Positions 1-64,000 of a stretch of DNA of 64,000 nt are shown piece after piece. Origin of the DNA: Candidatus Zixiibacteriota bacterium (GTDB lineage: Bacteria > RBG-13-66-14 > B26-G2 > WVWN01); NCBI GenBank assembly GCA_030613505.1, contig JAUWLW010000011.1:1-64000 (forward strand), written 5' to 3'. The translations under genes were made by a program, and so were the position numbers. Numbering within the stretch: position 1 is the stretch's first letter; each line of letters begins with the position of its first letter. The notes under the pieces are model-generated. The model made no database searches and was not told the origin of the DNA. It saw only the letters and a list, made by a program, of their open reading frames with translations.

Positions 1-249
1 AAAGCGGGCGTATTTCCCGTGCGTGGGGAGACGGCCCCCGCGAGCGCCGTGCAATTTGCACCTCCCGCTTCGTTTATTCGCTTCGGGCCTCCGGCGGCAC
101 GGCTTTCCGTTGCGATTTTTGGCCCCGCAAATCGGCCGCCCTGCGCTCTTGGCGACGGCCAGCACCTCCGCGTAGTATTCGTCAATCCACTTCGGCGACC
201 TGACGACACCTGCTACTGAGACCACCTTTTCTTTCTTTGCGCGCGCCAT
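1..249 (-). CDS. HGGxSTG-domain phage-type protein, 3' end off window
   Basis: Reading leftwards from an ATG at 249 there is an open frame of 83 codons that runs off the left edge. An AAAGGA ribosome binding site lies about 11 bases upstream. The visible protein has a CGAKNRNGKPCRRRP stretch, then a second Cys and an LHG motif (GRCKLHGARGG). This pattern of paired cysteines followed by an LHG(G) glycine-rich segment is known from small phage and prophage proteins annotated as HGGxSTG-domain, often near small terminase or replication genes; the function is unknown and it may bind metal or nucleic acid. It is co-directional with the small gene at 306-521 and the primase, so it probably belongs to the same early operon. 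The family call is from motif memory, not a search. Confidence 0.65.
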   Translation of the reverse strand, partial: MARAKKEKVVSVAGVVRSPKWIDEYYAEVLAVAKSAGRPICGAKNRNGKPCRRRPEANKRSGRCKLHGARGGRLPTHGKYARF

Positions 250-305
250 AATCGCAACCATCCTTTCAGCGGAACTCGGGTACTACCTGACCCCGTAGCC
301 CGCGG

Positions 306-521
306 TCAGTTTTTCTTAACCATTGCGCGGCGTACGACCTCCGCGTCTACCGGTTCGTTTGCTTCTCCCTCCGCCCCCGCGACGCCCTTTCCCGCCCACC
401 TCGCGCCCTTAAGCCAGCCGGTCAGCCGTAACAGTCGAAGGGGGCGATGACGCACGTGCGGCTTTAAGGCGTGTTTTAGGCCCCTTTTCGGCTCGGGGGT
501 ATCACGGGTCGTTTTCGCCAT
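306..521 (-). CDS. Small basic hypothetical protein
   Basis: A 71-residue strongly basic protein starting MAKTTRDTPEPKRG. A longer frame begins at 557, but the ATG at 521 has a clean AGGAG about 8 bases upstream, so I take that start. The middle is rich in Arg, Leu and His (KPHVRHRPLRLLRLTGWLKG), the C-terminal third is acidic then basic again. I do not recognise the family. It lies between the primase and the HGGxSTG-type gene on the same strand, which suggests a small early-region element protein, possibly nucleic-acid binding because of its charge. There is no catalytic motif. Confidence 0.5.
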   Translation of the reverse strand: MAKTTRDTPEPKRGLKHALKPHVRHRPLRLLRLTGWLKGARWAGKGVAGAEGEANEPVDAEVVRRAMVKKN

Positions 522-804
522 CTGCGTCGCTCCTACCCGTGGGCTAAAGTGGGCCACGGGGTTTGTCCCCGAGGATTGTATAAAACTTACTCAAAACCCC
601 CGACTTAACTGAATTAAAATCGAACGCTTGAAAAATCGCGAAATTGGCGCCACGGCAACCCCGCGGCTTTCGAACAGGTTGGAATAAGATCTACGGTCGT
701 TTTGAAGCAATTGAAGGAAATGAATGAAAAAAAGCCCATAACGGTGCGTCTCTTTTTAGGTTTAAAAAGCTATTAACATAAACTACGACACGTAAGCTAT
801 AACC
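522..804. other. AT-rich intergenic gap, no gene seen
   Basis: About 280 bases between the primase stop and the small basic gene, clearly richer in A/T than the flanks. No convincing ORF is present. A GAAGGAAATGAA segment near 713-724 resembles the repetitive 3' end of the primase gene, which encodes Gly-Ile-Glu-Gly-Asn-Glu-like repeats. It may hold a promoter for the two small genes to its left, but I could not place matching -35 and -10 boxes. Confidence 0.35.
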
Positions 805-3384
805 TCAAAACCCTTCCGCCCCTTCATTTCCTTCAATACCTTCAGGTCCTTCGGTATTCCTGCCTGTTGAGTCAGGCGGGGACAAACCGAAATCTTCACT
901 TAAGCGCCGGATTAGTTCCTCGTTCCAAACGATAGCCGTTGCTCCCCTTTCTCCCCTTGTGGTTTCGAAACCCAGCGCCCGTAACATACCCGTTATCGCT
1001 TTGTTTCCGAGGTAAAACCTATCGATCTTACCGGAGTTAAATCCTTCGGCGATATCCTTAATTAATAATAAATTGCGGTTCACCTTTTCACACGAAGTAC
1101 GTATCACGCCTATCAATTCCCCTTCTCTACTCCCCGCTTTTATAATGGACCTGCTCTCCTTTATATCGCTTATCAATGCGAGTAATCGATTCTCGTGATC
1201 CGGTTTTACCGCCCGGACAGTTTGAACCAAGGGTTTCGTTATATCCCCTAGCCGGCCCGGGACCGGCTTCTTAATATCGGGTAACTCCCGATCCAGGTAA
1301 GCCGCTCGAAACGCTAAAAGACGTTCTTTCAAAGGCAACGCGGTTTCCGGCGTGACGTCGTTTTCGAAAGTCCTTCGCGAGTCCGGCATATTTATCGTGA
1401 GTGCCCTGGTCTCGAGGATCTCGTCAACCGGGCGGTTTGTAGCAATAATAGTTGGCCCGAAAACTTTATAGTAATCGATATCTTTATGAGGACCTTGCTC
1501 GGGACGGTTGACTCTCGGTACCAGAACCCCCTTTTCGAAACGGTGAAGCACGATATCCTCGCAACCGAGCCGCTCAGCTTTCCGCCACAGGTCCCTCACA
1601 TCGAAAAACAAAGTTGCCCCAAAATATTCGGCGACCCTGATAATATATGGGTCGCGGAGCGACTCAACGTGGATCCCCCGGTAACCCACGTATGTCAGTC
1701 CTTTACCGGTCCGGGTCTTACCCCTCTCGGGGATCGCAAAAAGATACAAGACCGGCGAGAAATTAAACTTCTCCGGTAAAAACGAATGGAAATCCCATAC
1801 CGCAAAGAGGTCATACATTTCCTCGCGCGGTAATTCGGAAATACTCTTATGGTAAGAAACCAGGTCGTCGTATAATTCTCCAACGAACCTGCCCAGACCG
1901 ATATCGCTAATTCGATCGTAATGCGTTATAATTGCGCCGCCGTTAGGTAACATCCAAGGGATTTTATTTTTAGCGGGGGGTATGCTCCTTACCAGGTTTC
2001 GTACGACGTCCGCGGTAATTAATAGACCGTCTCCTTCCTTGATGAGGAACGCGACGTCGCCATTAGACTCGACCAAATCGACGAGCCCGTCGAACCTGGC
2101 GGTAACGTCGTCGGTCTTACCGGCCGGGTCCTTTTTGCCTGACCTCGAGCCCTTCAACTTCCCCTTTCGTTTTTCCTTAATTAATTTCCTATAACTTTCG
2201 GTATCTCTACTATCGAAGCTGAACCTCGGCGCTATCACGTTCTTAAGTATCGCTTCCGACTGAGGTTCGTCCTTTACCGCAAGATCTTGCAAAACGGGTT
2301 CGAGATATCGGAGGAGGTTTGTTTTTTTCACTTTGGTAGGTATCAGGCCGATTTTATACTCCGTAGTACTTACAGAGTTTTCCAATAGTCTTCGGAAATC
2401 CTCCGGTGACGTGTCCCTTAAGTAGTCGTTAATATCCAACCCGAGGGGTAGTTTCACTATCCTCGCCCTTTCGCCGATTTGCTCGGCGATCTTCAGCGCC
2501 CCTTTCCTCCCGGCCTCGTCGTTGTCAGTGCAAATATATATTTCCGAGCATCGAGAGAACTTCGATACAAGGCTCTCTCGAAAACTAGATGCGCTAAATA
2601 CTCCAACGGCTGGATTACCGGCCTGCTCCGATGCAACAACGTCGAACTGCCCTTCGGCTACGACTACCTTATCGGCAGCTAGCGCATCCTCGTTGAAAAG
2701 GTTGGATATTGGGCCAGGTAAATTTAGGTATTTCGGTTTACCCCCATCTAAGCTTCGGCCCGAGATACCGACGACGCGACCCTGTTTTAAATTCGGGATA
2801 ATTATCCTGTTATAGAAAAAATCCCGAGCCGACCCGTTTTCGTGTTGTTTAAGCACCCCAGCTTCAACACACAAGTCGATCGGGATTTTTAACTCCTGGA
2901 CAAGATGACGCTTTAACTCGCCGTCCGCGTAACCTAACCGGAACTTTTTGATCGTCTCTTCTTCTAGCCCGCGTCCGTTCGTGAGATACTGCATTGCTTC
3001 CGGTGAAATGCGCTTCTCGTAAAACCTGACCGTTTCATTCCGGACGCTCTCGATAGCCCTTTCTCTCTCGAGTGTCTTCAGATCGGCGGGCGTTATTAGC
3101 GGTACAGTAACACCGTACTCTGCGGCGAGCTTTCTTATCGCTTCCCGAAAACTTACTCCGTCGATACGCTCAACAAATTTGATAACGTCACCGCCGGCGC
3201 CGCAGCCGAAGCAATGGAAATATTGCCCTTGGCGGTTAACCGAAAAGCTCGGCTTTGTGTCGTCGTGAAACGGGCAAATGCCTTTCAAATTCTGATCGAG
3301 TTCTACGTGTTTACGTACGACCTCTACGATATCGACGCGCGACTTAAACCCGTCGACCTCTCGTCTAAATTTCTCGGATTCCAT
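805..3384 (-). CDS. Element primase with CHC2 zinc finger, Toprim and C-terminal P-loop region
   Basis: An 859-residue replication protein. Residues about 30-70 form a CHC2 zinc finger like DnaG: Cys37, His40 (CPFHDD), Cys58 and Cys61 (CFGCGAGG). A catalytic core follows, with a Toprim domain (VVVAEGQFDV, then CTDNDEAG) that would hold the metals for RNA primer synthesis. The second half lacks the DnaG helicase-binding domain. It carries a GKTRTGKG sequence resembling a Walker A loop and then FGPTIIATN, as in the helicase-like or DUF3631-type ATPase parts of mobile-element primases. The C-terminus is a low-complexity Glu/Gly run. The start has GAGAGG 8 bases upstream. Such primase-ATPase fusions are typical of phages, satellites and integrative elements that fire their own origin. 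Confidence 0.85.
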   Translation of the reverse strand: MESEKFRREVDGFKSRVDIVEVVRKHVELDQNLKGICPFHDDTKPSFSVNRQGQYFHCFGCGAGGDVIKFVERIDGVSFREAIRKLAAEYGVTVPLITPADLKTLERERAIESVRNETVRFYEKRISPEAMQYLTNGRGLEEETIKKFRLGYADGELKRHLVQELKIPIDLCVEAGVLKQHENGSARDFFYNRIIIPNLKQGRVVGISGRSLDGGKPKYLNLPGPISNLFNEDALAADKVVVAEGQFDVVASEQAGNPAVGVFSASSFRESLVSKFSRCSEIYICTDNDEAGRKGALKIAEQIGERARIVKLPLGLDINDYLRDTSPEDFRRLLENSVSTTEYKIGLIPTKVKKTNLLRYLEPVLQDLAVKDEPQSEAILKNVIAPRFSFDSRDTESYRKLIKEKRKGKLKGSRSGKKDPAGKTDDVTARFDGLVDLVESNGDVAFLIKEGDGLLITADVVRNLVRSIPPAKNKIPWMLPNGGAIITHYDRISDIGLGRFVGELYDDLVSYHKSISELPREEMYDLFAVWDFHSFLPEKFNFSPVLYLFAIPERGKTRTGKGLTYVGYRGIHVESLRDPYIIRVAEYFGATLFFDVRDLWRKAERLGCEDIVLHRFEKGVLVPRVNRPEQGPHKDIDYYKVFGPTIIATNRPVDEILETRALTINMPDSRRTFENDVTPETALPLKERLLAFRAAYLDRELPDIKKPVPGRLGDITKPLVQTVRAVKPDHENRLLALISDIKESRSIIKAGSREGELIGVIRTSCEKVNRNLLLIKDIAEGFNSGKIDRFYLGNKAITGMLRALGFETTRGERGATAIVWNEELIRRLSEDFGLSPPDSTGRNTEGPEGIEGNEGAEGF

Positions 3385-3445
3385 TTTTCTTACCTCTCGC
3401 TATTGTGTAACCGCTTTTCGTACGATTCATCTTCCGCACTTCGGC

Positions 3446-3474
3446 TAAGTACTGGTTAAACGTTAGGATCACAA
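3446..3474 (-). promoter_or_regulatory. Putative promoter for the primase gene
   Basis: On the minus strand, TTGTGA (3474-3469) and TACTTA (3451-3446) are 17 bases apart, about 60 bases before the primase ATG. This is a moderate sigma70-like match by eye. Confidence 0.4.
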
Positions 3475-3521
3475 CGCAGCTACGAGTAGGACCTTAGCCC
3501 AGTTAAGACCCGGCCGGCCAC

Positions 3522-3818
3522 TTACTCCAAAACTTTTTTCTTCCGCGGCCGGCCCCGTTTTCGCGGCAATTGTACGCCCCGCTCGATGGCCTTCTCGACA
3601 TCACCTCGGCGGACGCGCCAACCGCCGCCCAGCCGAACCGCGCGAAGCCCGAACTTCCCAGTAGCCGCGAATAATTGGCACCATCGTGTTATCGTGCTAG
3701 GGTCGCGGACCAGGATACGCGCGACCTGAGCCACGGTATATAGCCTCTCGAAACTATTTTCGATCCGACCGTCTATCGCAGTCGATTTTTTATCGCCGGC
3801 CGCGTTTTCCTTAATCAT
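3522..3818 (-). CDS. Excisionase-like helix-turn-helix protein with C-terminal AT hook
   Basis: A 98-residue basic protein. Residues about 26-75 (LYTVAQVARILVRDPSTITR, then RLGGGWRVRRGDVEKAI) match the winged MerR/excisionase helix-turn-helix pattern: a 'tvaevA..L..s..tI.rW' helix pair followed by a 'gg.wr.r..dv' wing. The C-terminus PRKRGRPRKKK is an AT-hook-like minor-groove binder, unusual for a plain excisionase. The start is supported by AGGAGG 6 bases upstream. It is divergent from the XRE repressor and close to the integrase, as expected for a recombination directionality factor or early regulator. I cannot separate those two roles. Confidence 0.7.
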   Translation of the reverse strand: MIKENAAGDKKSTAIDGRIENSFERLYTVAQVARILVRDPSTITRWCQLFAATGKFGLRAVRLGGGWRVRRGDVEKAIERGVQLPRKRGRPRKKKVLE

Positions 3819-3930
3819 TTATACCTCCTAGACTTACGTTTGCCTTTGACCCTTTCAGCTCGAGTTTTTCCTGGAATACCCTTTTTACTTGCAATCGCCT
3901 GAGAAATATGCTAAAAACTATTTATGCGCG

Positions 3931-3959
3931 ATTTTAACACAAGAGGCCCCGAATGTCAA
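3931..3959 (-). promoter_or_regulatory. Sigma70-type promoter firing the excisionase side
   Basis: Minus-strand TTGACA (3959-3954), a 17-base spacer and TAAAAT (3936-3931). This is a near-consensus promoter in the divergent gap between the excisionase-like and repressor genes, and therefore a natural target for the XRE repressor. I see no clear repeated operator beside it. Confidence 0.65.
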
Positions 3960-4035
3960 TCTTTAATATGGCAAAGGCGTGACCCTGAAACCCTAAAACC
4001 CGTAAACCATTAAATACGCCTAAAGTGAGAACGAT

Positions 4036-4614
4036 ATGGAACTGCACGAATTACTAAAGGCGAAGATGGAAGAAAAAGGTGTATCAGTGCCGGAACTCGC
4101 TGAAAAAACCGGGGTCGCGCCACAAGCAATTTACAATATCATTAAAGGGAAAACGCGGAGGCCGCGGTTGAATACGTTGAGGAAGATCGCCGCCTTTTTC
4201 GGCATCCCGGTATCCGTCTTCCTAGTCGCAGGACGGGGCGGTGGTACACCGGAAAATGCTGCGGAATCCGTGGAGAGCGATCTCGAAACCATTTGGAGAA
4301 AACTCGAGGGGATAAAAGTATTGGAGGACCGGTTGGGAAAGTTAGAGGCGCTCCTCGACCGAGTGCTCAACCTGCAAGACCGAGGCGTAGACTACTGCTT
4401 GGAGTTACCAGGGGTCGAATACGACGGGCTCGCGATGGCGTTGCCGGAGGAGTGCCCTGAAACGGTCGACGCCGAAACAAGGAAAGTGCTGTCGGAAAAA
4501 TTTATACGGGAAGGGATAGCCATCGTCAAGCTGAACGGTTTGGACGAAAATCTCCTTAACGCGGTATTCCAGTTGTTGTGGCTAATCAACGAGGCGGAAA
4601 AAGGCGACGATTAG
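4036..4614 (+). CDS. XRE-family repressor-like protein
   Basis: 192 residues. Positions about 1-60 are a lambda-repressor-type helix-turn-helix (MELHELLKAKMEEKGVSVPE, then TGVAPQAIYNIIKGKTRRPR), the classical Cro/C1 layout. Residues about 85-115 (LEGIKVLEDRLGKLEALLDR) look like a coiled coil for dimerisation. The C-terminal 80 residues are not a recognisable S24 peptidase: there is no Ser-Lys dyad motif, so SOS-type self-cleavage is not supported. The gene ends 12 bases before the integrase, so the two are probably co-transcribed. By position it is the candidate lysogeny or maintenance regulator of the element. Confidence 0.75.
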   Translation: MELHELLKAKMEEKGVSVPELAEKTGVAPQAIYNIIKGKTRRPRLNTLRKIAAFFGIPVSVFLVAGRGGGTPENAAESVESDLETIWRKLEGIKVLEDRLGKLEALLDRVLNLQDRGVDYCLELPGVEYDGLAMALPEECPETVDAETRKVLSEKFIREGIAIVKLNGLDENLLNAVFQLLWLINEAEKGDD

Positions 4615-4626
4615 GGTGTTGTCGAG

Positions 4627-5634
4627 ATGGCCCGGATATTTAAAATAGGGAAAACTTACTACGTAGATATCGTCGTAAACGGCCGGCGTATACGGCGGTC
4701 GCTCGGGGTAAAAAATAAAGCCGCGGCCGAAGCCGCGCGCGGTCGCCTCGAACTAACGGTCGCTCAAGGTAAGTCCCCTTTCATCGACGGCGACATCCGG
4801 ATGGAAGATCTTATCGACGTGTATCTCGCCTATTGCGAAGCGAGGAACACGACGAAGACGGTGTCTTTGAAACGGACCTACCTCGGCAGGTTCTTGGAAT
4901 TCGCCGGTAACGTAGGAGTGAGGAGTATCAAACGCGCCGACGTCGAAAACTACCTTAGCCGCCGGGCTAAAAGCGGAGAGTATCCAGCCGTGAACCGCGA
5001 ACTCACGACGTTGAAGCATTTCTTCAACTTCGGGATCCAGCGGGAAATCATCGAGAAGAACCCGGCCGTCGGCGTCAAGAAGCTCCCGGAGAAACGCCGG
5101 CCTATAAGGTTACTCTCTGAGCGAGAACTCGATGCTTACTTCGACTACTGTCGTAAGAACGACCAGTTGCTGTATGACTTGTCGGTAATCGCATTTCATA
5201 CTGGACTTAGGCGCGGAGATATATTAAAAATAAAGGGGGAAGATGTAGACGCCGAACGGCGTATGCTTACGGTAGTCGTGTCGAAACGGCGCGGCGAGCT
5301 AACGTTGACGTTACCGTTGAACGACACGGTTCACGAGGTACTGGCCCGGCGTAGTAATGACAATGGAAACGATTACCTATTCCCTGGCCGAAACGTTGAC
5401 CACATCGTCGACTTCAAACGCCGATTTGAACGGGCTAAAAAAGCGATAGGGGTCGACTTCAAATTCATGGAGTTCAGGCACAATTGCGCTACGGCGCTAC
5501 TACAATCCGGCGTAGATATATACACGGTGAAAGAGATTTTAGGACACACGAGCCTAACGACGACGGAGCGGTACCTTAAGCTCGTAGATGAGAGGAAACG
5601 CGCGGCTCTCAATAAACTTGACCGCAAAAGTTAG
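4627..5634 (+). CDS. Tyrosine-type site-specific integrase
   Basis: 335 residues with the phage-integrase layout: an N-terminal arm-binding segment (FKIGKTYYVDIVVNGRRIRR), a SAM-like core-binding domain around residues 60-150 (LIDVYLAYCEARN), and a catalytic domain. Catalytic Arg is in HTGLRRGDIL, Lys in VSKRRGEL, Arg in FMEFRHNCAT, the His of LGHTSLTTTERY and the nucleophile Tyr in ERYL. One oddity: the usual HxxR box reads M-E-F-R, so the His three residues before the second Arg is replaced by Met. The gene points at tRNA-Pro 117 bases downstream, the normal relation of an integrase to its attachment site. Confidence 0.9.
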   Translation: MARIFKIGKTYYVDIVVNGRRIRRSLGVKNKAAAEAARGRLELTVAQGKSPFIDGDIRMEDLIDVYLAYCEARNTTKTVSLKRTYLGRFLEFAGNVGVRSIKRADVENYLSRRAKSGEYPAVNRELTTLKHFFNFGIQREIIEKNPAVGVKKLPEKRRPIRLLSERELDAYFDYCRKNDQLLYDLSVIAFHTGLRRGDILKIKGEDVDAERRMLTVVVSKRRGELTLTLPLNDTVHEVLARRSNDNGNDYLFPGRNVDHIVDFKRRFERAKKAIGVDFKFMEFRHNCATALLQSGVDIYTVKEILGHTSLTTTERYLKLVDERKRAALNKLDRKS

Positions 5635-5751
5635 GTTTGCCTTATTTTTGCCATAATTCTATTTCGGTATACCCGTCACGCAAACTATGCAAAATATGCA
5701 CAATCTTACAAATACTTGTAATATCAGGAAGTTAAACAACAGCAAGATTTC

Positions 5752-5825
5752 GGGGGCGTAGCGCAGGTCGGCAGCGCGTCTGCTTTGGGAGCAGAAGGTC
5801 GGAGGTTCAAATCCTCTCGCCCCCA
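5752..5825 (+). tRNA. tRNA-Pro (anticodon TGG)
   Basis: Acceptor stem GGGGGCG pairs over 7 bp with CGCCCCC (5818-5824), with discriminator A at 5825. The D arm is closed by GCGC/GCGC, the anticodon stem is TCTGC/GCAGA with loop TTTGGGA, and the T loop TTCAAAT follows a GGAGG stem. Anticodon TGG at 5786-5788 gives proline. CCA is not encoded. It lies directly beside the integrase and is a candidate attachment site, though I found no second copy of its 3' half in this window. Confidence 0.95.
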
Positions 5826-5831
5826 CATAAA

Positions 5832-5853
5832 AAGCCGCCCGGACGGGCGGCTT
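5832..5853. terminator. Hairpin terminator downstream of tRNA-Pro
   Basis: AAGCCGCCC, a four-base loop GGAC, and GGGCGGCTT form a 9-bp stem. It sits between the tRNA and the minus-strand membrane protein gene that ends at 5871, so it could serve both sides. The T tract is weak (CGTCGTTT). Confidence 0.7.
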
Positions 5854-5870
5854 CGTCGTTTATCCCTTCG

Positions 5871-6506
5871 CTATTCTATCGCGAGCGACACCCCCACCGC
5901 AGCCGTGCCTCCCGCGGTGCCGTAGCCGCCGGCGAGGCGTACGTCGACGTTGCGCCAGACGCTGTAGCCGAGGGTACCGACGGCGGCTACCTCTCTATCC
6001 GGGAAGGCGACGGCGACGCCCGGGCCCAGGTGCAGCCGCCACGCCCGTACGACGTCCACGCCCGCGACGACGGCCGGGCCGTCAATACTCAGGCCGGCGC
6101 CGACGAAGGGTCTTAGCTCGAGCGCTACGGCCGGTTCGGGCTTGTGGTAGACGGTAACGCTGTGTGGCTGGCCTTCGGGAACCGCCACCTCGCCGCCGGG
6201 CAGGATGCCGAGCTCGACTTCCTCGCCGCCCTCGGTCTCAATCCTCACGACGCGCGAGCCCGCCGGCCAATCCTTCATGACGACGTCGGCCTCGCCAGGC
6301 CGGTGCAGCGGGTTGAGCCGCTGGAGCGCCGACGACGTTCGTTCCTCGTCGGCGACGCGCCAGCCGGGCGGCGGTTGGTCCGCAGCTCGAGCGGGCGCTC
6401 GAGCCGGCCCCTCCCCCCTCACGAACAACCACCTCACCGCCAGCGCGCCGATCACGACTACGACGGCAATTAACAGCGGGATGGTAAGCCGTTTTAACAT
6501 CTTCAC
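5871..6506 (-). CDS. Bitopic membrane protein at end of lysis region, possible spanin-like
   Basis: 211 residues. Residues 7-29 form one transmembrane helix (LTIPLLIAVVVVIGALAVRW), followed by a Pro/Ala/Arg-rich linker and a C-terminal half rich in alternating hydrophobic Gly/Val strands (VGVSLAIE at the end), as in small beta-barrel or beta-sheet periplasmic domains. The start overlaps the stop of the amidase gene, so they are translationally coupled. Position after an endolysin and an N-terminal anchor would suit an inner-membrane spanin or another envelope-fusing protein, but there is no clear spanin signature. It could equally be a lysis accessory protein of unknown type. Confidence 0.5.
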   Translation of the reverse strand: MKMLKRLTIPLLIAVVVVIGALAVRWLFVRGEGPARAPARAADQPPPGWRVADEERTSSALQRLNPLHRPGEADVVMKDWPAGSRVVRIETEGGEEVELGILPGGEVAVPEGQPHSVTVYHKPEPAVALELRPFVGAGLSIDGPAVVAGVDVVRAWRLHLGPGVAVAFPDREVAAVGTLGYSVWRNVDVRLAGGYGTAGGTAAVGVSLAIE

Positions 6507-7177
6507 GGGTAAGGCACCCCCTCGTCAGGTATAAGCGTCGGGTCGCCCCGCCAGATGACGTAGGTGGCGAACGCCGGCGGACTCGCCATGGCCTCCAGCG
6601 CGCGGAGGCGGTCCCAGTCGAAGAGAAGGCCCGGGTCCGTCTTGGAGTAGTGAAGGTTGCCGTGCGCCAGTAGGCCGCGGAAGCCGTCGAGCTCGTCGAG
6701 GCCGTACGCGTCGCCGCCGTGCTCGCGGCTGACGCGCGGGTCGCAGCCGAGCCAAGGGTCGGGCAGCGTTTGCAGGGGGACGTCGAAGCGCGCGAGGAGC
6801 AGCGGCAGGAGGAAGGCCAGCGCGCGGTACTGCGCCTCGGCGAATTTGCGGGGCGGGCCGAGGTTGGAGATCTCAATGCCGACGGAGCGCTCGTTGGGCC
6901 GGAACGCGCGCCAGCGCCGCCACCGCCAGGTGTACGGCCTGCTCCACGTGATGCCGGCGTGAAAGGCGACGTTCTCCAGGCGGACGAGTTGATAGACGTC
7001 GCCTTCGGGGCATATGTAGAAGTGCGCCGACGGACAGGCGGGCCGGGGCGAGCGCGCGAGCCAATTCAGGTCGCCCGGGTGCGAGCCGGCGGTGTAATGC
7101 AGTACGACCCAATCTACGTTAAATTCGGCCGGCCGCGCGGCGAACCCCCGCGCCGGCCGCCAATAGAGGCGCGGCAT
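6503..7177 (-). CDS. N-acetylmuramoyl-L-alanine amidase endolysin (Amidase_2 type)
   Basis: 224 residues of a single zinc amidase domain. It would cut the amide bond between N-acetylmuramic acid and L-Ala in peptidoglycan. The first zinc His is His27 in VVLHYTAGS. NERSVGIEISNLG is the conserved central strand, and LLAHGNLHYSKTDPG holds the second zinc His and the Lys-x-Asp-Pro-Gly end motif, with Asp where many homologues have Cys or Asp. There is no signal peptide and no cell-wall-binding domain, so release through the holin is needed. The start has GGGGGAG 6 bases upstream. It is one of the lysis genes of the structural cluster, separated from holin and XhlA-like protein by cargo at 7.8-10.2 kb. 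Confidence 0.9.
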   Translation of the reverse strand: MPRLYWRPARGFAARPAEFNVDWVVLHYTAGSHPGDLNWLARSPRPACPSAHFYICPEGDVYQLVRLENVAFHAGITWSRPYTWRWRRWRAFRPNERSVGIEISNLGPPRKFAEAQYRALAFLLPLLLARFDVPLQTLPDPWLGCDPRVSREHGGDAYGLDELDGFRGLLAHGNLHYSKTDPGLLFDWDRLRALEAMASPPAFATYVIWRGDPTLIPDEGVPYP

Positions 7178-7198
7178 GGTACTCCCCCCAATACCTCG

Positions 7199-7447
7199 TT
7201 ACCGGCCCGAGCGGGCCCGGGTCGGCTCGAGTATTTTTTTACGGATTACGTTGACTTTGGGGATATGGCTCACGTGGCGCCACTCGCCGGCGCGCACGTC
7301 GTAGTCGGAGGCGACGGTTATGGTCTCGTCGTCCTCGCGGGCGAGCAGGCCGGCGGAGACGAGAACGACGCGAGGCTCGAAGTCGTCCTCGCCCAGGGGC
7401 CCCTCCTGATAGGAGGCGTCGAGCCACTCGACGTAGGCGAGTTTCAT
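7199..7447 (-). CDS. Small conserved phage protein of unknown function
   Basis: 82 residues starting MKLAYVEWLDASYQ. A longer frame begins at 7552 but would overlap the upstream winged-helix gene; the ATG at 7447 starts the recognisable part. The pattern (MK..VEW.DA, a Val-rich strand, 'REDDETITVASD', then HIPKVNVIRKKI) resembles a widespread small phage protein with a 'VEW.DA ... IP...I..I..L' framework seen near lysis or replication genes. No function is known to me. The ribosome binding site is weak (AGAAAG). Confidence 0.55.
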   Translation of the reverse strand: MKLAYVEWLDASYQEGPLGEDDFEPRVVLVSAGLLAREDDETITVASDYDVRAGEWRHVSHIPKVNVIRKKILEPTRARSGR

Positions 7448-7490
7448 CTTTCTATAATCGGAACGGATTGATAGGTAGACTAGCGAGGTA

Positions 7491-7781
7491 TTAAACGGAG
7501 GTTTTACCGGTCCACTTCCAACCGCCGTCGGCCGGCTCCGCGTACCCTTCACGCTCGAGTTCCTCCATAATCTTGCGGCATTTGACGGCGCTGATGCCGG
7601 TCATCAACTCGAGCAACTCGGCCGTGATAACCCTTTTCCCGTGGGCGTCCCGGTGTAGGTGCTGCAGCGCCCGCAATACCCTCAACTTCTCCGGGGTACC
7701 CGGGGTTGGTAACGATTCGAACCGCAGCGGCGACGGCGGGCAACTCGCGACGTCGTCGCCGCCTCTTTTGCGATTTCCCAT
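7491..7781 (-). CDS. Small winged-helix DNA-binding protein
   Basis: 96 residues. After a Pro-rich N-terminus, residues about 28-90 form a winged helix-turn-helix pattern: PEKLRVLRALQHLHRD, then ITAELLELMTGISAVKCRKI as the helix pair, then LEREGYAEPADGGWKWTG as the wing. The start has GGGGG 6 bases upstream. It lies directly upstream of the small phage protein and endolysin, so it may be a late-region regulator. Its target is unknown. Confidence 0.6.
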   Translation of the reverse strand: MGNRKRGGDDVASCPPSPLRFESLPTPGTPEKLRVLRALQHLHRDAHGKRVITAELLELMTGISAVKCRKIMEELEREGYAEPADGGWKWTGKTSV

Positions 7782-7811
7782 CTCAGCCCCCCGTATTTCG
7801 TTTCCGCTGGT

Positions 7812-8768
7812 TTACGGATTATTCCTGCGGAAGTATTGGATGCGACGGTTTAATATATCCGCGACGTAGACCACGCCGTCGCTCGCGACGGCCAGGCCGC
7901 GGGGCCAGTTGAACTCCCCCGCGCCCGCCCCCTTCGAACCCCACGACGTTAGAAACGACCCGGCCTCGTCGTACACGCAAATCCGGTTCGTCTCGTCGTC
8001 GGCGACGAAGACGTTGCCCTCCGGCCCGACCGCTACGGCCCAGGGCCATTTCAATTCCCCCGGCCCCGAGGCGGGCGACCCCCACGCGCCCTTGAAGACG
8101 CCGGCCGCGTCGAAATATTGTACGCGGGCGTTGCCGACGTCGACGACGTAGACCACGCCGTCGCGCGAGACGGCCACGTCGACCGGGCTGTCGAATTCAC
8201 GCTCGCCCGAGCCGGCCGAGCCCCACGCGCCGAGGTACGAGCCGTCGACGGAGAAGTATTGAACCCGGTCGTTATTCCTATCGGCCACGTAAACCGTTCC
8301 GTTCGGCGCCACGGCTATCCCGTTCGGGACATCGAACTCACCAGGGCCGTCGCCCTCACTACCCCACGCGCCGAGGTACGAACCGCTCGAGGTGAAGTAC
8401 TGTACGCGGTTGTTGAAGGAGTCCGCGACGTAAACGTCGCCGTCGTCCGCTACGGCTACACCCGAGGGCACGTGGAACTCGCCGGGCCCTTCGCCGCTCG
8501 TGCCCCACGAGCCGGCCAGGGAACCCGCGGAGGTAAAACACTCGATTCGATCGTGCAGACAAACGGTAACGTAGACGTCGCCGTCCGGCGCGGTCGCCAC
8601 GCCCCACGGCGACAGCGGCTCGCCGTCCACGGCCGAAACTCCTCCCCACTCGCCGGCGTAAACGTATTCCAACCGCGGCGGCTCGGCCTCGTCCACGGGC
8701 GCCGCGGCAACGAGCGTCCACGCCCCGGCACTTGCTAAAAACGCCATATAACCCAAAGCCTTCTTCAC
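7812..8768 (-). CDS. Secreted NHL-repeat beta-propeller protein
   Basis: 318 residues starting GTG with GGAGG 8 bases upstream. A signal peptide covers about residues 1-22 (LGYMAFLASAGAWTLVAAAP). About six NHL repeats of ~47 residues follow, each with 'P.GVAVA..G.VYVAD..N.RVQYF...GS.LG.WGS.G.G.GEF', predicting a six-bladed propeller. NHL propellers act as binding scaffolds for ligands, RNA or proteins. The protein ends at the last blade (RRIQYFRRNNP) and lacks the SLGRVKALFR tail seen on the 49-60 kb propellers. It has its own promoter and sits inside the lysis region, separating endolysin from holin, so it looks like cargo rather than a phage gene. Confidence 0.85.
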   Translation of the reverse strand: MKKALGYMAFLASAGAWTLVAAAPVDEAEPPRLEYVYAGEWGGVSAVDGEPLSPWGVATAPDGDVYVTVCLHDRIECFTSAGSLAGSWGTSGEGPGEFHVPSGVAVADDGDVYVADSFNNRVQYFTSSGSYLGAWGSEGDGPGEFDVPNGIAVAPNGTVYVADRNNDRVQYFSVDGSYLGAWGSAGSGEREFDSPVDVAVSRDGVVYVVDVGNARVQYFDAAGVFKGAWGSPASGPGELKWPWAVAVGPEGNVFVADDETNRICVYDEAGSFLTSWGSKGAGAGEFNWPRGLAVASDGVVYVADILNRRIQYFRRNNP

Positions 8769-8820
8769 AGCCCGCCTCCTCCGCGTGTAAACGTTGACCT
8801 GTGTCTACAGTAACGTTACC

Positions 8821-8848
8821 AGTATAGCAGATTCGGCACGCGGCGCAA
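8821..8848 (-). promoter_or_regulatory. Promoter for the NHL gene at 7812-8768
   Basis: Minus-strand TTGCGC (8848-8843), a 16-base spacer and TATACT (8826-8821), about 50 bases before the start codon. Confidence 0.5.
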
Positions 8849-9128
8849 AACGCCCGACGTTTACCGCCGACGGTACCGGCGGTACGGCCCGGCGCGAGGC
8901 GTCGCGCCGCTCCCAAGTAGTTAAACATAGCGCGCCGCGGAATCAACGGCTTAGGCGTGTTCATACGCGATTAAAAGGGTTCAACCGGGGGGATTATAAG
9001 GAGGGTTTGCGCTTCCGGCGCCGCAAACAAAAACCGGGGGCTTCAACCCCCAGATAGGGTGAGGAAAGGGGCCTGGACTACCCCTCGGGTGGCGCGAGGC
9101 CGGCCCCGCTAAATCCCCGCGGCGCCTC
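8849..9128. other. Intergenic gap with GC-rich hairpins
   Basis: About 280 bases between the secreted protein at 9129-10172 and the promoter of the next NHL gene. GGGGG, CTTCAA, CCCCC at 9036-9051 forms a small hairpin, and further G/C-rich inverted repeats lie at 9065-9110. These may terminate transcription of the upstream gene. No ORF with a believable ribosome binding site is present. Confidence 0.4.
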
Positions 9129-10172
9129 TCACTCGACGTAAAGCAGTTCGTATTCCCATCTCTGTTTTTTCAGGTCGCCCCGGGCCGGATCCGTCGGCAA
9201 CGGGAACGGCTCGCCGTACGTGGTGTCGAGGTACTTCGTCACGATGCGGATGCCGTTCTCCTCCACGTCGAGTTCGGGGATGTAGACGATCACCTCGCGG
9301 TACCGACATAAAAAGAACCCGGCCGTAGTCTCTTCCACTTTAATGTTACGATAATCGTCCGGGTCGTCGGGTTCGCGGAAGTAGTAGTCGATGCCGTAGC
9401 CCGAGCCGCACTTCACTACGCCGAGGCCATAAGTCAACGGCCCCTCTCCCGGCACCGCCGGCGTGTCAGGCGCCTCCCCCGGGTTCCAATGCCTGTCCGG
9501 CGGCTCGAATCCCGAGTCCGTCAATTCCCCCGTCGCCACGTCGTAGTAGCCGAATACCGCAGTCCGCCCTTCGGGCCGCCACTCGTCGTAGTCGACGTAG
9601 AACTTGTTTTCCCCCGCTACGCCGCAAAACCCAACGTTCCCCTCGACCTCCGCCATTTCCTCGATTCCCGTTCCCGGCGCGTAACGATAAAGGGTCGTCC
9701 GCGGCTGTGGCTCGGCCTCCTCCGAAGCCCGCTCGGAGGAAGACCGGTTGAAGTAGAACACGCCCTCCTCGGGTACGGGCAAAACGTACGTGTAGTCGTG
9801 CCTCCGGTAACGGTCCTCGAAGATGGTTTCGCTTTCCCCACCCTCACCTAACGCCACCTTGTAGAAACGGGTTATCTCTCCGGTCCCATTGTACGTAAAA
9901 CCCGCAACGAGTAAGTATTCCCATGCAGGGTCTGGCACGGCGTCCGATATAACGAAACCCGGTTCGAACGTCGCCACCGCCTCAAGGGTACGGCTAGTCA
10001 AATCGCCGACGTATAGCGTCGCGTTAGCCAACCCCTCCTCGTCGTCAAGGGTTCGCAGCAGCAGATAACGCCACCAGTCTTGGGCCGCCGGACCCTGCAC
10101 CGCCGCTACCGCCGCGGCGACGAGACCCAGCGTAATTAGACCCCAAAGGCCCCACACGTTTGCAGATCTCAC
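9129..10172 (-). CDS. Exported propeller-like protein, family ending in LLYVE
   Basis: 347 residues with an N-terminal signal or anchor helix (LWGLITLGLVAAAVAAVQGP). The rest alternates short strands and loops, with repeats such as 'TLYVGDLTSRTLEAVATF' and 'FGYYDVATGELTDSG' that recall irregular beta-propeller blades. It is related to the gene at 41085-42155: both have 'TLYRYAPGTG/VLYRYEPTAG', similar blade spacing, and end in 'ELLYVE/GLLYVE'. I do not recognise the family. It has its own promoter and lies between the NHL cargo gene and the holin. It is likely a periplasmic or surface protein of host or cargo origin. Confidence 0.6.
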   Translation of the reverse strand: MRSANVWGLWGLITLGLVAAAVAAVQGPAAQDWWRYLLLRTLDDEEGLANATLYVGDLTSRTLEAVATFEPGFVISDAVPDPAWEYLLVAGFTYNGTGEITRFYKVALGEGGESETIFEDRYRRHDYTYVLPVPEEGVFYFNRSSSERASEEAEPQPRTTLYRYAPGTGIEEMAEVEGNVGFCGVAGENKFYVDYDEWRPEGRTAVFGYYDVATGELTDSGFEPPDRHWNPGEAPDTPAVPGEGPLTYGLGVVKCGSGYGIDYYFREPDDPDDYRNIKVEETTAGFFLCRYREVIVYIPELDVEENGIRIVTKYLDTTYGEPFPLPTDPARGDLKKQRWEYELLYVE

Positions 10173-10240
10173 CTTCGTCCTCCTCTCGTTACAATCGGCC
10201 TACGATGATACCCCTCAATACTTCGGAAACGTCGGATTGT

Positions 10241-10269
10241 ATTATATCACGTTCGCCGCTAGTCGTCGA
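10241..10269 (-). promoter_or_regulatory. Promoter for the exported protein at 9129-10172
   Basis: Minus-strand TCGACG (10269-10264), a 17-base spacer and a perfect TATAAT (10246-10241), about 70 bases before the ATG. Confidence 0.5.
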
Positions 10270-10317
10270 GAGGAGGGATAAGAAAAACGCACGGCGCCGT
10301 ACGAGGTCTTGACGACG

Positions 10318-10524
10318 TTAGCCGCCCCCCGCGTGCCGGCGGTCCATTATGGCGTTGCCGGCGATGTACGCGGCGGCGAGCGAGCAGGCCGCGGCGAACA
10401 CCCCCACCGTGTGCTCCCGCAGCCAGGCGAACGGCCCCAAGGCCGGCAGCACGAACGCCGCGACGATGCCGCCCACTACCCCCAGCGCCGCCAGCATGAA
10501 CTTCCTCGATTTAAATCCGTTCAT
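10318..10524 (-). CDS. Holin-like two-helix membrane protein
   Basis: 68 residues beginning MNGFKSRKFMLAALG. It has two hydrophobic segments (about residues 9-27 and 39-57) joined by a short loop, and a basic C-terminus (DRRHAGGG). The 'FKSRKF' start followed by a helix is typical of small phage holins. It would form membrane holes that release the endolysin. A GGGGGATGAG ribosome binding site precedes it. It is one base from the XhlA-like gene, and the pair forms a lysis unit, although cargo genes separate it from the amidase. Confidence 0.75.
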   Translation of the reverse strand: MNGFKSRKFMLAALGVVGGIVAAFVLPALGPFAWLREHTVGVFAAACSLAAAYIAGNAIMDRRHAGGG

Positions 10525-10525
10525 C

Positions 10526-10816
10526 TCATCCCCCCAGCAGGCTGACGAGCGCGACGACGACCGAGGCCACGGCCATCACGACGGCGCTGCCGACGATGGC
10601 CCGGGCGCGGCCTGAAAGCTCCGCCCGGGCGCAGCGCTCGCGGCAGCGGTCGTCAATGACGGCGATATCGGCGGCGTGGCGGTGGACCGTGTCGCCCACG
10701 CGCTCGACGTCGGCGCTGAGCCGGCGCAGGTCGGCGCGCATGCCCTCCAGCATCTCGCCCACCTTGCCGCGCCAGGCCGCGGCCTTCATCCCGCTCCAGT
10801 CGTTGTTTTCGGCCAT
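10526..10816 (-). CDS. XhlA-like lysis accessory protein
   Basis: 96 residues. An N-terminal amphipathic coiled coil (about residues 17-60, MLEGMRADLRRLSADVERVG) is followed by a single C-terminal transmembrane helix (AIVGSAVVMAVASVVVALVS). This is the layout of hemolysin XhlA/holin-associated proteins, which cooperate with holins. It precedes the holin by one base. The Cys pair in 'DDRCRERCARAE' is a feature also seen in phage proteins of this type. It is the last gene of the tail-lysis run before a plus-strand cargo gene. Confidence 0.7.
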   Translation of the reverse strand: MAENNDWSGMKAAAWRGKVGEMLEGMRADLRRLSADVERVGDTVHRHAADIAVIDDRCRERCARAELSGRARAIVGSAVVMAVASVVVALVSLLGG

Positions 10817-10884
10817 TAGCGTTTACGTATTAATTGACATAAATTCGTATCAAGCCCCGATTATTTACGGCGCTTTTATTTACC

Positions 10885-10913
10885 TTGACACCGGCGCCCC
10901 AAAGTGCTACAAG
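10885..10913 (+). promoter_or_regulatory. Strong sigma70-type promoter for the plus-strand cargo gene
   Basis: A perfect TTGACA (10885-10890), a 17-base spacer, then TACAAG (10908-10913), about 50 bases before the ATG at 10964. Confidence 0.65.
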
Positions 10914-10963
10914 ATATATAGAAGAGGGACTTTTCCGGAGTGGACCTTCGGAGAGGAGGAGCG

Positions 10964-11788
10964 ATGACGAAAAGGGTGACGATAGCGTGCGTAGTGGCGA
11001 TTGCGGTGCTCCAGGCCGCGGCGCCGGCCCGGGCGACGATCGGTTCGATAATAAGTTCTTTTCCCATAGGACGTTACCACGGTATATACCGCGAAGGGAA
11101 TTACGTCTATATTTCCGAAAACGTTAACAACTATAACTACCTACGGATTTACACGTTAACTGGGACTTACTTAAGGCGGGTACGACTTATAAACGGCAAC
11201 GTATATTCGCTTCGTAGCGGCTCCCGTACGCACCTGGGGGCCGGTTACGTAGCGCTTGGCGATACTAACGATAGAGCGATTAAAGTATTCCGCCTAAGCG
11301 GCGGCAACCCCGTTACGTCATATCCCGTAATTACTCCTCAAAATATCTTCTGGGACGGTGACTACTATTACGTAAATCGATGGGGCGACAAAGGGGGTTT
11401 TCGCCGTTATACGCGCACCGGCGCTAACGCAGGGACGTGGAATTGTGTCGGTTGGCCTGCTACCATGCTTGAATGCCACGGCGCCGAATACGCCCGCCGC
11501 GGGAACTACGGCGAGGGCCCATATTTCGTAGCCAGCCCGGGGCAAGGGTCGAAGCCTTGTTGCATAACGACATTCCCGGCCGGTTCGCTCGTTAGTACGT
11601 GGACCGTTACGAACGGCCAAGTTTGGCACTTAGCCTACGGCGACTCGTCCAAGCCGTCTACGTACGGCGCCGCTATATGGGGGATACAATATAGTCCATA
11701 CTATATAATCGAGTTCGACATAGACGCCCGCGGCGCGTCCGCGGTAATGCCGGCCTCGTTAGGCAAGGTAAAAGCTATATACCGCTAA
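10964..11788 (+). CDS. Secreted propeller-like protein with the SLGRVKALFR-type tail
   Basis: 274 residues. I take the ATG at 10964 because GGAGGAG lies just upstream and it gives a clean signal peptide (VTIACVVAIAVLQAAAPARA). The body resembles an irregular beta-propeller rich in Tyr and Asn (GDYYYVNRWGDKGGF). It ends AVMPASLGKVKAIYR, one of eight copies of this tail in the window. The gene at 22953-23720 has the same general plan. It is a single-gene insertion on the strand opposite to the phage genes, between the tail fibre and the lysis genes, with its own promoter. It is probably host surface cargo; the substrate is unknown. Confidence 0.7.
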   Translation: MTKRVTIACVVAIAVLQAAAPARATIGSIISSFPIGRYHGIYREGNYVYISENVNNYNYLRIYTLTGTYLRRVRLINGNVYSLRSGSRTHLGAGYVALGDTNDRAIKVFRLSGGNPVTSYPVITPQNIFWDGDYYYVNRWGDKGGFRRYTRTGANAGTWNCVGWPATMLECHGAEYARRGNYGEGPYFVASPGQGSKPCCITTFPAGSLVSTWTVTNGQVWHLAYGDSSKPSTYGAAIWGIQYSPYYIIEFDIDARGASAVMPASLGKVKAIYR

Positions 11789-11810
11789 GGGCGCTTTTGG
11801 CCGCGGTTTT

Positions 11811-13898
11811 TTACGGCGCGTAGTAGTAACCCCAGACGGAGAATATCACGGACGCCGCGGCCGTAACGTCTCCCGTTTCGGAGCAATACGGGGCGCCGAT
11901 ATAGTCGTCGCATTCGTGGCCGGCATTAGTATAGGTTGTAACGTGGTTAGCTCCTTCTTGCTGGGTCTCAGGTATCGTAACCGAAATACCATTCGCCGAC
12001 GTCGCATCGACGTACAATTGGTAAGTGGTATCGAGGTTAGGCGTCGTAAGGCACCGGGCCCCGGCCTTCAACATCAAATACCCGCCTGCGGCCCCGGGCA
12101 TCGGGTAGCGGCCTCCTTGGAAACCAAGCGCGTCCATGTCTTCGGTCGCGAACGCCGTCTCGTCCGAGAAGTCCCACCGCATCTCGCGCCATCCCGCGGA
12201 GGGTTTAAACATCAGCGGGAACTCGCCGACGTGCAGCATCGCGTTGTCTATTCTTACGTTTTTCGCCGCGGCATGTTTGTTTAGGACCTTGAAGTAGACC
12301 TGCTTGGCGTCGGCCTGTATTTCTTTATATATAGTGAAGCGGCGCATCTCATCGTTGAGCGGGTGTACCTCCAGCGTCGTCTCCTCGGAAGTCGTAGCGT
12401 CGTCGTGGTCTCCCAATACGAGCGTTATGGGTTCGCTCGTCGTCGTGTCGAGCATCAAATCCACCGACGCGCATACCCTCGAGCCCCGAACAAGCCCCAC
12501 GATAATATTCTCGTTTACGCAATCGCCCGCGTAGGTGGTGTCGGTTACAAGGCCAAGGTACTGGCCTATACCTTCGTTCGCGTCTAATTGCGCGTAGCAC
12601 AACTTATTGCCCGTACCTGTCGCGACGTCGGCCCCGGCCTCGGGCGAGAAATCAGCCCCTCCTTCGGCGAACCAACCGTCGGGAGGTTCGTTATTTTCTG
12701 TCAACGTCCAGCGCTCGAAGCCGCCGTTGGAGAAGAGGTTGTCCTGGGTGGTGTCCATCAGGATGCGGGCGGCGTCCTCGTACGGGCCGATGGAGAAGCC
12801 GAACGCCTTGTCGCCTATGTTCATCTGCGCCCGGGCGACGTAGAAGGTACACGCCTGGTTGCCGCGGACGTACGCCCGCACTTCGGCCGTGCCGGCGGTT
12901 ATCTCCCTCGTGACGGTGACGGTGGTCCACGTGTCCGCCGTTATGTCGGGCGTCGTCCCGTAGCAGGTTGAGTCCTCCAGGAAGCCTATCTGGAGCGAGT
13001 CGGCGACGGAGGTCTTCACGCGGAACGTCGCGGCGACGTACTTACCGGCCAGGATCTTGTCGGCGAAGTTGGGGCTCAAAGATAACGCGATGCCCTCGTT
13101 CGAGCCGGAAGCCGTTACCTTCTGCGCCCGGGCGGAGCCGTCGGTGTGCTCGGGGGTCGTCACTATTTCGTACGTGCCGCCGGAACCTATTTCCTCCACT
13201 TTGAACAGGAAGTCGTGCCGGTCGCCGTAGTGCTCGAGCGAGCCGCCGGCCAGGAGGTTCAGGGCGCTGTCGGTCATGACGGCCTCGCTGCCGTCGATGG
13301 CGGTGGAGTCGACGACGTCGGCCAGCAACTCGCCGGTGTCCTCGTGCAGGACGGCGTCGACGCGGCTCTTGACCTTGTCGATGAACGCGGCGAGGGTCCC
13401 GCCGTTGTGGGCTATCTGCCCGGTGCCCAGCGTGCCGCCGGCGCCCTCGGCCGTTATAAGCCAGTCGGCGGGGAGCATCATCTTCTTGGGGAAGAGCATT
13501 ATGTGGAGGGCGTCGATGAAGGCCGCGGCGGAGTAGTCCGAGATGCCGGAGGTAGCCGGGTTCTCGAGCTGGCCGTCGCCGAAGACGATGTAGCAGTCGG
13601 ACCCGCTGACGGATACGGTCGTCTCCCACACGTTGGAGGAGCCGTAGTAAATCAGGGCGTACCAGCCCGAATCGCACACGTCGCGCGCTTCGCCGTTGGC
13701 CTGCAGCCATATCTCGCACGTGGCCGCGGTCGAGTTCTTGTCGGCGCAGGAGATGCCGCGGACGTAGCGGGCCCCCACGGCGTCGCAGATGTCCTGGTAG
13801 TTCTGGTTAAACTCGTCGGCGTCCGCCAGATAGGTCGCGGACAACGGCCCGCCGGGCGGGTAGTTGGAGTGGTCGTGCGTGACCCATTTATTGGCCAT
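11811..13898 (-). CDS. Tail fibre / receptor-binding-type protein
   Basis: 695 residues, the most distal gene of the tail module. The N-terminus (NKWVTHDHSNYPPGGPLSAT) resembles phage tail-fibre attachment regions with His/Pro/Gly-rich 'DHS...GGPL' patterns. Two segments (around NLLAGGSLEHYGD and NLFSNGGFERWTL) each start a jelly-roll module of carbohydrate-binding type, which would suit glycan recognition on the host surface. No enzyme motif is visible. It is preceded in transcription by three tail proteins with short gaps. The presence of two paralogous carbohydrate-binding-like modules is the best functional clue. Confidence 0.65.
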   Translation of the reverse strand: MANKWVTHDHSNYPPGGPLSATYLADADEFNQNYQDICDAVGARYVRGISCADKNSTAATCEIWLQANGEARDVCDSGWYALIYYGSSNVWETTVSVSGSDCYIVFGDGQLENPATSGISDYSAAAFIDALHIMLFPKKMMLPADWLITAEGAGGTLGTGQIAHNGGTLAAFIDKVKSRVDAVLHEDTGELLADVVDSTAIDGSEAVMTDSALNLLAGGSLEHYGDRHDFLFKVEEIGSGGTYEIVTTPEHTDGSARAQKVTASGSNEGIALSLSPNFADKILAGKYVAATFRVKTSVADSLQIGFLEDSTCYGTTPDITADTWTTVTVTREITAGTAEVRAYVRGNQACTFYVARAQMNIGDKAFGFSIGPYEDAARILMDTTQDNLFSNGGFERWTLTENNEPPDGWFAEGGADFSPEAGADVATGTGNKLCYAQLDANEGIGQYLGLVTDTTYAGDCVNENIIVGLVRGSRVCASVDLMLDTTTSEPITLVLGDHDDATTSEETTLEVHPLNDEMRRFTIYKEIQADAKQVYFKVLNKHAAAKNVRIDNAMLHVGEFPLMFKPSAGWREMRWDFSDETAFATEDMDALGFQGGRYPMPGAAGGYLMLKAGARCLTTPNLDTTYQLYVDATSANGISVTIPETQQEGANHVTTYTNAGHECDDYIGAPYCSETGDVTAAASVIFSVWGYYYAP

Positions 13899-13916
13899 AA
13901 TGCCCCCTTGGGTGCG

Positions 13917-14579
13917 TTAATCGAATATCAATTCCTCGGACGTATCGGTGAGGTAGCCGAGCGTGCTCTCTTTCTCCGACGTCGAGAAGGACCCCCACGA
14001 GCCTTCGTCGGCCATGGCGCAGTTGACCTTCTCGGCGCCGGAGTAAGAACCCCACAGCGACTTATCCATGAACTTGAGGCCGCGCTCCACGGGCCAGGGT
14101 ATGCTCTTGAAGGGCGCCAGGCCTATGACCTCCAGCGCCGCGGCGTGGCCGCCGGCGAAGGGCCGGCCGTCGACCTTGAAGTCGTCGACGCTTCCCTTGA
14201 CGTGGCAGACGAAGAAGATGTCGTCGTTGTCGGAGTGGGGATAGAACTTGACCTTGAAGAGGCCGCCGCGGGCGCAGTGGTTGAGGACCGCGCACACCTC
14301 GCCCCCCACGGCCTTGCTGAGCAGCGGGAACTCGAGCTTGGCGCGGTAGTAGTAGCCGCCGGTCTCGACGATCTTGTGGCCGTCGATGCCGAGGCGGATC
14401 TTCTCCTCGAGCTCGAAGGATTCGATCATAACGGGCGCGACGTGCTCGAGCTCGAACAGGGAACCGGCGGCGACGTCGGTCCAGGTGTAGCTGAGCAGCA
14501 CGGTCTCGCCGTCCTGGTCCAGGCAGTCCACCTTGGGGCCGAGCTCGCCACGAGTGTGGTACAGGTCCCAGGAACCCAT
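13917..14579 (-). CDS. Minor tail protein
   Basis: 220 residues, soluble, no signal. N-terminus MGSWDLYHTRGELGPKVD. The central part (LEEKIRLGIDGHKIVETGGY, then YRAKLEFPLLSK) looks like a beta-rich structural protein, and the C-terminus repeats 'SLWGSYSGAEK / GSWGSFSTSEKES' with short Trp-Gly-Ser units. I do not recognise the exact family. It lies 17 bases from the tail fibre and 17 from the hub-like protein, so it is part of the distal tail/baseplate operon. Confidence 0.55.
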   Translation of the reverse strand: MGSWDLYHTRGELGPKVDCLDQDGETVLLSYTWTDVAAGSLFELEHVAPVMIESFELEEKIRLGIDGHKIVETGGYYYRAKLEFPLLSKAVGGEVCAVLNHCARGGLFKVKFYPHSDNDDIFFVCHVKGSVDDFKVDGRPFAGGHAAALEVIGLAPFKSIPWPVERGLKFMDKSLWGSYSGAEKVNCAMADEGSWGSFSTSEKESTLGYLTDTSEELIFD

Positions 14580-14595
14580 TTACATCCCCCCGATA

Positions 14596-15726
14596 TTAAT
14601 CGTAGGCCGCGACGACCTTCTCCACCACGGTAAAGTTGGTCGTGCCCTTGGGGCTGAAGTCGCGGCCGGTAACGATGCCCGAGACCTTCCGGCCCAGGTA
14701 ATAAAACACTTTCTCTTCGCACAGGCCGAATTGCTCGATGATACCGGCGCACTCGACGGTGAACATGCGCCGCTTTATGGTATAGAAGTTGTAGGCCGCG
14801 GCGCACAGCAGTTCGGCGTGGCCCTTGTCGTAGACGTACTTGCAGCTCAGGCTCATCACCGGCTTGCCGCTCCCCAGCTCGACCTTGCCCTTGGCGTAAC
14901 CGAAGGACACCTTCTCGTAGGCGGGGAGGTCGCGCTTGGTTATCTTGAGGACGTTGGGGAAGGCGCCGGTCTTGCTCGGCGTGTCGCGGCTGACGATGTA
15001 AAGCGTACCGAGGTGGTCGAAGCAATACTGGTCGCACGCCCGGGCGAGGTCGGCGACGACGTTCCATATCTTCTTGCCGCCGGCGTCGACCTCGTGGACG
15101 TAGCCGGACCACTCCTTGCCGAACTGGACGAGCAGGTTGGAGGGCGCGCTTATGGCCCAGATGCGGTCGTCGCCGGCCGTTATGCACGTCAGCTCGCGGT
15201 CGCCGTGACGCGGCGAATAAGTATTGACGAAGGTCCCGCCGCTGACCTGCGCGAAGCGATGGCGCGCGCCGGCCTCGTTAAAGTAGAGCTTGCCGCCGAA
15301 GACGACGGGGCACTTGATCTCGGCGTCGGCCAGGAAGTACCGGTACGCGACGTCGACCTTCTGGTTCTCCAGCGCCGGGTTGAAGTAGAGGTAGCACCGG
15401 TTATACTCGTCGCCCTTCCGGCGGTGCGCGACGCAGCGATACTTGGCCGGGACGGGCCAGGTCTCGTAGAACTTGGACTCCTCGCTCTCGTCGGTGTAGT
15501 CGGTGAGCTCGAGGGGCTTGGCGCTGGCGGTTAGCGTTACGGTTACGGTGCCCGGCACCACGTTCGTCTCTTTCAGCGTGACGCGGGGCATGCGCTCGTA
15601 GTCGTCGTCGTATTTTACGGTGTGGCTCTCGCCCCGCCACTGCTTGGCCGCCCAGTCGACCTCGCCGCCCTCGTCGGGCTCGCCAGCCCAGGGCTTGGTC
15701 GCGTAGACTACTTCCCAATAGGCCAT
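14596..15726 (-). CDS. Tail tip / baseplate hub-like protein
   Basis: 376 residues. The segment NVVADLARACDQYCFDHLGT followed by LYIVSR matches the 'iL.dLa.A..ay.y.d..G.lyfvpR' signature often seen in phage tail-tip proteins. The N-terminal half is all-beta with repeated 'YLYFNPALENQKVDVAYRY' strands. The start codon is 7 bases after the stop of the large upstream tail gene, so they are co-transcribed. It probably forms part of the distal tail assembly that contacts the cell. Confidence 0.6.
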   Translation of the reverse strand: MAYWEVVYATKPWAGEPDEGGEVDWAAKQWRGESHTVKYDDDYERMPRVTLKETNVVPGTVTVTLTASAKPLELTDYTDESEESKFYETWPVPAKYRCVAHRRKGDEYNRCYLYFNPALENQKVDVAYRYFLADAEIKCPVVFGGKLYFNEAGARHRFAQVSGGTFVNTYSPRHGDRELTCITAGDDRIWAISAPSNLLVQFGKEWSGYVHEVDAGGKKIWNVVADLARACDQYCFDHLGTLYIVSRDTPSKTGAFPNVLKITKRDLPAYEKVSFGYAKGKVELGSGKPVMSLSCKYVYDKGHAELLCAAAYNFYTIKRRMFTVECAGIIEQFGLCEEKVFYYLGRKVSGIVTGRDFSPKGTTNFTVVEKVVAAYD

Positions 15727-15733
15727 AACCGCC

Positions 15734-18343
15734 TCACAATCGCCAGATCTGATGCCGCTCGACGCGACCCTTCATGAAGCTGATGTACTTGTCGCCGAGC
15801 TCCTCCATAGCTTGCTCGGGATAACCCCTCCAGCTCACGCCGTCGGCGTCCAGCGACAGCAGCGCCATCCACGTAACCTGGCCGCGGAAGTCGCCGGTCG
15901 TGGTCTCGGTTATGCGCCGCCAATCGGGCGATAGGTGATTGGGGCTCGTCGACTCCTTGACCTCGCGCGCGCCCGTCTCCACCTGGCTGACGTAGTAGTG
16001 CTTGGCCTTCGGCTGGTTGAACTTGTCCCCGAGTTTAATAATGGTGCCCGGCTCGAAGATGTCGGTGCGGTCGCCGGTTACCATGACTATGGCCGCGGTC
16101 ATGCCGGTGTAGCCGGTCGGCGCATTTTTATCCTGGGGCGCCGCGGCCCAGAAGATCTGAAGGTTGGTGGGGACCCAGTTGGGCTCGTAGTAGCGACGGC
16201 CGCCGTAGCACCGGTCGCGGTAGCGCGCGAAAGACGTTATGTAACACTCCGGCCTCTTCCACCAGCGGTTGGGGCCCTGGGCGTTGCGGCGGTCGATAAA
16301 CCTGTTGCGGAACTTCTTGGCCTGCGGGTCCCACTTCGCGACGCGGCACTGGGAGAAGAACTTGCCGGTGACTTCGCACCGGGCGTGGTCGTTCCAGGCC
16401 GCCCAAACGCCGGAGCTATCTTTAAATAGGAATATGTCGCCGTAGGTCTTGAGCTCGCCGGCGCCCACCTTGCAGGTAACCCATTTCCCGCCCTGCGAAC
16501 GGACCACGCGGCACGGCCCGGGCTGGTTGAAGGGGCCGTACTCGCCGTGGTCCTGCAGCGCGCTGGCGACGAAGAAGCCGTCCTCCACCAGGAACGACGG
16601 GTTGTACCCCTCGAGCTCGACCTCGAAAGGCGCCACCGCGCCGCTGGCGTAGTACTCCTTCGACTCTTCTTGAGTCGAGTCGTACATCTCCATGTCGCGG
16701 AACTCGATGAACGAGGCGTAACCGACGCGGTCGATGTAAAACTCGCCGGCCTCGTCTATCTGGCCGAGCTCGCGGGGCCAGAAGAAATCGTCGCGGCCCG
16801 TCTTGCGGTCGCGCGCTTCGACGTAGACGGTGGCGGAGTCGACGGACTTCAGGCCCTTGGGGAAGTTGAAGCGGACCTTGACGTTCTGCGGCTTGGCGAT
16901 GAAGACGTTATTCGTAGGCTGCTTGCCGGGGGGGTAAAGGAATATCGTGGAGGTAGCGGGGAAGTCGTAGGCGGCCTTATGTTGCACCGTGCACTCGAAC
17001 GATTTGTCGTGTCCTTCGACGCGCGTAATGCGCCCCAGGGCCTGCCTCTTAGTCTGGTTGTCGTATACCTCTACGGAATAATCTTTGCCGGGGTGTTTCC
17101 ACTTATATTTTGTCCTGGCGATAAACAGCTTGTTGTCGCGTTTTTTAATGGGGCTACCGGCGATAAGCGACGCCTCTATCCGGTCGGCGTTGCCGAGGAC
17201 GCCGTGCTCCTTCTCGCCCCTCGGCGTCCCCCACCCTATGCACCGGGGCACGGCGTACGCCCAATACTGGGTTTCTTCGGTAGTGGTCCCGCCCTTGTTC
17301 TCGAAGAACATCACCTTCGACCTTACGACCGCGCCCTTATTGTGGAGCGTTAACAGCTTGGCGTCGAGTAGCTTGGCGTTCTCGGGCGGGTTGTCCATGC
17401 TAATCTCGCCATAACACTTGTAGTGAGTTTCTTTTTTACTGAGATCGGTTTTGGTCGTCTGGCAGACGTAATAGACCTTGTCTTTGGAGGCGCTGTACTC
17501 GAGGTGAAGGACCTCCCATCCCTTCCCCTTGAGGAAACGCTTACTTCCGGCGTACGTAAAGCCGCAGACGCGGTTCCACTTCCGCGACGCCGGGTGGTAC
17601 GACATTAGCCACGGGTTCCGGCGGGAGTACGAGCTCCATACGCCCATATAGACGACCTTGCGGCTCGAGTCCCAGCAGATGGCCTTGACCTGGTAGGTAT
17701 CGTCGTATTTGGCTCCCGGGCGGGCGAGCTTCTTGCGCGGCAGCTCCCCCCCGCTCCAGAAGTAGTTTTGCCCTTTAACTTTCTGTTCGTCGAGCTTGTA
17801 CTTGCGGCCGCCGCCCGGGCCGGCCTGCTTGAACGCCTTCTTTAAAAATTTGGGGAGGAGCAGGTCCGTGACGTGCTTGTTCTTGTGCCAGGTTTTGGTG
17901 TTTGGGTCTTTGACGGCGTCGCCGTCCTCCCAGGCGCCGGGGGGCGACGTAAAGGTCAGCTTGAGCTTGTCGGAGGGGTAGGCGTCCACCCCTTCGGGCA
18001 GTTTCTCGAGGCGGCCGAACCAGACGAGTTGCTTCTGCCCTTTGCGGAAGATAAGGTAGGAATATATTTTGATGGACAGCCGCTTGGGGTCTTTAAGGCC
18101 CCCTAAAAAATCGACCAGTTCGTCGGTGCGGGTAAGCTCGACGGTAACGTGGTCGATGGTCGAGATCGAGTACTTGTCGCTCTCGAGCTTGGCCTTCACC
18201 GCGGGAAGGTTGTAGGCCTCGTCGTCGGGGACGTAGTTGCGCCTGGCGTCGCTGCGGCGGAGCTTCACCTGCCACAGCGGCTTGACGTACCCCTGTCGCG
18301 CCAGGTAACCCGGCGGCCTGTACGGAAATTCTATCGTGCTCAT
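15734..18343 (-). CDS. Large tail protein
   Basis: 869 residues. The N-terminus (TIEFPYRPPGYLARQGYVKP, then WQVKLRRSDARRNYVPDDE) followed by a beta-rich region resembles the first domains of distal tail proteins. The middle (residues about 220-480) has propeller-like 'ICWDSSRKVVYMGVWSS' and 'EYSASKDKVYYVCQTT' repeats. Basic and acidic residues are mixed without low complexity. It is the first tail gene after the interruption at 18.5-23.7 kb, so in a typical order it would follow the tape measure. There is no enzymatic motif. Assignment rests on position and overall character. Confidence 0.55.
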   Translation of the reverse strand: MSTIEFPYRPPGYLARQGYVKPLWQVKLRRSDARRNYVPDDEAYNLPAVKAKLESDKYSISTIDHVTVELTRTDELVDFLGGLKDPKRLSIKIYSYLIFRKGQKQLVWFGRLEKLPEGVDAYPSDKLKLTFTSPPGAWEDGDAVKDPNTKTWHKNKHVTDLLLPKFLKKAFKQAGPGGGRKYKLDEQKVKGQNYFWSGGELPRKKLARPGAKYDDTYQVKAICWDSSRKVVYMGVWSSYSRRNPWLMSYHPASRKWNRVCGFTYAGSKRFLKGKGWEVLHLEYSASKDKVYYVCQTTKTDLSKKETHYKCYGEISMDNPPENAKLLDAKLLTLHNKGAVVRSKVMFFENKGGTTTEETQYWAYAVPRCIGWGTPRGEKEHGVLGNADRIEASLIAGSPIKKRDNKLFIARTKYKWKHPGKDYSVEVYDNQTKRQALGRITRVEGHDKSFECTVQHKAAYDFPATSTIFLYPPGKQPTNNVFIAKPQNVKVRFNFPKGLKSVDSATVYVEARDRKTGRDDFFWPRELGQIDEAGEFYIDRVGYASFIEFRDMEMYDSTQEESKEYYASGAVAPFEVELEGYNPSFLVEDGFFVASALQDHGEYGPFNQPGPCRVVRSQGGKWVTCKVGAGELKTYGDIFLFKDSSGVWAAWNDHARCEVTGKFFSQCRVAKWDPQAKKFRNRFIDRRNAQGPNRWWKRPECYITSFARYRDRCYGGRRYYEPNWVPTNLQIFWAAAPQDKNAPTGYTGMTAAIVMVTGDRTDIFEPGTIIKLGDKFNQPKAKHYYVSQVETGAREVKESTSPNHLSPDWRRITETTTGDFRGQVTWMALLSLDADGVSWRGYPEQAMEELGDKYISFMKGRVERHQIWRL

Positions 18344-18489
18344 TCTCTACCCCGCGAAGTCTTCCGCATATTTTTAACAGACGCCGCCCTATAATCAACA
18401 TTTCAAAACGTGTTTTTGGCGGCTAAAGGGGTTCAAACCGGCTCGAGCGCGCCGCCCGACCGCATCACCCGCCGGGCCGCACGAATTAT

Positions 18490-18518
18490 TTGACACCGCC
18501 TCGAGGCGGTGTTAGCAT
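18490..18518 (+). promoter_or_regulatory. Promoter with a perfect 20-bp palindrome in its spacer
   Basis: TTGACA (18490-18495), a 17-base spacer and TAGCAT (18513-18518) precede the PhzF-like gene. The last three bases of the -35 and the spacer form a perfect palindrome, ACACCGCCTC then GAGGCGGTGT (18493-18512), which would be a natural operator for a dimeric repressor. This is the promoter of the host-like island. Confidence 0.65.
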
Positions 18519-18573
18519 CTGCCCAAGTTTGCGCCGCGATTATCGTTCTCATTAGCAAATCGGAGGAGCCGCA

Positions 18574-19368
18574 ATGGAAGTCCCCATCTACCAGGTGGAC
18601 GCTTTTACCGAGGAACCGTTCGCCGGCAACCCGGCGGCGGTGTGCATATTGGAGGGCCCGGCCGACGAGGGTTGGATGCAGAACGTGGGCCGCGAGATGA
18701 ACCTCTCCGAGACGGCGTTCCTCTATCGCCAGGACAACGGCTTCAACCTGCGCTGGTTCACGCCGACGGTGGAGGTGGAGCTATGCGGCCACGCCACGCT
18801 GGCCAGCGCCCACGTACTGTGGACGGAGGGTTACTTGCCGCCGGCCGAGGAGGGTCGCTTCCACACCAAGAGCGGCCTCTTGACCGCCGAACGTAAAAAC
18901 GATTGGCTCGAGCTCGACTTCCCCGCCACGGCGCCGAAGGAGGCGGAAACCCCTCCGGGTCTACTGGAGGCGCTGGGCGTCGCGGAAGCCGGGTACGTCG
19001 GCAAGACGCGGTTCGACTACCTGGTGGAGGCGGCCCGCGAGGAGGTAGTCCGGAGTATCGAGCCGGACATAGGCCGGCTGCGCGAGCTCGACGTCCGCGG
19101 CGTGATGGTGACGGCGCGCACGGCCTCGGGCGAACACGACTTCGTCTCCCGGTTCTTCGCGCCGGGCGCGGGCATCGACGAGGACCCGGTGACGGGCTCG
19201 GCCCACTGCGCGCTGGGCCCCTACTGGGGCGCGAAGCTCGGCCGCGAGGAGATGGTGGCGTACCAGGCTTCGCCTCGGGGCGGCGTCGTGAGGGTGACGC
19301 TGGCGGGCGACCGCGTCAAGCTGGGAGGGAAAGCGGTCACGGTCCTCCGGGGTAAGTTGGCGGCGTGA
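18574..19368 (+). CDS. PhzF-family isomerase/epimerase-like enzyme
   Basis: 264 residues with the diaminopimelate-epimerase-like PhzF fold. MEVPIYQVDAFTEEPFAGNP is the hallmark start, and the catalytic Glu46 is in NLSETAFL. CGHATLASAH and DEDPVTGSAHC are the two phosphate/substrate-binding loops. PhzF proteins isomerise small metabolites such as dihydro-hydroxyanthranilate, but most homologues have unknown substrates. GGAGGAG lies 6 bases upstream. It is the first gene of a plus-strand host-like island that sits inside the phage tail region, with an isoprenylcysteine methyltransferase-like gene 18 bases after it. Confidence 0.9.
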   Translation: MEVPIYQVDAFTEEPFAGNPAAVCILEGPADEGWMQNVGREMNLSETAFLYRQDNGFNLRWFTPTVEVELCGHATLASAHVLWTEGYLPPAEEGRFHTKSGLLTAERKNDWLELDFPATAPKEAETPPGLLEALGVAEAGYVGKTRFDYLVEAAREEVVRSIEPDIGRLRELDVRGVMVTARTASGEHDFVSRFFAPGAGIDEDPVTGSAHCALGPYWGAKLGREEMVAYQASPRGGVVRVTLAGDRVKLGGKAVTVLRGKLAA

Positions 19369-19386
19369 ACGAACGGGGTCGCGACG

Positions 19387-20130
19387 ATGCCTAACGGTAC
19401 CCCCCGCGCCGAGCGGGAAGCAACCGCCGCGGCGGACAAGGCCGGCGAGACGAGGCGAGGCGTCAAACGTTGGCTTATCAAAAATTGCCTCGCGGTATTG
19501 ATCGTCGGCGCCGCGGCCTTCCTCGCCGCGGGCCGGTTGGATTGGTTCTGGGGGTGGGCCTTCGTCGGCCTTCTGGACGTCAACGTCGTCGTCCTGGCGG
19601 TGGTCCTAATCCCGACCAACCCGGAGCTACTCGCCGAGCGGTCGGGCCTCAAGGAGGGAACCAAACGCTGGGACCTGGTCCTCGCGCCGCTCGTGGCGTA
19701 CGGGCCGTTATACACGGCGATAGTAGCGGCGCTCGACTTCAGGTGGGGTTGGTCGGGGCCCCTTCCCCTCTGGCTGCACCTGGCGGCGCTGGTAGTCGTC
19801 GTCGCCGGGTGGGCGCTCACGGTCTGGGCCATGGCCGCCAACAAGTTCTTCGCGGCGACGGTGAGGATACAGACGGACCGGGGCCACACGGTAGCCGAAG
19901 GCGGCCCGTACCGCTTCGTGCGGCATCCGGGGTACGTAGGCGCGGCCGCGTTCGTCGTCGCGCTGGCGTTAATGCTGGGGTCGCTGTGGGCGCTAATACC
20001 GGCGGCGGTAGCGCTGGCGGCGGTTATCGAGCGGACGGCGCTGGAGGACCGGACGCTTCGGCTCGAGCTCGACGGGTACGAGGCGTACGCCAAGAAGACG
20101 CGATACCGGCTGGTGCCGGGCGTGTGGTAA
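19387..20130 (+). CDS. Isoprenylcysteine carboxyl methyltransferase-like membrane protein
   Basis: 247 residues with five or so transmembrane helices. The C-terminal half has the ICMT/PEMT signature: GPYRFVRHPGYVGA for the cofactor-binding turn and LEDRTLRLELDGYEAYAKKT near the end. Such enzymes methylate isoprenylcysteines, phospholipids or other membrane-embedded substrates using S-adenosylmethionine; bacterial substrates are usually unknown. It follows the PhzF-like gene with an 18-base gap and is probably in the same operon. The first 30 residues are a polar, low-complexity Ala/Arg/Lys extension. Confidence 0.8.
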   Translation: MPNGTPRAEREATAAADKAGETRRGVKRWLIKNCLAVLIVGAAAFLAAGRLDWFWGWAFVGLLDVNVVVLAVVLIPTNPELLAERSGLKEGTKRWDLVLAPLVAYGPLYTAIVAALDFRWGWSGPLPLWLHLAALVVVVAGWALTVWAMAANKFFAATVRIQTDRGHTVAEGGPYRFVRHPGYVGAAAFVVALALMLGSLWALIPAAVALAAVIERTALEDRTLRLELDGYEAYAKKTRYRLVPGVW

Positions 20131-20185
20131 CCAGCGGCCAGCGTAGCCCGGCGTGACGACCGTGGAGTTTAAGCAGAAAAAAATA

Positions 20186-20213
20186 TTGCGAAAGCCGGAA
20201 AAGTAGCTATAAT
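20186..20213 (+). promoter_or_regulatory. Promoter for the zinc-ribbon/beta-barrel gene pair
   Basis: TTGCGA (20186-20191), a 16-base spacer and a perfect TATAAT (20208-20213), about 50 bases before the ATG at 20264. Confidence 0.55.
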
Positions 20214-20263
20214 ATAACCGGCCGGCCGGGAGGAGGCCCGACGGCTATTTCAAGCGGGAGAAG

Positions 20264-21031
20264 ATGAAGTTAACGTTATACGTTGCGTTCCTGGAGGCCG
20301 CGCTGTCGGGTCCGTTCTGTACTTTCGCCGCGACGGAACCGGCCGAGGCCCTCCCGGCCGAACTTCCGGAATCGGCCTCCGCCGAAAACGGAACGTCGGC
20401 CGACGTCGCCGGTTGGCGCCTCTGCCCGTCCTGCGCGAAGTTGAACGGGCCGGAGGCGTCTTACTGCATTTATTGCGGCCGCGACCTCGGGCGGAGCCGA
20501 CCCGCGACGCGACGCGGCCCGGCGGTCACGTTGGAGCCGAGCCTCAGTTTCCTCTACTCCTTCACCGAACTCGGCCCGGGCTTCTCCTTCGCGGCCGAGG
20601 GAGGCCGCGTCCGCGAAGAAATTACAATGTTCGCCGTGCTGGACGCCGATTATCGATTACATTACGACGGCGTTTTCTTCGCGAGCGGCACCCACTTCTA
20701 TTTCACTAACTACGCGTTAAGGCCTTACGCCGCCGTCGACGTCAGCCTCTGGAATTACGGAGACGACGTAATCGCCGAGTTGGGCCCGGGGGCCGGCGTC
20801 CGCTACGACTACGGCCGCCGGGGCTCGTTCTTCTACTGCGGCGCGGGCTTCGGCGCGCGCGCGTTCCCGGCGTGGCGGGAACACGGCCCGGATACCTACG
20901 AGTGGGACAGCCAATTTTGGGCGAGGTTCCGCCTGACGCAATACTACGCCGACTTCGCGGGCGTCGCTTTCGCCGCGCAAACGTTCTTCGGGGGCGCGGT
21001 GATAACGGTAGGGCACGCGTTCACTTTCTAA
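20264..21031 (+). CDS. Exported zinc-ribbon plus beta-barrel protein, copy 1
   Basis: 255 residues. A hydrophobic N-terminus (LTLYVAFLEAALSGPFCTFA) suggests export. It is followed by an acidic linker and a short four-Cys zinc ribbon (LCPSCAKLNGPEASYCIYCG, residues about 50-70). The C-terminal ~170 residues are amphipathic Tyr/Phe-rich strands ending in '-VGHAFTF', with a terminal Phe typical of outer-membrane barrels. A zinc ribbon of cytosolic type on an exported barrel is odd. The next gene has the same architecture, so this is a tandem duplication. GGGAG precedes the start. Confidence 0.65.
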   Translation: MKLTLYVAFLEAALSGPFCTFAATEPAEALPAELPESASAENGTSADVAGWRLCPSCAKLNGPEASYCIYCGRDLGRSRPATRRGPAVTLEPSLSFLYSFTELGPGFSFAAEGGRVREEITMFAVLDADYRLHYDGVFFASGTHFYFTNYALRPYAAVDVSLWNYGDDVIAELGPGAGVRYDYGRRGSFFYCGAGFGARAFPAWREHGPDTYEWDSQFWARFRLTQYYADFAGVAFAAQTFFGGAVITVGHAFTF

Positions 21032-21047
21032 CACCCAGGGGGAGCGT

Positions 21048-21857
21048 ATGAAATATTTCCTGGTGCTAACGGCCGCGCTGGCGGTTTTTACGGTCGCCGC
21101 TCGCGCCGAAACGGCAACCTCGCCGACCGAAGAGACGACTACCTCGCCGGTCGACGTCAGCGGGTACCGCGTATGCCCGAAATGCAATACGTTGAACACG
21201 GCGCAGGCCGATTACTGCATGCGGTGCGGCGCGCAACTCGGCGAGGGCCCGGAGGAAGGGGCGGCTCCGCCGCCGGCCGCGGTCAAGGCCTTCGCGCTGA
21301 CGCCGTTCGGCTTCGCGGGCAACTACGAGGCTCTGGGGGGAGGGTTGCGAGGCCGGTTCGACCGCTCGACGTGGTCGTACACCCCCTCCTACGCTTACGA
21401 CGCGCGCGGGCCGGGAGCTTCCTTTTACGATAGCCACCAACATCACGTCCTTCGCAACGACGCTCGCTTCTACTTCGGCGCCGCCGCGCTCCGGCCTTTC
21501 CTGGGCGGCGCCCTGGACGCGAACTACTACTACTCTCGATATGATTACTACCGGTACTACGGACGCGAAAGACACTCCTTCATCGTATTCTTGGGGTTCG
21601 GCGGCGGCCTGGAGTTCAATTACGACCCCCGCGGCTCGTTCTTCGACATCCGCGGCTTCGCCGGCCCGGCGGCGACGTGGCTCGGCGGCCCCGACAGCAA
21701 TTCGAGGATAATCACCTATTTTTCGTTCTCCACCGGCAACGTCGTCTACTTCAACCGACACGTCGGCCTGGACATCCATTTAGCGGCCGACGCCGGCATG
21801 GGTTACTACTCGGAAAACCGCGTAATGTTGGAAATCGGGCCGGCCTTCGCGTGGTAG
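21048..21857 (+). CDS. Exported zinc-ribbon plus beta-barrel protein, copy 2
   Basis: 269 residues with a clear signal peptide (FLVLTAALAVFTVAARAETA), a Thr/Ser/Glu linker, a zinc ribbon (VCPKCNTLNTAQADYCMRCG, residues about 43-62) and a Tyr/Phe-rich C-terminal domain ending in 'IGPAFAW', with terminal Trp as in outer-membrane barrels. It follows its paralogue by 16 bases with GGGGGAG upstream, so the two are co-expressed. The ribbon and its spacing are conserved between copies while barrel sequences have diverged. I cannot assign a function; a metal- or redox-sensing outer-membrane protein is one possibility. Confidence 0.65.
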   Translation: MKYFLVLTAALAVFTVAARAETATSPTEETTTSPVDVSGYRVCPKCNTLNTAQADYCMRCGAQLGEGPEEGAAPPPAAVKAFALTPFGFAGNYEALGGGLRGRFDRSTWSYTPSYAYDARGPGASFYDSHQHHVLRNDARFYFGAAALRPFLGGALDANYYYSRYDYYRYYGRERHSFIVFLGFGGGLEFNYDPRGSFFDIRGFAGPAATWLGGPDSNSRIITYFSFSTGNVVYFNRHVGLDIHLAADAGMGYYSENRVMLEIGPAFAW

Positions 21858-21887
21858 GGCCTTGTATAAGGCCAAAAACATGAAGTA

Positions 21888-21926
21888 AGCCCGGCCGCCT
21901 TGGCGGTACGCCGGGCTCCTTTACTT
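21888..21926 (+). terminator. Rho-independent terminator after the zinc-ribbon pair
   Basis: AGCCCGGC (21888-21895) and GCCGGGCT (21910-21917) form an 8-bp stem, followed by CCTTTACTT. Confidence 0.65.
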
Positions 21927-21970
21927 ACGGTCGATACTCCCGCACCCCCCAACCCGAAAGGACCGCAACG

Positions 21971-22807
21971 TTGGGAAACGATATAGCCAGGCCACACGGC
22001 GGCGACGACGAATACCGTAGGTTGTTGGAGGTGACGCACCCGCTGCGCGAAGGGATAATACGGGACGCGGTCGCGGCGCTTCGCCTACCGGCCGGGAGTC
22101 GGGGCCTGGACGCCGGCTGCGGCGTCGGCTTGCCGGCGATAACTTTGGCCGAGGCCGTCGGTTCCTAAGGCCGCGTCGTCGGCCTAGACATGTCGGCGCC
22201 GCTGCTGGCCCGGGGAGTGGAGCTCGCCCGCGACGCCGGCCTGGCCGAGCGGGTCTCGTTCGAACGGGGAGACGTCAACGACCTCCCCTTCGAAGACGAC
22301 GTTTTCGATTGGGCGTGGAGCGCCGATTGCGTCGGGTATTATAGGGAAGCGCCTTTCCCGGCGCTGCGGGAGCTGGCGCGGGTCGTAAAGCCGCGGGGCA
22401 CGGTGGCGCTGCTGGCATGGTCGTCGGAGCAGCTGCTGCCGGGGTACCCCGAGTTGGAAGCCCGGCTGAAAGCGACGGCCGCGGGCCTGGCGCCCTTCGC
22501 CCGCGGGATGCCGCCGTCGCGGCACTTCTCGCGCGCGCTGGAATGGTTCGGGGAGTTGGGGCTGGAGGAAGCGGGGATCAGCACCTTCGCCGGCGACGCG
22601 CACGCCCCCTTGACCGACGAGTTCCGGGAGGCGCTGACGGCGTTGCTCGAGATGCGGTGGCCGGGAGCAGAAGAGGAGTTGACGGCCGAGGAACGGGCGG
22701 AATTCAAACGCCTCGCCTACGCCGCGTCGCCGGATTTCGTATTGAACGACCCCGCGTACTACGCTTTCTTCACGTATTCGATGTTCTGGGGCAAGGTTCC
22801 GGCTTAG
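21971..22807 (+). pseudogene. Class I SAM methyltransferase split by an in-frame TAA
   Basis: One reading frame of about 278 codons is interrupted by a single TAA at 22166-22168. Upstream (TTG start, AAAGGA site) it encodes motif I, GLDAGCGVGLPA. Directly after the stop, in the same frame, it encodes GRVVGLDMSAPLLARG, the motif II strand with its acidic residue, then the ERGDVNDLPFEDDVFD and LRELARVVKPRGTVALL parts of a UbiE-like methyltransferase. There is no frameshift, only the stop, so it is a recent loss, a sequencing error or readthrough. An internal ATG at 22190 could give a truncated protein lacking motif I, which should be inactive. Substrate unknown. Confidence 0.75.
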
Positions 22808-22877
22808 CTTCAACCGCCGTAACCTCGCCCGACGCCGCGCCGGCCTTGCCGCGACGGCATATTCCTGAATTTAAAGG

Positions 22878-22906
22878 TTGACTATCGGGCGGCTAACGGT
22901 TAAAAT
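22878..22906 (+). promoter_or_regulatory. Promoter for the tailed secreted protein at 22953
   Basis: TTGACT (22878-22883), a 17-base spacer and TAAAAT (22901-22906), about 45 bases before the ATG. Confidence 0.6.
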
Positions 22907-22952
22907 GCCAAGCTTACTACCCGTCACAGCTATCCCGAAAGGTGGTTAGGCC

Positions 22953-23720
22953 ATGAAGAAACGTTTATCGATAGCGCTGGCCGTCGTACTATTGACCGCC
23001 GCCGCCGCGGATGCTTATTTAGGACAGATCCAGACGTCCTTCCGTTCGCCGGCGGCCGCCAACACCCGGGGCCTGGCCCGCGCGGCCGGGTACCTGTACG
23101 TGGTGGACGGGACCGACCGGGGCATCGTTTATCGTATGAACCCCGACACAGGCAAGGTGTACGACTGGTACGTCGTGCAGTGGGACGGCAACAACAGCGG
23201 CCTCGCGTTCTCCACTCCCTCGTATCTCTGGGTCGGCTGCATAAGTAACGACACCGTCTACCGGACGCGCGCTTTTACCGGCAGCATCCATTCGTCGTGG
23301 GGGGCCGGGCACGACCCGTTCGGCATCGCGCCGCGGAGCACCGGCGACAGCGGTAAGGGGACGACCCACATCTTCACTACCGACAACCTGCCCGACTACT
23401 TGTTCACCCACCGCCTGAACGGCAACGTCTTAAACTCCTTTCCGCTGGGCACGCGCTCCCGTTACGACTGCGCGTTCGATTGGCGCAACAACCTCGTGTG
23501 GCGGGGTGGCGGCGATTACATCTACGCCCACACGCCCACCGGCTCGATCGCGGCGTCCTTCGAGTCGCCCGCCGGATCGCCCCGGGGGCTGGCATATAAC
23601 AACTACCGGCTGTGGATCGCGTGCACCGGCAACAGCTACATCTATCGGGTCCACTGCCCGAGGGACTTCTTCGCCGTGGAGCCGGCGTCGGTGGGCCGCG
23701 TGAAAGCGCTGTTCCGCTGA
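22953..23720 (+). CDS. Secreted propeller-like protein with the SLGRVKALFR-type tail
   Basis: 255 residues. Signal peptide LSIALAVVLLTAAAADAYLG. The body has irregular ~40-residue repeats of the kind 'ARAAGYLYVVDGTDRGIVYR', 'TPSYLWVGCISNDTVYR' and 'NNYRLWIACTGNSYIYRV', suggesting a six- or seven-bladed propeller related to NHL or YncE-like folds. It ends AVEPASVGRVKALFR. AAAGGTGG precedes the start, with a good promoter upstream and a strong terminator downstream: a self-contained unit. It is the right end of the host-like island, next to the tape-measure-like gene on the opposite strand. Confidence 0.7.
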   Translation: MKKRLSIALAVVLLTAAAADAYLGQIQTSFRSPAAANTRGLARAAGYLYVVDGTDRGIVYRMNPDTGKVYDWYVVQWDGNNSGLAFSTPSYLWVGCISNDTVYRTRAFTGSIHSSWGAGHDPFGIAPRSTGDSGKGTTHIFTTDNLPDYLFTHRLNGNVLNSFPLGTRSRYDCAFDWRNNLVWRGGGDYIYAHTPTGSIAASFESPAGSPRGLAYNNYRLWIACTGNSYIYRVHCPRDFFAVEPASVGRVKALFR

Positions 23721-23742
23721 GCGGCGACGCCGATTCGTAAGT

Positions 23743-23769
23743 AAAGGAGCCCTAAGGGCTCCTTTTTTT
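23743..23769 (+). terminator. Strong rho-independent terminator
   Basis: AAAGGAGCCC, loop TAA, GGGCTCCTTT, then more T: a 10-bp perfect stem with a T run. It closes the plus-strand island. Confidence 0.9.
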
Positions 23770-23814
23770 GCGCCGACCGCGGCCTTTAACTACGAGTGAA
23801 GTTGTTCGGGGAAT

Positions 23815-24456
23815 TTACCCCTCGAGTTGCGAAAGTCGCACCTCGCCGGCCCGGGCGCGGTAGGCGGTCTGGATGTCGGCGTCGACGCCCGGGGCTACGC
23901 TCACCTCGACGTTGACGTTGGGGGAGGCGACGTTTACGTTGGGGGCGCCGAAGTCGCCCGGGCCGAAGCCGTAGCCCGACCGGCCGCCGGACAGCAGCGC
24001 GCGCATCCGCTCCTGCGTAACGACGAACTCCGGCTCGCGCTCGCCGACTAAGGCGAGGGTGGGGCTACGGACCAGGCCCTCGTGTTGGAAGCCGAGGAGG
24101 CTCGTTATCATGCCGAGGCCAGGGATCATGCTGAGGATGGAGCTGATGCCCTCGGTGACGAGGTTGGTGGCCGCGGTGGTGGCCATCTGCCCGCCTAAGT
24201 CCGCCATCGCGCCCTTCACGTCCCCCGACTTGAACCCCTGGACCAGGCTTGACGAGATCATACCCGAGACGCGCTCTACGGAAGCTTTTTCGGCTTTTTT
24301 GTCTCTTCCGTCTCCTTCGCCTCCGCCTTCTTTTTTCGCACCTTTACCCTTTAACGGCTCCTCTTGCAGGCGCTCCAATTGCTCGCCGAGGGTCCCGAGA
24401 CCCTCCGTATCCTCAACCTTTAGCTCGCAGATTATTTCGTGTTGTTCTTGGTCCAT
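23815..24456 (-). CDS. Very short tail tape-measure-like protein
   Basis: 213 residues; the ATG at 24456 has GGGGGAG 6 bases upstream. N-terminus MDQEQHEIICELKVEDTEGL is typical of tape-measure starts. A Lys/Gly/Glu-rich linker leads to a hydrophobic stretch (EGISSILSMIPGLGMITSLL) and to GLVRSPTLALVGEREPEFVV, a C-terminal signature of many tape measures ('PTLALvGE.gpE.vvp'). The usual length is 500-2000 residues, so this is either a deletion product or a tape for a very short tail. The last ~24 residues (DADIQTAYRARAGEVRLSQL) also form the C-terminus of the truncated connector at 31822-32055. Confidence 0.6.
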   Translation of the reverse strand: MDQEQHEIICELKVEDTEGLGTLGEQLERLQEEPLKGKGAKKEGGGEGDGRDKKAEKASVERVSGMISSSLVQGFKSGDVKGAMADLGGQMATTAATNLVTEGISSILSMIPGLGMITSLLGFQHEGLVRSPTLALVGEREPEFVVTQERMRALLSGGRSGYGFGPGDFGAPNVNVASPNVNVEVSVAPGVDADIQTAYRARAGEVRLSQLEG

Positions 24457-24538
24457 GTTACTCCCCCCAATCGGGAATGGTGGTAATAAAACCATCGTAT
24501 AGCTGAAGGCCGTTTTTGTACGGACGATTTATATATCC

Positions 24539-24619
24539 TTAAACCCTCTGCGCCATTATTTCCGCGACTTTGGCAGCAACCGGGGCCGCAAGCGGACCCG
24601 GTTTCTTTTTATACCGCTT
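24539..24619 (-). pseudogene. Remnant of the LAAPLAP N-terminal segment
   Basis: Minus-strand codons between a stop and a TAA encode KKPGPLAAPVAAKVAEIMAQ, close to SGPLAAPLAPVIGEIMGQKA of the gene at 25975 and GPVAAPLAPVLGEIMGQKAA of the gene at 29018. No start codon or ribosome binding site is present. It is a third copy of this segment, cut off from any partner, which marks a recombination scar. Confidence 0.6.
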
Positions 24620-24632
24620 TCATGGCGGGACT

Positions 24633-25973
24633 TTAATACCGTAAGAAGGGAGACGGCTTCAACTCAACTAATCCCCCCAACGGTTGGTCGACCCTGTTGA
24701 GGTAATTCGAGCTATCGGCATCGAATTCGCCGCACCGGAGCCAAGATACGAGACGGGTTTCCTCCATATAGTTGCGGCCCCGGGCTTTAAAGAGAGGCGT
24801 CAAGGTTCGCGTCTCGACCTCAAGCAGTTGGAATTCGACGACCTCCTCCTCGTGGGAGGCCCCCGGTATATAACGGGCAAGCACGACGCCTAAACCCTCC
24901 GGCGGTTGGAGGGTCGTAACCACCCACCCCGCGGGAACCTTGTAGAAAGGACGCTCCAGGTCGACGCGGAAGCCGGGGCGGTCCAACGGGGCGAGGTATA
25001 AATAGCGGCTATGGGCGCGGTCTCCTTTGGCGGGAACGGAGATCAGGCACTGGCGTTCGCCGTTCAAAGGGATGACGTCTTCCGTCCCCACGTCCTCCCA
25101 GAGGTCCACCAACGGCAGAACGTCCTCCTTCCCCGCTTCTTTACGGATCTCCACCAAACGTTCGACGCAGCTACTCCGCCTCGGCCTGCGGCCCACCCAA
25201 ATGCCGCGGCGAAGTCCGCCGAGTACGTAGAAGTAGTTTCGGGAAACGGCCACGATGGGATAACCAGGTGTGCCCGGGAATAAGTGCCAACGGCAAGGGG
25301 GGCGCGTCTCGACGACGGCCACGTCGGACGGGGGGGCTCCGTAGTCCCCATGCCTCCGACCCTTAACGAAACGCATCACTAATTCCCCGGCGCCGTCGTC
25401 CCAATACATACTGCCAATAGAAGCCAGGGTATTAAAATCCAACGTCGCAGCGTACGTGAAAGGACCGCGTTCATTTTTACGGGTCAGTACGCCGACGTCC
25501 GGCCGGCTGAACTTAAACGGCCAGAAGAAGAAGAAGTGGCCATCACGGGACATGACTAAGTCTTGAGCCCGCCAGATGAATACGGCATACCCCACGCGCC
25601 GCCGCGACTCCTTAGTAAGGTTATATTCCATCAGCGCCGTAGTGAATTCCGGGAGGTCTACGGCCCCCACCCTCGCCAACGGCTCATCCGTCTCGACGCC
25701 GCGTTTATCGATAGGCCTGCGAACGCCCCGCCGGCGGGTGACCACAGCGTAGTATATGAGGTCGTCGCCGGCTTCGGGCGCCGGGGCGTAGTAGCCGGCC
25801 ATTTGGAGGCGCGTAACAATTATACGCGGGAGCGGAAGGCTAGCCGGAGCACCGCCGGGCGGCGGTTCTTTATCTAGGCCGGTACATACAACCAGGGTAA
25901 AGGCCAAGGCCAAAAGGCCGGCCGTACGTAATAAGCGGTTTCCCGAACAGGGCCTATGTGTCAAACTAACCAC
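24633..25973 (-). CDS. Exported propeller-like protein of unknown function
   Basis: 446 residues starting GTG one base after the caspase-like gene stop, so the two are in one operon. An N-terminal hydrophobic run (LLALAFTLVV) ends at Cys30, an atypical lipobox. The body has irregular strands like propeller blades ('FTYAATLDFNTLASIGSMYW', 'NYFYVLGGLRRGIWVG'), broadly similar in style to the exported proteins at 9129 and 41085. There is no catalytic motif. It is the last gene of a three-gene unit NHL, caspase-like, propeller-like. I infer a periplasmic or lipid-anchored binding partner. Confidence 0.55.
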   Translation of the reverse strand: MVSLTHRPCSGNRLLRTAGLLALAFTLVVCTGLDKEPPPGGAPASLPLPRIIVTRLQMAGYYAPAPEAGDDLIYYAVVTRRRGVRRPIDKRGVETDEPLARVGAVDLPEFTTALMEYNLTKESRRRVGYAVFIWRAQDLVMSRDGHFFFFWPFKFSRPDVGVLTRKNERGPFTYAATLDFNTLASIGSMYWDDGAGELVMRFVKGRRHGDYGAPPSDVAVVETRPPCRWHLFPGTPGYPIVAVSRNYFYVLGGLRRGIWVGRRPRRSSCVERLVEIRKEAGKEDVLPLVDLWEDVGTEDVIPLNGERQCLISVPAKGDRAHSRYLYLAPLDRPGFRVDLERPFYKVPAGWVVTTLQPPEGLGVVLARYIPGASHEEEVVEFQLLEVETRTLTPLFKARGRNYMEETRLVSWLRCGEFDADSSNYLNRVDQPLGGLVELKPSPFLRY

Positions 25974-25974
25974 G

Positions 25975-26679
25975 TTAATCTTCTATCGCTTTCCTAATAT
26001 ATTCCGGTATGTCCCTACGCGGTATACAATCCCCTCCGGTCCCGGGGATTACGGTCAACGTAAAATAACCCTCGGCGCCCTCGCCCTCTTCTTCGCGCTT
26101 TCGCCGTTTATCATCCCACTCCCTTTGCCTCTGCTCGCACGAGAAAATCCAAACCTCGCCGCCGGGTTTTAATAATTTCTCGACCTGGGCGAATAATTCA
26201 CTCGGAGCGACGTCGCTATAGGGATCGTAATAACCGGGTTCGGCGTTTTTAGGGCGAGCCCTTTCTAACGCGGGCCCGTAACCGGTGACGTTCCCTTTCT
26301 CGTCGAAAATAGGCTCCCCGCCACCGTGGACCAGGAGCGCTATGCGATCGAACTTCGGGGCCTCCTCCAACGTTTTACCTTCGAACTCTCGTTGCTTTTT
26401 GTACTCCTCCACTAACTCCTCTGGGGTAAACCAACCTTTTTTGAATTCATAAAAAAAGATTTCTTTACCTTCCGGTTTCATCTCCCTCCGCATATAGCTT
26501 TTAACCGCGTCAAATTCCGGGTACGTCTCCATAATGTTATGGTCGCCAACGAACAACGTCCGCTTCGTGATTTCCGGTTGTACCACCTCCTCCGCCTTCT
26601 GCCCCATGATTTCGCCTATTACCGGCGCAAGCGGGGCCGCAAGCGGGCCCGATTTCTCCTTGAGCCGGCCTTGCGCCAC
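25975..26679 (-). CDS. Caspase-like (clan CD-type) putative cysteine peptidase, copy 1
   Basis: 234 residues, GTG start. After the N-terminal LAAPLAPVIGEIMGQ segment, the rest has a Rossmann-like caspase pattern: TLFVGDHNIM strand, then DRIALLVHGGGEP with the candidate catalytic His, SELFAQVEKLLKPGGEVWIF, and then SCEQ with the candidate catalytic Cys. It ends with a conserved VIPGTGGDC loop. His-Gly followed by a strand-end Cys is the clan CD dyad layout; the three copies in this window share the HG, the C-x-Q and the 'PG.GG.' loop. The substrate is unknown. It lies 11 bases after an NHL propeller with a membrane anchor. No signal peptide, so it is probably cytosolic. Confidence 0.5.
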   Translation of the reverse strand: MAQGRLKEKSGPLAAPLAPVIGEIMGQKAEEVVQPEITKRTLFVGDHNIMETYPEFDAVKSYMRREMKPEGKEIFFYEFKKGWFTPEELVEEYKKQREFEGKTLEEAPKFDRIALLVHGGGEPIFDEKGNVTGYGPALERARPKNAEPGYYDPYSDVAPSELFAQVEKLLKPGGEVWIFSCEQRQREWDDKRRKREEEGEGAEGYFTLTVIPGTGGDCIPRRDIPEYIRKAIED

Positions 26680-26690
26680 CGTCTCTACTC

Positions 26691-27773
26691 TTAACGCGTC
26701 GTTGTCCCTTTTCGCCGTTTAAGGAAACGGCGCGCGATTAGCGTAATTAAAAAAACGATTATTAAGGCAGTTACGCCAAAAACGCCATACCGTGCAACGT
26801 GGAAAATCCGACTAGGCTTAAAACAACTTATACGCTGATTATAGCGGTCCGAAATGAATACGGTCCCACCCGGGGCCACGGCGATACCCGGGCCGTAGAC
26901 CGTACTACGGTTTTCTGGTAAACCGAAAGAGCCCAAGAACGAGCCGGCCGCGGTGAAATAATCGAAACGACGGCCAACCCCTACGCGAGGATTTTCGAAA
27001 ATGTAGACCTTGCCGTCCGTGCCGACGGCGATACCGCGGGGCTTCTTATACCTACTGTACCTACACCCCTCGGGCCCCCACCTCCCTAGATATGAACCTT
27101 CGGGGGTAAAGTACTGTACGCCGCCGAAGTCGTAATCTAAAACGTAAACGGTACCGTCCGGCCCTACTGCTAAATATAACGCTAAACCAAATTCCCCTTC
27201 CCCGGTCCCGTACGGACCCCATTCGGCGAGTAGAGTACCGTTAACGTCATAACGTTGTATACGCCGCCCCGTCGAAGCGTAGATATCGCCGTTGGGCCCA
27301 ACAGCCAACGGTCCTACTTCAGCTTCCCACTCCGATATCAATCGGCCCCGCGGCGTGAATTCGTACACGCGGCTTGCGGAGTGGTCGGCGGCGAAAACGG
27401 CTCCACCGCGCGCGATAGCTAAGCCGAAATACCCGAAACGAAACGGGGAAATCGGCATTTCCCATTCCCCGAGAAAAGACCCCGCACTCGAAAAGTATTG
27501 CACGTGACCCTCGGATGCGACGTATACGTCGCCCGTTGGCGCAACGACTACCGGTATCGGCGGAGCGCCGGTCCAACAACCGAAATCCTCTACCGGCCAT
27601 TCGCCCGCTTTAACGTAATCCGGCGGGTTGTTCACCTTTTTAATAAAAGATACGATTTTACGAAAACGGCTTTCGTCAGGCGTTTCGTCGATACGAGCCG
27701 ACGCCACTCCCAAGGAGCAAACGGCCACCGTTATTACTGCGAAAATTACTTTTTTATAAGGAATTGAATACAT
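26691..27773 (-). CDS. Membrane-anchored NHL-repeat propeller
   Basis: 360 residues from the ATG at 27773, which gives a clean signal peptide (KKVIFAVITVAVCSLGVASA); an upstream in-frame start at 27830 is less likely. Residues about 60-300 carry about five or six NHL repeats ('VAVGPNGDIYASTGRRIQRY' style). The C-terminus has a transmembrane helix (VFGVTALIIVFLITLIARRF) and a basic tail KRRKGTTTR. So the propeller is outside the inner membrane and the tail is in the cytosol, next to the caspase-like product encoded immediately downstream. This arrangement could allow signalling across the membrane, which is inference only. Confidence 0.8.
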   Translation of the reverse strand: MYSIPYKKVIFAVITVAVCSLGVASARIDETPDESRFRKIVSFIKKVNNPPDYVKAGEWPVEDFGCWTGAPPIPVVVAPTGDVYVASEGHVQYFSSAGSFLGEWEMPISPFRFGYFGLAIARGGAVFAADHSASRVYEFTPRGRLISEWEAEVGPLAVGPNGDIYASTGRRIQRYDVNGTLLAEWGPYGTGEGEFGLALYLAVGPDGTVYVLDYDFGGVQYFTPEGSYLGRWGPEGCRYSRYKKPRGIAVGTDGKVYIFENPRVGVGRRFDYFTAAGSFLGSFGLPENRSTVYGPGIAVAPGGTVFISDRYNQRISCFKPSRIFHVARYGVFGVTALIIVFLITLIARRFLKRRKGTTTR

Positions 27774-27890
27774 ACTTAACGTCCCAACATTGGGCCTATG
27801 AAAGGCTTCATGTCGCGGTCGAAATCGCATTCTTCCCCTTCACCGGGCCAAACGATGGCCCTAAAAGGGCGGCCACTTTCCGCTACGGCT

Positions 27891-28994
27891 TCATCCCATT
27901 CCTCCTGTTCGCCGCGTTTTAATTACCCGGCATATTATAAAGGAACCTACCAAGCTCGCAACGAAAACGCCGGCAGCGACGATTACCCACACGTATACGC
28001 GTTTATTAACCGAACGCTTGAACGTACGCACTTTCAAATCCCTACCGTCGGCAACGTAAACGTCGCCCGAAGGAGCCGCCGCTACCCCCCAGAAGAAATC
28101 GCCCCGGCGCGGCGGCGCGGTATACTCCAGCACGCCTTTTAACCGGCCGCGGCGGTCGAAGTATTCCACTTTATCCTTTGACATATCGGAAACGAATACC
28201 TCTCCCGCACGCGCAACGGCAACGGCGTTGGGGTATTTGAACTCGCTCGGGCCGGTGCCCTCTTCGCCCCACGCGCCGAGGAACGAACCGTCGGCGCTGA
28301 AATACTGCACGCGCTCGTTCAACGTGTCGGTAACGTATACCGCTTCCCCGTCCGGCGCTATTGCGATACTTTCGGGATAATGGAATTTACCCTCGGCTGC
28401 CCCGTACGAACCCCATTTACCCAAAAAGGAACCCGTACTCGAAAAATACTGAACCCTCTCGTTGAGGGTATCGGCGACGTAAACTCGGCCGGTCGAATCG
28501 ACTGCCAAACCCGCCGGGCTGCCGAATTGCCCTTCGCCGGTCCCGCGACTACCCCAGCCGCCCAAGTAAACGCCGTCCGACGAGAAGTAAATCACCGCAT
28601 CTCCGCACAGCGCGTAAACGTTGCCGTCGGGCCCGCCGGCAATACCCCGCGGCACGAACGTATACCTCGCCAACCCTACCGTACCGGGCGGCGGCGGCGG
28701 GACAACGTACCATTCATCAAGGGAGTTCCCCGTCGCGTCGTAACGGCGTATCCGCTGCGTTAACGGGTCGGCGACGTAGACATCGCCGTCCGGGCCTACG
28801 GCTATGGGGATCGGCGGCGCTAATATCATGCCACACCGGTGGAAACCTTCAAGGTCCCACTCGCCGGCGTATTCGTACCAGGTCGCAGGACCCGGCTTCA
28901 AGCGTTCGATGATATCCCGTTTGCCGCTACTGCACCCGGAGAAAATAATGAGGATAGATAAAAACGCGGAAAAAAAAACGAGGTTTTTACGCAC
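27891..28994 (-). CDS. Lipobox-bearing, membrane-anchored NHL-repeat propeller
   Basis: 367 residues, GTG start with AGGAGG 9 bases upstream. The N-terminus has a lipobox ending at Cys21 (ILIIFSGCSS). About six NHL repeats follow ('GLAVDSTGRVYVADTLNERV' style), then a C-terminal transmembrane helix (VWVIVAAGVFVASLVGSFII) and a basic cytosolic tail. The upstream gene, 23 bases away, encodes a caspase-like protein, so this is a second caspase-NHL pair with the order reversed relative to the first. Composition is noticeably lower in GC than neighbouring tail genes. Confidence 0.8.
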   Translation of the reverse strand: MRKNLVFFSAFLSILIIFSGCSSGKRDIIERLKPGPATWYEYAGEWDLEGFHRCGMILAPPIPIAVGPDGDVYVADPLTQRIRRYDATGNSLDEWYVVPPPPPGTVGLARYTFVPRGIAGGPDGNVYALCGDAVIYFSSDGVYLGGWGSRGTGEGQFGSPAGLAVDSTGRVYVADTLNERVQYFSSTGSFLGKWGSYGAAEGKFHYPESIAIAPDGEAVYVTDTLNERVQYFSADGSFLGAWGEEGTGPSEFKYPNAVAVARAGEVFVSDMSKDKVEYFDRRGRLKGVLEYTAPPRRGDFFWGVAAAPSGDVYVADGRDLKVRTFKRSVNKRVYVWVIVAAGVFVASLVGSFIICRVIKTRRTGGMG

Positions 28995-29017
28995 GGGGCG
29001 TACCTCCTTCCTGGTTT

Positions 29018-29791
29018 TTACAAACCCAATAAGTCGTCGATAAACGGAGCCGCGTCCTCTTCGTAACGGAAATCTCCCCCGCCTCCGGGGTAAATAATCA
29101 CGTCGAAGTTACAACCGGCCTTTTCCAGTTCTTCCTCCCATTCGCTTAGGTACTGGCCGCAAACTAAGAGCCATAAATCGCCTCCGGGTTTAAGGTATTT
29201 CGCAACTACCCTGAACAATTCTCTCGGTTCTACCGGATACAAATTCGCGCCCCTGGAGAGGGCTGGCTCGGCCGGCAAGCTATCTTCTTCGTACACGATC
29301 CTTGCCCCGTGCACCATTATACCTATCCGGTCGAAAACCACCTTATCATCCGTAGGCTGACCTTGTCTACTCGACCATTCTTCGTAGTAACTATCCATAA
29401 GTGTGGGTTCGAAGTATGAATGGAATTTTACGAACACGACCGTTTTATCGGGCCACGTGTTTTCGTATATCTTCCGTTTATCTCCTAATACCCTTTCGTC
29501 CGGATATAAGTCCGCATCGTAGACTATAAGCGTACGGCCGGCCAAATAGTCAACGGCCACCTCTTCCGCCGCCTTCTGCCCCATGATCTCGCCAAGCACG
29601 GGCGCGAGCGGGGCCGCAACCGGACCGAGTATTTCCGGAAGTTGAGCTTTAACGGCCTGCGTTACGGCAGCCGATACGTCCCTTGCGGCATTACCAGTAG
29701 TCGTTTGGACCACTACTTTTATCTTTTTTACCTTCCCCACTTTATAAATAATCCCCTTACATATTATACCCGCTATTCGTACGGCCGTCAA
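29018..29791 (-). CDS. Caspase-like protein with a tape-measure-like N-terminus, copy 2
   Basis: 257 residues if the TTG at 29791 is used; a GTG start about 17 codons further in is possible. Residues about 23-80 (VVVQTTTGNAARDVSAAVTQ, then LPEILGPVAAPLAPVLGEIM) are helical and could be the N-terminus of a tape measure, since the gene begins right after the tail chaperone where the tape measure normally starts. The rest is caspase-like: TLIVYDADLYP strand, DRIGIMVHGARIV with the His, LKPGGDLWLLVCGQ with the Cys, and VIIYPGGGGDFRY. It is most similar to the copy at 25975. The fusion looks like cargo that replaced the body of a phage gene. Confidence 0.5.
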   Translation of the reverse strand: MTAVRIAGIICKGIIYKVGKVKKIKVVVQTTTGNAARDVSAAVTQAVKAQLPEILGPVAAPLAPVLGEIMGQKAAEEVAVDYLAGRTLIVYDADLYPDERVLGDKRKIYENTWPDKTVVFVKFHSYFEPTLMDSYYEEWSSRQGQPTDDKVVFDRIGIMVHGARIVYEEDSLPAEPALSRGANLYPVEPRELFRVVAKYLKPGGDLWLLVCGQYLSEWEEELEKAGCNFDVIIYPGGGGDFRYEEDAAPFIDDLLGL

Positions 29792-30495
29792 TTAACCCAA
29801 ACGCTCGCGTCGCACGCGGCGCCGGGTATCTTCAACCGCCGCTTCCTCCTCCGCGGTTAAATTACACAGGCACTCCACCACGCCGTAGAACTTGGCCGCG
29901 TTCCACGCGAGGACGTCGCGAGGATCGAGGCCCAGCCGCCTCCCCACCTCCACGACCAGCTCCGTTAAGCCGCAGTACCTTGCCGGCCGGCCTCCTCTTT
30001 TTTTTTAAACATCACGCGCTCCAGCAAGCCGAATAAGGCCGGCGCGAGCGACGTCACCACGACGTCGGCTCGAGGAATCCGCTTCCGGAGGAGCTCGAGC
30101 GCCGCGGCCTCATCCACCTCCGGTACGACGTACTTTTTACGCCGCAACCAAGCGAACAACCCCCGCGGCCGCTGGTGGAGAAGCCAGAACGCTCGCGCCA
30201 ATATCGTTACGTACTCGTGGATGTCGGTTAGCTCCGGCCCCAGCCGCTCCAGCTCCCGCACCACGGCCTCGAACACCTCCAGCGACGGCACCGGTATCGT
30301 GACGCGCAGCCGCTCGTCCTCGTAGACGTAGACCTGCTCGTCGGCGAGGCGCTTGAGCTCCACGCCCACCCGGCCCGAGCCGGGCATCCCCGGCGCGTAG
30401 CGCGTTATCATCTCTTGCGCCTCGGCCGGAAGCTCCGACGACGGCCTTACGTCGGCGCCCAGCCGCTTCAGCTCCTCCTTCAGCTCCTCGCTCAT
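29792..30495 (-). CDS. Tail assembly chaperone GT, made by -1 frameshift
   Basis: If ribosomes slip back one base on the A9 run near the end of the G gene, the frame continues past the G stop for about 70 codons to TAA at 29794-29792. The extension reads RYCGLTELVVEVGRRLGLDP, then DVLAWNAAKFYGVVECLCNL, ending RRRVRRERLG. It is a well-formed, coding-looking extension of the type of lambda gpG-T and its functional analogues, where the G and GT proteins load the tape measure. Position between tail tube and tape measure is exactly right. The slip is inferred, not shown. Confidence 0.75.
29965..30495 (-). CDS. Tail assembly chaperone G
   Basis: 176 residues from the ATG at 30495, which overlaps the tail tube stop (TGATG); a longer upstream frame is a shadow. 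Content is mostly helical and acidic at first (MSEELKEELKRLGADVRPSS), then 'VPSLEVFEAVVRELERLGPE' and a basic segment (FAWLRRKKYVVPEVDEAAAL). It ends MFKKKEEAGRQGTAA at the slippery A run. The size, position and the -1 extension support a gpG-like chaperone. It would bind the tape measure in the cytosol during tail assembly. Confidence 0.7.
   Translation of the reverse strand: MSEELKEELKRLGADVRPSSELPAEAQEMITRYAPGMPGSGRVGVELKRLADEQVYVYEDERLRVTIPVPSLEVFEAVVRELERLGPELTDIHEYVTILARAFWLLHQRPRGLFAWLRRKKYVVPEVDEAAALELLRKRIPRADVVVTSLAPALFGLLERVMFKKKEEAGRQGTAA
29998..30007 (-). promoter_or_regulatory. Slippery site for -1 programmed frameshift
   Basis: On the coding strand, TTT is followed by nine A and then GAGG, so A-AAA-AAG-type heptamers are available. 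Slippage here joins chaperone G to its T extension. A GC-rich region follows, but I did not fold it. Confidence 0.7.
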
Positions 30496-31250
30496 CAGTC
30501 GAAGTAGATGACCAGGTCGCCGGAGGCGTCGTTGTTGACGCGGAACTCGCGCGTTAAGGCGTCGTGGCCCGCGCGCGTAGCGCCCAGCTTCAGCGCGCCG
30601 GTCCACACGATATCCTTGGCGTGGATCGTCATGCGGCCCAGCGTATTGGTCTCCAGGAACCGCTCGATGACGAGATACCCCGCCCAACTTGACGGCGTAT
30701 CCGTAGGTCCTATCGTGACCTTGACGCCGGAGGTGTTGGTATACAGGTACGTCGTCTTGACCGCCTTGTCGGCGTCCGCGGAGTGGAACGTCAGCACGCC
30801 GCTCGCGACCTGGACCTCGCCCGACCCCGACGGCGCGCCGGAGACGACCTGGAAGTACGACTTGGCCGCGCCCGAGCCGGTATACACGGAGCCGTGGCCT
30901 ATGGAGTCGTCGCCGCAGTTGGCGGAGTTGGTCAGCGTCACGTCGTACGGCGAGCCGGACGGGACCGTCCCCGCCTCCTCCTTGGCCACCGATATGCCCT
31001 GCGAGGCGGTGGTCGAGCCGCCGATCAGCGCCGCGACCAGGTTGGCGTCGGAGTAGTGCCAGCCGATGGTCCCGCCGAACCCGCCTATCAGCGCGTGGTA
31101 CGCGTTCTGGTTGTTCCAGTTCCCCTTCGGGATCTCGATCTCCTTGGTGTCGACGTTGAAGTTTATCTCGGCGTAGCCCAGGAACGGGTACTTGTTCGTG
31201 GTGTCGAACACCATCCCCTGGCCCACCAGCGCACCCAGTGCGAGTGCCAT
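30495..31250 (-). CDS. Major tail tube protein
   Basis: 251 residues. The sequence is beta-rich, Gly/Ser/Thr-rich and lacks a signal (ALALGALVGQGMVFDTTNKY start). 'TYLYTNTSGVKVTIGPTDTP' and a final 'REFRVNNDASGDLVIYFD' fit the tail-tube/major tail protein character. GGGGGGAT lies upstream. It is followed by chaperone G/GT and preceded by the tail completion gene, the usual order of a siphovirus-type tail operon. Assignment is by composition and position. Confidence 0.75.
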   Translation of the reverse strand: MALALGALVGQGMVFDTTNKYPFLGYAEINFNVDTKEIEIPKGNWNNQNAYHALIGGFGGTIGWHYSDANLVAALIGGSTTASQGISVAKEEAGTVPSGSPYDVTLTNSANCGDDSIGHGSVYTGSGAAKSYFQVVSGAPSGSGEVQVASGVLTFHSADADKAVKTTYLYTNTSGVKVTIGPTDTPSSWAGYLVIERFLETNTLGRMTIHAKDIVWTGALKLGATRAGHDALTREFRVNNDASGDLVIYFD

Positions 31251-31311
31251 AATCTATCCCCCCTGGTTGTGGGTTATGTGAAAAGGAATTTTTTTAACGA
31301 AGTGTTGCGTT

Positions 31312-31749
31312 TTATACGCCGCCCGGGACGAGGCCGGTCGAGAAGTCGAACCGCACCTCGACCGTTACGTTCTCGGGCTTCTGCACCACCTTGGTGGCGC
31401 TGGCGGCGACGTCGTACCAGGGCGGCCCGTCGCCGGAGATGACCGGCAGGCCGCGCCGGACGCCCTCCCGCACCGTCTCCACCAGGTGGCTCGCCAGGTC
31501 GCCGGCGTTCTCGTGGGCGTCCTCCTTCGAGCCGTGCTGGATGGCGGCGCGCACCGAGGCGTGGCACACGGCCCACCCCAGCCGGTCGTACGTGTCGGCG
31601 CCCATCTCGACCTCGAACGTGGGCTGCGTGAACCGGCCTATGGGCGCGGCCTTCTCGTAGACGTAGCTCGAGCCGTACTCGTCCTTCAACAGCTGGACGA
31701 GGTAGCGCTTCACGCGCTCGCCCGGGCTCTCTCCTATCGTTACGGCCAT
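31312..31749 (-). CDS. Tail completion/terminator-type protein
   Basis: 145 residues starting MAVTIGESPGERVKRYLVQL. It has an alpha/beta layout with a helix near residues 10-22, and 'GWAVCHASVRAAIQHGSKED' leading to a 'TVEVRFDFSTG' last strand. In phage order, this slot between the head-tail connector and the tail tube usually holds the tail terminator or minor tail protein U/Z type. GGAGG is 8 bases upstream. The gene is short and unfused. No specific family is recognised. Confidence 0.6.
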   Translation of the reverse strand: MAVTIGESPGERVKRYLVQLLKDEYGSSYVYEKAAPIGRFTQPTFEVEMGADTYDRLGWAVCHASVRAAIQHGSKEDAHENAGDLASHLVETVREGVRRGLPVISGDGPPWYDVAASATKVVQKPENVTVEVRFDFSTGLVPGGV

Positions 31750-31821
31750 AGCGTCAAACCTCCGCGGCTGCGACGCGGCGTTCTGTTATTAAGTTGGAAT
31801 GGGAATGTGAACGGGTGGAAA

Positions 31822-32055
31822 CTAGCCCTCGAGCTGGGAGAGGCGGGCCTCGCCGGCTCGCGCCCGGTAGGCGGTCTGGATGTCGGCGTCAACGCCGGGG
31901 TCGGAAAGGTCGTAGCGGTCGCGCAGGACCGCCTCTATCTCGGCCTCCGCCCGGTCGCGGTTGGCGGTTACGCGCGCGTCCGCGCACAGGTCGCTCGTAA
32001 GCAGCGGATACTCCGTCCGCACGTCGCTTACGTTCGCCGGAGTCGTCCAGGCCAT
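31822..32055 (-). pseudogene. Truncated gp36-like connector fused to a tape-measure-type C-terminus
   Basis: 77 residues. The first ~53 residues match the start of the full connector copies (AWTTPANVSDVRTEYPLLTS, then RAEAEIEAVLRDRYDLSDPG). They then switch to VDADIQTAYRARAGEARLSQ, which is the C-terminus of the protein at 23815-24456 with one substitution. So this is a recombinant scar of two phage genes. It could still be translated. It closes the cassette that holds the NHL gene at 32183 and the caspase-like gene at 33154, together with the full connector at 33785. Confidence 0.7.
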
Positions 32056-32104
32056 CTTTAATTCACCATCCTATTAGCGCGTCCCCAGGCCGGCCTCGAG
32101 CCAA

Positions 32105-32190
32105 TCGAGGCGCCGGTGGTAAACGCTGCAATCGTTTAATGGGAAATGCGCGAGATGGGAAACTTACGGTGAGGAAAGGTTGTTACTTAT
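32105..32190 (-). repeat. ~85-bp intergenic repeat, copy 1
   Basis: From GAGGCGCCGGTGGTAAACGC through AATCGTTTAATGGG and GAGATGGGAAACTT to GAGGAAAGGTTGTTACTTAT. This sequence recurs at 37715, 40988 and 42270, about 85-90% identical by eye. It overlaps the last codons of the NHL gene (the DDK end) and continues downstream of it. Confidence 0.85.
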
Positions 32191-33157
32191 CGTCCGCGGC
32201 GACGGGGCGGAAGTATTGGACGCGGTGGTTGCCGGCGTCGGCAACGTAGACGGTGCCGTATGCGGCGACGGCTACGGTAATGGGGCCGGAGAATTCGCCT
32301 TCGCCTTTACCGTACGAACCGAATTGACCCAGGAAAGAACCCTCGCGGGAGAAGTATTGTACCCGTTCGTTGCCGACGTCTGCGATGAAGATGGTACCGT
32401 TGGAACCTACGGCGACGCCGCTCGGGAATTCGAATTTACCCTCCCCCGACCCGTGCCGTCCGAAAGATGCGACACACGAACCGTCGGAAGTAAACCGCTT
32501 AACTACGCATTCGTACGTATCCGCGACTAAAAATCCGCCTTCGGAGGTGGACGCCAAGGCAGCCGGGTAGAAACGGCCGCTTTTTTCTCCCACGACGGCC
32601 GGACGAGACTTGAAGATTATCGACCCGGCTTCATCATAACATGTTACGAACGGCGACGCGCCATCACCCACTAAAACCCGGCCACCAGCGGTTACGGTAA
32701 GAGAGGGCGGCATACCGTAAACGTACAGCCTTTCCCTAGGGTTGGCGTCTCGGTAAGGCCACTCGTTTATGAACGAGCCGGCGGCGGTAAACCTTTTCAC
32801 GTTGCGGGTACGCGCGTCGGCAACGAAAACCGAACCGTCGATACCCGCCGCTAAACATACCGGTTCTAACCCCGGGGGATTTCCCCCTTCTTCGGGAACC
32901 TGAGGATCGAGTTGCCATTTAGTTATGAAAGAACCTGAACCCGAAAAAACCTGTACCGTTCGTGCCGCCTCGTCAATCGCGTAAACACTACCTTGCGGTC
33001 CGACGGCAATACCGACCAACTCGAGGAATTGCCCGTCGCCCGAGCCCTTTTCGCCCCAACCGCCGGCGTAAACGTACCTCTGGGGGGCCGCGGGTTTGGG
33101 GCTGCACGTTACGGACAAAGCAACCGCTAATAACGTTATTGAAAATAGGCGCGTCAT
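32183..33157 (-). CDS. Lipobox-like NHL-repeat propeller
   Basis: 324 residues. A hydrophobic leader (RLFSITLLAVALSVT) ends at Cys18, an atypical lipobox. About six NHL repeats follow ('GSNGTIFIADVGNERVQYFS' style) and the protein ends VQYFRPVAADDK, an end shared with the NHL proteins at 37794, 38739 and 42350 (PDDK, ADDK, PEDK). The start overlaps the stop of the caspase-like gene by ATGA, so the two are translationally coupled. The ~85-bp repeat begins at its last codons. Lower GC than the phage structural genes on either side. Confidence 0.85.
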   Translation of the reverse strand: MTRLFSITLLAVALSVTCSPKPAAPQRYVYAGGWGEKGSGDGQFLELVGIAVGPQGSVYAIDEAARTVQVFSGSGSFITKWQLDPQVPEEGGNPPGLEPVCLAAGIDGSVFVADARTRNVKRFTAAGSFINEWPYRDANPRERLYVYGMPPSLTVTAGGRVLVGDGASPFVTCYDEAGSIIFKSRPAVVGEKSGRFYPAALASTSEGGFLVADTYECVVKRFTSDGSCVASFGRHGSGEGKFEFPSGVAVGSNGTIFIADVGNERVQYFSREGSFLGQFGSYGKGEGEFSGPITVAVAAYGTVYVADAGNHRVQYFRPVAADDK

Positions 33158-33708
33158 TTCCCGAATAAACTACCAAACCATTGTAATAAGTTAGGCGGTT
33201 CTTCCTCAACTATAAACTTACCCCTAAGTTCCGGGTATTTGAAACCTCGACCCGTACCCGGCCATACTCTCAACTTCCGTGTGAACCCGCAGGATATCGC
33301 CCATTCCCGCCACTTGTCTATTTTTTGGTAACACGCGCATATATACAACGTTCCATCACCCGCGATATAAGGCGCGGTATTTCGGAATATCTCGTCAGGA
33401 CTTATTAATTCTAGTTGCGGGGGCCAATGCCGCAATAAACCGGGTCCCGGGTAAACGCCATGATGGTAAATTATAATATGGTCGAACCGTCGCCAACCGC
33501 TAACACCTTGATAAGTCCGCCACACGAAAGTATTTTGGATCGTACTACCGATGTCGTCGGGTTCGGTCGGAACGAAATAGGCAAAATCCAATATGACATC
33601 ATTCGCCTCGGCCAGGTCGAGATAAGTTTCCTTATCCCCCTCTACGTCGCCGGCTTGGCGACTACCAAGGGCTGTGACTATACACGCGAATTCCGTGCGA
33701 TCGCCCAT
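33154..33708 (-). CDS. Caspase-like putative cysteine peptidase, copy 3
   Basis: 184 residues, the shortest of the three, without the LAAPLAP segment. The caspase-like core is DHIIIYHHGVYPGPG with the His, then PDEIFRNTAPYIAGDGTLYI leading to CACYQ with the Cys, and VWPGTGRGFKY. The order of motifs and spacing match the copies at 25975 and 29018. Its start is weak (no clear Shine-Dalgarno site). It overlaps the NHL gene that follows by four bases. If the His-Cys dyad is real, this is a caspase-like peptidase with a propeller partner; otherwise it is a degenerate relative of the other two. Confidence 0.5.
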   Translation of the reverse strand: MGDRTEFACIVTALGSRQAGDVEGDKETYLDLAEANDVILDFAYFVPTEPDDIGSTIQNTFVWRTYQGVSGWRRFDHIIIYHHGVYPGPGLLRHWPPQLELISPDEIFRNTAPYIAGDGTLYICACYQKIDKWREWAISCGFTRKLRVWPGTGRGFKYPELRGKFIVEEEPPNLLQWFGSLFGK

Positions 33709-33784
33709 TTACAATCGTAGTATTATTCGGCCGCTAGAGGCAGCCGCGGCCTTTCACGTATAACCGGGCGGCTGTTACCGTTAA

Positions 33785-34243
33785 TTAATCGTCGTCGTTG
33801 AATGGGAATCCCGGCCCGGGATGTTTATTAAGGCCGAAACTACTAAAGGCGCTCTTTCCCAGGTCGAAATTCCCCACCGTCGGCGTAGGGATGTTCCTCG
33901 ATACTTTTAAAGAAAGCTTTACCTTGCCTCGAAGAACGTCCGCTTTAAATACTTCCCACTCGTGCCAGTACGTCGAAGCCGCCGTCCGCCCCTCCCCGGT
34001 CCACCCCTGCTCGCCGTACGCCGAGTTGATGCAGTGGTAGAGCGTCAGCGCCAGGCAGATGCGCCACACGTACTTGTCGGCGCCGGGGTCCGTCAGGTCG
34101 TAGCGGTCGCGCAGGACCGCCTCTATCTCCGCCTCCGCCCGGTCGCGGTTGGCGGTAACTCGCGCGTCCGCGCACAGGTCGCTCGTAAGCAGCGGATACT
34201 CCGTCCGGACGTCGCTTACGTTCACGGGAGTCGTCCAGGCCAT
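33785..34243 (-). CDS. gp36/DUF1320-like head-tail connector, original position
   Basis: 152 residues: AWTTPVNVSDVRTEYPLLTS, then NRDRAEAEIEAVLRDRYDLT, the hydrophobic ICLALTLYHCINSAYGEQGW and a Gly/Phe-rich end. This matches the Mu gp36-like (DUF1320) family, a head-tail connector or adaptor. Here it follows the major capsid and a short protein, the usual place in Mu-type head operons, so I treat it as the resident copy. Two further full copies are at 40493 and 44103 and a truncated one at 31822. Its start shares a base with the stop of the gene before it. Confidence 0.75.
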   Translation of the reverse strand: MAWTTPVNVSDVRTEYPLLTSDLCADARVTANRDRAEAEIEAVLRDRYDLTDPGADKYVWRICLALTLYHCINSAYGEQGWTGEGRTAASTYWHEWEVFKADVLRGKVKLSLKVSRNIPTPTVGNFDLGKSAFSSFGLNKHPGPGFPFNDDD

Positions 34244-34557
34244 TATTCTTTCCCCCTTCTCTTGCTCGAGCCGCGGCCGCGGCCTTTGCCGGATGTCGCT
34301 TTCTTATCGTTTGAACTCTTCTTCGCCGTCGCCGTGGGCGCCTTTTTGGCCGGGGCCTTCCGTACCTCCAGGTGGCCCAGCTCGACGCCGCGCTCGAGGC
34401 GCGCCATGTCCGCGGCGGCCTCGTCGAACGCGGTCCACTTGCCGGCGAAGAACCGTACGTCGCCGAAGACGCGGCCTCGCGTCCTCATGAGCGCCGGGCC
34501 GTCGCCCTCCAGCGTCCTCAGATATTCGTCCGTCAGTCGTCCTTCGCACATAGCCAT
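34243..34557 (-). CDS. Small head-region protein with a Lys/Arg/Ala-rich tail
   Basis: 104 residues. The ATG at 34557 has GAGGT 8 bases upstream, whereas the longer frame would begin with TTG inside a terminator hairpin. MAMCEGRLTDEYLRTLEGDG is followed by 'FFAGKWTAFDEAAADMARLE' and a C-terminal low-complexity basic tail (KKAPTATAKKSSNDKK). It sits between the capsid and connector genes. I do not know its role; head assembly or a nucleic-acid-related function is suggested by the basic tail. Confidence 0.55.
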   Translation of the reverse strand: MAMCEGRLTDEYLRTLEGDGPALMRTRGRVFGDVRFFAGKWTAFDEAAADMARLERGVELGHLEVRKAPAKKAPTATAKKSSNDKKATSGKGRGRGSSKRRGKE

Positions 34558-34600
34558 AGCGATTACCTCACGTCGGTAATATTCAACGAAAAGGAGTTGG

Positions 34601-34637
34601 GAGCCCGGGTTGGCCAAGCCTCCCCGGGCTCTTTTTT
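34601..34637. terminator. Hairpin after the major capsid gene
   Basis: GAGCCCGGG (34601-34609) and CCCGGGCTC (34623-34631) form a 9-bp stem, with a T6 run on the plus strand and CCTTTT on the minus side. On the coding (minus) strand it follows the capsid stop, so it may reduce readthrough into the genes downstream, as is common after highly expressed capsids. Confidence 0.7.
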
Positions 34638-35556
34638 AGACGTCGCCGATTATCGCAAGGTACCACGGGCCGTAGCCGAAGCGGTACCGCTCGTACGTCT
34701 TGGTGACGTAGTTGTCGGTATGCTGGTCGGGCTCGAAGACGTTGACCTCGAGGTCGATGCGCTTCTGGAATATGAACGGCCTTACGGGCTTGCCTAGGTC
34801 GAGGAAGTACCAGGCGGTGGCGCTGGAGATGTAGGGCGTCTGGATGAGCGCCAGCTTCTCGTAGAACGGGTTGTAGCCGGCGTTGGCGGTGCCCGCGGCG
34901 CCCGGCGTGTTGATGAGCATCTCCCACGCGACGCCGGTGTCGCCGGCGCCGGTCACGATGTGGGTCGGCCGGACGTCAAGCGGGCTGCCCTTGGGGTCCG
35001 TGAAGGCGCGCATTACCTTGAGGACGTCGATGGCGTTTGAGAGTGACGTCGCCAGATCGGCGGTCCCCACGGCCTTGTTCTGGTCGTCGTTGGACTGGTT
35101 GGAGCTGCCGGCGTGGTCGGTGTCGAAGAAGTACTGGCCGTCGTGGCACGTGGCGGCGGTGCCGCCGGTGACGAGCGAGGCCCAGTTATCCTGGAGCTTG
35201 ATCTGGTGGCCTATGGCGGCGCTCTGGAACTTCTGGCGGATGTAGTTGTGCCGGTCGTCCTCCACCATCTTGCGGTGGATGTCGATGGCCAGGCCGTAGG
35301 TGTAGTTGGTTAAGGAGTAGCTCTCGTCGTCTAGGCCGTAGTGGATGCGGGCGTCCTCGTCGATGCGCCCCGGGACCGGCAAGCGGCCGCCGAAGCCGTA
35401 GTACTCTGTTTCGCCGTCGCTCGACGTCACCATAACGGCGTCCTTCCAGGAGGCGTCCTGGTAGTACGAGTCCTCGTAGATGCGGAAGAACTCCTCCTTG
35501 CACGCCACCTCCAGGACCCGGGCGAAGTCGCTCGGCGAAAGGTTAGGTCCTGCCAT
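34636..35556 (-). CDS. Major capsid protein, Mu gpT-like
   Basis: 306 residues. The pattern ETEYYGFGGRLPVPGRIDED, then NYTYGLAIDIHRKMVEDDRH and DGQYFFDTDHAGSSNQSN matches the Mu major head subunit gpT family (tyrosine/glycine-rich loop, 'v.R..veDD', 'FFDTDHa'). It would form the icosahedral shell. GGGGGG lies upstream of ATG. The order protease/scaffold, decoration protein, capsid is standard. A terminator follows immediately. Confidence 0.85.
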   Translation of the reverse strand: MAGPNLSPSDFARVLEVACKEEFFRIYEDSYYQDASWKDAVMVTSSDGETEYYGFGGRLPVPGRIDEDARIHYGLDDESYSLTNYTYGLAIDIHRKMVEDDRHNYIRQKFQSAAIGHQIKLQDNWASLVTGGTAATCHDGQYFFDTDHAGSSNQSNDDQNKAVGTADLATSLSNAIDVLKVMRAFTDPKGSPLDVRPTHIVTGAGDTGVAWEMLINTPGAAGTANAGYNPFYEKLALIQTPYISSATAWYFLDLGKPVRPFIFQKRIDLEVNVFEPDQHTDNYVTKTYERYRFGYGPWYLAIIGDV

Positions 35557-35611
35557 TAAAGTTCACCCCCCTTGAATTGGGATTCGGACAAGGGGCTTGG
35601 GCCCCCTGCGT

Positions 35612-36058
35612 TTACGGACAATAGTTGTCGACGGCGAGCACGGCCGTCGAGGTCAGGTAGTCGACGCAGCAGCCGACCTTGCAGCCGGTGGTCGTGCCGG
35701 ACTGCGCCGTGGCCGGCGTACCGGAGGCCCCGCCGTCGCAGTAGAACTCGGTGCCGACGTCGGTGACGGCGGGCGTGCCCTTGACGAACTCGAACAGGCC
35801 CTTGCGCCACACCTTTATCTTGGCGGTGCCGTCGCCGGTTACGGTCTGAGCCGCGACGCCGGCGAAGGTCTCGCTCGCCAGGTTGGCGGCGTACGTCACG
35901 TAGCCGGTTAGCGCGGTCGTGTCGTACTCGAAGACCACGAGCGAGCCCTTGTAGACCGTGACGCCGCTCTTGACGATGTAATGGGTGTAGGCCGAGTCGT
36001 CGTTGGGAATGCGGCGCGGGTTACACTCGTGCTCCGCGGTGATGTTTCCAAACGCCAT
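35612..36058 (-). CDS. Capsid decoration-type protein (DUF2190-like)
   Basis: 148 residues. The first part (GNITAEHECNPRRIPNDDSA, then HYIVKSGVTVYKGSLVVFE) and the later ETFAGVAAQTVTGDGTAKIK fit the DUF2190-like head decoration or stabilising proteins found before major capsid genes. No signal peptide. GGGGGGTGAAG precedes ATG. It would coat the capsid after expansion. Confidence 0.7.
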   Translation of the reverse strand: MAFGNITAEHECNPRRIPNDDSAYTHYIVKSGVTVYKGSLVVFEYDTTALTGYVTYAANLASETFAGVAAQTVTGDGTAKIKVWRKGLFEFVKGTPAVTDVGTEFYCDGGASGTPATAQSGTTTGCKVGCCVDYLTSTAVLAVDNYCP

Positions 36059-36111
36059 TTACTTCACCCCCCTTTGGGTTCGGTATAGGGCGGCGGGTAT
36101 GAAACCCGCCG

Positions 36112-37671
36112 TTATAATTGGCCGTAGAGCTCGCCGAGGCGGCGCTCGATGGCGGCTTCGTCGTAGCCCATCGCCTTAAGCACTTCCACCACTTCGGGGT
36201 TCTCGCGCGCCAAAGGCGACGGCTCCGCGGGCCGGCCGTGCTCCTGGGGCTCGCCTCCGGTGGGCGCGGCGTCGAAGCGGACCTCCAGAGCCGCCGCGGC
36301 CTCCATCGCGAGCTCCTTGTCCTTCAGATAGAGCTCGAGCCACTTGCTTTGATGCGCCGGCTTGGCACGGCCCGCGCGGACCAGCGCCTCGGCGAAGCGT
36401 TCCGCCTCGGCCTCGAAGGCCATGCGGTCGTGGGCGGCGCGCTCGAGCTTCTCCAGCCGGAGATTGTCGCGCTCGGCCTTGACGGCCTCGAAGTCGGTCG
36501 CCAGCCGCTCGTGCCGACCCCGGAGCGCCTCGAAGCGGGCGCTCAGGCCGTCGAGCCGCGTCTCCATCCGGGCGACGTCTTTCGACGGAGCGCCCTCGCC
36601 GCGGAAGCCGAGCTTGCCGAGGAACTTCGCCAGCCGCCGCGACTTAGCGCCTTCGGCCTCGACCGCGGCCTTGTCTTCCTCCGCGGGTTTCTCCCCTTCC
36701 GCCTTGGCCTCCTCCAGCAGCGCCTCCAGCTCCTCGCGGACGCGCTCGCGGTCTTCCTCGGGAATCGGCTCGCCGGTGGACATAGTCTCGGCGTCGAGCG
36801 CCGCCAACGCCTCCTCCACGTGCGAGAGCGAGACGTTGCCTTCCGCGTCGCGGACCGGGAAGTGGCGCAGCTCGCGCGGGACGGTCTTACCCTCCTCGTC
36901 GGCCTCGCCGCCGGGCTCTACGTAGGCGAACGACTCGTCGGGCAGGGCGTCGACGTACTCGGCGTCCCACTTTTCCTCGGGCCCTTCGGCCTTCGGCTCC
37001 TTCTCGTCGTCGACGGCGTCGCCGGCGCGGAAGTAGAAGCCGCCGTCGCGGCGCGCTTCCATCAGCGCCTGGAAGCCGTCCTGTTCGCGGACGTGGGGGT
37101 CGAGGGTCAGGGCGACGTGGCGGATGACCTCGTCGTAGCGGCGGCCGCAGGCCGTGAGCACCGGCCCCACGCCGACGGAGACGTCCTGGATGGTGCCGTC
37201 CACGATGCGGGCGGCGGTGTCCTCGTCGGTAATGTTGAAGACGCCGTAGAGCTTGCCGTCGGCGATCTCGAAGGCCTCCACCCAGCCGGCGTTGTCGGCG
37301 GGATGGTAGGAGTGGTGGTACGGGACCCAGGTCTTGACGCCGGCGGCCCGGGTATCGTTCACCCAGTCCCGCAGGCGCTCGAGCGTGACGTCGACCGTCT
37401 TGCCCGGGTCGTCGGGGAGGACGTAGCGGCCCACGCGGATTATCTCCTTGCGGAAGCGCGCCTCGGCCTTGAGCGTCCACTCGCCTTCGGCCTCCTCGTA
37501 TTTTTCTTTGGCCTTCTCCCAGGCGACGTCGGCGCACTCCTTCTGGGCGGCCTCGTCGGTCTTGCCCTTGTCGGCCAGGCAGGCGAAGTAGGACTCGCGC
37601 AAGAGCTCGTTGAGCTCCGCGGGGGCGTCCGGGCCGGCCTCGGGCGGTTTGAGCTTCTTCTCGTCGGGCAT
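36112..37671 (-). CDS. Prohead protease and scaffold (Mu gpI-type)
   Basis: 519 residues; I use the ATG at 37671 because GGAGGGG precedes it. Residues about 55-200 look like the Mu I-type protease region (VPYHHSYHPADNAGWVEAFE, then DEDTAARIVDGTIQDVSVGV and VIRHVALTLDPHV), with a His in 'YHHSYHP' and a Ser in 'SVGV' as candidate dyad members. The remaining half is charged and helical (METRLDGLSARFEALRGRHE) and would be the scaffold core that is cleaved. This combined protease-scaffold is typical of Mu-like heads. It sits just before the decoration and capsid genes. Confidence 0.7.
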   Translation of the reverse strand: MPDEKKLKPPEAGPDAPAELNELLRESYFACLADKGKTDEAAQKECADVAWEKAKEKYEEAEGEWTLKAEARFRKEIIRVGRYVLPDDPGKTVDVTLERLRDWVNDTRAAGVKTWVPYHHSYHPADNAGWVEAFEIADGKLYGVFNITDEDTAARIVDGTIQDVSVGVGPVLTACGRRYDEVIRHVALTLDPHVREQDGFQALMEARRDGGFYFRAGDAVDDEKEPKAEGPEEKWDAEYVDALPDESFAYVEPGGEADEEGKTVPRELRHFPVRDAEGNVSLSHVEEALAALDAETMSTGEPIPEEDRERVREELEALLEEAKAEGEKPAEEDKAAVEAEGAKSRRLAKFLGKLGFRGEGAPSKDVARMETRLDGLSARFEALRGRHERLATDFEAVKAERDNLRLEKLERAAHDRMAFEAEAERFAEALVRAGRAKPAHQSKWLELYLKDKELAMEAAAALEVRFDAAPTGGEPQEHGRPAEPSPLARENPEVVEVLKAMGYDEAAIERRLGELYGQL

Positions 37672-37714
37672 ATTGAACCCCTCCAATCTTAAATTATGGA
37701 AAGCTTGCCGGCCG

Positions 37715-37800
37715 CTCGAGGCGCCGGTGGTAAACGCTGCGATTGATTAATGGAGATTAAGGGAGATGGGAAACTTGCCGCGAGGAAAGGTTGTTACTTA
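37715..37800 (-). repeat. ~85-bp intergenic repeat, copy 2
   Basis: Carries the shared GAGGCGCCGGTGGTAAACGC core, GATTGATTAATGGAG, GAGATGGGAAACTT and GAGGAAAGGTTGTTACTTAT. It overlaps the 3' end of the NHL gene at 37794-38723 and lies between it and the protease/scaffold gene. Confidence 0.85.
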
Positions 37801-38723
37801 TCGTCGGGGGCGGCGGGACGGAAATATTGGATGCGGCCGTTGCCGGTGTCGGCTACGTAGACGGTGCCGTCCGCGGCGACGGCGATACCTGCAGGGTAAT
37901 GGAACTCGCCCGGGCCGAGACCGTCGTTACCCCAGGCGCTTACGAAAGACCCCTCGGCTGTGAAGTGTTGTACACGGTGGTTATAATTATCCGCGACAAA
38001 TACGTCGCCGTTCGGGCCGACGGCGATGTCGCCCGGGTATAAAAACTCGCCTAAACCGGAACCCATTTTACCCCAAGAACCGAGGAATTCCCACTCGGCG
38101 TCGAAATACATAACTTTCCCGGAAGTGTTGTTTAATAAATATATTATACCCTCGGCCGTTATAGCGATACTCACGAAATCAGTGTAGCGGAATTCTTTAC
38201 AACGCCACTCCCCTATATATTCCCCCCCGGGCTTGAAGTATTGAATCCGGCTGTTATTGTAGTCTACTACGAAAACCGTCCCTAAGGGTCCGAACGCTAT
38301 ACCCGCCGGTCCATGGAACTCGCCCGGGCCCTTACCAGGACCGCCCCATTTACCGACAAACTCCTTTTCCTTCGAAAAAAACTGCACGTCGTCCCGGTAT
38401 ATATCGGCGACGTATATATTCCCGTTATCGGCTACGGCTACGGTCGTAGGATATCGGAATTCGCCGTCGCCGTTACCTCCGGAACCGAACGCGCCGAGGA
38501 ATATACCCTCGGGCGAAAAATATTGTACCCGGGCGTTCCCCGTATCGGCAACGTAAACGATGCCTTCAGGGCCGACGGCGACGTCATAAGGAATGTTAAA
38601 ACAGCCGTTGAAGGCCGCGCTAACCCCCCAAGACCCCGCGTACACGTAATCATTTCCGGCCGCCGTCAACCCGGGAGTTAAGAGAAGGACGCAGCTTAAA
38701 AAGTTTATGAGGAGTTTATACAT
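37794..38723 (-). CDS. Secreted NHL-repeat propeller, DDK-end type
   Basis: 309 residues. Signal peptide LLINFLSCVLLLTPGLTAAG. About six NHL repeats follow ('AVGPNGDVFVADNYNHRVQH' style). It ends IQYFRPAAPDDK, the shared end of the phage-embedded propellers. It follows another NHL gene by 16 bases, so this is a tandem pair. The ribosome binding site is weak. Lower in GC than the protease gene beside it. Likely periplasmic or surface-bound cargo with unknown ligand. Confidence 0.85.
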   Translation of the reverse strand: MYKLLINFLSCVLLLTPGLTAAGNDYVYAGSWGVSAAFNGCFNIPYDVAVGPEGIVYVADTGNARVQYFSPEGIFLGAFGSGGNGDGEFRYPTTVAVADNGNIYVADIYRDDVQFFSKEKEFVGKWGGPGKGPGEFHGPAGIAFGPLGTVFVVDYNNSRIQYFKPGGEYIGEWRCKEFRYTDFVSIAITAEGIIYLLNNTSGKVMYFDAEWEFLGSWGKMGSGLGEFLYPGDIAVGPNGDVFVADNYNHRVQHFTAEGSFVSAWGNDGLGPGEFHYPAGIAVAADGTVYVADTGNGRIQYFRPAAPDDK

Positions 38724-38738
38724 AGGTTAAGAACGGTA

Positions 38739-39671
38739 CTACTTATCGTCCGCGGCGGCGGGGCGGAAGTATTGAATGCGGCCGTTGCCTTTATCAACGA
38801 CGTATAACAAACCCCCCGCGGAAAAAGCCAAACTACACGGTGCATAGAATTCGCCGGCGTTGAAACCCTCTACCCCCAACTTGCCTAAAAAAGAACCTGT
38901 CGACGTGAAATATTGAATGCGATGATTAAACTCATCCGCAACGTACACGTTGCCATCAGGGCCCACCGTAATACCGGTAGGGAAATCGAATTGCCCGTCG
39001 CCAACGCCGTGAGAACCCCACATACCTAAAAAAGAACCGGAACGGTTAAAATACTGCACCCGATGGTTTTCTGAGTCGGTAACGAAGATTTTACCGCCCG
39101 AACCAGCCGCGATATCTCCGGGGTTCCTAAAACACCCCTCTCCCGTACCGCTGGAACCCCATTCCCTTAAAAATGAACCGGTGGAAGTGAAATGTTTTAT
39201 ACGGTTTTCGAGGCGGTCGGCTACATAAACGTCGCCGTTAGTATCCACACCTAGGGCACTCGGAAAAGAAAAAGAACCGCCGACGGTTACGAAGGAACCC
39301 CACTCGTATACGAAATCGCCGTCCCGCGTAAACCGTTGTACCTTCCCGAGTTCGGTTTGGAGAATGTAAATATCGCCGTTGGGGGCTACCTCCACCGCTT
39401 CCGGAAAATCAAACTCCCCCTCGCCCGGAGCGTAATTACCCCACGTACTTATTACCGACCCGGAAGGCGTATATTTGGCGAGACGTTGCATCCTTAAATC
39501 AATTACGTATACGTTTCCATCAGCGCCGACGGCGACGCGCCCGGGAAGCGAAAGATTCATTGTCCCGTCTAAGGTACGCCACTCCCCCGCATATCGGTAT
39601 TCATTAGCGATAGATGGCTTACCGCAGGTAAGCGACAAAAAGACGAATACCATTAGAAATCGAACGCGCAT
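38739..39671 (-). CDS. Secreted NHL-repeat propeller, near duplicate of 42350-43282
   Basis: 310 residues, signal peptide VRFLMVFVFLSLTCGKPSIA. About six repeats, with blade patterns such as 'ITVGPDGNVYVADEFNHRIQ'. Ends RIQYFRPAAADDK. It is nearly identical along its whole length to the propeller at 42350, which shows recent duplication; the M15-like gene and connector upstream are duplicated too. It has its own promoter at 39714-39742. Confidence 0.9.
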   Translation of the reverse strand: MRVRFLMVFVFLSLTCGKPSIANEYRYAGEWRTLDGTMNLSLPGRVAVGADGNVYVIDLRMQRLAKYTPSGSVISTWGNYAPGEGEFDFPEAVEVAPNGDIYILQTELGKVQRFTRDGDFVYEWGSFVTVGGSFSFPSALGVDTNGDVYVADRLENRIKHFTSTGSFLREWGSSGTGEGCFRNPGDIAAGSGGKIFVTDSENHRVQYFNRSGSFLGMWGSHGVGDGQFDFPTGITVGPDGNVYVADEFNHRIQYFTSTGSFLGKLGVEGFNAGEFYAPCSLAFSAGGLLYVVDKGNGRIQYFRPAAADDK

Positions 39672-39713
39672 ATTCTATATCCCGTGGATATCGTAAAACA
39701 TCTTATATTACTT

Positions 39714-39742
39714 ATTATAGCTATAAAAAGCGGAAACGTAAA
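39714..39742 (-). promoter_or_regulatory. Promoter of the NHL gene at 38739
   Basis: Minus-strand TTTACG (39742-39737), 17-base spacer, perfect TATAAT (39719-39714). The same arrangement is at 43324-43352, so the cassette carries its own promoter, independent of phage late transcription. Confidence 0.7.
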
Positions 39743-39785
39743 GTCCCTACGTCATCGTGGTAAATATATTAAAATATTTAAACGC

Positions 39786-40484
39786 TTAAGGCCGGACGGG
39801 TCCGAAAGGCCAAGGACAAGTATACCGCACCGTAACGTACCAATGGGGCGGGTCCCCCGTTAGGTGGTAGAAACCGCCCACGTCGTTGTCACCTATACTG
39901 TGCAAGACGGCTGGGTCCATCGGCGGGTCGAATCGGTTGGCGAAAAAAGTCTTAGCATCAGGCCTCGTAACGACGTCAACGGCGCAACCGTTCCAATGGC
40001 CGAACGCGTCGCTTGCGTCCCGAATGCCGTACGGGTCACTCTCGGGTAAACCATTAATTACCGGCGTACCCAAGCGCCGATAACCCGACGTTAAGTATAT
40101 AACCGGCTTCATTCCGGCGGGTATGCCCCAGGGGCGAGGGAATAATTTCTTATGCTCCTCCCACGCCGCGTCGCGCCACTCGCGCAGCTTCTCGATTAAC
40201 TCCGGACGCGCCAACATACACCGATCGCCGTGCGCCGTCGTCGCGACCTTATTGGGGATAGGCTCCAGGACATTTTTCTCTATATCGTCGACGACAGCCT
40301 GTAAATCCTCCCACGAACTTACGCCCGGTTGGTGCCTTTTAAAGCTCGTTATTAAATCCCTAATCGCGGCCCGTTCTTCCCAGTCGTTGGAATACGCGTA
40401 CGACGCCAGCGTTCGGAAGCGGCAAGAATTCAACCCCCGAACCGTGGAGTGCCGGGCCAATGGTCCCATCGGGTCGGCAGCCAT
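39786..40484 (-). CDS. M15-like zinc peptidase, copy 2
   Basis: 232 residues. The C-terminal half has the M15 metallopeptidase pattern: VIYLTSGYRRLGTP, then AFGHWNGCAVDVVT with the first zinc His and Asp, and GDPPHWYVTVRY with the second His, where Asp of DPPH stands in the place of the usual catalytic Glu. M15 peptidases cut peptidoglycan peptides and occur as phage endolysins. Residues 1-110 are helical with 'RLLTSFKRHQPGVSSWEDLQ'-type segments, possibly regulatory. It is preceded 8 bases upstream by a gp36-like gene and followed by an NHL propeller. Near duplicate of the gene at 43396. Confidence 0.65.
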   Translation of the reverse strand: MAADPMGPLARHSTVRGLNSCRFRTLASYAYSNDWEERAAIRDLITSFKRHQPGVSSWEDLQAVVDDIEKNVLEPIPNKVATTAHGDRCMLARPELIEKLREWRDAAWEEHKKLFPRPWGIPAGMKPVIYLTSGYRRLGTPVINGLPESDPYGIRDASDAFGHWNGCAVDVVTRPDAKTFFANRFDPPMDPAVLHSIGDNDVGGFYHLTGDPPHWYVTVRYTCPWPFGPVRP

Positions 40485-40492
40485 TTTTCCCC

Positions 40493-40954
40493 TTAGTCGT
40501 CGTCTTCGCTAAACGGAAAACCCGGCCCGGCGTGTTTATCCAGGCCGAAACTGCTGAAGACGCTTTTTCCCAGGTCGAAGTTCCCCACCGTAGGCGTAGG
40601 GATGTTCCTCGACACAGTTAAAGAGAGTTTAAGCTGGCCGCGAAGGACGTCGCCTTTGAACACTTCCCACTCGTGCCAGTACGTCGAGGCCGCCGTCCGC
40701 CCCTCGCCGGTCCAACCCTGCTCGCCGTAGGCGGAGTTGATGCAGTGGTAGAGCGTAAGCGCCAGGCACACGCGCCACACGTACTTGTCGGCGCCGGGGT
40801 CGGAAAGGTCGTAGCGGTCGCGCAGGACCGCCTCTATCTCCGCCTCCGCCCGGTCGCGGTTGGCGGTTACCCTAGCGTCCGCGCACAGCTCGCTCGTCAG
40901 CAGCGGGTACTCGGTCCGCACGTCGCTCACGTTCACGGGAGTTGTCCAGGCCAT
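40493..40954 (-). CDS. gp36/DUF1320-like connector, extra copy 2
   Basis: 153 residues, AWTTPVNVSDVRTEYPLLTS through AGPGFPFSEDDD. I take the second ATG (40954), for which AAGGTG spacing is better than for the ATG at 40960. It is about 90% or more identical to the copies at 33785 and 44103. The copy is complete and open, so it may be functional. Location between the portal and the protease is not standard for this gene, which supports duplication with the adjoining peptidase-NHL cassette. Confidence 0.8.
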   Translation of the reverse strand: MAWTTPVNVSDVRTEYPLLTSELCADARVTANRDRAEAEIEAVLRDRYDLSDPGADKYVWRVCLALTLYHCINSAYGEQGWTGEGRTAASTYWHEWEVFKGDVLRGQLKLSLTVSRNIPTPTVGNFDLGKSVFSSFGLDKHAGPGFPFSEDDD

Positions 40955-40987
40955 TACCATACACCTTCCTTCGCCGGCCTCGAGCCG

Positions 40988-41070
40988 CTCAAGGCGCCGG
41001 TGGTAAACGCTGCGATCGTTTAATGGGGATTAAGCGCGATGGGAAACTTGCTGTGGGGAAACTTAATTAA
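40988..41070 (-). repeat. ~85-bp intergenic repeat, copy 3
   Basis: AAGGCGCCGGTGGTAAACGC, then GATCGTTTAATGGGG and GATGGGAAACTTG. The last third diverges (GTGGGGAAACTTAATTAATT). It lies between the connector copy at 40493 and the exported protein at 41085, so it does not need an NHL gene beside it. Confidence 0.8.
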
Positions 41071-41084
41071 TTACGGCCGGGCCG

Positions 41085-42155
41085 CTACTCGACGTAAAGC
41101 AAGCCGTAGTCGTACGGCGGCGGGGCTTCGGCAGCCTCCGCTTCCGGGATGGAGACGGGAACCGGTTCCGCGGAGGTCCCGTCGGGATACGTTACCGCGA
41201 TATGCGCGGTGTCCTCGTCCCTCGGGGGAGTTAAAATATATACAAAAGCATCGCGGGAGAGCGAGTAACATACAGGCCCCGGCGTTCCGTTGACCTTCAC
41301 CTCGCGGTAACCGCCTGGCGCGCCGGCGTAGCGGAGGTAGATCGTACGTTCGTCGGCCTCCTCGGCCTTTGCGGTATCGTCGGCGTACGCTCTCGGGCCG
41401 GCGATCGCCGTCGGCGCCGCGGGTAGGAGTTGGCCTACTCCCTCCGGGCCGCCGTACGGAACGTACCGCGTCGGCTCGCGGCCGAAATGGTCCGGGAATA
41501 TTCCGAGGGGAACGACGTCGAACGTCTTCTTGTCGACGTAGCCGTAAAGCCGCCGTCGGCCGTAAGAGGTTTTATCGTCATACAAAACGCAAATCCTGTC
41601 GTCGTCGGCCTCGCCGTCCAGGAAGACGGATCGTCCCAAGCGGGCGAGCTCAAGCGGAGGCCCCGCGGTCGGCTCGTACCGATATAGGACCGTCTCGCGG
41701 TACTTCTCGCCGTCGGCCCCGGTCGCGACCGCTTCCGCGCCGACGTAGAACGCCCCCTCGCCGGCGTCGAAAATTACGTCCCCGTACGGCTGACGGGGCC
41801 CCTCTAATTCCAGGATAACCTCGGCCTCCCCGGACTCGCTCGAGGCGCCGGGGGCGGCGAGGCGGTAACAGACGAAACGCCCGTCGGCCTTCAGGTCGAA
41901 GCCGGCGACCAGGACCGTCTCCCACGGCTCGTCCGCGACGGCGCTCCATACGTGTAAATCGTGGAAGGAGGCGAGCTCCTCTCCCTCGCCGGTTCGTACG
42001 TCGACGAGGTAGAGGGTGAAGAGGTACTCGTCGCCGGCGTTCTTAAGCCACTCGCCGTAGAGACATCGCCAGGGGTCTTCTTCGGCGGCAGAGAAGGCGA
42101 CCGTACTTAAAAGAAATAAACCCGCGGCGTAAAACGCCAATAGCTTACGGCCCAT
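41085..42155 (-). CDS. Exported propeller-like protein, family ending in LLYVE
   Basis: 356 residues with a signal peptide (LAFYAAGLFLLSTVAFSAAE). The body has repeated strands like 'FTLYLVDVRTGEGEELASFH' and 'AEVILELEGPRQPYGDVIFD'. It is homologous to the exported protein at 9129-10172 and ends PPYDYGLLYVE. It has a strong promoter of its own at 42227-42255 and no NHL motif. It is flanked on both sides by copies of the ~85-bp repeat, so it may have arrived as a unit. Function unknown. Confidence 0.6.
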   Translation of the reverse strand: MGRKLLAFYAAGLFLLSTVAFSAAEEDPWRCLYGEWLKNAGDEYLFTLYLVDVRTGEGEELASFHDLHVWSAVADEPWETVLVAGFDLKADGRFVCYRLAAPGASSESGEAEVILELEGPRQPYGDVIFDAGEGAFYVGAEAVATGADGEKYRETVLYRYEPTAGPPLELARLGRSVFLDGEADDDRICVLYDDKTSYGRRRLYGYVDKKTFDVVPLGIFPDHFGREPTRYVPYGGPEGVGQLLPAAPTAIAGPRAYADDTAKAEEADERTIYLRYAGAPGGYREVKVNGTPGPVCYSLSRDAFVYILTPPRDEDTAHIAVTYPDGTSAEPVPVSIPEAEAAEAPPPYDYGLLYVE

Positions 42156-42226
42156 CTCCGACGCCTCCCGTTCAGCGCGTTAAACGACGTAGTTCTACAC
42201 GAGGATTCGATTGCGTCTTCGCCGTG

Positions 42227-42255
42227 AAATTAACACCGGGTCTAACAGTTGTCAA
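42227..42255 (-). promoter_or_regulatory. Promoter for the exported protein at 41085
   Basis: Minus-strand perfect TTGACA (42255-42250), a 17-base spacer and TAATTT (42232-42227). Confidence 0.55.
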
Positions 42256-42269
42256 GGAGCATACCGGCC

Positions 42270-42355
42270 GCTCGAGGCGCCGGTGGTAAACGCTGTAATC
42301 GTTTAATAGGGATTAAGCGAGACGTGAAACTTGCTACGAGGGAACGTTATTACTT
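42270..42355 (-). repeat. ~85-bp intergenic repeat, copy 4
   Basis: CTCGAGGCGCCGGTGGTAAA, AATCGTTTAATAGGG, GAAACTTGCTACGAGG and TTATTACTTATC. It overlaps the last codons of the NHL gene at 42350-43282, as in copies 1 and 2. Confidence 0.85.
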
Positions 42356-43282
42356 ATCTTCCGGCGCGACGCGGCGGAAATATTGGACGCGGCCGTTACC
42401 TTTATCAACGACGTATAACAACCCGCTAGCGGAAAACGCCAAACTACATGGTGCGTAGAACTCGCCGGCGTTATAACCCTCTACCCCCCACGTACCTAAA
42501 AAAGAACCATTGGGCGTAAAATATTGAATGCGATGATTAAGCTCATCAGCAACGTATACGTTACCGTCGGGGCCTACCGTAATACCAGTAGGGAAATCGA
42601 ATTGCCCGACACCAACCCCGTGAGAACCCCACATACCCAAAAAAGAACCCGAACGATTAAAATATTGCACGCGATGGTTTTCCGAGTCGGTAACGAAGAT
42701 TTCGCCGCCCGAACCAGCCGCGATATCTCCGGGGTCCCTAAAACAACCCTCACCGCCACCCTTCGAACCCCATTCCCCTAAAACCGAACCGGTGGAATTG
42801 AAATGTTTAATACGGTTTTCCAGGCGGTCGGCTACGTAAACGTCGCCGTTAGCGGCCACACCCAAAGCGCTAGGAAAAGAAAAAGGACCTCCGACGGTTA
42901 CAAAGGACCCCCACTCGTATACGAAATCGCCATCCCGCGTAAACCGCTGGACCTTCCCGAGCTCGGTTTGGAGAATGTAAATATCGCCGTTGGGGGCTAC
43001 CTCCACCGCTTCCGGGAAATCAAACTCCCCCTCGCCCTCGGCGAAATTACCCCACGTACTTATTACCGACCCGGAAGGCGTATATTTGGCGAGACGTTGC
43101 ATGCTTAAATCAATTACGTATACGTTTCCTTCAACGCCGACGGCAACACGGCCGGGAAGTGAAAAATTCATTGCCCCGTCCAAGGTACGCCACTCGCCCG
43201 CATATTCGTATTCGTTACCGATAAAAGGCCTACCGAATGCGAGCGACAAAAGGATAAATACCATTAAAAATCGAACCCGCAT
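42350..43282 (-). CDS. Secreted NHL-repeat propeller, near duplicate of 38739-39671
   Basis: 310 residues, signal peptide VRFLMVFILLSLAFGRPFIG. Repeats as in the copy at 38739 ('ITVGPDGNVYVADELNHRIQ'), with few substitutions; ends VQYFRRVAPEDK. Has its own promoter. It is the third gene of the block connector, M15-like peptidase, NHL, which is repeated at 38.7-40.95 kb. The short time since duplication and intact frames suggest selection to keep it, or very recent origin. Confidence 0.9.
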   Translation of the reverse strand: MRVRFLMVFILLSLAFGRPFIGNEYEYAGEWRTLDGAMNFSLPGRVAVGVEGNVYVIDLSMQRLAKYTPSGSVISTWGNFAEGEGEFDFPEAVEVAPNGDIYILQTELGKVQRFTRDGDFVYEWGSFVTVGGPFSFPSALGVAANGDVYVADRLENRIKHFNSTGSVLGEWGSKGGGEGCFRDPGDIAAGSGGEIFVTDSENHRVQYFNRSGSFLGMWGSHGVGVGQFDFPTGITVGPDGNVYVADELNHRIQYFTPNGSFLGTWGVEGYNAGEFYAPCSLAFSASGLLYVVDKGNGRVQYFRRVAPEDK

Positions 43283-43323
43283 ATTCTACATCCCGTGGAC
43301 GTCGTTAAATATCTTATTGTCTT

Positions 43324-43352
43324 ATTATAGCTATTGAAAGCGGAAACGTAAA
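43324..43352 (-). promoter_or_regulatory. Promoter of the NHL gene at 42350
   Basis: Minus-strand TTTACG (43352-43347), 17-base spacer, TATAAT (43329-43324). Copy of the promoter at 39714. Confidence 0.7.
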
Positions 43353-43395
43353 GCCCTTACGTAATCGTGGTAAATGGATTAGAATATTTAAACGC

Positions 43396-44094
43396 TTAAG
43401 GGCGGGCGGGCCCGAAAGGCCAAGGACAAGTATACCGGACATTAACGTACCAATGGGGCGGGTCGCCCGGCAAGTCGGAAAATCCCTCCACGTCGTTGAG
43501 ACCTATACTTTTTAAGACAGCTGGGTCCATCGGCGGGTCGAATTGGTTAGCGAAAAAAGTTTTAGCTTCCGGCCTAGTAACAACGTCAACGGCGCAACCG
43601 TTCCAATGGCCGAACGCGTCCCCGGCGTCCCGGACGCCGTAAGGGTCGTCTTCGGGGTAACCGTTAAGTATTGTCTTACCCAAGCGACGATAACCCGACG
43701 TTAGGTAGATAACCGGCTTCCTTTCGGCGCGTTGGCCTTTGGGGCGAGGGAATAACTTCTTGTGCTCCTCCCACGCTGCGTCGCGCCACTCGCGCAGCTT
43801 CTCGATTAACTCCGGACGCGCCAACATACATCGGTCGGCGTGGTCTGTCGTAGCGACGGTGGTCGGAATGGGAACTAGGATATTCTTCTCGATGTCGTCG
43901 ACGACGGCCTGTAAATCCTCCCACGAACTTACGCCCGGTTGGTGCTTTTTAAAACTCGCAATCAAATCCCTTATCGCAGTCCGTTCTTCCGAGTCGTCGG
44001 AATACGCGTACGACGCCAACGTTCGGAAGCGGCACGAGTTCAACCCCCGAACCAAGGAATATCGGGCCAAAGGTCCCATAGGATCGGTAGCCAT
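43396..44094 (-). CDS. M15-like zinc peptidase, copy 1
   Basis: 232 residues. Same motifs as copy 2: VIYLTSGYRRLG, AFGHWNGCAVDVVT and GDPPHWYVNVRY. The two copies are about 88-90% identical in protein by eye and have diverged in scattered positions such as a NGYPEDDPYGVRDAG loop. AGGGGGAAA precedes ATG. Whether it cuts peptidoglycan or a protein is unknown; no signal peptide is present, so export would need a holin or particle. Confidence 0.65.
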   Translation of the reverse strand: MATDPMGPLARYSLVRGLNSCRFRTLASYAYSDDSEERTAIRDLIASFKKHQPGVSSWEDLQAVVDDIEKNILVPIPTTVATTDHADRCMLARPELIEKLREWRDAAWEEHKKLFPRPKGQRAERKPVIYLTSGYRRLGKTILNGYPEDDPYGVRDAGDAFGHWNGCAVDVVTRPEAKTFFANQFDPPMDPAVLKSIGLNDVEGFSDLPGDPPHWYVNVRYTCPWPFGPARP

Positions 44095-44102
44095 TTTCCC
44101 CC

Positions 44103-44564
44103 TTAGTCGTCGTCTTCGCCGAACGGGAATCCCGGACCCGGATGTTTATTCAAGCCGAAACTGCTGAAGGCGCTCTTTCCCAGATCGAAGTTCCCCACCG
44201 TCGGCGTAGGGATGTTCCTCGACACAGTTAAAGAGAGTTTAAGCTGACCGCGAAGGACGTCGCCTTTGAACACTTCCCACTCGTGCCAGTACGTCGAGGC
44301 CGCCGTCCGCCCCTCGCCGGTCCAGCCCTGTTCGCCGTAGGCGGAGTTGATGCAGTGGTAGAGCGTCAGCGCCAGGCAGATGCGCCACACGTACTTGTCG
44401 GCGCCCGGGTCGGTCAGCGCGTAGCGGTCGCGCAGGACCGCCTCTATCTCCGCCTCCGCGCGGTCGCGGTTGGCGGTAACGCGCGCGTCCGCGCACAGGT
44501 CGCTCGTCAGCAGCGGGTACTCCGTCCGAACGTCGCTCACGTTAACGGGAGTCGTCCATGACAT
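44103..44564 (-). CDS. gp36/DUF1320-like connector, extra copy 1
   Basis: 153 residues, SWTTPVNVSDVRTEYPLLTS through GPGFPFGEDDD. The start has GGAAGGTG upstream and is preceded directly by the portal gene. Nearly identical to the copies at 33785 and 40493. It begins the first connector-peptidase-NHL block. Confidence 0.8.
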   Translation of the reverse strand: MSWTTPVNVSDVRTEYPLLTSDLCADARVTANRDRAEAEIEAVLRDRYALTDPGADKYVWRICLALTLYHCINSAYGEQGWTGEGRTAASTYWHEWEVFKGDVLRGQLKLSLTVSRNIPTPTVGNFDLGKSAFSSFGLNKHPGPGFPFGEDDD

Positions 44565-44570
44565 CGCCTT

Positions 44571-45869
44571 TCACCTTCCTGGTTGCGCCCCGACGGTTTC
44601 CGCCACATCCCCCTCGCCCTTGGGCATGGGCTCTTCCTCGGCGGCGGCGGGGCCGGCGGTCGGGGGGGGCGAGGCCGGCGTCTCTTCCGGCATCTTGAGG
44701 CCCATCTGCGCCACCTTGTCGCGGCAGGCTTCGATGGTGCGGCGGTCGGCGTTGGCCGAGAGGATGCCGCGGCACAGCTCGAGTATGAACTCGCGCTTGT
44801 CGTCGGAGAGTGGCTCGGCCTCGAGGTAGCACGTCGGCGGTTTTTGGAAGTTGTACTGGACCAGCTTCTTGACGTTGTGCTCGTTCTCGGCGCGCAGGAC
44901 GTCGCCGGCGATGCCGTCGGTGGTCTTGGTGAAGAACTTGGAGTGGACCTCGGCCTGCTTGTACGCGCCCACCTCGCCCTGCGTCACGACGCGGTCCGGG
45001 ATGCGGAGCGCGCGGAACATCTCGACGTTGAAGTAGTCGAGCTTCCCTACCCAGTGGCTGCCGTCGCCGGCGGGCGGGACAACGTCGACGTCCCACAGCG
45101 GGTTGCGGCCGTCGTCGAAGACCTGGGGCAGCGTGACGTAGGAGTTGTCGCGCACGTCGCGGCCCAGCGTCTGCGCCGCGCCGCGGTTGGTTACGTCGTC
45201 GCCGGTGTCGGGCGGATACTTCACCTTGACGAAGGGGGTGCCGAAGCGCTCGGCCTCGCGCAGCATGAACAACGTCAGCATCTCGTGGTTGTACCAGGCG
45301 CGGTAGCAGGACTTGGTGGCCGGGATGCCGTAGAGGTTGCCGAACTCGTCGTCGTGGGCGTACCAGGCCGACTTGTCGGCGGGGACGTTTATGATGTCGC
45401 CGGCGAGCTGCTGGAATCCGTTGTAGGAGCCGTGCTCGTCGGCCAACCAGCGGCAGTTCTCGGGGTGCGGGTCGCGCAACTCGCGGAAGACCCACCTGGG
45501 CGCGCCGTGGTAGTCCACCGAGGTCCAGACGTGCTCGAGCGGCGCGTAACCGAAGTCGAGGGCGTTGAGGCACATTTTAGTGAAGCGGTCGCTCCACGGC
45601 TCCAGGTACTGCGACTCGACGAAGCGGCGCACGTCGGCGTCGTCGCACACCACGCGCTTCTCCGCCGCCAGCACCGCCATTTTGATGACGGCCAGGCCGA
45701 AGTGAATTTGCGGGTACTCGCGCATCCGCTTGAGCGAGGAGAACGATATCGACGAGGGGTTGTAGACGCCCAGCTCGGCGATGAGCCGCGCGGCGTACTG
45801 GTAATAAAAACGGGTCAGCGACGCCTGATACGCCGCCGGGGTTTTTTTGCGGTCTTTATTCTGCGCCAT
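44571..45869 (-). CDS. Portal protein (Mu gp29/DUF935-like)
   Basis: 432 residues. MAQNKDRKKTPAAYQASLTR start, then WSDRFTKMCLNALDFGYAPL and LFMLREAERFGTPFVKVKYP as in DUF935 portals, and a Pro/Glu-rich C-terminus. It would form the dodecameric portal at one vertex, the docking site of the terminase and the tail. It lies directly downstream of TerL, overlapping it by 14 bases. No unusual feature. Confidence 0.8.
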   Translation of the reverse strand: MAQNKDRKKTPAAYQASLTRFYYQYAARLIAELGVYNPSSISFSSLKRMREYPQIHFGLAVIKMAVLAAEKRVVCDDADVRRFVESQYLEPWSDRFTKMCLNALDFGYAPLEHVWTSVDYHGAPRWVFRELRDPHPENCRWLADEHGSYNGFQQLAGDIINVPADKSAWYAHDDEFGNLYGIPATKSCYRAWYNHEMLTLFMLREAERFGTPFVKVKYPPDTGDDVTNRGAAQTLGRDVRDNSYVTLPQVFDDGRNPLWDVDVVPPAGDGSHWVGKLDYFNVEMFRALRIPDRVVTQGEVGAYKQAEVHSKFFTKTTDGIAGDVLRAENEHNVKKLVQYNFQKPPTCYLEAEPLSDDKREFILELCRGILSANADRRTIEACRDKVAQMGLKMPEETPASPPPTAGPAAAEEEPMPKGEGDVAETVGAQPGR

Positions 45870-47160
45870 AGTCTAAACCTCTGCTTTGGTATACCCGGCC
45901 GCCGTCGGCGGTCGGTAGGGCGCTCGAGCTCCCGCGCCCCAATCCCCAACAGGCCAGCGCCAGCGCGGTCACGGCGTCGTCGTGGTAGCCGGCCGGCGCG
46001 CCGTAGCGGACGCCCCCTCCCGGGAGCTGCTCGGCGGCGTAGATCTCGAGCTCGCTCAGTAGCGCCGGCACGTCCGGGAAGCGAACGGTTCGCTCCGCCA
46101 GCGCCAGCGCCAGATTCTCCACCAGGCGGCGCTTGGTCTCGGCGGTGAACTTGTAGCCGCGCGCCGGGACGCCCAGCGACTTCAAGCGGTCGTAGACCGG
46201 GTCGCCTAGGCCGGTGCTGTCGAGCCACACCGTCGCGTCGTGGTAGCGGCTCGAGGCGCTGCGGACCTTCGCCACCTGGAACTCCCAGTCGAGCTGGTTG
46301 AAGCGCTCGAAGTGGACCAGCGCCCGGCTCGAGCGCTTGAGCACGCACATCACGGTGAAGTCGGTCGTCTTGGCGAGGTCGCAGCCGACGACGTAGGTCT
46401 CGTCCGGCTGCGGCTCCTCCAGGTCGCCGGCGACGCACTCGCGGATGTCGTGGAAGACGCCGCCCAGGTCGCCCAGGAACTCGGCCAGAATTTCCTGGCG
46501 GTAGACGTTCTCGGGTAGGCTGCGGGCCTCGGCGTCGATGCTGGCCGCGGGGAGGATGCCGTCGTAACTGGTGAAGTGGAAGCCGACGTAGCCCGGTTCC
46601 GCGGCGGCGGCTCGCGCCCACAGCTCGTGCGCCTGGTTGAGGCCCTTGGGCGTGAAGATGAAGAGGGCGGGCGCGTCGCGGGCCATAAGGGTAGGGCGGA
46701 CGCACTCCTCCCAGGCGTAGCGGCTCCAGAGGCTGAACTCCTCGGCCACCAGGCCGGCGACGGAGAGCGGCCGGACAGCGTCCGGGTTGTCCATCGAGCG
46801 CAGGATTATTTTGGCGTCGTTGGCCAGCGTCAATACGTGCTCCGTCTTGTTGTAGGCGTCGCCCCAGCCGCCGCCCCGGAGGGCTTCGGCCGGGATGGCG
46901 CGGATCATTTCGGGGACGAGCTGGTCGCGCAGGTAAGCGTACTCGGGCGCGGCGACGAGAACGTACGCGCCGGGTTGGGCGTCGCAGGCCCAGTCGCGGG
47001 CGACGCGCACGGCGGCGAAGGTCTTGCCGAACTTGCGGCCGGCGCGCACGACGACGCGCCTGTGTTTATCGAGAACGCACGCGCGGTAGACGGCATATTG
47101 CTTAGGATTTCGCCTTAGCGTTGCGTCCCTTATTCTTATGCGAGTTTTCGGGAGGCACAA
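45856..47160 (-). CDS. terL: Large terminase subunit
   Basis: 434 residues starting GTG. N-terminal ATPase: Walker A GRKFGKT at residues 41-47 and Walker B VAGLVAEEFS around residue 140. C-terminal nuclease: VVGCDLAKTTDFTVMCV is the RNase-H-like first acidic motif, LDSTGLGD the second, and YHDDAVTALALA the last with acidic residues. It pumps DNA into the prohead and cuts it. The start overlaps the TerS gene by 59 bases; a downstream start cannot be excluded. Typical length is 420-600, so this is complete. Confidence 0.9.
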   Translation of the reverse strand: MCLPKTRIRIRDATLRRNPKQYAVYRACVLDKHRRVVVRAGRKFGKTFAAVRVARDWACDAQPGAYVLVAAPEYAYLRDQLVPEMIRAIPAEALRGGGWGDAYNKTEHVLTLANDAKIILRSMDNPDAVRPLSVAGLVAEEFSLWSRYAWEECVRPTLMARDAPALFIFTPKGLNQAHELWARAAAAEPGYVGFHFTSYDGILPAASIDAEARSLPENVYRQEILAEFLGDLGGVFHDIRECVAGDLEEPQPDETYVVGCDLAKTTDFTVMCVLKRSSRALVHFERFNQLDWEFQVAKVRSASSRYHDATVWLDSTGLGDPVYDRLKSLGVPARGYKFTAETKRRLVENLALALAERTVRFPDVPALLSELEIYAAEQLPGGGVRYGAPAGYHDDAVTALALACWGLGRGSSSALPTADGGRVYQSRGLDYGAE

Positions 47161-47491
47161 CTTCGGAGATTATTTCAACGGCGCCTTCGCCGCCGCCGGG
47201 TTGGCGAGCGCGTTCATGGGCGGCCTCGAGTTCCTTGAGGAAGAGTTGGATCGCCTTGTAGTCGCCCTCCTCGGCGCGGTCGGCCAGGACCTCGTAGATG
47301 CGGGCGGCGCGGCTGAGGAGGTAGGCGTCGAGGCGGCGCCGCGAGGCGGCCCAGACGGCCGAGGTGAGCTTGCGGACGAGGGTGCGAACGCCGACGCCGA
47401 GGGCCCGGCCTTTGGCGAGGAGGCCCCTGGTGCGAGAGGAGGCGAGGACCTCGGCCAGGCGCTCGTCGGTGGGTTCTTTGTTGGATGGCAC
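47102..47491 (-). CDS. Small terminase-like subunit
   Basis: 129 residues, GTG start. A helix-rich N-terminus (PSNKEPTDERLAEVLASSRT, then LAKGRALGVGVRTLVRKLTS) suits a DNA-recognition domain. The middle (LLSRAARIYEVLADRAEEGD) looks like the oligomerisation helices. It has a low-complexity basic tail. Position directly before TerL supports the role of recognising the packaging site. I do not see a clean helix-turn-helix consensus. Confidence 0.65.
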   Translation of the reverse strand: MPSNKEPTDERLAEVLASSRTRGLLAKGRALGVGVRTLVRKLTSAVWAASRRRLDAYLLSRAARIYEVLADRAEEGDYKAIQLFLKELEAAHERARQPGGGEGAVEIISEVVPPENSHKNKGRNAKAKS

Positions 47492-47785
47492 ACGTTAAGG
47501 CGGGGACGTACGGCGGCCTCCCCCCCAATACCCTTACCCGTCCAGAGGGAGGTCGGACGATGAAACCCTCGGTTTCTTCGGACGATGAAACGTATGGTTT
47601 CCCCCCGGAGGGGGTGCTCGCGGCTGCACTTTTTCCGCGCGGGTTCACCGCGAGCCGGTAGGGACTAAGGCGCGGCCTCGCGTGGGGCCGCGCTCGCCTA
47701 TATTATTAGCAGCGGCGGGGTATTAGTCAACGTGCTAAAGGGGGCTAAATGCGGTTAAACGGGGGCGGGGGTGGTTAGGTAAGTA
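47492..47785. other. Non-coding gap with 14-bp direct repeats by the terminase
   Basis: TCGGACGATGAAAC occurs at 47553-47566 and 47578-47591 (25-base period), each followed a few bases later by GGTTTC, so each also makes a GAAAC/GGTTTC hairpin. It sits directly upstream of TerS, where packaging (pac/cos) sites often lie. No ORF is convincing here. Confidence 0.5.
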
Positions 47786-48763
47786 TTATTGTTCGTCCCA
47801 CTTTACCACCGGCTTGAAGTACTGGATCCGGCCGTTGCCCTGGTCGACGACGTAGACCCAGCCGTTGGGGCCGACGGCCAGGGCCGAAATCCAACCGAAC
47901 CGGCCGGCCTTCGTGCCAGCCGCGCCCCACTGGCCCAGGTACGAACCGCTCGAGGTGAAGTATTGAACGCGGTAGTTGCGGTCGTCGGCGACGAAGACGG
48001 TCCCGTCCGGGCCGACGGCGACGTCCGTGGGTTGTCGCAATTCGCCGGAGCCGGAACCGCCCACACCCCAAAAGCCAAGGTAGTCGCCGCGCGAGCCGTA
48101 ATACTCGATAAAGTTATAGCCGTAGTCCGCGACGTACACCGCGCCGTACGGGCCTACGCCTATGCCGTATCCCGACGCGACCCAATGAGCGACCAAGAAA
48201 CCGGCGGGAGTGAAGCAATCGATACTCACCGAGTGCGGCATCTTGAGCGGGGGCGGGCGCCTGTAACTGACGTAGATATTCCCGTCCGCGCCGGCCGCCA
48301 CGTCTTCGAGAATCGGCGAACAGATACCGCGGACGCGGCCGTAACGGGCGGGCCAATCCGTAACGTAAGAACGCTCGGCGTCGTAAACGACGATACGGAC
48401 ATCGTAAACGTCGGTTACGTAAACGGTCCCGTCCGACCCGGCGGCAACTCCGCGCGACGCGAACATCCCCGACTCGCTTTCGGGCGGGGGCGGTAACGTA
48501 CCCAGGTACGAGCCCTCCGGCGTGAAATAGTACACGCCCGGAGCGGAGTCTTCAGTTACGTAAACCGTCCCGTCGGGCCCCACCGCAATACGAGTGGGCC
48601 GCATGAAAACCGGCGCCTCCTCGCCCTCGGCGGGCGCGAGGCCGCAGCGGTTCCACTCCCCCGCGTATTCGTACGCGACGGCGGCCTCCCCGGCCGTAGG
48701 GCCTACGCTCGCCACGACGACGAAGCACAGTGAAGCAACGAGCAAACAAACGTGCTTGTTCAT
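47786..48763 (-). CDS. Secreted NHL-repeat propeller
   Basis: 325 residues from the ATG at 48763 (signal peptide CLLVASLCFVVVASVGPTAG); an earlier start at 48787 only lengthens the leader. About six repeats, with more irregular blades in the first half ('FTPAGFLVAHWVASGYGIGV'). It ends IQYFKPVVKWDEQ, without the SLGRVKALFR tail. It begins the host side beyond the terminase and may mark the edge of the phage cluster. Confidence 0.8.
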   Translation of the reverse strand: MNKHVCLLVASLCFVVVASVGPTAGEAAVAYEYAGEWNRCGLAPAEGEEAPVFMRPTRIAVGPDGTVYVTEDSAPGVYYFTPEGSYLGTLPPPPESESGMFASRGVAAGSDGTVYVTDVYDVRIVVYDAERSYVTDWPARYGRVRGICSPILEDVAAGADGNIYVSYRRPPPLKMPHSVSIDCFTPAGFLVAHWVASGYGIGVGPYGAVYVADYGYNFIEYYGSRGDYLGFWGVGGSGSGELRQPTDVAVGPDGTVFVADDRNYRVQYFTSSGSYLGQWGAAGTKAGRFGWISALAVGPNGWVYVVDQGNGRIQYFKPVVKWDEQ

Positions 48764-48778
48764 ATTATAAGCCCCCAT

Positions 48779-48800
48779 GGGGCGCAAAGCTTTGCGCCCC
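48779..48800. repeat. Perfect 22-bp palindrome supplying a stop codon
   Basis: GGGGCGCAAAG followed by CTTTGCGCCCC. On the minus strand the upstream end reads TAGGGGCG, and that TAG is the stop of the cupin gene at 48800-49138. Related elements are at 54975, 58198 and 60478. Confidence 0.85.
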
Positions 48801-49138
48801 TACAGACGCCGATACCTGTCCGCCTCGTCGAAGATGTCCAACAGGCGGGAGCCCGCTTTAATGCGGGCGGTATGCGGGGCGCCGGCGGGAACGAAGTACG
48901 TATCGCCTCTCCGGTAAACGGCCTTCTCGCCGGCCATCGTCAGCTCGACCTCGCCGTCCAGGACGACGACCCACTGCGCCGCGTGCGACTCCTCGGGCGC
49001 GTCGACGTCGTCGTCGAACGCGACGAAGACCACCTGCTTACGCTCGCCCTGCAAGAGGTACGCACGCACGCGCTCGCCGGGGACGTCGGCCCGCGGCAGA
49101 TTGGTTATGATTTCCGGAAAGAAGTCCTCTTGCACCAA
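48800..49138 (-). CDS. Cupin-domain protein, copy 1
   Basis: 112 residues, GTG start with GGAGG upstream. A single small cupin barrel: VFVAFDDDVDAPEESHAAQW for motif 1 (Glu and His for metal) and YRRGDTYFVPAGAPHTARIK for motif 2. Such one-domain cupins bind a metal and small ligands; substrates are often unknown. The stop codon lies at the edge of a palindromic repeat. It is about 50-60% identical to its neighbour, so the pair arose by tandem duplication. Confidence 0.8.
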   Translation of the reverse strand: MVQEDFFPEIITNLPRADVPGERVRAYLLQGERKQVVFVAFDDDVDAPEESHAAQWVVVLDGEVELTMAGEKAVYRRGDTYFVPAGAPHTARIKAGSRLLDIFDEADRYRRL

Positions 49139-49166
49139 GGTTCAACCTCCTGTTTGAATAACGCCC

Positions 49167-49505
49167 CTACTTAGCGCGGTAGCGGTCCTCCTGGTCGAAG
49201 AGGTCCTGGAGGCTCGAGCCGCCTTTGATGCGCGCGCTGTGGGGGACGCCGGCGGCGATGGAGTACGTATCTCCTTTGTGGAAAGTATTCGTCTCGCCGC
49301 CGACGGTCAGCTCGATCTCGCCGTCCAGGACCGCGCCCCACTGCGCCGCGTGGTCGTGTTCGGGCACGTCGACGTCGTCGGCGAAGGTCATGAAGACGAG
49401 CTGCTTGCCGTCGCCCTGGAACAGGTACGCGCGTACGCCGGCGAGCGGAACGTCGGCCTGCGGCAACGTCGTAACGATATCCGGGAAGAAGTCCTCCTGG
49501 GGCAA
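49167..49505 (-). CDS. Cupin-domain protein, copy 2
   Basis: 112 residues, TTG start with GGAGG upstream. Motifs VFMTFADDVDVPEHDHAAQW (two His plus Glu) and FHKGDTYSIAAGVPHSARIK. Here motif 1 keeps the H-x-H layout, while in the neighbouring copy one His is replaced (ESH), so metal binding may differ. In the same direction, 28 bases ahead of copy 1, probably one transcript. Confidence 0.8.
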   Translation of the reverse strand: MPQEDFFPDIVTTLPQADVPLAGVRAYLFQGDGKQLVFMTFADDVDVPEHDHAAQWGAVLDGEIELTVGGETNTFHKGDTYSIAAGVPHSARIKGGSSLQDLFDQEDRYRAK

Positions 49506-49543
49506 GGTTCAACCTCCAATTTCAAATACCTTTTGCGCCGGTC

Positions 49544-49571
49544 GGTAACAACCGGCGCCGCGGCGGTTACC
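49544..49571. repeat. GGTAAC...GTTACC inverted repeat, copy 1
   Basis: GGTAAC, then AACCGGCGCCGCGGCG, then GTTACC. The left arm of the minus-strand copy supplies the TAA of the tailed NHL gene at 49567. The same repeat is at 51824-51851. Confidence 0.7.
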
Positions 49572-50517
49572 GGAACAGCGCCTTCACCTTCCCCAGCGAC
49601 GTGGGGGAGATGGCGGGGTTTTCCCATTTGAAATATTGTACCCGGTGGTGAGAATCAGCTATGTAAACGCGCTTGCCACTTGTCGGGAAAGCCACGTCCT
49701 CAGGGAAAACGAATTCCCCGTAAAATAAACCCAGGAAAGAACCTGTGGGCGTGAAATATTGGATACGACTATGGCCCATATCGGCGACGTAAACGTCGCC
49801 TTGGGCCGTAACGGCAACGCCACGAGGCATTAAGAATTGCCCGGCGCCATGCCCGGGAGACCCCCACATACCGATAAAAGACCCGTTAGCCGTGAAGTAT
49901 TGTACGCGTTCGTTATCGATGTCTACGACGTAAACGTTGCCGCTGGGGGCCACCGCCAAGCCCCACAGACGGTTAAATTCGGCGGGGCCGGAGCCGGGGC
50001 TGCCCCACTTACCGAGGTACGAACCGGCGGAGGTGAAGTATTGGACGCGGTCATTACCCCAATCGGCGACGTAAACGTTACCGCTCGAGGCGACGGCCAC
50101 GCCGACGGGGAGGACAAATTGGCCGTTACCGGGGCCCAACGAACCCCATTTGCCTAAAAAAGAACCCTCCGACGTGAAGTACTGAACGCGGTTATTGAAA
50201 CGGTCGGCGACGTAAACGTCGCCGTTGTCGGCTACGGCTATGTGCATGGTTATCGTAAATTCGCCGTCGGCCGTACCGAGGCTACCCCACATACCTAAAA
50301 ACGAACCCGTAGGCGTGAAATATTGAATGCGATGGTTGCCGTGGTCGGTCACGTATACGTTACCGCTGGGGGCTACCGCCAACCCGTAAATGTGTATGAA
50401 CTCCCCTTTCCCGGAACCGTACGAACCCCACTGGCCCTCGAACACCCACTCGCCCCAGGCGCAAAAGGCCGCCAACGCATACAGCGCCGCGGCCGTCATT
50501 ATCGTCAGCTTCCTCAT
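49567..50517 (-). CDS. Secreted NHL-repeat propeller with the SLGRVKALFR-type tail
   Basis: 316 residues. Signal peptide KLTIMTAAALYALAAFCAWG, GGAGG upstream. Six NHL repeats ('VAVASSGNVYVADWGNDRVQ' style), about 47 residues each, and a C-terminal tail AISPTSLGKVKALFR. One repeat is identical at the DNA level over about 75 bases to a repeat in the next gene (50031-50110 vs 51127-51205), which shows gene conversion. Probably a surface or periplasmic propeller. The tail is the shared export/anchoring candidate. Confidence 0.9.
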   Translation of the reverse strand: MRKLTIMTAAALYALAAFCAWGEWVFEGQWGSYGSGKGEFIHIYGLAVAPSGNVYVTDHGNHRIQYFTPTGSFLGMWGSLGTADGEFTITMHIAVADNGDVYVADRFNNRVQYFTSEGSFLGKWGSLGPGNGQFVLPVGVAVASSGNVYVADWGNDRVQYFTSAGSYLGKWGSPGSGPAEFNRLWGLAVAPSGNVYVVDIDNERVQYFTANGSFIGMWGSPGHGAGQFLMPRGVAVTAQGDVYVADMGHSRIQYFTPTGSFLGLFYGEFVFPEDVAFPTSGKRVYIADSHHRVQYFKWENPAISPTSLGKVKALFR

Positions 50518-50555
50518 TTCCCTTTACCTCCTCAAGCTACTGTCCTCTTAGATTA

Positions 50556-50585
50556 ACTATAACAGGAAATACCGGACAGCGCCAA
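50556..50585 (-). promoter_or_regulatory. Promoter for the NHL gene at 49567
   Basis: Minus-strand TTGGCG (50585-50580), 18-base spacer, TATAGT (50561-50556). Confidence 0.5.
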
Positions 50586-50640
50586 CTAAAAAAAGGGCCG
50601 ACCTTAGGGTCGACCCGTACGTATATGAGCAAAAGGGAGG

Positions 50641-51603
50641 TTATCTAAACAGCGCCTTCACGCGGCCGAGGGAGGCCGGCTCCACCGCGGGGTCGGAGGG
50701 GCGGAAGTACTGGATGCGGTCGTTATGGGTATCGGCCACGTAAATTCTATCGCCCGCGGCGTTGGAAGCGATGCCCTCCGGTTCGTCGAATTGGCCGCGG
50801 CCCGTGCCGTACGTACCCCACTTGCCCAGGAAGGAGCCCGTAGCGGTGAAGTATTGGACGCGGTCGTTTTTGTTGTCGGTCACGAAAACGTGGTTACCGG
50901 CCGAGACGGCCACGCCGTACGGGTCGTCGAACCGGCCGTTGGCCGTGCCGTGCGAACCCCATTTGCCGAGGAACGAGCCCGTCGCCGTGAAGCGCTGGAC
51001 GCGGTTGTTGTCGCCGTCGGCGACGTAGACGTTGCCGTTGGCCGCCACCGCTACGCCGACGGGGCCGTCGAACCGGCCGTTGGCCGTGCCGTGCTCGCCC
51101 CACTTGCCCAGGTAGGAGCCGGCGGAGTTGAAGTATTGGACGCGGTCGTTACCCCAATCGGCGACGTAAACGTTACCGCTCGAGGCGACGGCCACGCCGA
51201 CGGGGAGGTAAAATTGGCCATTGCCGGGGCCCAACGAGCCCCACTTGCCGAGGAACGAGCCGGTCGGCGTAAAATACTGCACCCGTTCGTTCATCCGGTC
51301 CGTTACGTAAACGTTGCCGTTCGGGCCCAGGGCTATGCCGGCGGGGAATTGGAACTGGCCGTCGCCGGAACCCGACGAGCCCCACTTCCCGTTGAAGGAA
51401 CCGGTCGGGGTGAAATATTGGATCCGGTGGTTCCACTCGTCGGCTACGTAAACGTTGCCGCCCGGCGCCACGGCGACGCCGTCGGGCTGGTTGAACCGAC
51501 CGTTGCCCGTTCCGGGCAATCCCCACTTGCCCGCGTAGACCCAGTCCGTGGCGGCGGCGGCCGCCGCGAGCGCCGCGGCCGTGATTATCGCGAGTTTCCT
51601 AAT
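50641..51603 (-). CDS. Secreted NHL propeller with tail; start codon reads ATT
   Basis: 320 residues if translated from ATT at 51603. The sequence is in frame with the propeller and gives the expected leader (RKLAIITAAALAAAAAATDW), matching the MRKLAITTAAALGALAA start of the gene at 54995. GGAGG sits 8 bases before ATT, the same place as before ATG in that gene. The next in-frame ATG would delete the signal peptide. So ATG has mutated to ATT, a rare but usable start. Six NHL repeats; tail AVEPASLGRVKALFR. Confidence 0.75.
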   Translation of the reverse strand: MRKLAIITAAALAAAAAATDWVYAGKWGLPGTGNGRFNQPDGVAVAPGGNVYVADEWNHRIQYFTPTGSFNGKWGSSGSGDGQFQFPAGIALGPNGNVYVTDRMNERVQYFTPTGSFLGKWGSLGPGNGQFYLPVGVAVASSGNVYVADWGNDRVQYFNSAGSYLGKWGEHGTANGRFDGPVGVAVAANGNVYVADGDNNRVQRFTATGSFLGKWGSHGTANGRFDDPYGVAVSAGNHVFVTDNKNDRVQYFTATGSFLGKWGTYGTGRGQFDEPEGIASNAAGDRIYVADTHNDRIQYFRPSDPAVEPASLGRVKALFR

Positions 51604-51642
51604 TACCTGTTACCTCCTCGAGCTACCGCCCTCTGCGCATAA

Positions 51643-51671
51643 ATATAATATAAAAACCTCGACGGCCACAA
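51643..51671 (-). promoter_or_regulatory. Promoter for the NHL gene at 50641
   Basis: Minus-strand TTGTGG (51671-51666), 17-base spacer, TTATAT (51648-51643). Confidence 0.45.
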
Positions 51672-51679
51672 ATAAAAAC

Positions 51680-51805
51680 GGGCCGACCTTAAGGCCGGCG
51701 CGTACGTATATCGCGGGGACAAGGGGCCGTTAACCGGCGGTTTTAACCGCCGGGTTGCCCCCTGTCCGAGCGGCCTTAGGGGCGCACAGCCGTGCGCCCT
51801 TACAA
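51680..51805. repeat. Cluster of palindromic hairpins
   Basis: Three hairpins: GCCG/CCTTAAGG/CGGC near 51682-51699; CCGGCGGTT, TT, AACCGCCGG at 51734-51753; and a TAGGGGCGCACAG / CGTGCGCCCTTA copy at 51778-51803 belonging to the same family as the palindromes at 48779 and 54975. These fill the gap between two NHL genes. Confidence 0.65.
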
Positions 51806-51823
51806 AAACTTTCCGCGTTTTCC

Positions 51824-51851
51824 GGTAACAACCGGCGCCACAGCGGTTACC
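51824..51851. repeat. GGTAAC...GTTACC inverted repeat, copy 2
   Basis: GGTAAC, then AACCGGCGCCACAGCG, then GTTACC. It differs from the copy at 49544-49571 by two bases and abuts an orphan tail-coding segment. Confidence 0.7.
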
Positions 51852-51918
51852 GGAACAGCGCCCGGATACGGCCCGGCGAGGCGGCGACCCGAATATAAAC
51901 GCGCGTGAAGGCCACGCC
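51847..51918 (-). pseudogene. Orphan SLGRVKALFR-type tail, no gene body
   Basis: In one frame the minus strand reads GVAFTRVYIRVAASPGRIRA then LFR-stop. It has no start or ribosome binding site. It resembles the last blade and tail of the NHL gene at 49567 (DVAFPTSGKRVYIAD...), with decay in the tail (SPGRIRALFR). It lies directly downstream of the propeller at 51920, which stops in another frame without a tail. Confidence 0.65.
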
Positions 51919-51919
51919 C

Positions 51920-52930
51920 TCAGTATAGCACGCCGCCGCAGCCTCCGCACCCGTCGCGCGGCGTCCCGCCGCAAACAGGCGGCACCGGGATGGCGAAAAA
52001 CTGGACCCGGTGGTTGCCGGAATCGACTACGTAAAGCAGTCCCTCGTACCGGGAGGCCGCGAGGCCGCGGGGGTGGTTGAACTCGCCGTCCCCGGCTCCC
52101 CGCCGGCCCCACGCGCCGACGAAATCGCCCGCGGAAGTGAACTCTTGAACCCGGCCGTTGCCCTTGTCGGCAACCAGTACGCCGTACCCGTCGCCCGTAA
52201 CCGCTACCCCCTCCGGGAACCGAAACTCGCCGTGGGCCGAACCCTCCGAACCCCACGACGCAACGAAAGAACCGGCGGCGGTAAAACTCAGGACGCGGTG
52301 GCGTCCCCCGGCGCCGCCACCCTCGGTTACGTAAACCAGGTCGTCGCGCGGCGAGAGGGCGATGCCCAACGGGTAACCGAGGCGACCTTCGCCCTCGCCG
52401 GACCATTTTCCCAGGAAAACGCCGTCCGGGCCGAAACGTTGGACGCGGCGGTTGAGAGTATCGACGACGTAGATCTCGCCGGAGAGGGGGTGGACGGCTA
52501 CGCCGGTCGGGTACCGGAACTGGCCGTCGCCCTTCCCCTCCGACCCGATCTGACCCAGAAACGAACCGGTGGAGGTGAAAATTTGGAGGCGGTGGTTGTA
52601 CTTATCGGTGACGTACGTCGTCCCGTCCCAGGCCACGGCGACGCCGTGCGGCTCGCGGAACTGGCCGGGGCCGCCGCCCTCCGACCCCCACTTGCCGAGG
52701 AAGGAACCGCGCGAGGTGAAGTACTGGATCCGGTGGTTCAAGGTGTCGGCCACGTATACGTAGTGACGGTAAACGGCCACGCCGACGGGCGACAGGAATT
52801 GGCCGTCGCCCTTCCCCTCCGAACCCCACTGCCCCTTGTATTCGTAACGTCCGGGATCGCCGCGGGGCGTCGTCACCGTCGCGAGGACGAAAAGCAACGC
52901 CGCAGCAACTAAACGCCATAATGTTTTCAT
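51920..52930 (-). CDS. Secreted NHL-repeat propeller lacking its tail
   Basis: 336 residues, GGAGGG upstream. Signal peptide LWRLVAAALLFVLATVTTPR. About six repeats ('GVAVTGDGYGVLVADKGNGR'). It ends in a Cys/Gly-rich run (GTPRDGCGGCGGVLY), unlike all other propellers here, and the next frame carries a decayed tail (51847-51918). I infer that a frameshift near the 3' end removed the tail and added the Cys-rich end. Confidence 0.85.
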   Translation of the reverse strand: MKTLWRLVAAALLFVLATVTTPRGDPGRYEYKGQWGSEGKGDGQFLSPVGVAVYRHYVYVADTLNHRIQYFTSRGSFLGKWGSEGGGPGQFREPHGVAVAWDGTTYVTDKYNHRLQIFTSTGSFLGQIGSEGKGDGQFRYPTGVAVHPLSGEIYVVDTLNRRVQRFGPDGVFLGKWSGEGEGRLGYPLGIALSPRDDLVYVTEGGGAGGRHRVLSFTAAGSFVASWGSEGSAHGEFRFPEGVAVTGDGYGVLVADKGNGRVQEFTSAGDFVGAWGRRGAGDGEFNHPRGLAASRYEGLLYVVDSGNHRVQFFAIPVPPVCGGTPRDGCGGCGGVLY

Positions 52931-52940
52931 CTTAACCCTC

Positions 52941-52979
52941 CTACCGGGACAGCGCCCTCACGCGGCCCAGCGGAGGTAC
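52941..52979 (-). pseudogene. Decayed orphan tail after the FG-GAP gene
   Basis: Minus-strand frame VPPLGRVRALSR-stop, a degraded SLGRVKALFR tail, begins directly at the stop of the gene at 52981 but in a different frame. It has no start codon. Confidence 0.55.
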
Positions 52980-52980
52980 C

Positions 52981-54918
52981 TTACCGTACCACCACCATAC
53001 GCTTCGCCGCGGCCTCGCCGCCCGCCTCCAGCCGGTAAGTGTAGACGCCCGGCGCGAGGTAAGACACGTCAAGCTTGAGCTTATTCGCGCCCGCGTCTGC
53101 CGACACGGCGCGGGAGGCGACCTTCCGCCCGGCCAGGTCGTAGAGCGCGAGCATGGCGTCGCAAGCCCCGGGGACCGAGAACGCGATCGTCGTGGCCGCT
53201 CGAGCCGGGTTGGGGACGTTCTGCGCCAGCGCGAAGGACGCTTTGCCGGCGCCGCCGGCGGTACAGTAAACCGGCCCGTAGGTCTCTTTGCCGCCGCTCA
53301 GGTCGACGGCCTCGAGCCAGAACTTATATTCCACGCCGCGGCCTACTTCCCGGTCGAGGAAGTTATAAGGGGATTTGCCCGTGACGAGCGAAGCGTTGAG
53401 CCTGGCCTTAGCGTCGTCGCCCCCCGCGGAGGCGCGGTAGAGGTTGAAGCCGGCGCGGTTCCACTCGCCGGCGGTGGCCCAGCGGAGCAGGACGGCCTCG
53501 CCCTCGGCACGGGCGCCGAAGTAGTCCAGCTTGATGCCGATTCCCAAATCGGTATCGTAGCAGCAGGTATGGCGGCGGTCGTGGTTGTGCATGGGCCAGA
53601 CCCGCGAGTCGGGGTCGCCGCCCAGGCGGAAAGCCTCGACGTAACCGCCACCCCAATTAGAGGAGACGGTTACCATCTCAAGCGCGCCGTCGCGGTCAAT
53701 ATCCCATACGACCACCGAATTGCCGCTCGCGTCTCCCCTGGTCACCACCGGGAAACCGGCCAGGGGAGAGCCGTCGTGGTTAAAACCTACAATATCGCCC
53801 CAATCTCCGTTCCCTACGATCTCGAAACGCCCGTCGCCGTCGACGTCCGCCACCGCGGCGTTGCCTACGTCGCTTGCGCTGGAAACCGGAAAGCCGGGTA
53901 TGGTGGTGCCGTCGTAATTCCACACGTAGACGTGGCCGCGCGAGTCATATTCGCGCGCTACGATTTCCAGATAGCCGTCGTTATCGATATCGGCCGCCGA
54001 GGCCGAAGCCCATATGCGTTTCACTTTTTTAGGCCACCCCGGCAAAACCTTGCCGTTTCCGCCCAGAAGGTAAAAATAACTCTGGCGCGGGTCCCACGAC
54101 GGGGAAGCCGGCCCGGTCCCGAAAGCTATTTCCAAATCGCCGTCGTTGTCCCAATCCGCCAGCGTCGGCGCCGCGCCCGCCATGTACGTTTTCGCGTCGT
54201 GGAACAGGTACGGGAAGCCGCTCACGGCCGTACCGTCGGCGTTCCAGGCGAAAAGGGCGTGCCTACCCGCCCGGGTTTTACTCGAGAGGAGTATCTCCGG
54301 CTTGCGGTCGCCGTCTATGTCGCCTACCGCGAATCCGCTATAGGGCAAGCCGTATAGATTTTTGGGCCACCCGGGAAACCGCTTGCCGGCGCCGTCGTAC
54401 ACGCGGACCTTGCCGACGGGGTAGTTTCTCTCGGCGGCTATTATCTCGCACGCGCCGTCGGCGTCCAGGTCCTCCAACGCTACCGTGCCGGATACGCGAA
54501 TTTCATCTTTCGGAAACCCGCTCACGGCCTTGCCGTCGTGATGCCAGGCGTAAAGAGCGCCGCGGTCGCGGGCATACCAACCCCTGGCGCCGATTACGAC
54601 TTCGAGGTCGCCGTCGCCATCTATATCGCCGACGGCCGGCGAGGACGTGAAGTAATAACCGGACCGGTGGACCTGGGTCGGGAAGCCGGGGAATTCGGTC
54701 CCGTTGGGCCGCCAGACGTGACATTTCCCGTCGGCGGCGGCGACCACTACGTCGTCCTTTCCGTTGCTATCGAGGTCGGCGACGACGGCCCCGTCGAGCG
54801 GCCGCAAAGAACCGGCTACGCCTATTGCTCTCTCCCAGAGCTTCACCGGCCCTACGCCCCAAACGCCGAGGGGCGCGCACGCCGCGGCGCCGACGAAGCA
54901 TAGAATTATCTTTCGCAT
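52981..54918 (-). CDS. Secreted FG-GAP/VCBS-repeat protein with a T9SS-like C-terminus
   Basis: 645 residues; the ATG at 54918 gives a signal peptide (KIILCFVGAAACAPLGVWGV). Seven or so FG-GAP-like repeats follow ('VVADLDSNGKDDVVVAAADG', 'VGDIDGDGDLEVVIGARG', 'VADVDGDGRFEIVGNGDW'), each with a DxDxDG calcium loop, suggesting an integrin-alpha-like propeller. The end (ALAQNVPNPARAATTIAFSV, then LYDLAGRKVASRAV and LAPGVYTYRLEAGG) has the FlgD-Ig/TIGR04183-like form of type IX secretion sorting domains ('NpNPf...t.i.f', 'iYd..GR.v', 'L..G.Y...l'). I have not confirmed that this genome has T9SS. Confidence 0.8.
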   Translation of the reverse strand: MRKIILCFVGAAACAPLGVWGVGPVKLWERAIGVAGSLRPLDGAVVADLDSNGKDDVVVAAADGKCHVWRPNGTEFPGFPTQVHRSGYYFTSSPAVGDIDGDGDLEVVIGARGWYARDRGALYAWHHDGKAVSGFPKDEIRVSGTVALEDLDADGACEIIAAERNYPVGKVRVYDGAGKRFPGWPKNLYGLPYSGFAVGDIDGDRKPEILLSSKTRAGRHALFAWNADGTAVSGFPYLFHDAKTYMAGAAPTLADWDNDGDLEIAFGTGPASPSWDPRQSYFYLLGGNGKVLPGWPKKVKRIWASASAADIDNDGYLEIVAREYDSRGHVYVWNYDGTTIPGFPVSSASDVGNAAVADVDGDGRFEIVGNGDWGDIVGFNHDGSPLAGFPVVTRGDASGNSVVVWDIDRDGALEMVTVSSNWGGGYVEAFRLGGDPDSRVWPMHNHDRRHTCCYDTDLGIGIKLDYFGARAEGEAVLLRWATAGEWNRAGFNLYRASAGGDDAKARLNASLVTGKSPYNFLDREVGRGVEYKFWLEAVDLSGGKETYGPVYCTAGGAGKASFALAQNVPNPARAATTIAFSVPGACDAMLALYDLAGRKVASRAVSADAGANKLKLDVSYLAPGVYTYRLEAGGEAAAKRMVVVR

Positions 54919-54974
54919 GTCCCTACCCCTTTCCTCCTCGCCCCGGGACGCGGTCGCCGAGGCGGTATAAGCAA

Positions 54975-54994
54975 GGGCGCAAGGCCTTGCGCCC
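54975..54994. repeat. Palindrome supplying the stop of an NHL gene
   Basis: GGGCGCAAGG then CCTTGCGCCC. On the minus strand, TAGGGGCG begins at 54997, and the TAG (54997-54995) is the stop codon of the NHL gene at 54995. Confidence 0.85.
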
Positions 54995-55936
54995 CTACCG
55001 GAACAACGCCCGCAGCCGTCCCAGCGACGTGGGCGCGACGGCGGGGTTAGCGTATTCGAAATATACGACCCTATGTCCACCATAGTCCGCCACGTAGACG
55101 CGACCTCCGTCCGGCGTCACCCGGACGCCGGTGGCCGAGAACCGGCAGAAAAAATTGAGGTAAGAACCGGAGGAGGTGTAGATATATATGCGTCGGTACC
55201 CCAACAGGCAGACGAACACGGTACCGTCCGTTCCCACGTCGATGCCCGTGGGGCCACTCATAAAGCCGGTGCCCCACTTGCCGAGGAAGGAGCCCGCGGC
55301 GGTGAAGTATTGCACGCGGTCGTTTTCGTACTCGGTGACGTAGACGGTGCCGCCGCCGCTAAAGGCGATTTGGTCGGGCGTATTGAATTGGCCGTCGCCG
55401 GTACCGTACGAGCCCCACTTGCCGAGAAAGGACCCGGCGGCGGTGAAGTATTGGACGCGATGGTTTAGGCTGTCGGCTACGTAGACGTACCCGTTCGGCC
55501 CGCGCCGTACGCCGAACGGCTCGTTGAATTGGCCGTCACCCGAACCCAACGCGCCCCATTTTCCCAGGAACGAACCCGTCGAGGTGAAGTATTGGACGCG
55601 GTGGTTGCCTATCTCGGAGACGTAGGCCGTGCCGTCGGCGGCGACGTATATGCAGACCGGCTTGTCGAATTCGCCGTTGCCCGTGCCCCGCGAGCCCCAT
55701 TTGCCGAGAAAGGACCCGGCGGCGGTGAAGTATTGGACGCGGTGGTTATGGGTGTCGGCGACGTAGACGTTACCGTTGGGCGCCAACGCCAAGCCGTACG
55801 GTATGTAAAACTGGCCGTCGCCCGACCCCTCGGAACCCCATCCGCCGGCCTTGACGTATCGGGGGGGCGAGGCCCAAACGCAAACGGCCGCCAGCGCGCC
55901 GAGCGCCGCGGCCGTAGTTATCGCGAGTTTCCTCAT
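54995..55936 (-). CDS. Secreted NHL-repeat propeller with the SLGRVKALFR-type tail
   Basis: 313 residues, ATG with GGAGG upstream. Signal peptide KLAITTAAALGALAAVCVWA. Five or six NHL repeats ('ALAPNGNVYVADTHNHRVQY' style) and a tail AVAPTSLGRLRALFR. The fourth and fifth blades are more divergent ('IDVGTDGTVFVCLLGYRRIY'). Its stop codon is part of a palindromic repeat. Confidence 0.9.
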   Translation of the reverse strand: MRKLAITTAAALGALAAVCVWASPPRYVKAGGWGSEGSGDGQFYIPYGLALAPNGNVYVADTHNHRVQYFTAAGSFLGKWGSRGTGNGEFDKPVCIYVAADGTAYVSEIGNHRVQYFTSTGSFLGKWGALGSGDGQFNEPFGVRRGPNGYVYVADSLNHRVQYFTAAGSFLGKWGSYGTGDGQFNTPDQIAFSGGGTVYVTEYENDRVQYFTAAGSFLGKWGTGFMSGPTGIDVGTDGTVFVCLLGYRRIYIYTSSGSYLNFFCRFSATGVRVTPDGGRVYVADYGGHRVVYFEYANPAVAPTSLGRLRALFR

Positions 55937-56014
55937 TTCCCTTTACCTCCTCAAGCTACTGTCCTCTGGAAATAAATATAACATAAAAACCTCGACAGTT
56001 ACGAATAAAAATGC

Positions 56015-56032
56015 GCCGACCTGAAGGTCGGC
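56015..56032. repeat. Palindromic hairpin
   Basis: GCCGACCT, GA, AGGTCGGC, then CCCTACAA. Related in form to the hairpins at 50595 and 51682. Confidence 0.65.
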
Positions 56033-56086
56033 CCCTACAATTCCAGTTTAGCGGGGGCGGTTGAGGTCAACGGCGAGCTCCCCCGG

Positions 56087-57187
56087 TCATTTCAACTCGC
56101 CCTCGACCCTCTTGATATACCGCTTAACCTTCGCGTTCCCGGGGTCGTAGATCAGCGCCCGGCGCCAGGCCTTGAGCGCCGCCGTAAGCTTGCCGCGGGA
56201 ATATAGGTCGAGGCCGTGGAGGAGGTAGGCGTCGACCAATTTACCGCGGGCCGCGCCGTAGGTGGGATGCTCCCCCACGACGGCGCCGAGGATGCGTATG
56301 GCGCCGCCGATGTCGCCGCCGGAGAGAGCGGCCTTCCCCCGCCCGTAGGCTTCGACGGCCTCCGGCGGGATGGTACGTTTTACAACCTCCGGCTCCGGCT
56401 CGGGCCTGGGCACCGGCCTCGGCCTGGGCGCGGGCGCGCGAAGGCTCTCGGCGAGCAGGCGCTCCGACTCCTGCAGCAGCTCGTCCGCCTCGGCGTGGCC
56501 CGGGTACGCGGCGAGCACCTCTTTACTTATTTTTATGGCTTCGTGGTAATCGCCCCGGCCGTTGGCCTCCCCGACTTCGGCGAGTTTTTCCGCGACGGCC
56601 TCCTCCTCGGCGATGAGGGCCAACCTCTCTTCCTCGAGGCGCCTTGCCTCGGCGATGCGGGCCTGTCTCTCTTTCTCGAGCCGTCGAACGCGCCCCGTGC
56701 TGAAGCGCACGCCCACCTCGACCTTGAAACCGGTATCCGCTTCTTCGCCGACAAAGAAGAGGACGCCCGCATCCACGTACGGCGACAGCGACACCCGGGG
56801 AATGTCGAAGTCGCAGCCGGCGGCGAAGTTGACATACGCGCCGGTCTTTGCCTCGTTTATTTTTGTATCGTCCTCGTCTAAGGCGTGGGCGGCGCCCAGG
56901 CCGAACGCCAGATGGGGCTGGAAGACGTCGTGAAGGCTGGGGATAACGTAAAACCTCGCCGCGGCGCCGCCGTAGAACGCGCGGCCGCCGCCGAAGCCCA
57001 GCGCGAACTCCGGCCCGATGCAGACGTACGGCGAGAGCATGAAGTTGCGCTCGCCGCCGACGTAGCCGTCGGCGAGGCCGCCGGCGCCCAGGCCGAAGGT
57101 CAAGCCGGAAAGGCCGTGTGGCAAAGCAATCGCGGCCGATGTGGCCGCGAGCGTCAAAACCGCCGCAATCGTCGCCGTTTTTTTCAT
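56087..57187 (-). CDS. Exported beta-barrel, coiled-coil and TPR protein
   Basis: 366 residues. Signal peptide TATIAAVLTLAATSAAIALP. Residues 25-170 form Gly-rich amphipathic strands like an outer-membrane beta-barrel (FGLGAGGLADGYVGGERNFM, ending VKVEVGVRFSTG). A coiled coil follows (EKERQARIAEARRLEEERLA), then two TPR-like helical repeats (DYHEAIKISKEVLAAYPGHA, LTAALKAWRRALIYDPGNAK) with a Pro/Arg/Glu linker between them. It could couple an outer-membrane barrel to a soluble protein-protein interaction domain. It sits between two tailed secreted proteins. Confidence 0.65.
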   Translation of the reverse strand: MKKTATIAAVLTLAATSAAIALPHGLSGLTFGLGAGGLADGYVGGERNFMLSPYVCIGPEFALGFGGGRAFYGGAAARFYVIPSLHDVFQPHLAFGLGAAHALDEDDTKINEAKTGAYVNFAAGCDFDIPRVSLSPYVDAGVLFFVGEEADTGFKVEVGVRFSTGRVRRLEKERQARIAEARRLEEERLALIAEEEAVAEKLAEVGEANGRGDYHEAIKISKEVLAAYPGHAEADELLQESERLLAESLRAPAPRPRPVPRPEPEPEVVKRTIPPEAVEAYGRGKAALSGGDIGGAIRILGAVVGEHPTYGAARGKLVDAYLLHGLDLYSRGKLTAALKAWRRALIYDPGNAKVKRYIKRVEGELK

Positions 57188-57271
57188 ATCCCTACACGCC
57201 TGCGCCCCTCCGGCGCCTTAGCTTACATTATAACACAACGCCGGCGGCGAAGCAAATCGCGTAAAAGGAAA

Positions 57272-57323
57272 GGCCGCCCCGGCGGGCGGCCCTTCAAGGA
57301 CAAGGGGCTAAAGCCCCTCCTTA
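57272..57323. terminator. Two consecutive hairpins
   Basis: GGCCGCCC (57272-57279) and GGGCGGCC (57284-57291) form an 8-bp stem, followed by AAGGGGCT / AGCCCCTCCTT at 57300-57323. It separates the barrel/TPR gene and the tailed jelly-roll gene. The second hairpin overlaps the stop of the latter. Confidence 0.55.
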
Positions 57324-57908
57324 ACGAAATACCGCCCGGACGCGGCCCAGCGAGGTTGGGGAGACGGCGGGTTCGCCGGCGTCAACGACGACGTTGTCCA
57401 AGTCCCAGGCGTAAACGGCTACGTGCTGCGGGTGCCGGTTCTGGACCCACACCTCGAAGCGGGCCTTCACCAGGCCCTCGTGCGTCGCGACCGCCGTACC
57501 CCTAAATACCCGCCACGTGGACGTCAACGGTATCCGGTGCGAGGCGAAAACCTCTTCCGGCTGGGTCGCGTAGAGCAACGAGAAGGTCGCCCGGTTCTCC
57601 GCCTCGAAGCCGCCGTGGCCGTACTTGTAGTCGAAACGAAACGCCAGCTCGGTTTTGGCGGGCACGGCGAAGGAGTAGGTATCCATCTTGGCCCACCGCT
57701 CGGCGCTCGCGGAGCTGGACGCCCACCCCACGGCGAACTTCCCCCACGGCCCGCCGGCTTCCGCGTCCCAGCCGGCCCCCGCGCCGCTCTTGCTCGACGT
57801 CCACCGGGGCGGCGGAACGCTTTGCTCAAACTTTTCGTCGACGTAGGTCGCGGCGTCCGCAAAGCCGGCCGCCGCCAACGCAGCTACTACTATAAGCCAT
57901 AACTTCAC
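57321..57908 (-). CDS. Secreted jelly-roll-like protein with the SLGRVKALFR-type tail
   Basis: 195 residues from the GTG at 57908, with GGAGG 8 bases upstream; the longer frame from 58109 lacks a site and adds a non-coding-looking leader. Signal peptide LWLIVVAALAAAGFADAATY. The body (SVPPPRWTSSKSGAGAGWDA, LAFRFDYKYGHGGFEAENRA, AVYAWDLDNVVVDAG) looks like a MAM/concanavalin-like jelly roll. It ends AVSPTSLGRVRAVFR. Important because it carries the tail on a fold unrelated to NHL. Confidence 0.75.
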   Translation of the reverse strand: MKLWLIVVAALAAAGFADAATYVDEKFEQSVPPPRWTSSKSGAGAGWDAEAGGPWGKFAVGWASSSASAERWAKMDTYSFAVPAKTELAFRFDYKYGHGGFEAENRATFSLLYATQPEEVFASHRIPLTSTWRVFRGTAVATHEGLVKARFEVWVQNRHPQHVAVYAWDLDNVVVDAGEPAVSPTSLGRVRAVFR

Positions 57909-57913
57909 GTTGG

Positions 57914-58090
57914 TCACCTCCGTGAGGCGATATCTCGCGCGAAGGCCGTCGGCGCCTTGCCGCCGGCCGAAAGGCATACGCCGAAAAACAACGCCAGGTC
58001 GGCCGTTTGGCCTACCTGGGCACTGTTCGCTTCCGCGCGGCTCTTGCCGCGACGTACCGGCGTTACGCCCGATTCCGTTTCCCCCGACAT
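57914..58090 (-). CDS. Possible 58-residue leader peptide
   Basis: An ATG at 58090 opens a 58-codon frame (SGETESGVTPVRRGKSRAEA, then ADLALFFGVCLSAGGKAPTA) that ends TGA inside the ribosome binding site of the next gene. A weak GGTGG lies upstream. It could be a translated leader that couples to the jelly-roll gene. It might be spurious. Confidence 0.3.
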   Translation of the reverse strand: MSGETESGVTPVRRGKSRAEANSAQVGQTADLALFFGVCLSAGGKAPTAFARDIASRR

Positions 58091-58113
58091 ATCTTAGCCA
58101 CCTTGACAAGCCA

Positions 58114-58141
58114 ATATAAAATAATTCGTTGAATTAGTCAA
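58114..58141 (-). promoter_or_regulatory. Possible promoter for the tailed jelly-roll gene
   Basis: Minus-strand TTGACT (58141-58136), 16-base spacer, TTATAT (58119-58114), about 200 bases before the start. The long leader may hold the small ORF or structure. Confidence 0.4.
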
Positions 58142-58197
58142 TTAAAAAGTGTCCCAATCATCAAACGGCGTTACGCCGCGCCCGCCCCTTCCGAATG

Positions 58198-58219
58198 GGG
58201 GCGTACAGCTGTACGCCCC
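58198..58219. repeat. Perfect 22-bp palindrome supplying a stop codon
   Basis: GGGGCGTACAG then CTGTACGCCCC. On the minus strand, TAGGGGCG begins at 58221, and its TAG is the stop of the NHL gene at 58219. Confidence 0.85.
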
Positions 58220-59184
58220 TACTTAAATATCGCCTTTACCCGGCCGAGGGAGGTGGGGGTAACGCGCGCCACGTTCCGGTTGAAGTACTGGACGCGGCAG
58301 TTGCCCGAGTCTCCGACGTACGCCCGGGCGCCTGATCCCGAAACGGCAACGTGCGCCGGCTGTTCGAATTGACCTTCCCCGGCCCCCCTCGAGCCCCATT
58401 TGCCGAGGAAGGACCCGCTCGAGGTGAAGTATTGCACGCGGTGTAAGTCAATGTCCGTCACGAAGAAGTCGCCGTTAGGCGCGGCGGCGATGCCCCACGG
58501 CGCTAAGAACTCGCCGTCCCCGCGGCCCTCGCGGCCTACAACGCCGAGTAACGAACCCGCGGCGGTGAAGCACTGCACGCGAGAGTTCAGCGTATCCGCT
58601 ACGTACACGCGGCCGTTGGGGCCGACGGCTACGCCGCAAGGCATCACGAACTGCCCCGCCGCCGAGCCGTAGTACCCCCATTTGCCGAGAAACGAACCGG
58701 CGGGCGTGAAATATTGTATACGATGGTTCAAGGAATCCGCTACGTAGACGTTCCCGTTCCCCGCAACGGCGACATCTTCGGGGAGGAAAAGTTGACCGTC
58801 GCCGGAACCGAACGTGCCCCACTGGCCCAAGTACGAGCCGGCGGCGGTAAAGTACTGGATACGGTCATTACCCTCGTCCGCGACGTACACGCGGCCGCCA
58901 CCGGCAACTGCCATGCCGGTGGGTTGTTCGAATTGGCCGTTACCAGAGCCGAACGAACCCCAACGCCCCAAGAACGAACCGGACGCGGTGAAGTATTGCA
59001 CGCAATCGTTTGCGTGGTCAGATACGTAAACGTTACCCGTGGGCCCGACCGCAACGCCGCGAGTTGAGTTAAACTGGCCGTTCCCCGAACCGCGACTGCC
59101 CCATTGGCCCTCGTACGTCCAAGCGCCCCAGGCCGCGGCGGCCACGAGCGCCGCCGCCGTCAAAACAACTAAAACCCTCTTCAC
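58219..59184 (-). CDS. Secreted NHL-repeat propeller with the SLGRVKALFR-type tail
   Basis: 321 residues, GTG with GGAGG upstream. Signal peptide RVLVVLTAAALVAAAAWGAW. Six NHL repeats ('GVAVGPTGNVYVSDHANDCV' style). Ends RVTPTSLGRVKAIFK. It is transcribed after the similar gene at 59196, 11 bases apart, so probably one operon from the promoter at 60356. The stop codon is part of a palindromic repeat. Confidence 0.9.
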   Translation of the reverse strand: MKRVLVVLTAAALVAAAAWGAWTYEGQWGSRGSGNGQFNSTRGVAVGPTGNVYVSDHANDCVQYFTASGSFLGRWGSFGSGNGQFEQPTGMAVAGGGRVYVADEGNDRIQYFTAAGSYLGQWGTFGSGDGQLFLPEDVAVAGNGNVYVADSLNHRIQYFTPAGSFLGKWGYYGSAAGQFVMPCGVAVGPNGRVYVADTLNSRVQCFTAAGSLLGVVGREGRGDGEFLAPWGIAAAPNGDFFVTDIDLHRVQYFTSSGSFLGKWGSRGAGEGQFEQPAHVAVSGSGARAYVGDSGNCRVQYFNRNVARVTPTSLGRVKAIFK

Positions 59185-59195
59185 CTCTTAACCTC

Positions 59196-60125
59196 CTACT
59201 TAAACAACGCCTTCACGCGGCCCAGCGAGGCCGGAACTACGGCCGTGGCCGTATCGTCGAAGTATTGGACGCGGCAGCCGTAGTAATCGGTGGCGTACGC
59301 GCGCACACCCGAGGGCGAAACGGCCACGTCATGGAGGAGGGTGAATAGGCCGACACCTTCGCCGGGCCCGCCGAATATGCCGAGCCAGGAGCCGGTAGCG
59401 CTGAAGTAATCGACGCAGTGATTGTACGTATTGGCGACGAACACTATCCCCGACCTCGAGACGTCGAGTCCGCGCGGGTCGTCGAATTCGCCGGGCCCCT
59501 CGCCCCATTTACCCCACGCACCCAGGAACGAGCCGGTAGGCGTGAAGTATTGGACGCGGCTGTTGCCGTTGTCGACTACGTAGACGGTACCGTTCAAGGC
59601 GACGGCGATACCGTCCGGGTTATAAAATTGGCCGGGGCCCGAACCTTCGGAACCCCACGAACCGAGCAACGAGCCGGTGGGGGTATAATACGACACGCCG
59701 GGAAGCCAGAATTCGCTCACGTATACGTTGCCGTCGGGCGCCACGGCCACGTCCATCGGGGAGGCGAGACAGCCCCAGGAACCGACGAACGAGCCCGTCG
59801 AGGTGTAGTAACGAACGACGCTGCCCTGGGAATCGATTACGTAGACGACGCCGCGGCGCGAGACGTCGATGCCGCCGCCGCCGGGGTTATTCCATTGGCC
59901 GAGGTACGAGCCGGCGGAGGTGAAGCACTGAACCCTTTTCGTCCCCGAGTCGATTACGTAGACGTTGCCGTTGGGCGCGGTAGCCAAGGCGTAGGGGCCG
60001 GCGAACTCCCCCGGCCCGGACCCGTACTTACCCCACGTGCCCGCGTACTGGTACGTGGGAGCCGCGACCGAGGCCGCGGCGGCCGCGAGCGCGACTGCAG
60101 TTAAAACAACTAAACCCGTCTTCAT
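59196..60125 (-). CDS. Secreted NHL-repeat propeller with the SLGRVKALFR-type tail
   Basis: 309 residues, ATG with GGAGG upstream. Signal peptide LVVLTAVALAAAAASVAAPT. Six NHL repeats with some blades lacking the canonical 'NRVQYF' ('GIDVSRRGVVYVIDSQGSVV'). Ends AVVPASLGRVKALFK. First gene of a two-gene propeller operon, directly behind a strong promoter. Confidence 0.9.
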   Translation of the reverse strand: MKTGLVVLTAVALAAAAASVAAPTYQYAGTWGKYGSGPGEFAGPYALATAPNGNVYVIDSGTKRVQCFTSAGSYLGQWNNPGGGGIDVSRRGVVYVIDSQGSVVRYYTSTGSFVGSWGCLASPMDVAVAPDGNVYVSEFWLPGVSYYTPTGSLLGSWGSEGSGPGQFYNPDGIAVALNGTVYVVDNGNSRVQYFTPTGSFLGAWGKWGEGPGEFDDPRGLDVSRSGIVFVANTYNHCVDYFSATGSWLGIFGGPGEGVGLFTLLHDVAVSPSGVRAYATDYYGCRVQYFDDTATAVVPASLGRVKALFK

Positions 60126-60355
60126 CGTTCTACCTCCTCTTCGATTTATGAACGCTTTCTTTTATTGCGCCGTTGAGCCGGTTGTGAATAAAAAAGGCCG
60201 GGCCGGCGCGGAGCCGAACCCGGATAGTATTCTCTTATGAGCGACCGGACCGTCGGCCGCGTTCGTTACGCACTCCCGTTTCCTCCGATCCGGGCATAAC
60301 CCTGACCTCCTTAGGAAATCGCCCGGTTAAATTTCTACGCCAACCCTATGTGGAC

Positions 60356-60384
60356 ATTATGACACCGGCCTGTACCCAAGTCAA
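60356..60384 (-). promoter_or_regulatory. Promoter for the 58-60 kb propeller operon
   Basis: Minus-strand TTGACT (60384-60379), 17-base spacer and CATAAT (60361-60356), followed by a ~230-base leader containing other palindromic sequence. Confidence 0.65.
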
Positions 60385-60477
60385 GCAAAAACTATCCTAA
60401 TCATTAATTATTTAGTAAGGTTGACATATGCTTATTTTAGTACGGAAAAAAGGGGCCGCGCGGGCCCCTGCCGAATG

Positions 60478-60499
60478 GGGGCGTACAGCTGTACGCCCC
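60478..60499. repeat. Perfect 22-bp palindrome supplying a stop to an orphan tail
   Basis: GGGGCGTACAG then CTGTACGCCCC, identical to the copy at 58198. On the minus strand, the TAG at 60501-60499 ends an orphan SLGRVKALFR segment. Confidence 0.85.
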
Positions 60500-60561
60500 T
60501 ACCGGAACAACGCCTTCACGCGGCCGAGGGAGGTGGGCGCAACGCCGGGCCTTCTCGCGTT
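60499..60561 (-). pseudogene. Orphan SLGRVKALFR tail behind a membrane protein
   Basis: Minus-strand codons read NARRPGVAPTSLGRVKALFR then TAG, an intact tail including the xVxP lead. It has no start, no signal and no propeller, and is in a different frame from the membrane protein whose stop is at 60573. The tail and palindrome may have been copied here as a unit. Confidence 0.75.
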
Positions 60562-60572
60562 GCGCGCCGATC

Positions 60573-61061
60573 TCAACATCCTGATAATTGGCTCAACCAT
60601 ATCAGTAAACCGCAAATTAATCCCACCGCGCCGCTGGTTCCGCCGAGGACGACGGTCCATTTTACCGCGCGCCAACCGGGGTATTCGTAGAGTAGCTCGC
60701 CCCGGGCGGCGGCCCCGGCGCTCGCGAAGGCGCCGTAAACGAGAAGTCCTATCCAAACGACGCCCCCCAACGTACCGCCGAAGAGGATTATTATGAAGAT
60801 GACTTGCCCGAACCCTTCGGCGGCGTCGAGTCGCCCGAATATCGTCGCCACCGCGGCCCAACCTGCGACCACATAGTAGAAGGCGAGCGTCGTCGCCGCC
60901 ACGGCGAGCCAAAGCTCGAGGGCGCGAAAGAGATGGTGCCGGACGAAGGTATTAACGAAAGCTGCGGGGATCGCGAGGGGTAGCGCAACCAGGAAATACG
61001 AGCCGGCGGCTACTGACCGCGCGGCCTTATTCGATTCGACGACGTCGCGAGGCGAAGACAT
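60573..61061 (-). CDS. Small polytopic membrane protein
   Basis: 162 residues from the ATG at 61061. Four or so hydrophobic helices (SYFLVALPLAIPAAFVNTFV, LAVAATTLAFYYVVAGWAAV, IFIIILFGGTLGGVVWIGLL, LGGTSGAVGLICGLLIWLSQ). The same frame continues upstream with another hydrophobic stretch (LAAWAAGITLALAATF) but lacks a standard start until it overlaps the ferredoxin stop, so the real start may be non-canonical. No family recognised. Confidence 0.5.
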   Translation of the reverse strand: MSSPRDVVESNKAARSVAAGSYFLVALPLAIPAAFVNTFVRHHLFRALELWLAVAATTLAFYYVVAGWAAVATIFGRLDAAEGFGQVIFIIILFGGTLGGVVWIGLLVYGAFASAGAAARGELLYEYPGWRAVKWTVVLGGTSGAVGLICGLLIWLSQLSGC

Positions 61062-61108
61062 GGTAAACGTTGCCGCTAAGGCGAGTGTGATACCCGCGGC
61101 CCAGGCCG

Positions 61109-61663
61109 CTAGACGCGCACCGCCATCGTGACGCACGCCTCCGGGCAGACGTCGGCGCACAGGCCGCAGCCGTAGCACTTCTCGTCGGCGACGGCCAGCT
61201 TGCCGTCGGCTATCTCGCGGGCGCCGAAGTAGCACACGTCGACGCAGGTCCCGCAGGCCGCGCACGCGCCCATATCGATGCGGGCGGCGAACATCCCCCG
61301 GTCGCACGCCGCCGTCTCCACGTCCGACCGGAAGTAGTAGCAGCAGTCGTCGCAGCAGAAGCAGATCCCCTGGACGCGGGTTTTGTCCTCCTCGTACCGG
61401 AACGGCCGGACGACGAGGCGCTTGTCCTCCGCCTCCTTCATTATCCCGGCGACGAAGTCGGCGCCTACCTCGCGGAAGTCGGAGCCGGTCCCGGCCATCT
61501 GCGTGTCGAAGAAGAGGCACACGTCGGCGCGGGAGCGTTGACACCCCGGCTCACCCTCACGGCAGCCGCAGTTGGAGACCCAGAACTTGTCGAACCCGGC
61601 GATCAGCTCCTCCGCCTCCTCGCGCGTCGCGACGTAGTGGAAATGCAGCTCGTCGTCTTTCAT
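61109..61663 (-). CDS. 2x[4Fe-4S] ferredoxin-like protein with a Cys-rich N-terminus
   Basis: 184 residues from the ATG at 61663, which has GGAGGTAA upstream. The C-terminal third is a two-cluster bacterial ferredoxin: CAACGTCVDVCYFGAREI and CYGCGLCADVCPEACVTM. In the first motif the final Cys-Pro is replaced by Cys-Tyr. The N-terminal part adds cysteines (VSNCGCREGEPGCQRSRADV and GICFCCDDCCYYFRSDVETA) that could hold a further metal site. Such proteins are found in anaerobes as electron carriers. Partner unknown; the neighbours are membrane proteins. Confidence 0.8.
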   Translation of the reverse strand: MKDDELHFHYVATREEAEELIAGFDKFWVSNCGCREGEPGCQRSRADVCLFFDTQMAGTGSDFREVGADFVAGIMKEAEDKRLVVRPFRYEEDKTRVQGICFCCDDCCYYFRSDVETAACDRGMFAARIDMGACAACGTCVDVCYFGAREIADGKLAVADEKCYGCGLCADVCPEACVTMAVRV

Positions 61664-61779
61664 AATATTACCTCCAAGCGTTAACAAGGGGCTTAAGCCC
61701 CCTGGCCGGCGCGCCGCCGTCAAGGGGGAAAGCCTCCCGCGGCGCCGCTACGTTACGAAAGGAAATACGAAGCCGTATA

Positions 61780-62727
61780 TTAAAACGCGCGGACGACCGA
61801 CGGTAGTATTTGGACCGCGAACGCGAAGGCAAAGGGTAGCAGGACGGACGATAAAAATATAATAATAAAAAACGAGGTGGCGTCGAATTTCCTCTCGGCG
61901 ACGTCGTCCGGCGCAAGCTGCCGCCCCGCTACTAACGCGAGGTAAAAAAGCGGCAACCACGCGAAAATCGTCGCGGCAAGGCCGACGTCGTAGCGTCGGG
62001 AAAAACACGCCACTATCAGCGCCGCCGGCAACGCGGCAAGCAACCCCCAGCGCACGGGCCGCCACACCGGCGCGAGTTCCCTCGTTAACGCCCGGCCAAA
62101 ATGATACCGTCGGGCGGTCGCGCCGCGGTACCGCGTTACGACGAGAGCATACAAGAGGAAGTAGGCCGCGGCGATGGCGGCGGCGACGGCGAGGTAATGG
62201 CCTATTATGAAACTCCATACCCGCGTAGGCTCTTCGGCCCGGTAAGAAACCGCCAGGCCGCCAACGGCGACGGCCGCCAAGAGAGAAACGGGCCAGAAGC
62301 CGAAGACCACCGCCACGTCGAGTAGTTTCTTTTTCCCCTCCTCGGTCGCCGGCACCGCGGCCCGTTGGAGGGCGTACGGCGCGCGAAGTAAAAAAGACGC
62401 GTTAATCCACAACGCCGCTAAGTAAAAAGCGCCGAGCGCCATACGGCTCAGGTCGCCGGGGAGGTCGACAAGCTCGTACAGGAAAGAGGCGACGACGAAA
62501 ACGGTCACGTAACTCGCTACGCGGAAAAACTCCCGCACCGTAACGGGCGACGAATCGCCCGCAGAAGCGAAGGCCTTTAAAAGCGGGCCGGCGGCAACTG
62601 CGAAATACAACGCCGTGAGCGCCAGCCACGGGTAAGGTAAATAAAAGAGCAACCCGGCGTACGCCGCGGCCGCCGTCGCGTACCATACTACGTAAACCGA
62701 CCTGGATACTTTGGCCTCGGCCTCCAT
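61780..62727 (-). CDS. Polytopic membrane protein of unknown function
   Basis: 315 residues with about eight to ten hydrophobic helices (YAGLLFYLPYPWLALTALYF, VTVFVVASFLYELVDLPGDL, ALPAALIVACFSRRYDVGLA, FFIIIFLSSVLLPFAFAFAV). It has no transporter signature that I recognise. The gene begins with a Glu-rich tip (MEAEAKVSRS). It resembles the smaller membrane protein at 60573 in character, with the ferredoxin gene between them, so the three might form one unit. Confidence 0.55.
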   Translation of the reverse strand: MEAEAKVSRSVYVVWYATAAAAYAGLLFYLPYPWLALTALYFAVAAGPLLKAFASAGDSSPVTVREFFRVASYVTVFVVASFLYELVDLPGDLSRMALGAFYLAALWINASFLLRAPYALQRAAVPATEEGKKKLLDVAVVFGFWPVSLLAAVAVGGLAVSYRAEEPTRVWSFIIGHYLAVAAAIAAAYFLLYALVVTRYRGATARRYHFGRALTRELAPVWRPVRWGLLAALPAALIVACFSRRYDVGLAATIFAWLPLFYLALVAGRQLAPDDVAERKFDATSFFIIIFLSSVLLPFAFAFAVQILPSVVRAF

Positions 62728-62893
62728 AACGTAAATATGCGAAAAAGGCGCGCCGCCGTCAAGGGCGGAGCGTCGCGGGCCGGTATATTGTCATTTAAAT
62801 ACGGCAATAACGTAAAAATAGAATTGCGAAAAACACAAATTCTTTCCCTGGAATTGCGAAAAACCGCTCTTAATTACAAATTTCAGTCATAAC
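62728..62893. other. Intergenic gap with a 14-bp direct repeat
   Basis: GAATTGCGAAAAAC at 62821-62834 and again at 62851-62864, a 30-base period, in AT-rich sequence. It may be a regulator-binding site between the Fic gene and the membrane protein. No gene is seen. Confidence 0.45.
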
Positions 62894-64000
62894 TCACTCA
62901 GAAAAAAGGATTTCGAAAATCGGATCGGCGATAAAAGCCTTCGGATATTTAATTTCCCCTAACTGACTTAAGATACCCAATTCGACTAATCTATTTACGC
63001 AATCCCTCGCAACGCTATATTTAACGCTTAATATTACCGCCGCTGATTTATAAGTAATAACCGGATTTCCTATTAAAGCTTCTGCTAGCTCAACGTCAGA
63101 AGCCGATGCCCTGGGGCGCTTTATCAGCTCGCGCCAATCCTTCCTAAGTGCGTCCAAAGCGTTAATACGCCTTCCAACGTCCGCAGCTTGGGTTCTAATA
63201 GCTTCCAGGAAAAAAAGTATCCATTCGCGCCACGCACCTTTGGTACTAACTTCAAACATCAAATCACAGTAGGCCTCTTTATTATTTTCAAAGTAACGGC
63301 TCAGGTGTAGTAACGGGGTGGGTAAAAGGCCCCAATAAACTAATAAAAATATAACTAACAACCTGCCTATCCGGCCGTTCCCGTCCCGGAACGGATGGAT
63401 CGTTTCGAATTGGTAGTGGATAAACGCAAGCCTTACCAACTTTGGATAATTGTCATTCGCGTGTAGGTATTTCTCAAACGCGTCCAGGCAATTTTCAATT
63501 TCCGGCGGTGGCGGCGGTATAAAAACGGCTTCTTGAACCGTCCCGCGTCCTCTTACGCCTACCTGGAGGCGCCGGAACTGACCTAACTCTGCTTCCCCTC
63601 CACGCACCCCGGTCATTAGTATTTTGTGCAATTCGCGTATTAACCTTAAACTCAAAGGAGTTTTCGTTTGGTCCAAAGCATACTCAATCGCGGCGACGTA
63701 ATTAAATACTTCCTTTAAGGCGGCAGCCCGGGGGTCGGTTTCAAACCCCGGTAGTTTAAGTTGCCCAGCTTCGTACGCGTACAGGTCTTTAATATCGACG
63801 ACGGTACCCTCAATGATCGATCCTAGGCGCGCCTCCCGGCGAATAAAAGGCCGAACGAATAGGTTAGCATTCTCGACTTTTCTACCCAGGCCGTCCAACG
63901 CGCCCAAAGCGAGCGAAGCCTCCTCGACCGCGCCAGTTAAATCGCTCAAATCTATGCGAGGCGGAAGAGGCTTAGGTATAAACGCCCAATCGCCTCCGTA
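62894..64000 (-). CDS. Fic-domain AMP-transferase, 5' end off window
   Basis: The frame continues to the right edge: upstream of the internal TTG at 63949 it still reads YGGDWAFIPKPLPPRIDLSD, the normal start of the Fic_N region, so the true start is outside. SIIEGT is the inhibitory-helix motif that blocks ATP binding in the inactive form. The catalytic motif is HPFRDGNGRIGRL, with the His that transfers AMP to a hydroxyl side chain. A C-terminal winged helix (VITYKSAAVILSVKYSVARD) is likely a DNA-binding regulator. Targets unknown. The window holds 368 codons. Confidence 0.9.
   Translation of the reverse strand, partial: YGGDWAFIPKPLPPRIDLSDLTGAVEEASLALGALDGLGRKVENANLFVRPFIRREARLGSIIEGTVVDIKDLYAYEAGQLKLPGFETDPRAAALKEVFNYVAAIEYALDQTKTPLSLRLIRELHKILMTGVRGGEAELGQFRRLQVGVRGRGTVQEAVFIPPPPPEIENCLDAFEKYLHANDNYPKLVRLAFIHYQFETIHPFRDGNGRIGRLLVIFLLVYWGLLPTPLLHLSRYFENNKEAYCDLMFEVSTKGAWREWILFFLEAIRTQAADVGRRINALDALRKDWRELIKRPRASASDVELAEALIGNPVITYKSAAVILSVKYSVARDCVNRLVELGILSQLGEIKYPKAFIADPIFEILFSE

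What the first reader, a model, noticed from the sequence alone, without database searches (positions are those of the whole stretch)
24633..33708. Caspase-like proteins paired with NHL propellers inside a phage tail module
Three related genes (25975-26679, 29018-29791, 33154-33708) share a strand-His-Gly motif (LLVHGG, IMVHGA, IYHHGV), a strand ending in Cys-x-Gln (SCEQ, VCGQ, CACYQ) and a PG.GG loop in the same order. That is the layout of a clan CD (caspase-like) His-Cys dyad. Each one lies next to an NHL propeller gene: 33154 overlaps 32183 by four bases, 29018 is 23 bases before 27891, and 26691 is 11 bases before 25975. Two of the propellers have a membrane anchor with a cytosolic tail. 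A caspase-like protein with a membrane-spanning or exported propeller sensor, carried by a phage, would be a plausible undescribed defence, exclusion or lysis-control system. Family membership is from motif reading; function is inference.
Basis: partly seen in the sequence, partly recalled or inferred. Interest (0 to 1): 0.85.

Follow-up and report, generated by a model that had tools for sequence, protein, structure and literature searches.

The report
Phage-borne peptidase and propeller gene cassettes
A prophage-derived gene cluster in a Candidatus Coatesbacteria genome carries exchangeable two-gene cassettes, each a predicted peptidase followed by an exported (usually propeller-shaped) partner protein, and this looks like a set of toxin and immunity pairs, although neither the toxicity nor the protease fold has been shown.

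Summary
In detail: three related genes with an invariant His-Gly and Cys, at the stated coordinates, each beside an NHL gene. They have no detectable relative outside this genus. The caspase fold could not be confirmed: AlphaFold models are weak, and there is no Pfam, PDB or PADLOC hit at a significant E-value. NHL genes are so common here that simple adjacency is weak evidence (p=0.046).

What is really there is larger. In this genus a prophage-derived cluster is interrupted by cassettes that follow one rule: a predicted peptidase gene, then immediately an exported partner gene, usually a propeller. The rule holds for 14 of 15 peptidase genes, against 1 of 31 structural genes. Cargo includes caspase-like, M15/VanY-like and HExxH proteins. 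Cassettes lie between duplicated connector and tail genes, have a low GC3 shared by both partners, and in G006 a caspase-like and a VanY-like protein share one N-terminal domain.

Best reading: prophage-encoded polymorphic effector/immunity cassettes. The periplasmic partial propeller Tsi1, which blocks the Cys-His hydrolase Tse1, is the precedent. Function is inferred.

The parts
33154..33708 (-). caspase-like protein 3 (184 aa); H83-G84, C126; cassette A hydrolase
32183..33157 (-). exported NHL propeller, partner of 33154 (4-bp overlap)
   Evidence: PF01436 E 3.6e-24; N-terminal hydrophobic signal
29018..29791 (-). caspase-like protein 2 (257 aa); H161-G162, C211; cassette B hydrolase
27891..28994 (-). 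exported NHL propeller with lipobox-like FSGC and C-terminal TM segment, partner of 29018 (23-bp gap)
27794..27910 (-). decayed caspase-like copy (C-terminal ~40 aa), directly upstream of 26691
   Evidence: (E 2.4e-4)
26691..27830 (-). exported NHL propeller with C-terminal TM segment; inferred partner of the decayed copy
25975..26679 (-). caspase-like protein 1 (234 aa); H118-G119, C181; cassette C hydrolase
24633..25973 (-). exported lipoprotein-like protein (LVVC at 30), 1 bp after 25975, inferred partner; no Pfam match and no significant match to the lp41085 family
24539..24619 (-). decayed copy of the caspase-like N-terminal segment (GPLAAPVAAKVAEIMAQRV)
   Evidence: sequence
43396..44094 (-). 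VanY/M15-like predicted peptidase, cassette D
   Evidence: motif SxYRxLG...GHWxGxxxD...HW in alignment A6; no Pfam match
42350..43282 (-). exported NHL propeller, partner of 43396
39786..40484 (-). VanY/M15-like predicted peptidase, cassette E (84% identical to 43396)
38739..39671 (-). exported NHL propeller, partner of 39786
37794..38723 (-). additional exported NHL propeller
41085..42155 (-). exported non-NHL protein, same family as the partners of G004 caspase-like genes
44103..44564 (-). connector-like gene, copy 3
   Evidence: repeats D2, D3
40493..40960 (-). connector-like gene, copy 2
33785..34243 (-). connector-like gene, copy 1, upstream of 33154
31817..32090 (-). chimeric ORF: connector 5' end joined to tail-gene (23815) 3' end
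   Evidence: repeats D3, D8
23815..24495 (-). tail gene (tape-measure C-terminus-like by reading), multicopy beside cassettes in G004
32089..32189 (.). D7 repeat at cassette boundary (further copies 37700-37800, 40973-41073, 42256-42356)
34636..35556 (-). major head protein
   Evidence: phrog_371 E 1.4e-35
36112..37686 (-). head maturation protease
   Evidence: phrog_976
44571..45869 (-). portal
   Evidence: phrog_113
45856..47160 (-). terminase large subunit
   Evidence: phrog_2

Best explanation
The caspase-like genes are the first genes of exchangeable two-gene cassettes inserted in a prophage-derived head-tail cluster. Each cassette encodes a cytosol-made predicted peptidase (caspase-like, M15/VanY-like or HExxH) and, immediately downstream, an exported partner, usually a beta-propeller, that sits in the envelope. 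Proposed mechanism (inferred): the peptidase is an effector that reaches a neighbour's envelope or cytoplasm when particles form or the producer lyses, and the exported partner is its immunity protein, covering the active site in the producer's and its kin's envelope, as Tsi1 does to Tse1. Duplicated connector and tail genes provide homology for gaining, losing and swapping cassettes. Shown here: cassette layout, duplicated flanks, swapping between close relatives, a shared N-terminus on different enzymes, and purifying selection on structural genes and two duplicated cassette genes. Inferred: the peptidase folds, toxicity, delivery and immunity.
For: (1) Order rule: 14 of 15 peptidase genes are immediately followed by an exported partner, against 1 of 31 structural genes; Fisher 9e-10, none of 20,000 permutations as extreme; window alone 5 of 5, p=0.0006. 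(2) Coupling: caspase-like pairs are spaced -4, 23, 1, 10 and -4 bp. (3) Both genes of a cassette share low GC3 (peptidases 0.56, partners 0.59) against structural genes 0.87 and chromosomal NHL genes 0.79. (4) Polymorphism: same kinds of slot, different enzymes, in G004 and G006: caspase-like of a second family (L039, L069), VanY-like, HExxH. (5) In G006 a caspase-like and a VanY-like protein share a 49%-identical N-terminus (first 45 aa); in G004 an amidase-like and a VanY-like protein share another. (6) Every homologue found in 14 Coatesbacteria genomes lies in this cluster, all beside an exported protein. (7) In G002 a VanY-like gene stands in the endolysin position without a propeller, so the partner belongs to the cassette form. 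(8) Precedents: Tse1/Tsi1 (PMC3391265), prophage polymorphic toxins (PMC5576092, PMC11699363), caspase-like toxin domains (PMC3482391).
Against: No toxicity, binding or delivery was tested. The caspase fold is unproven, and the VanY and HExxH calls are motif-level only. No shared N-terminal domain covers all cassettes; the caspase-like N-termini do not match the tail gene's N-terminus. The partner families (NHL, lp, lp24633) differ, and propellers are abundant in this phylum for other reasons. One VanY-like gene (G004:C33:730-1767) has its propeller upstream. The neighbour statistic used labels I assigned after seeing the loci. Members are few: 4 + 2 intact caspase-like genes in three genomes.
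Confidence: 0.45

Rival explanations
1. Lysis or entry modules: the peptidases are variant endolysins (or entry hydrolases) of a domesticated prophage, and the propellers are envelope-anchored regulators or spanin-like parts that time release; the caspase-like protein controls lysis proteolytically.
For: A VanY-like gene stands in the endolysin position at the tail end in G002, next to a small holin-like ORF; VanY-like relatives also occur in G008-G011. The Caulobacter GTA needs LypABC, a peptidase-containing CARD-NLR-like system, for release (PMC13236601).
Against: Several cassettes per cluster, diverse unrelated enzymes and repeated cassette exchange are not expected of one lysis module. An amidase-like gene (6503-7177) already stands at the tail end in the window. 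The propeller is missing where the VanY-like gene stands as the lone endolysin.
Confidence: 0.2
2. No functional pairing: an expanded NHL family and orphan genes accumulate as passenger (moron) genes in a decaying prophage; order and spacing reflect insertion of a few ancestral blocks that were then duplicated.
For: NHL genes are everywhere in this genome, reader-style adjacency is only p=0.046, duplications inflate counts (39786/43396 are copies), decayed copies exist, and the cluster is scattered in G005.
Against: Independent caspase-like, VanY-like and HExxH families obey the same order in three genomes; both partners share a composition distinct from chromosomal NHL genes; the duplicated VanY-like and NHL genes are under purifying selection, dN/dS about 0.19 and 0.16.
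Confidence: 0.2
3. One reading: caspase-like protease with a membrane-spanning propeller sensor, acting in phage defence, superinfection exclusion or abortive death.
For: Two propellers have predicted C-terminal TM segments; caspase-like proteases act in bacterial cell-death systems (general knowledge).
Against: Most partners lack a C-terminal TM segment; tails of about a dozen residues are too short for signalling; the protease slot is filled by VanY-like and HExxH proteins in other cassettes; no PADLOC match beyond a weak mad2 hit (E 0.02).
Confidence: 0.1
4. Fold-level rival: the proteins are not caspase-like but another Rossmann-type fold (for example methyltransferase-, flavodoxin- or SGNH-like), so that the His and Cys are not catalytic.
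For: Best PDB sequence matches of the profile include methyltransferases (E 0.07-1) and Foldseek/VIA tops are flavodoxin-, SDR- and CE2-type; LKPGG resembles a methyltransferase loop.
Against: The predicted order b-a-b-a-b(HG)-a-b(C)-a-b-a fits a caspase p20-type core; no glycine-rich motif I is seen in the N-terminal half; seven of the 50 listed BFVD matches are annotated caspase or metacaspase, though weak; the G004 family aligns with C14 and with DUF4347 with His and Cys in register (single-comparison P 0.008 and 0.009).
Confidence: 0.3

Closest known systems
Tse1/Tsi1 effector-immunity pair of Pseudomonas aeruginosa T6SS (PMC3391265)
   Same: Cys-His hydrolase effector with an exported partial beta-propeller partner; bicistronic organisation
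   Different: Tse1 is an NlpC/P60 peptidoglycan amidase delivered by T6SS; here the peptidases are caspase-like or M15-like, the propellers NHL-type, and the setting is a prophage-derived cluster with many cassettes
MuF polymorphic toxins of temperate phages (PMC5576092)
   Same: Toxin candidates placed in a phage structural module next to head genes
   Different: MuF toxins are C-terminal domains fused to a MuF head protein; here the peptidases are stand-alone genes beside duplicated connector and tail genes, without a MuF domain found
Bxa prophage-encoded polymorphic toxin of Bacteroides with two immunity proteins (PMC11699363)
   Same: Prophage-encoded toxin with a shared N-terminal domain on diverse toxins, and adjacent immunity genes
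   Different: Bxa is an ADP-ribosyltransferase and its immunity proteins differ in kind
Tox-Caspase domains of polymorphic toxins (PMC3482391)
   Same: Caspase-like His/Cys peptidases as toxin or releasing domains, also in tail-like PVC systems
   Different: No detectable sequence similarity to curated caspase families; not fused to known trafficking domains
LypABC, CARD-NLR-like release system of the Caulobacter GTA (PMC13236601)
   Same: Peptidase proteins serving a domesticated prophage
   Different: Trypsin-like peptidases plus an ATPase NLR-like hub; no propeller, no cassettes
NHL repeat propellers (Pfam PF01436)
   Same: Most partners are members by profile
   Different: Cassette NHL proteins differ from chromosomal ones in GC3 and C-terminal ending (often ...YFRPxAxDDK rather than ...SLGRVKALFR)

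Membership tests
Peptidase clan CD (caspase-like) | His-Gly after a hydrophobic strand and Cys after a later strand | tested here: met
   Invariant H161-G162 and C211 in three window proteins and the G006 homologue; 43-63 residues apart; background rate 1.3%
Peptidase clan CD (caspase-like) | Caspase-haemoglobinase alpha/beta/alpha fold with His and Cys adjacent | tested here: inconclusive
Peptidase clan CD (caspase-like) | Sequence membership in a known family (C14, CHAT, C25, C80, DUF4347) | tested here: not met
   No Pfam or NCBIfam hit to any of them up to E 10; no C14 or DUF4347 match in G000; profile-profile not significant for the window family, but the control C14 vs DUF4347 also fails, so power is low
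Peptidase clan CD (caspase-like) | Proteolytic activity depending on His and Cys | not testable with these tools
   needs biochemistry
Polymorphic toxin/immunity system | Toxin gene immediately followed by a cognate immunity gene | tested here: inconclusive
   layout met: 14 of 15 followed by an exported partner; cognate immunity function untested
[quoted passage not shown]
   Met for G006:C114 caspase-like and VanY-like (49% over 45 aa) and for the G004:C47 pair (45% over 56 aa); not seen across all cassettes, no match to the tail gene N-terminus
Polymorphic toxin/immunity system | Toxicity neutralised by the partner | not testable with these tools
   needs expression tests
MuF toxins | MuF domain fused to the toxin | tested here: not met
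   no MuF (or other) Pfam match in the caspase-like proteins and only weak single-member PHROG hits
Peptidase family M15 (VanY-like) | Zn ligand motif HxxGxxxD ... H | tested here: met
   GHWxGxxxD...HW in alignment A6 (one member, L038:730-1767, has YW in place of the last HW)
Peptidase family M15 (VanY-like) | Profile match | tested here: not met
   no Pfam match up to E 1, no PDB match
NHL propeller | PF01436 match | tested here: met
   all five tested cluster NHL proteins above cut-off
Gene transfer agent | Vertically inherited structural cluster under purifying selection | tested here: inconclusive
   Syntenic in the genus, dN/dS mostly 0.14-0.22; but Coatesbacteria head proteins fall in three separate clades and the cluster is scattered in G005
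Gene transfer agent | Packages random host DNA | not testable with these tools
   needs particles

The most novel reading that the evidence does not exclude
A domesticated prophage has become a cassette bank: its duplicated connector and tail genes act as recombination handles that load, swap and discard peptidase + exported-propeller pairs, arming phage-like particles or lysis with a changing set of envelope-acting effectors against kin and neighbours, with exported propellers as a general class of immunity proteins for proteases.
Probability: 0.2. Interest if true: 0.85.

Novelty: new variant of a known kind. Interest (0 to 1): 0.6.

Why it matters
If right, it extends prophage-encoded toxin/immunity systems to an uncultured phylum, adds protease effectors with exported NHL propellers as likely immunity proteins (a role so far described, to my knowledge, for the partial propeller Tsi1), and offers a function for part of the expanded propeller families of Coatesbacteria. 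Duplicated structural genes flanking cassettes would also be a simple, visible route by which a prophage becomes a reservoir for swapping weapons. It is testable with synthetic gene pairs in E. coli.

Tried and rejected
Phylum-wide domestication of a single prophage: rejected as stated, because Coatesbacteria head proteins form three separate clades among Armatimonadota, other bacteria and viral contigs. Cargo N-termini copied from the tail gene: no support. lp24633 as a member of the lp41085 family: not detected. Relatives of the caspase-like proteins outside the genus: none in GTDB genomes, IMG/VR, phages by tblastn; the pattern-based scans reach close relatives only. PADLOC mad2 (E 0.02) and PHROG 37357 (E 0.0075) hits are single-member and weak, not pursued. 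Second AlphaFold job (G004 family) gave pLDDT 37 and was not used for fold search. No caspase entry appeared in the PDB fold lists, which with a weak model excludes nothing. No paper was found that couples NHL repeats, phages and caspases.


Full report
OBSERVATION. The three genes exist at the stated places and are homologous. His-Gly, Cys-x-Gln and Pro-Gly-x-Gly are invariant among them. Pfam, NCBIfam and PDB searches find nothing significant, and PHROGs and PADLOC give only single-member weak hits (E 0.0075 and 0.02). The propellers are NHL proteins.

ORGANISM AND SETTING. The genome is held unnamed, but G005 of the same genus matches CP070633, Candidatus Coatesbacteria bin961. The surrounding genes are a prophage-derived head and tail cluster: terminase, portal, head protease and major head protein have PHROG matches. 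The cluster is syntenic in the genus: tail15734, PhzF18574 and the tail gene occur together in G004:C10 and G006:C123. Structural genes are under purifying selection, dN/dS mostly 0.14-0.22, higher (0.30) for tail14596. A head-protein tree of 161 sequences puts Coatesbacteria in three clades, so this is not one phylum-wide element.

CASSETTES. In transcription order the window reads terminase, portal, connector copy, VanY-like 43396, NHL 42350, lp41085, connector copy, VanY-like 39786, NHL 38739, NHL 37794, head protease, decoration-like gene, head protein, 34243, connector, caspase-like 33154, NHL 32183, a connector/tail chimera, tail genes, caspase-like 29018, NHL-TM 27891, caspase-like remnant, NHL-TM 26691, caspase-like 25975, lipoprotein 24633, remnant, tail gene 23815. 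Connector and boundary repeats are direct repeats. In G004 and G006 the same flanks hold other cargo: a second caspase-like family (L039:5337-6212 with YDQIHFVGHG...VKIVLAACFS; L069:1813-2664 with KYDQIHIVGHG...KIALMACGS), a 33154 homologue (L072:2724-3455), VanY-like genes and HExxH genes. Counting all readable loci, 14 of 15 peptidase genes are directly followed by an exported partner, against 1 of 31 structural genes. The labels were mine and made after seeing the loci; some cassettes are duplicates. The composition evidence does not depend on gene order: GC3 0.56 (peptidases) and 0.59 (partners) against 0.87 (structural) and 0.79 (chromosomal NHL).

Under the order rule 26691 belongs to the decayed caspase-like copy at 27794-27910 just upstream, and 25975 belongs to lipoprotein 24633, which starts 1 bp downstream.

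DISTRIBUTION. Profiles of both caspase-like families find significant members only in G000, G004 and G006, all in this cluster, and an exported protein gene follows each intact member. The two G004 proteins are followed by non-NHL exported proteins of the lp41085 family. VanY-like relatives occur in G002 and G008-G011; in G002 the gene lies in the endolysin position without a propeller.

FOLD. The A1 model shows b-a-b-a-b-a-b-a-b-a with HG after the third and Cys after the fourth strand, at low confidence. PDB matches are generic Rossmann/flavodoxin types. In BFVD, seven of the 50 listed rows are annotated caspase or metacaspase, all with E above 0.005. The G004 family aligns to C14 and to DUF4347 with His and Cys in register, at single-comparison P 0.008 and 0.009; the window family does not reach significance, and neither does the control C14 against DUF4347. 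I put the caspase-like fold at about 0.6-0.65.

MECHANISM. Shown: cassette layout, exchange between relatives, duplicated flanks, exported partners (hydrophobic N-termini in all examined; lipobox-like motifs in several), a shared N-terminus on different enzymes. Inferred: the peptidases are effectors and the exported partners immunity proteins. Tsi1, a periplasmic partial propeller that occludes the Cys-His site of Tse1, is the closest working model (PMC3391265). Prophage-encoded polymorphic toxins are known (MuF, PMC5576092; Bxa, PMC11699363), and caspase-like toxin domains are catalogued (PMC3482391). The lysis-module rival has support from the endolysin-like VanY position and from LypABC (PMC13236601).

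LIMITS. Draft metagenome genomes; G004 contigs break at the repeats and contain N runs; alignments have 2-7 sequences; no expression data; motif-level enzyme assignments.

Noticed in passing
29790-30498 (-): Tail gene 29965-30498 contains TTTAAAAAAAAA near its 3' end and a second open frame continues to about 29790: a candidate programmed frameshift of a tail assembly chaperone pair.
   Followed up: no
49567-60125 (-): Chromosomal NHL proteins and others (57321) end in a shared motif P-x-SLGRVKALF(R/K); it is absent from cassette NHL proteins and may be a C-terminal sorting signal of this phylum.
   Followed up: partly
L069:14783-20000 (G004:C47): Outside the head-tail genes, about 10 kb beyond the terminase: VanY-like protein followed by a 623-aa NHL protein, and an amidase-like protein followed by a TolB-like repeat protein, the two enzymes sharing an N-terminal domain.
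   Followed up: partly
L073:6324-7307 (G006:C123): In-frame chimera of the tail gene and the tail-tube-like gene, another product of recombination in this cluster.
   Followed up: no
L037:2504-3422 (G004:C27): Major head protein gene split by a frame change in this genome.
   Followed up: no
805-5826: Lower-GC element with primase/helicase-like protein, HTH regulator and integrase next to tRNA-Pro(TGG), apparently separate from the head-tail cluster.
   Followed up: no
L034, L074 (G005): In G005 the head protein and the portal/protease fragments lie about 115 kb apart, while the head protein stays 93% identical.
   Followed up: partly
L094-L108: Related head proteins occur in many Armatimonadota/Fimbriimonadales genomes.
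   Followed up: no
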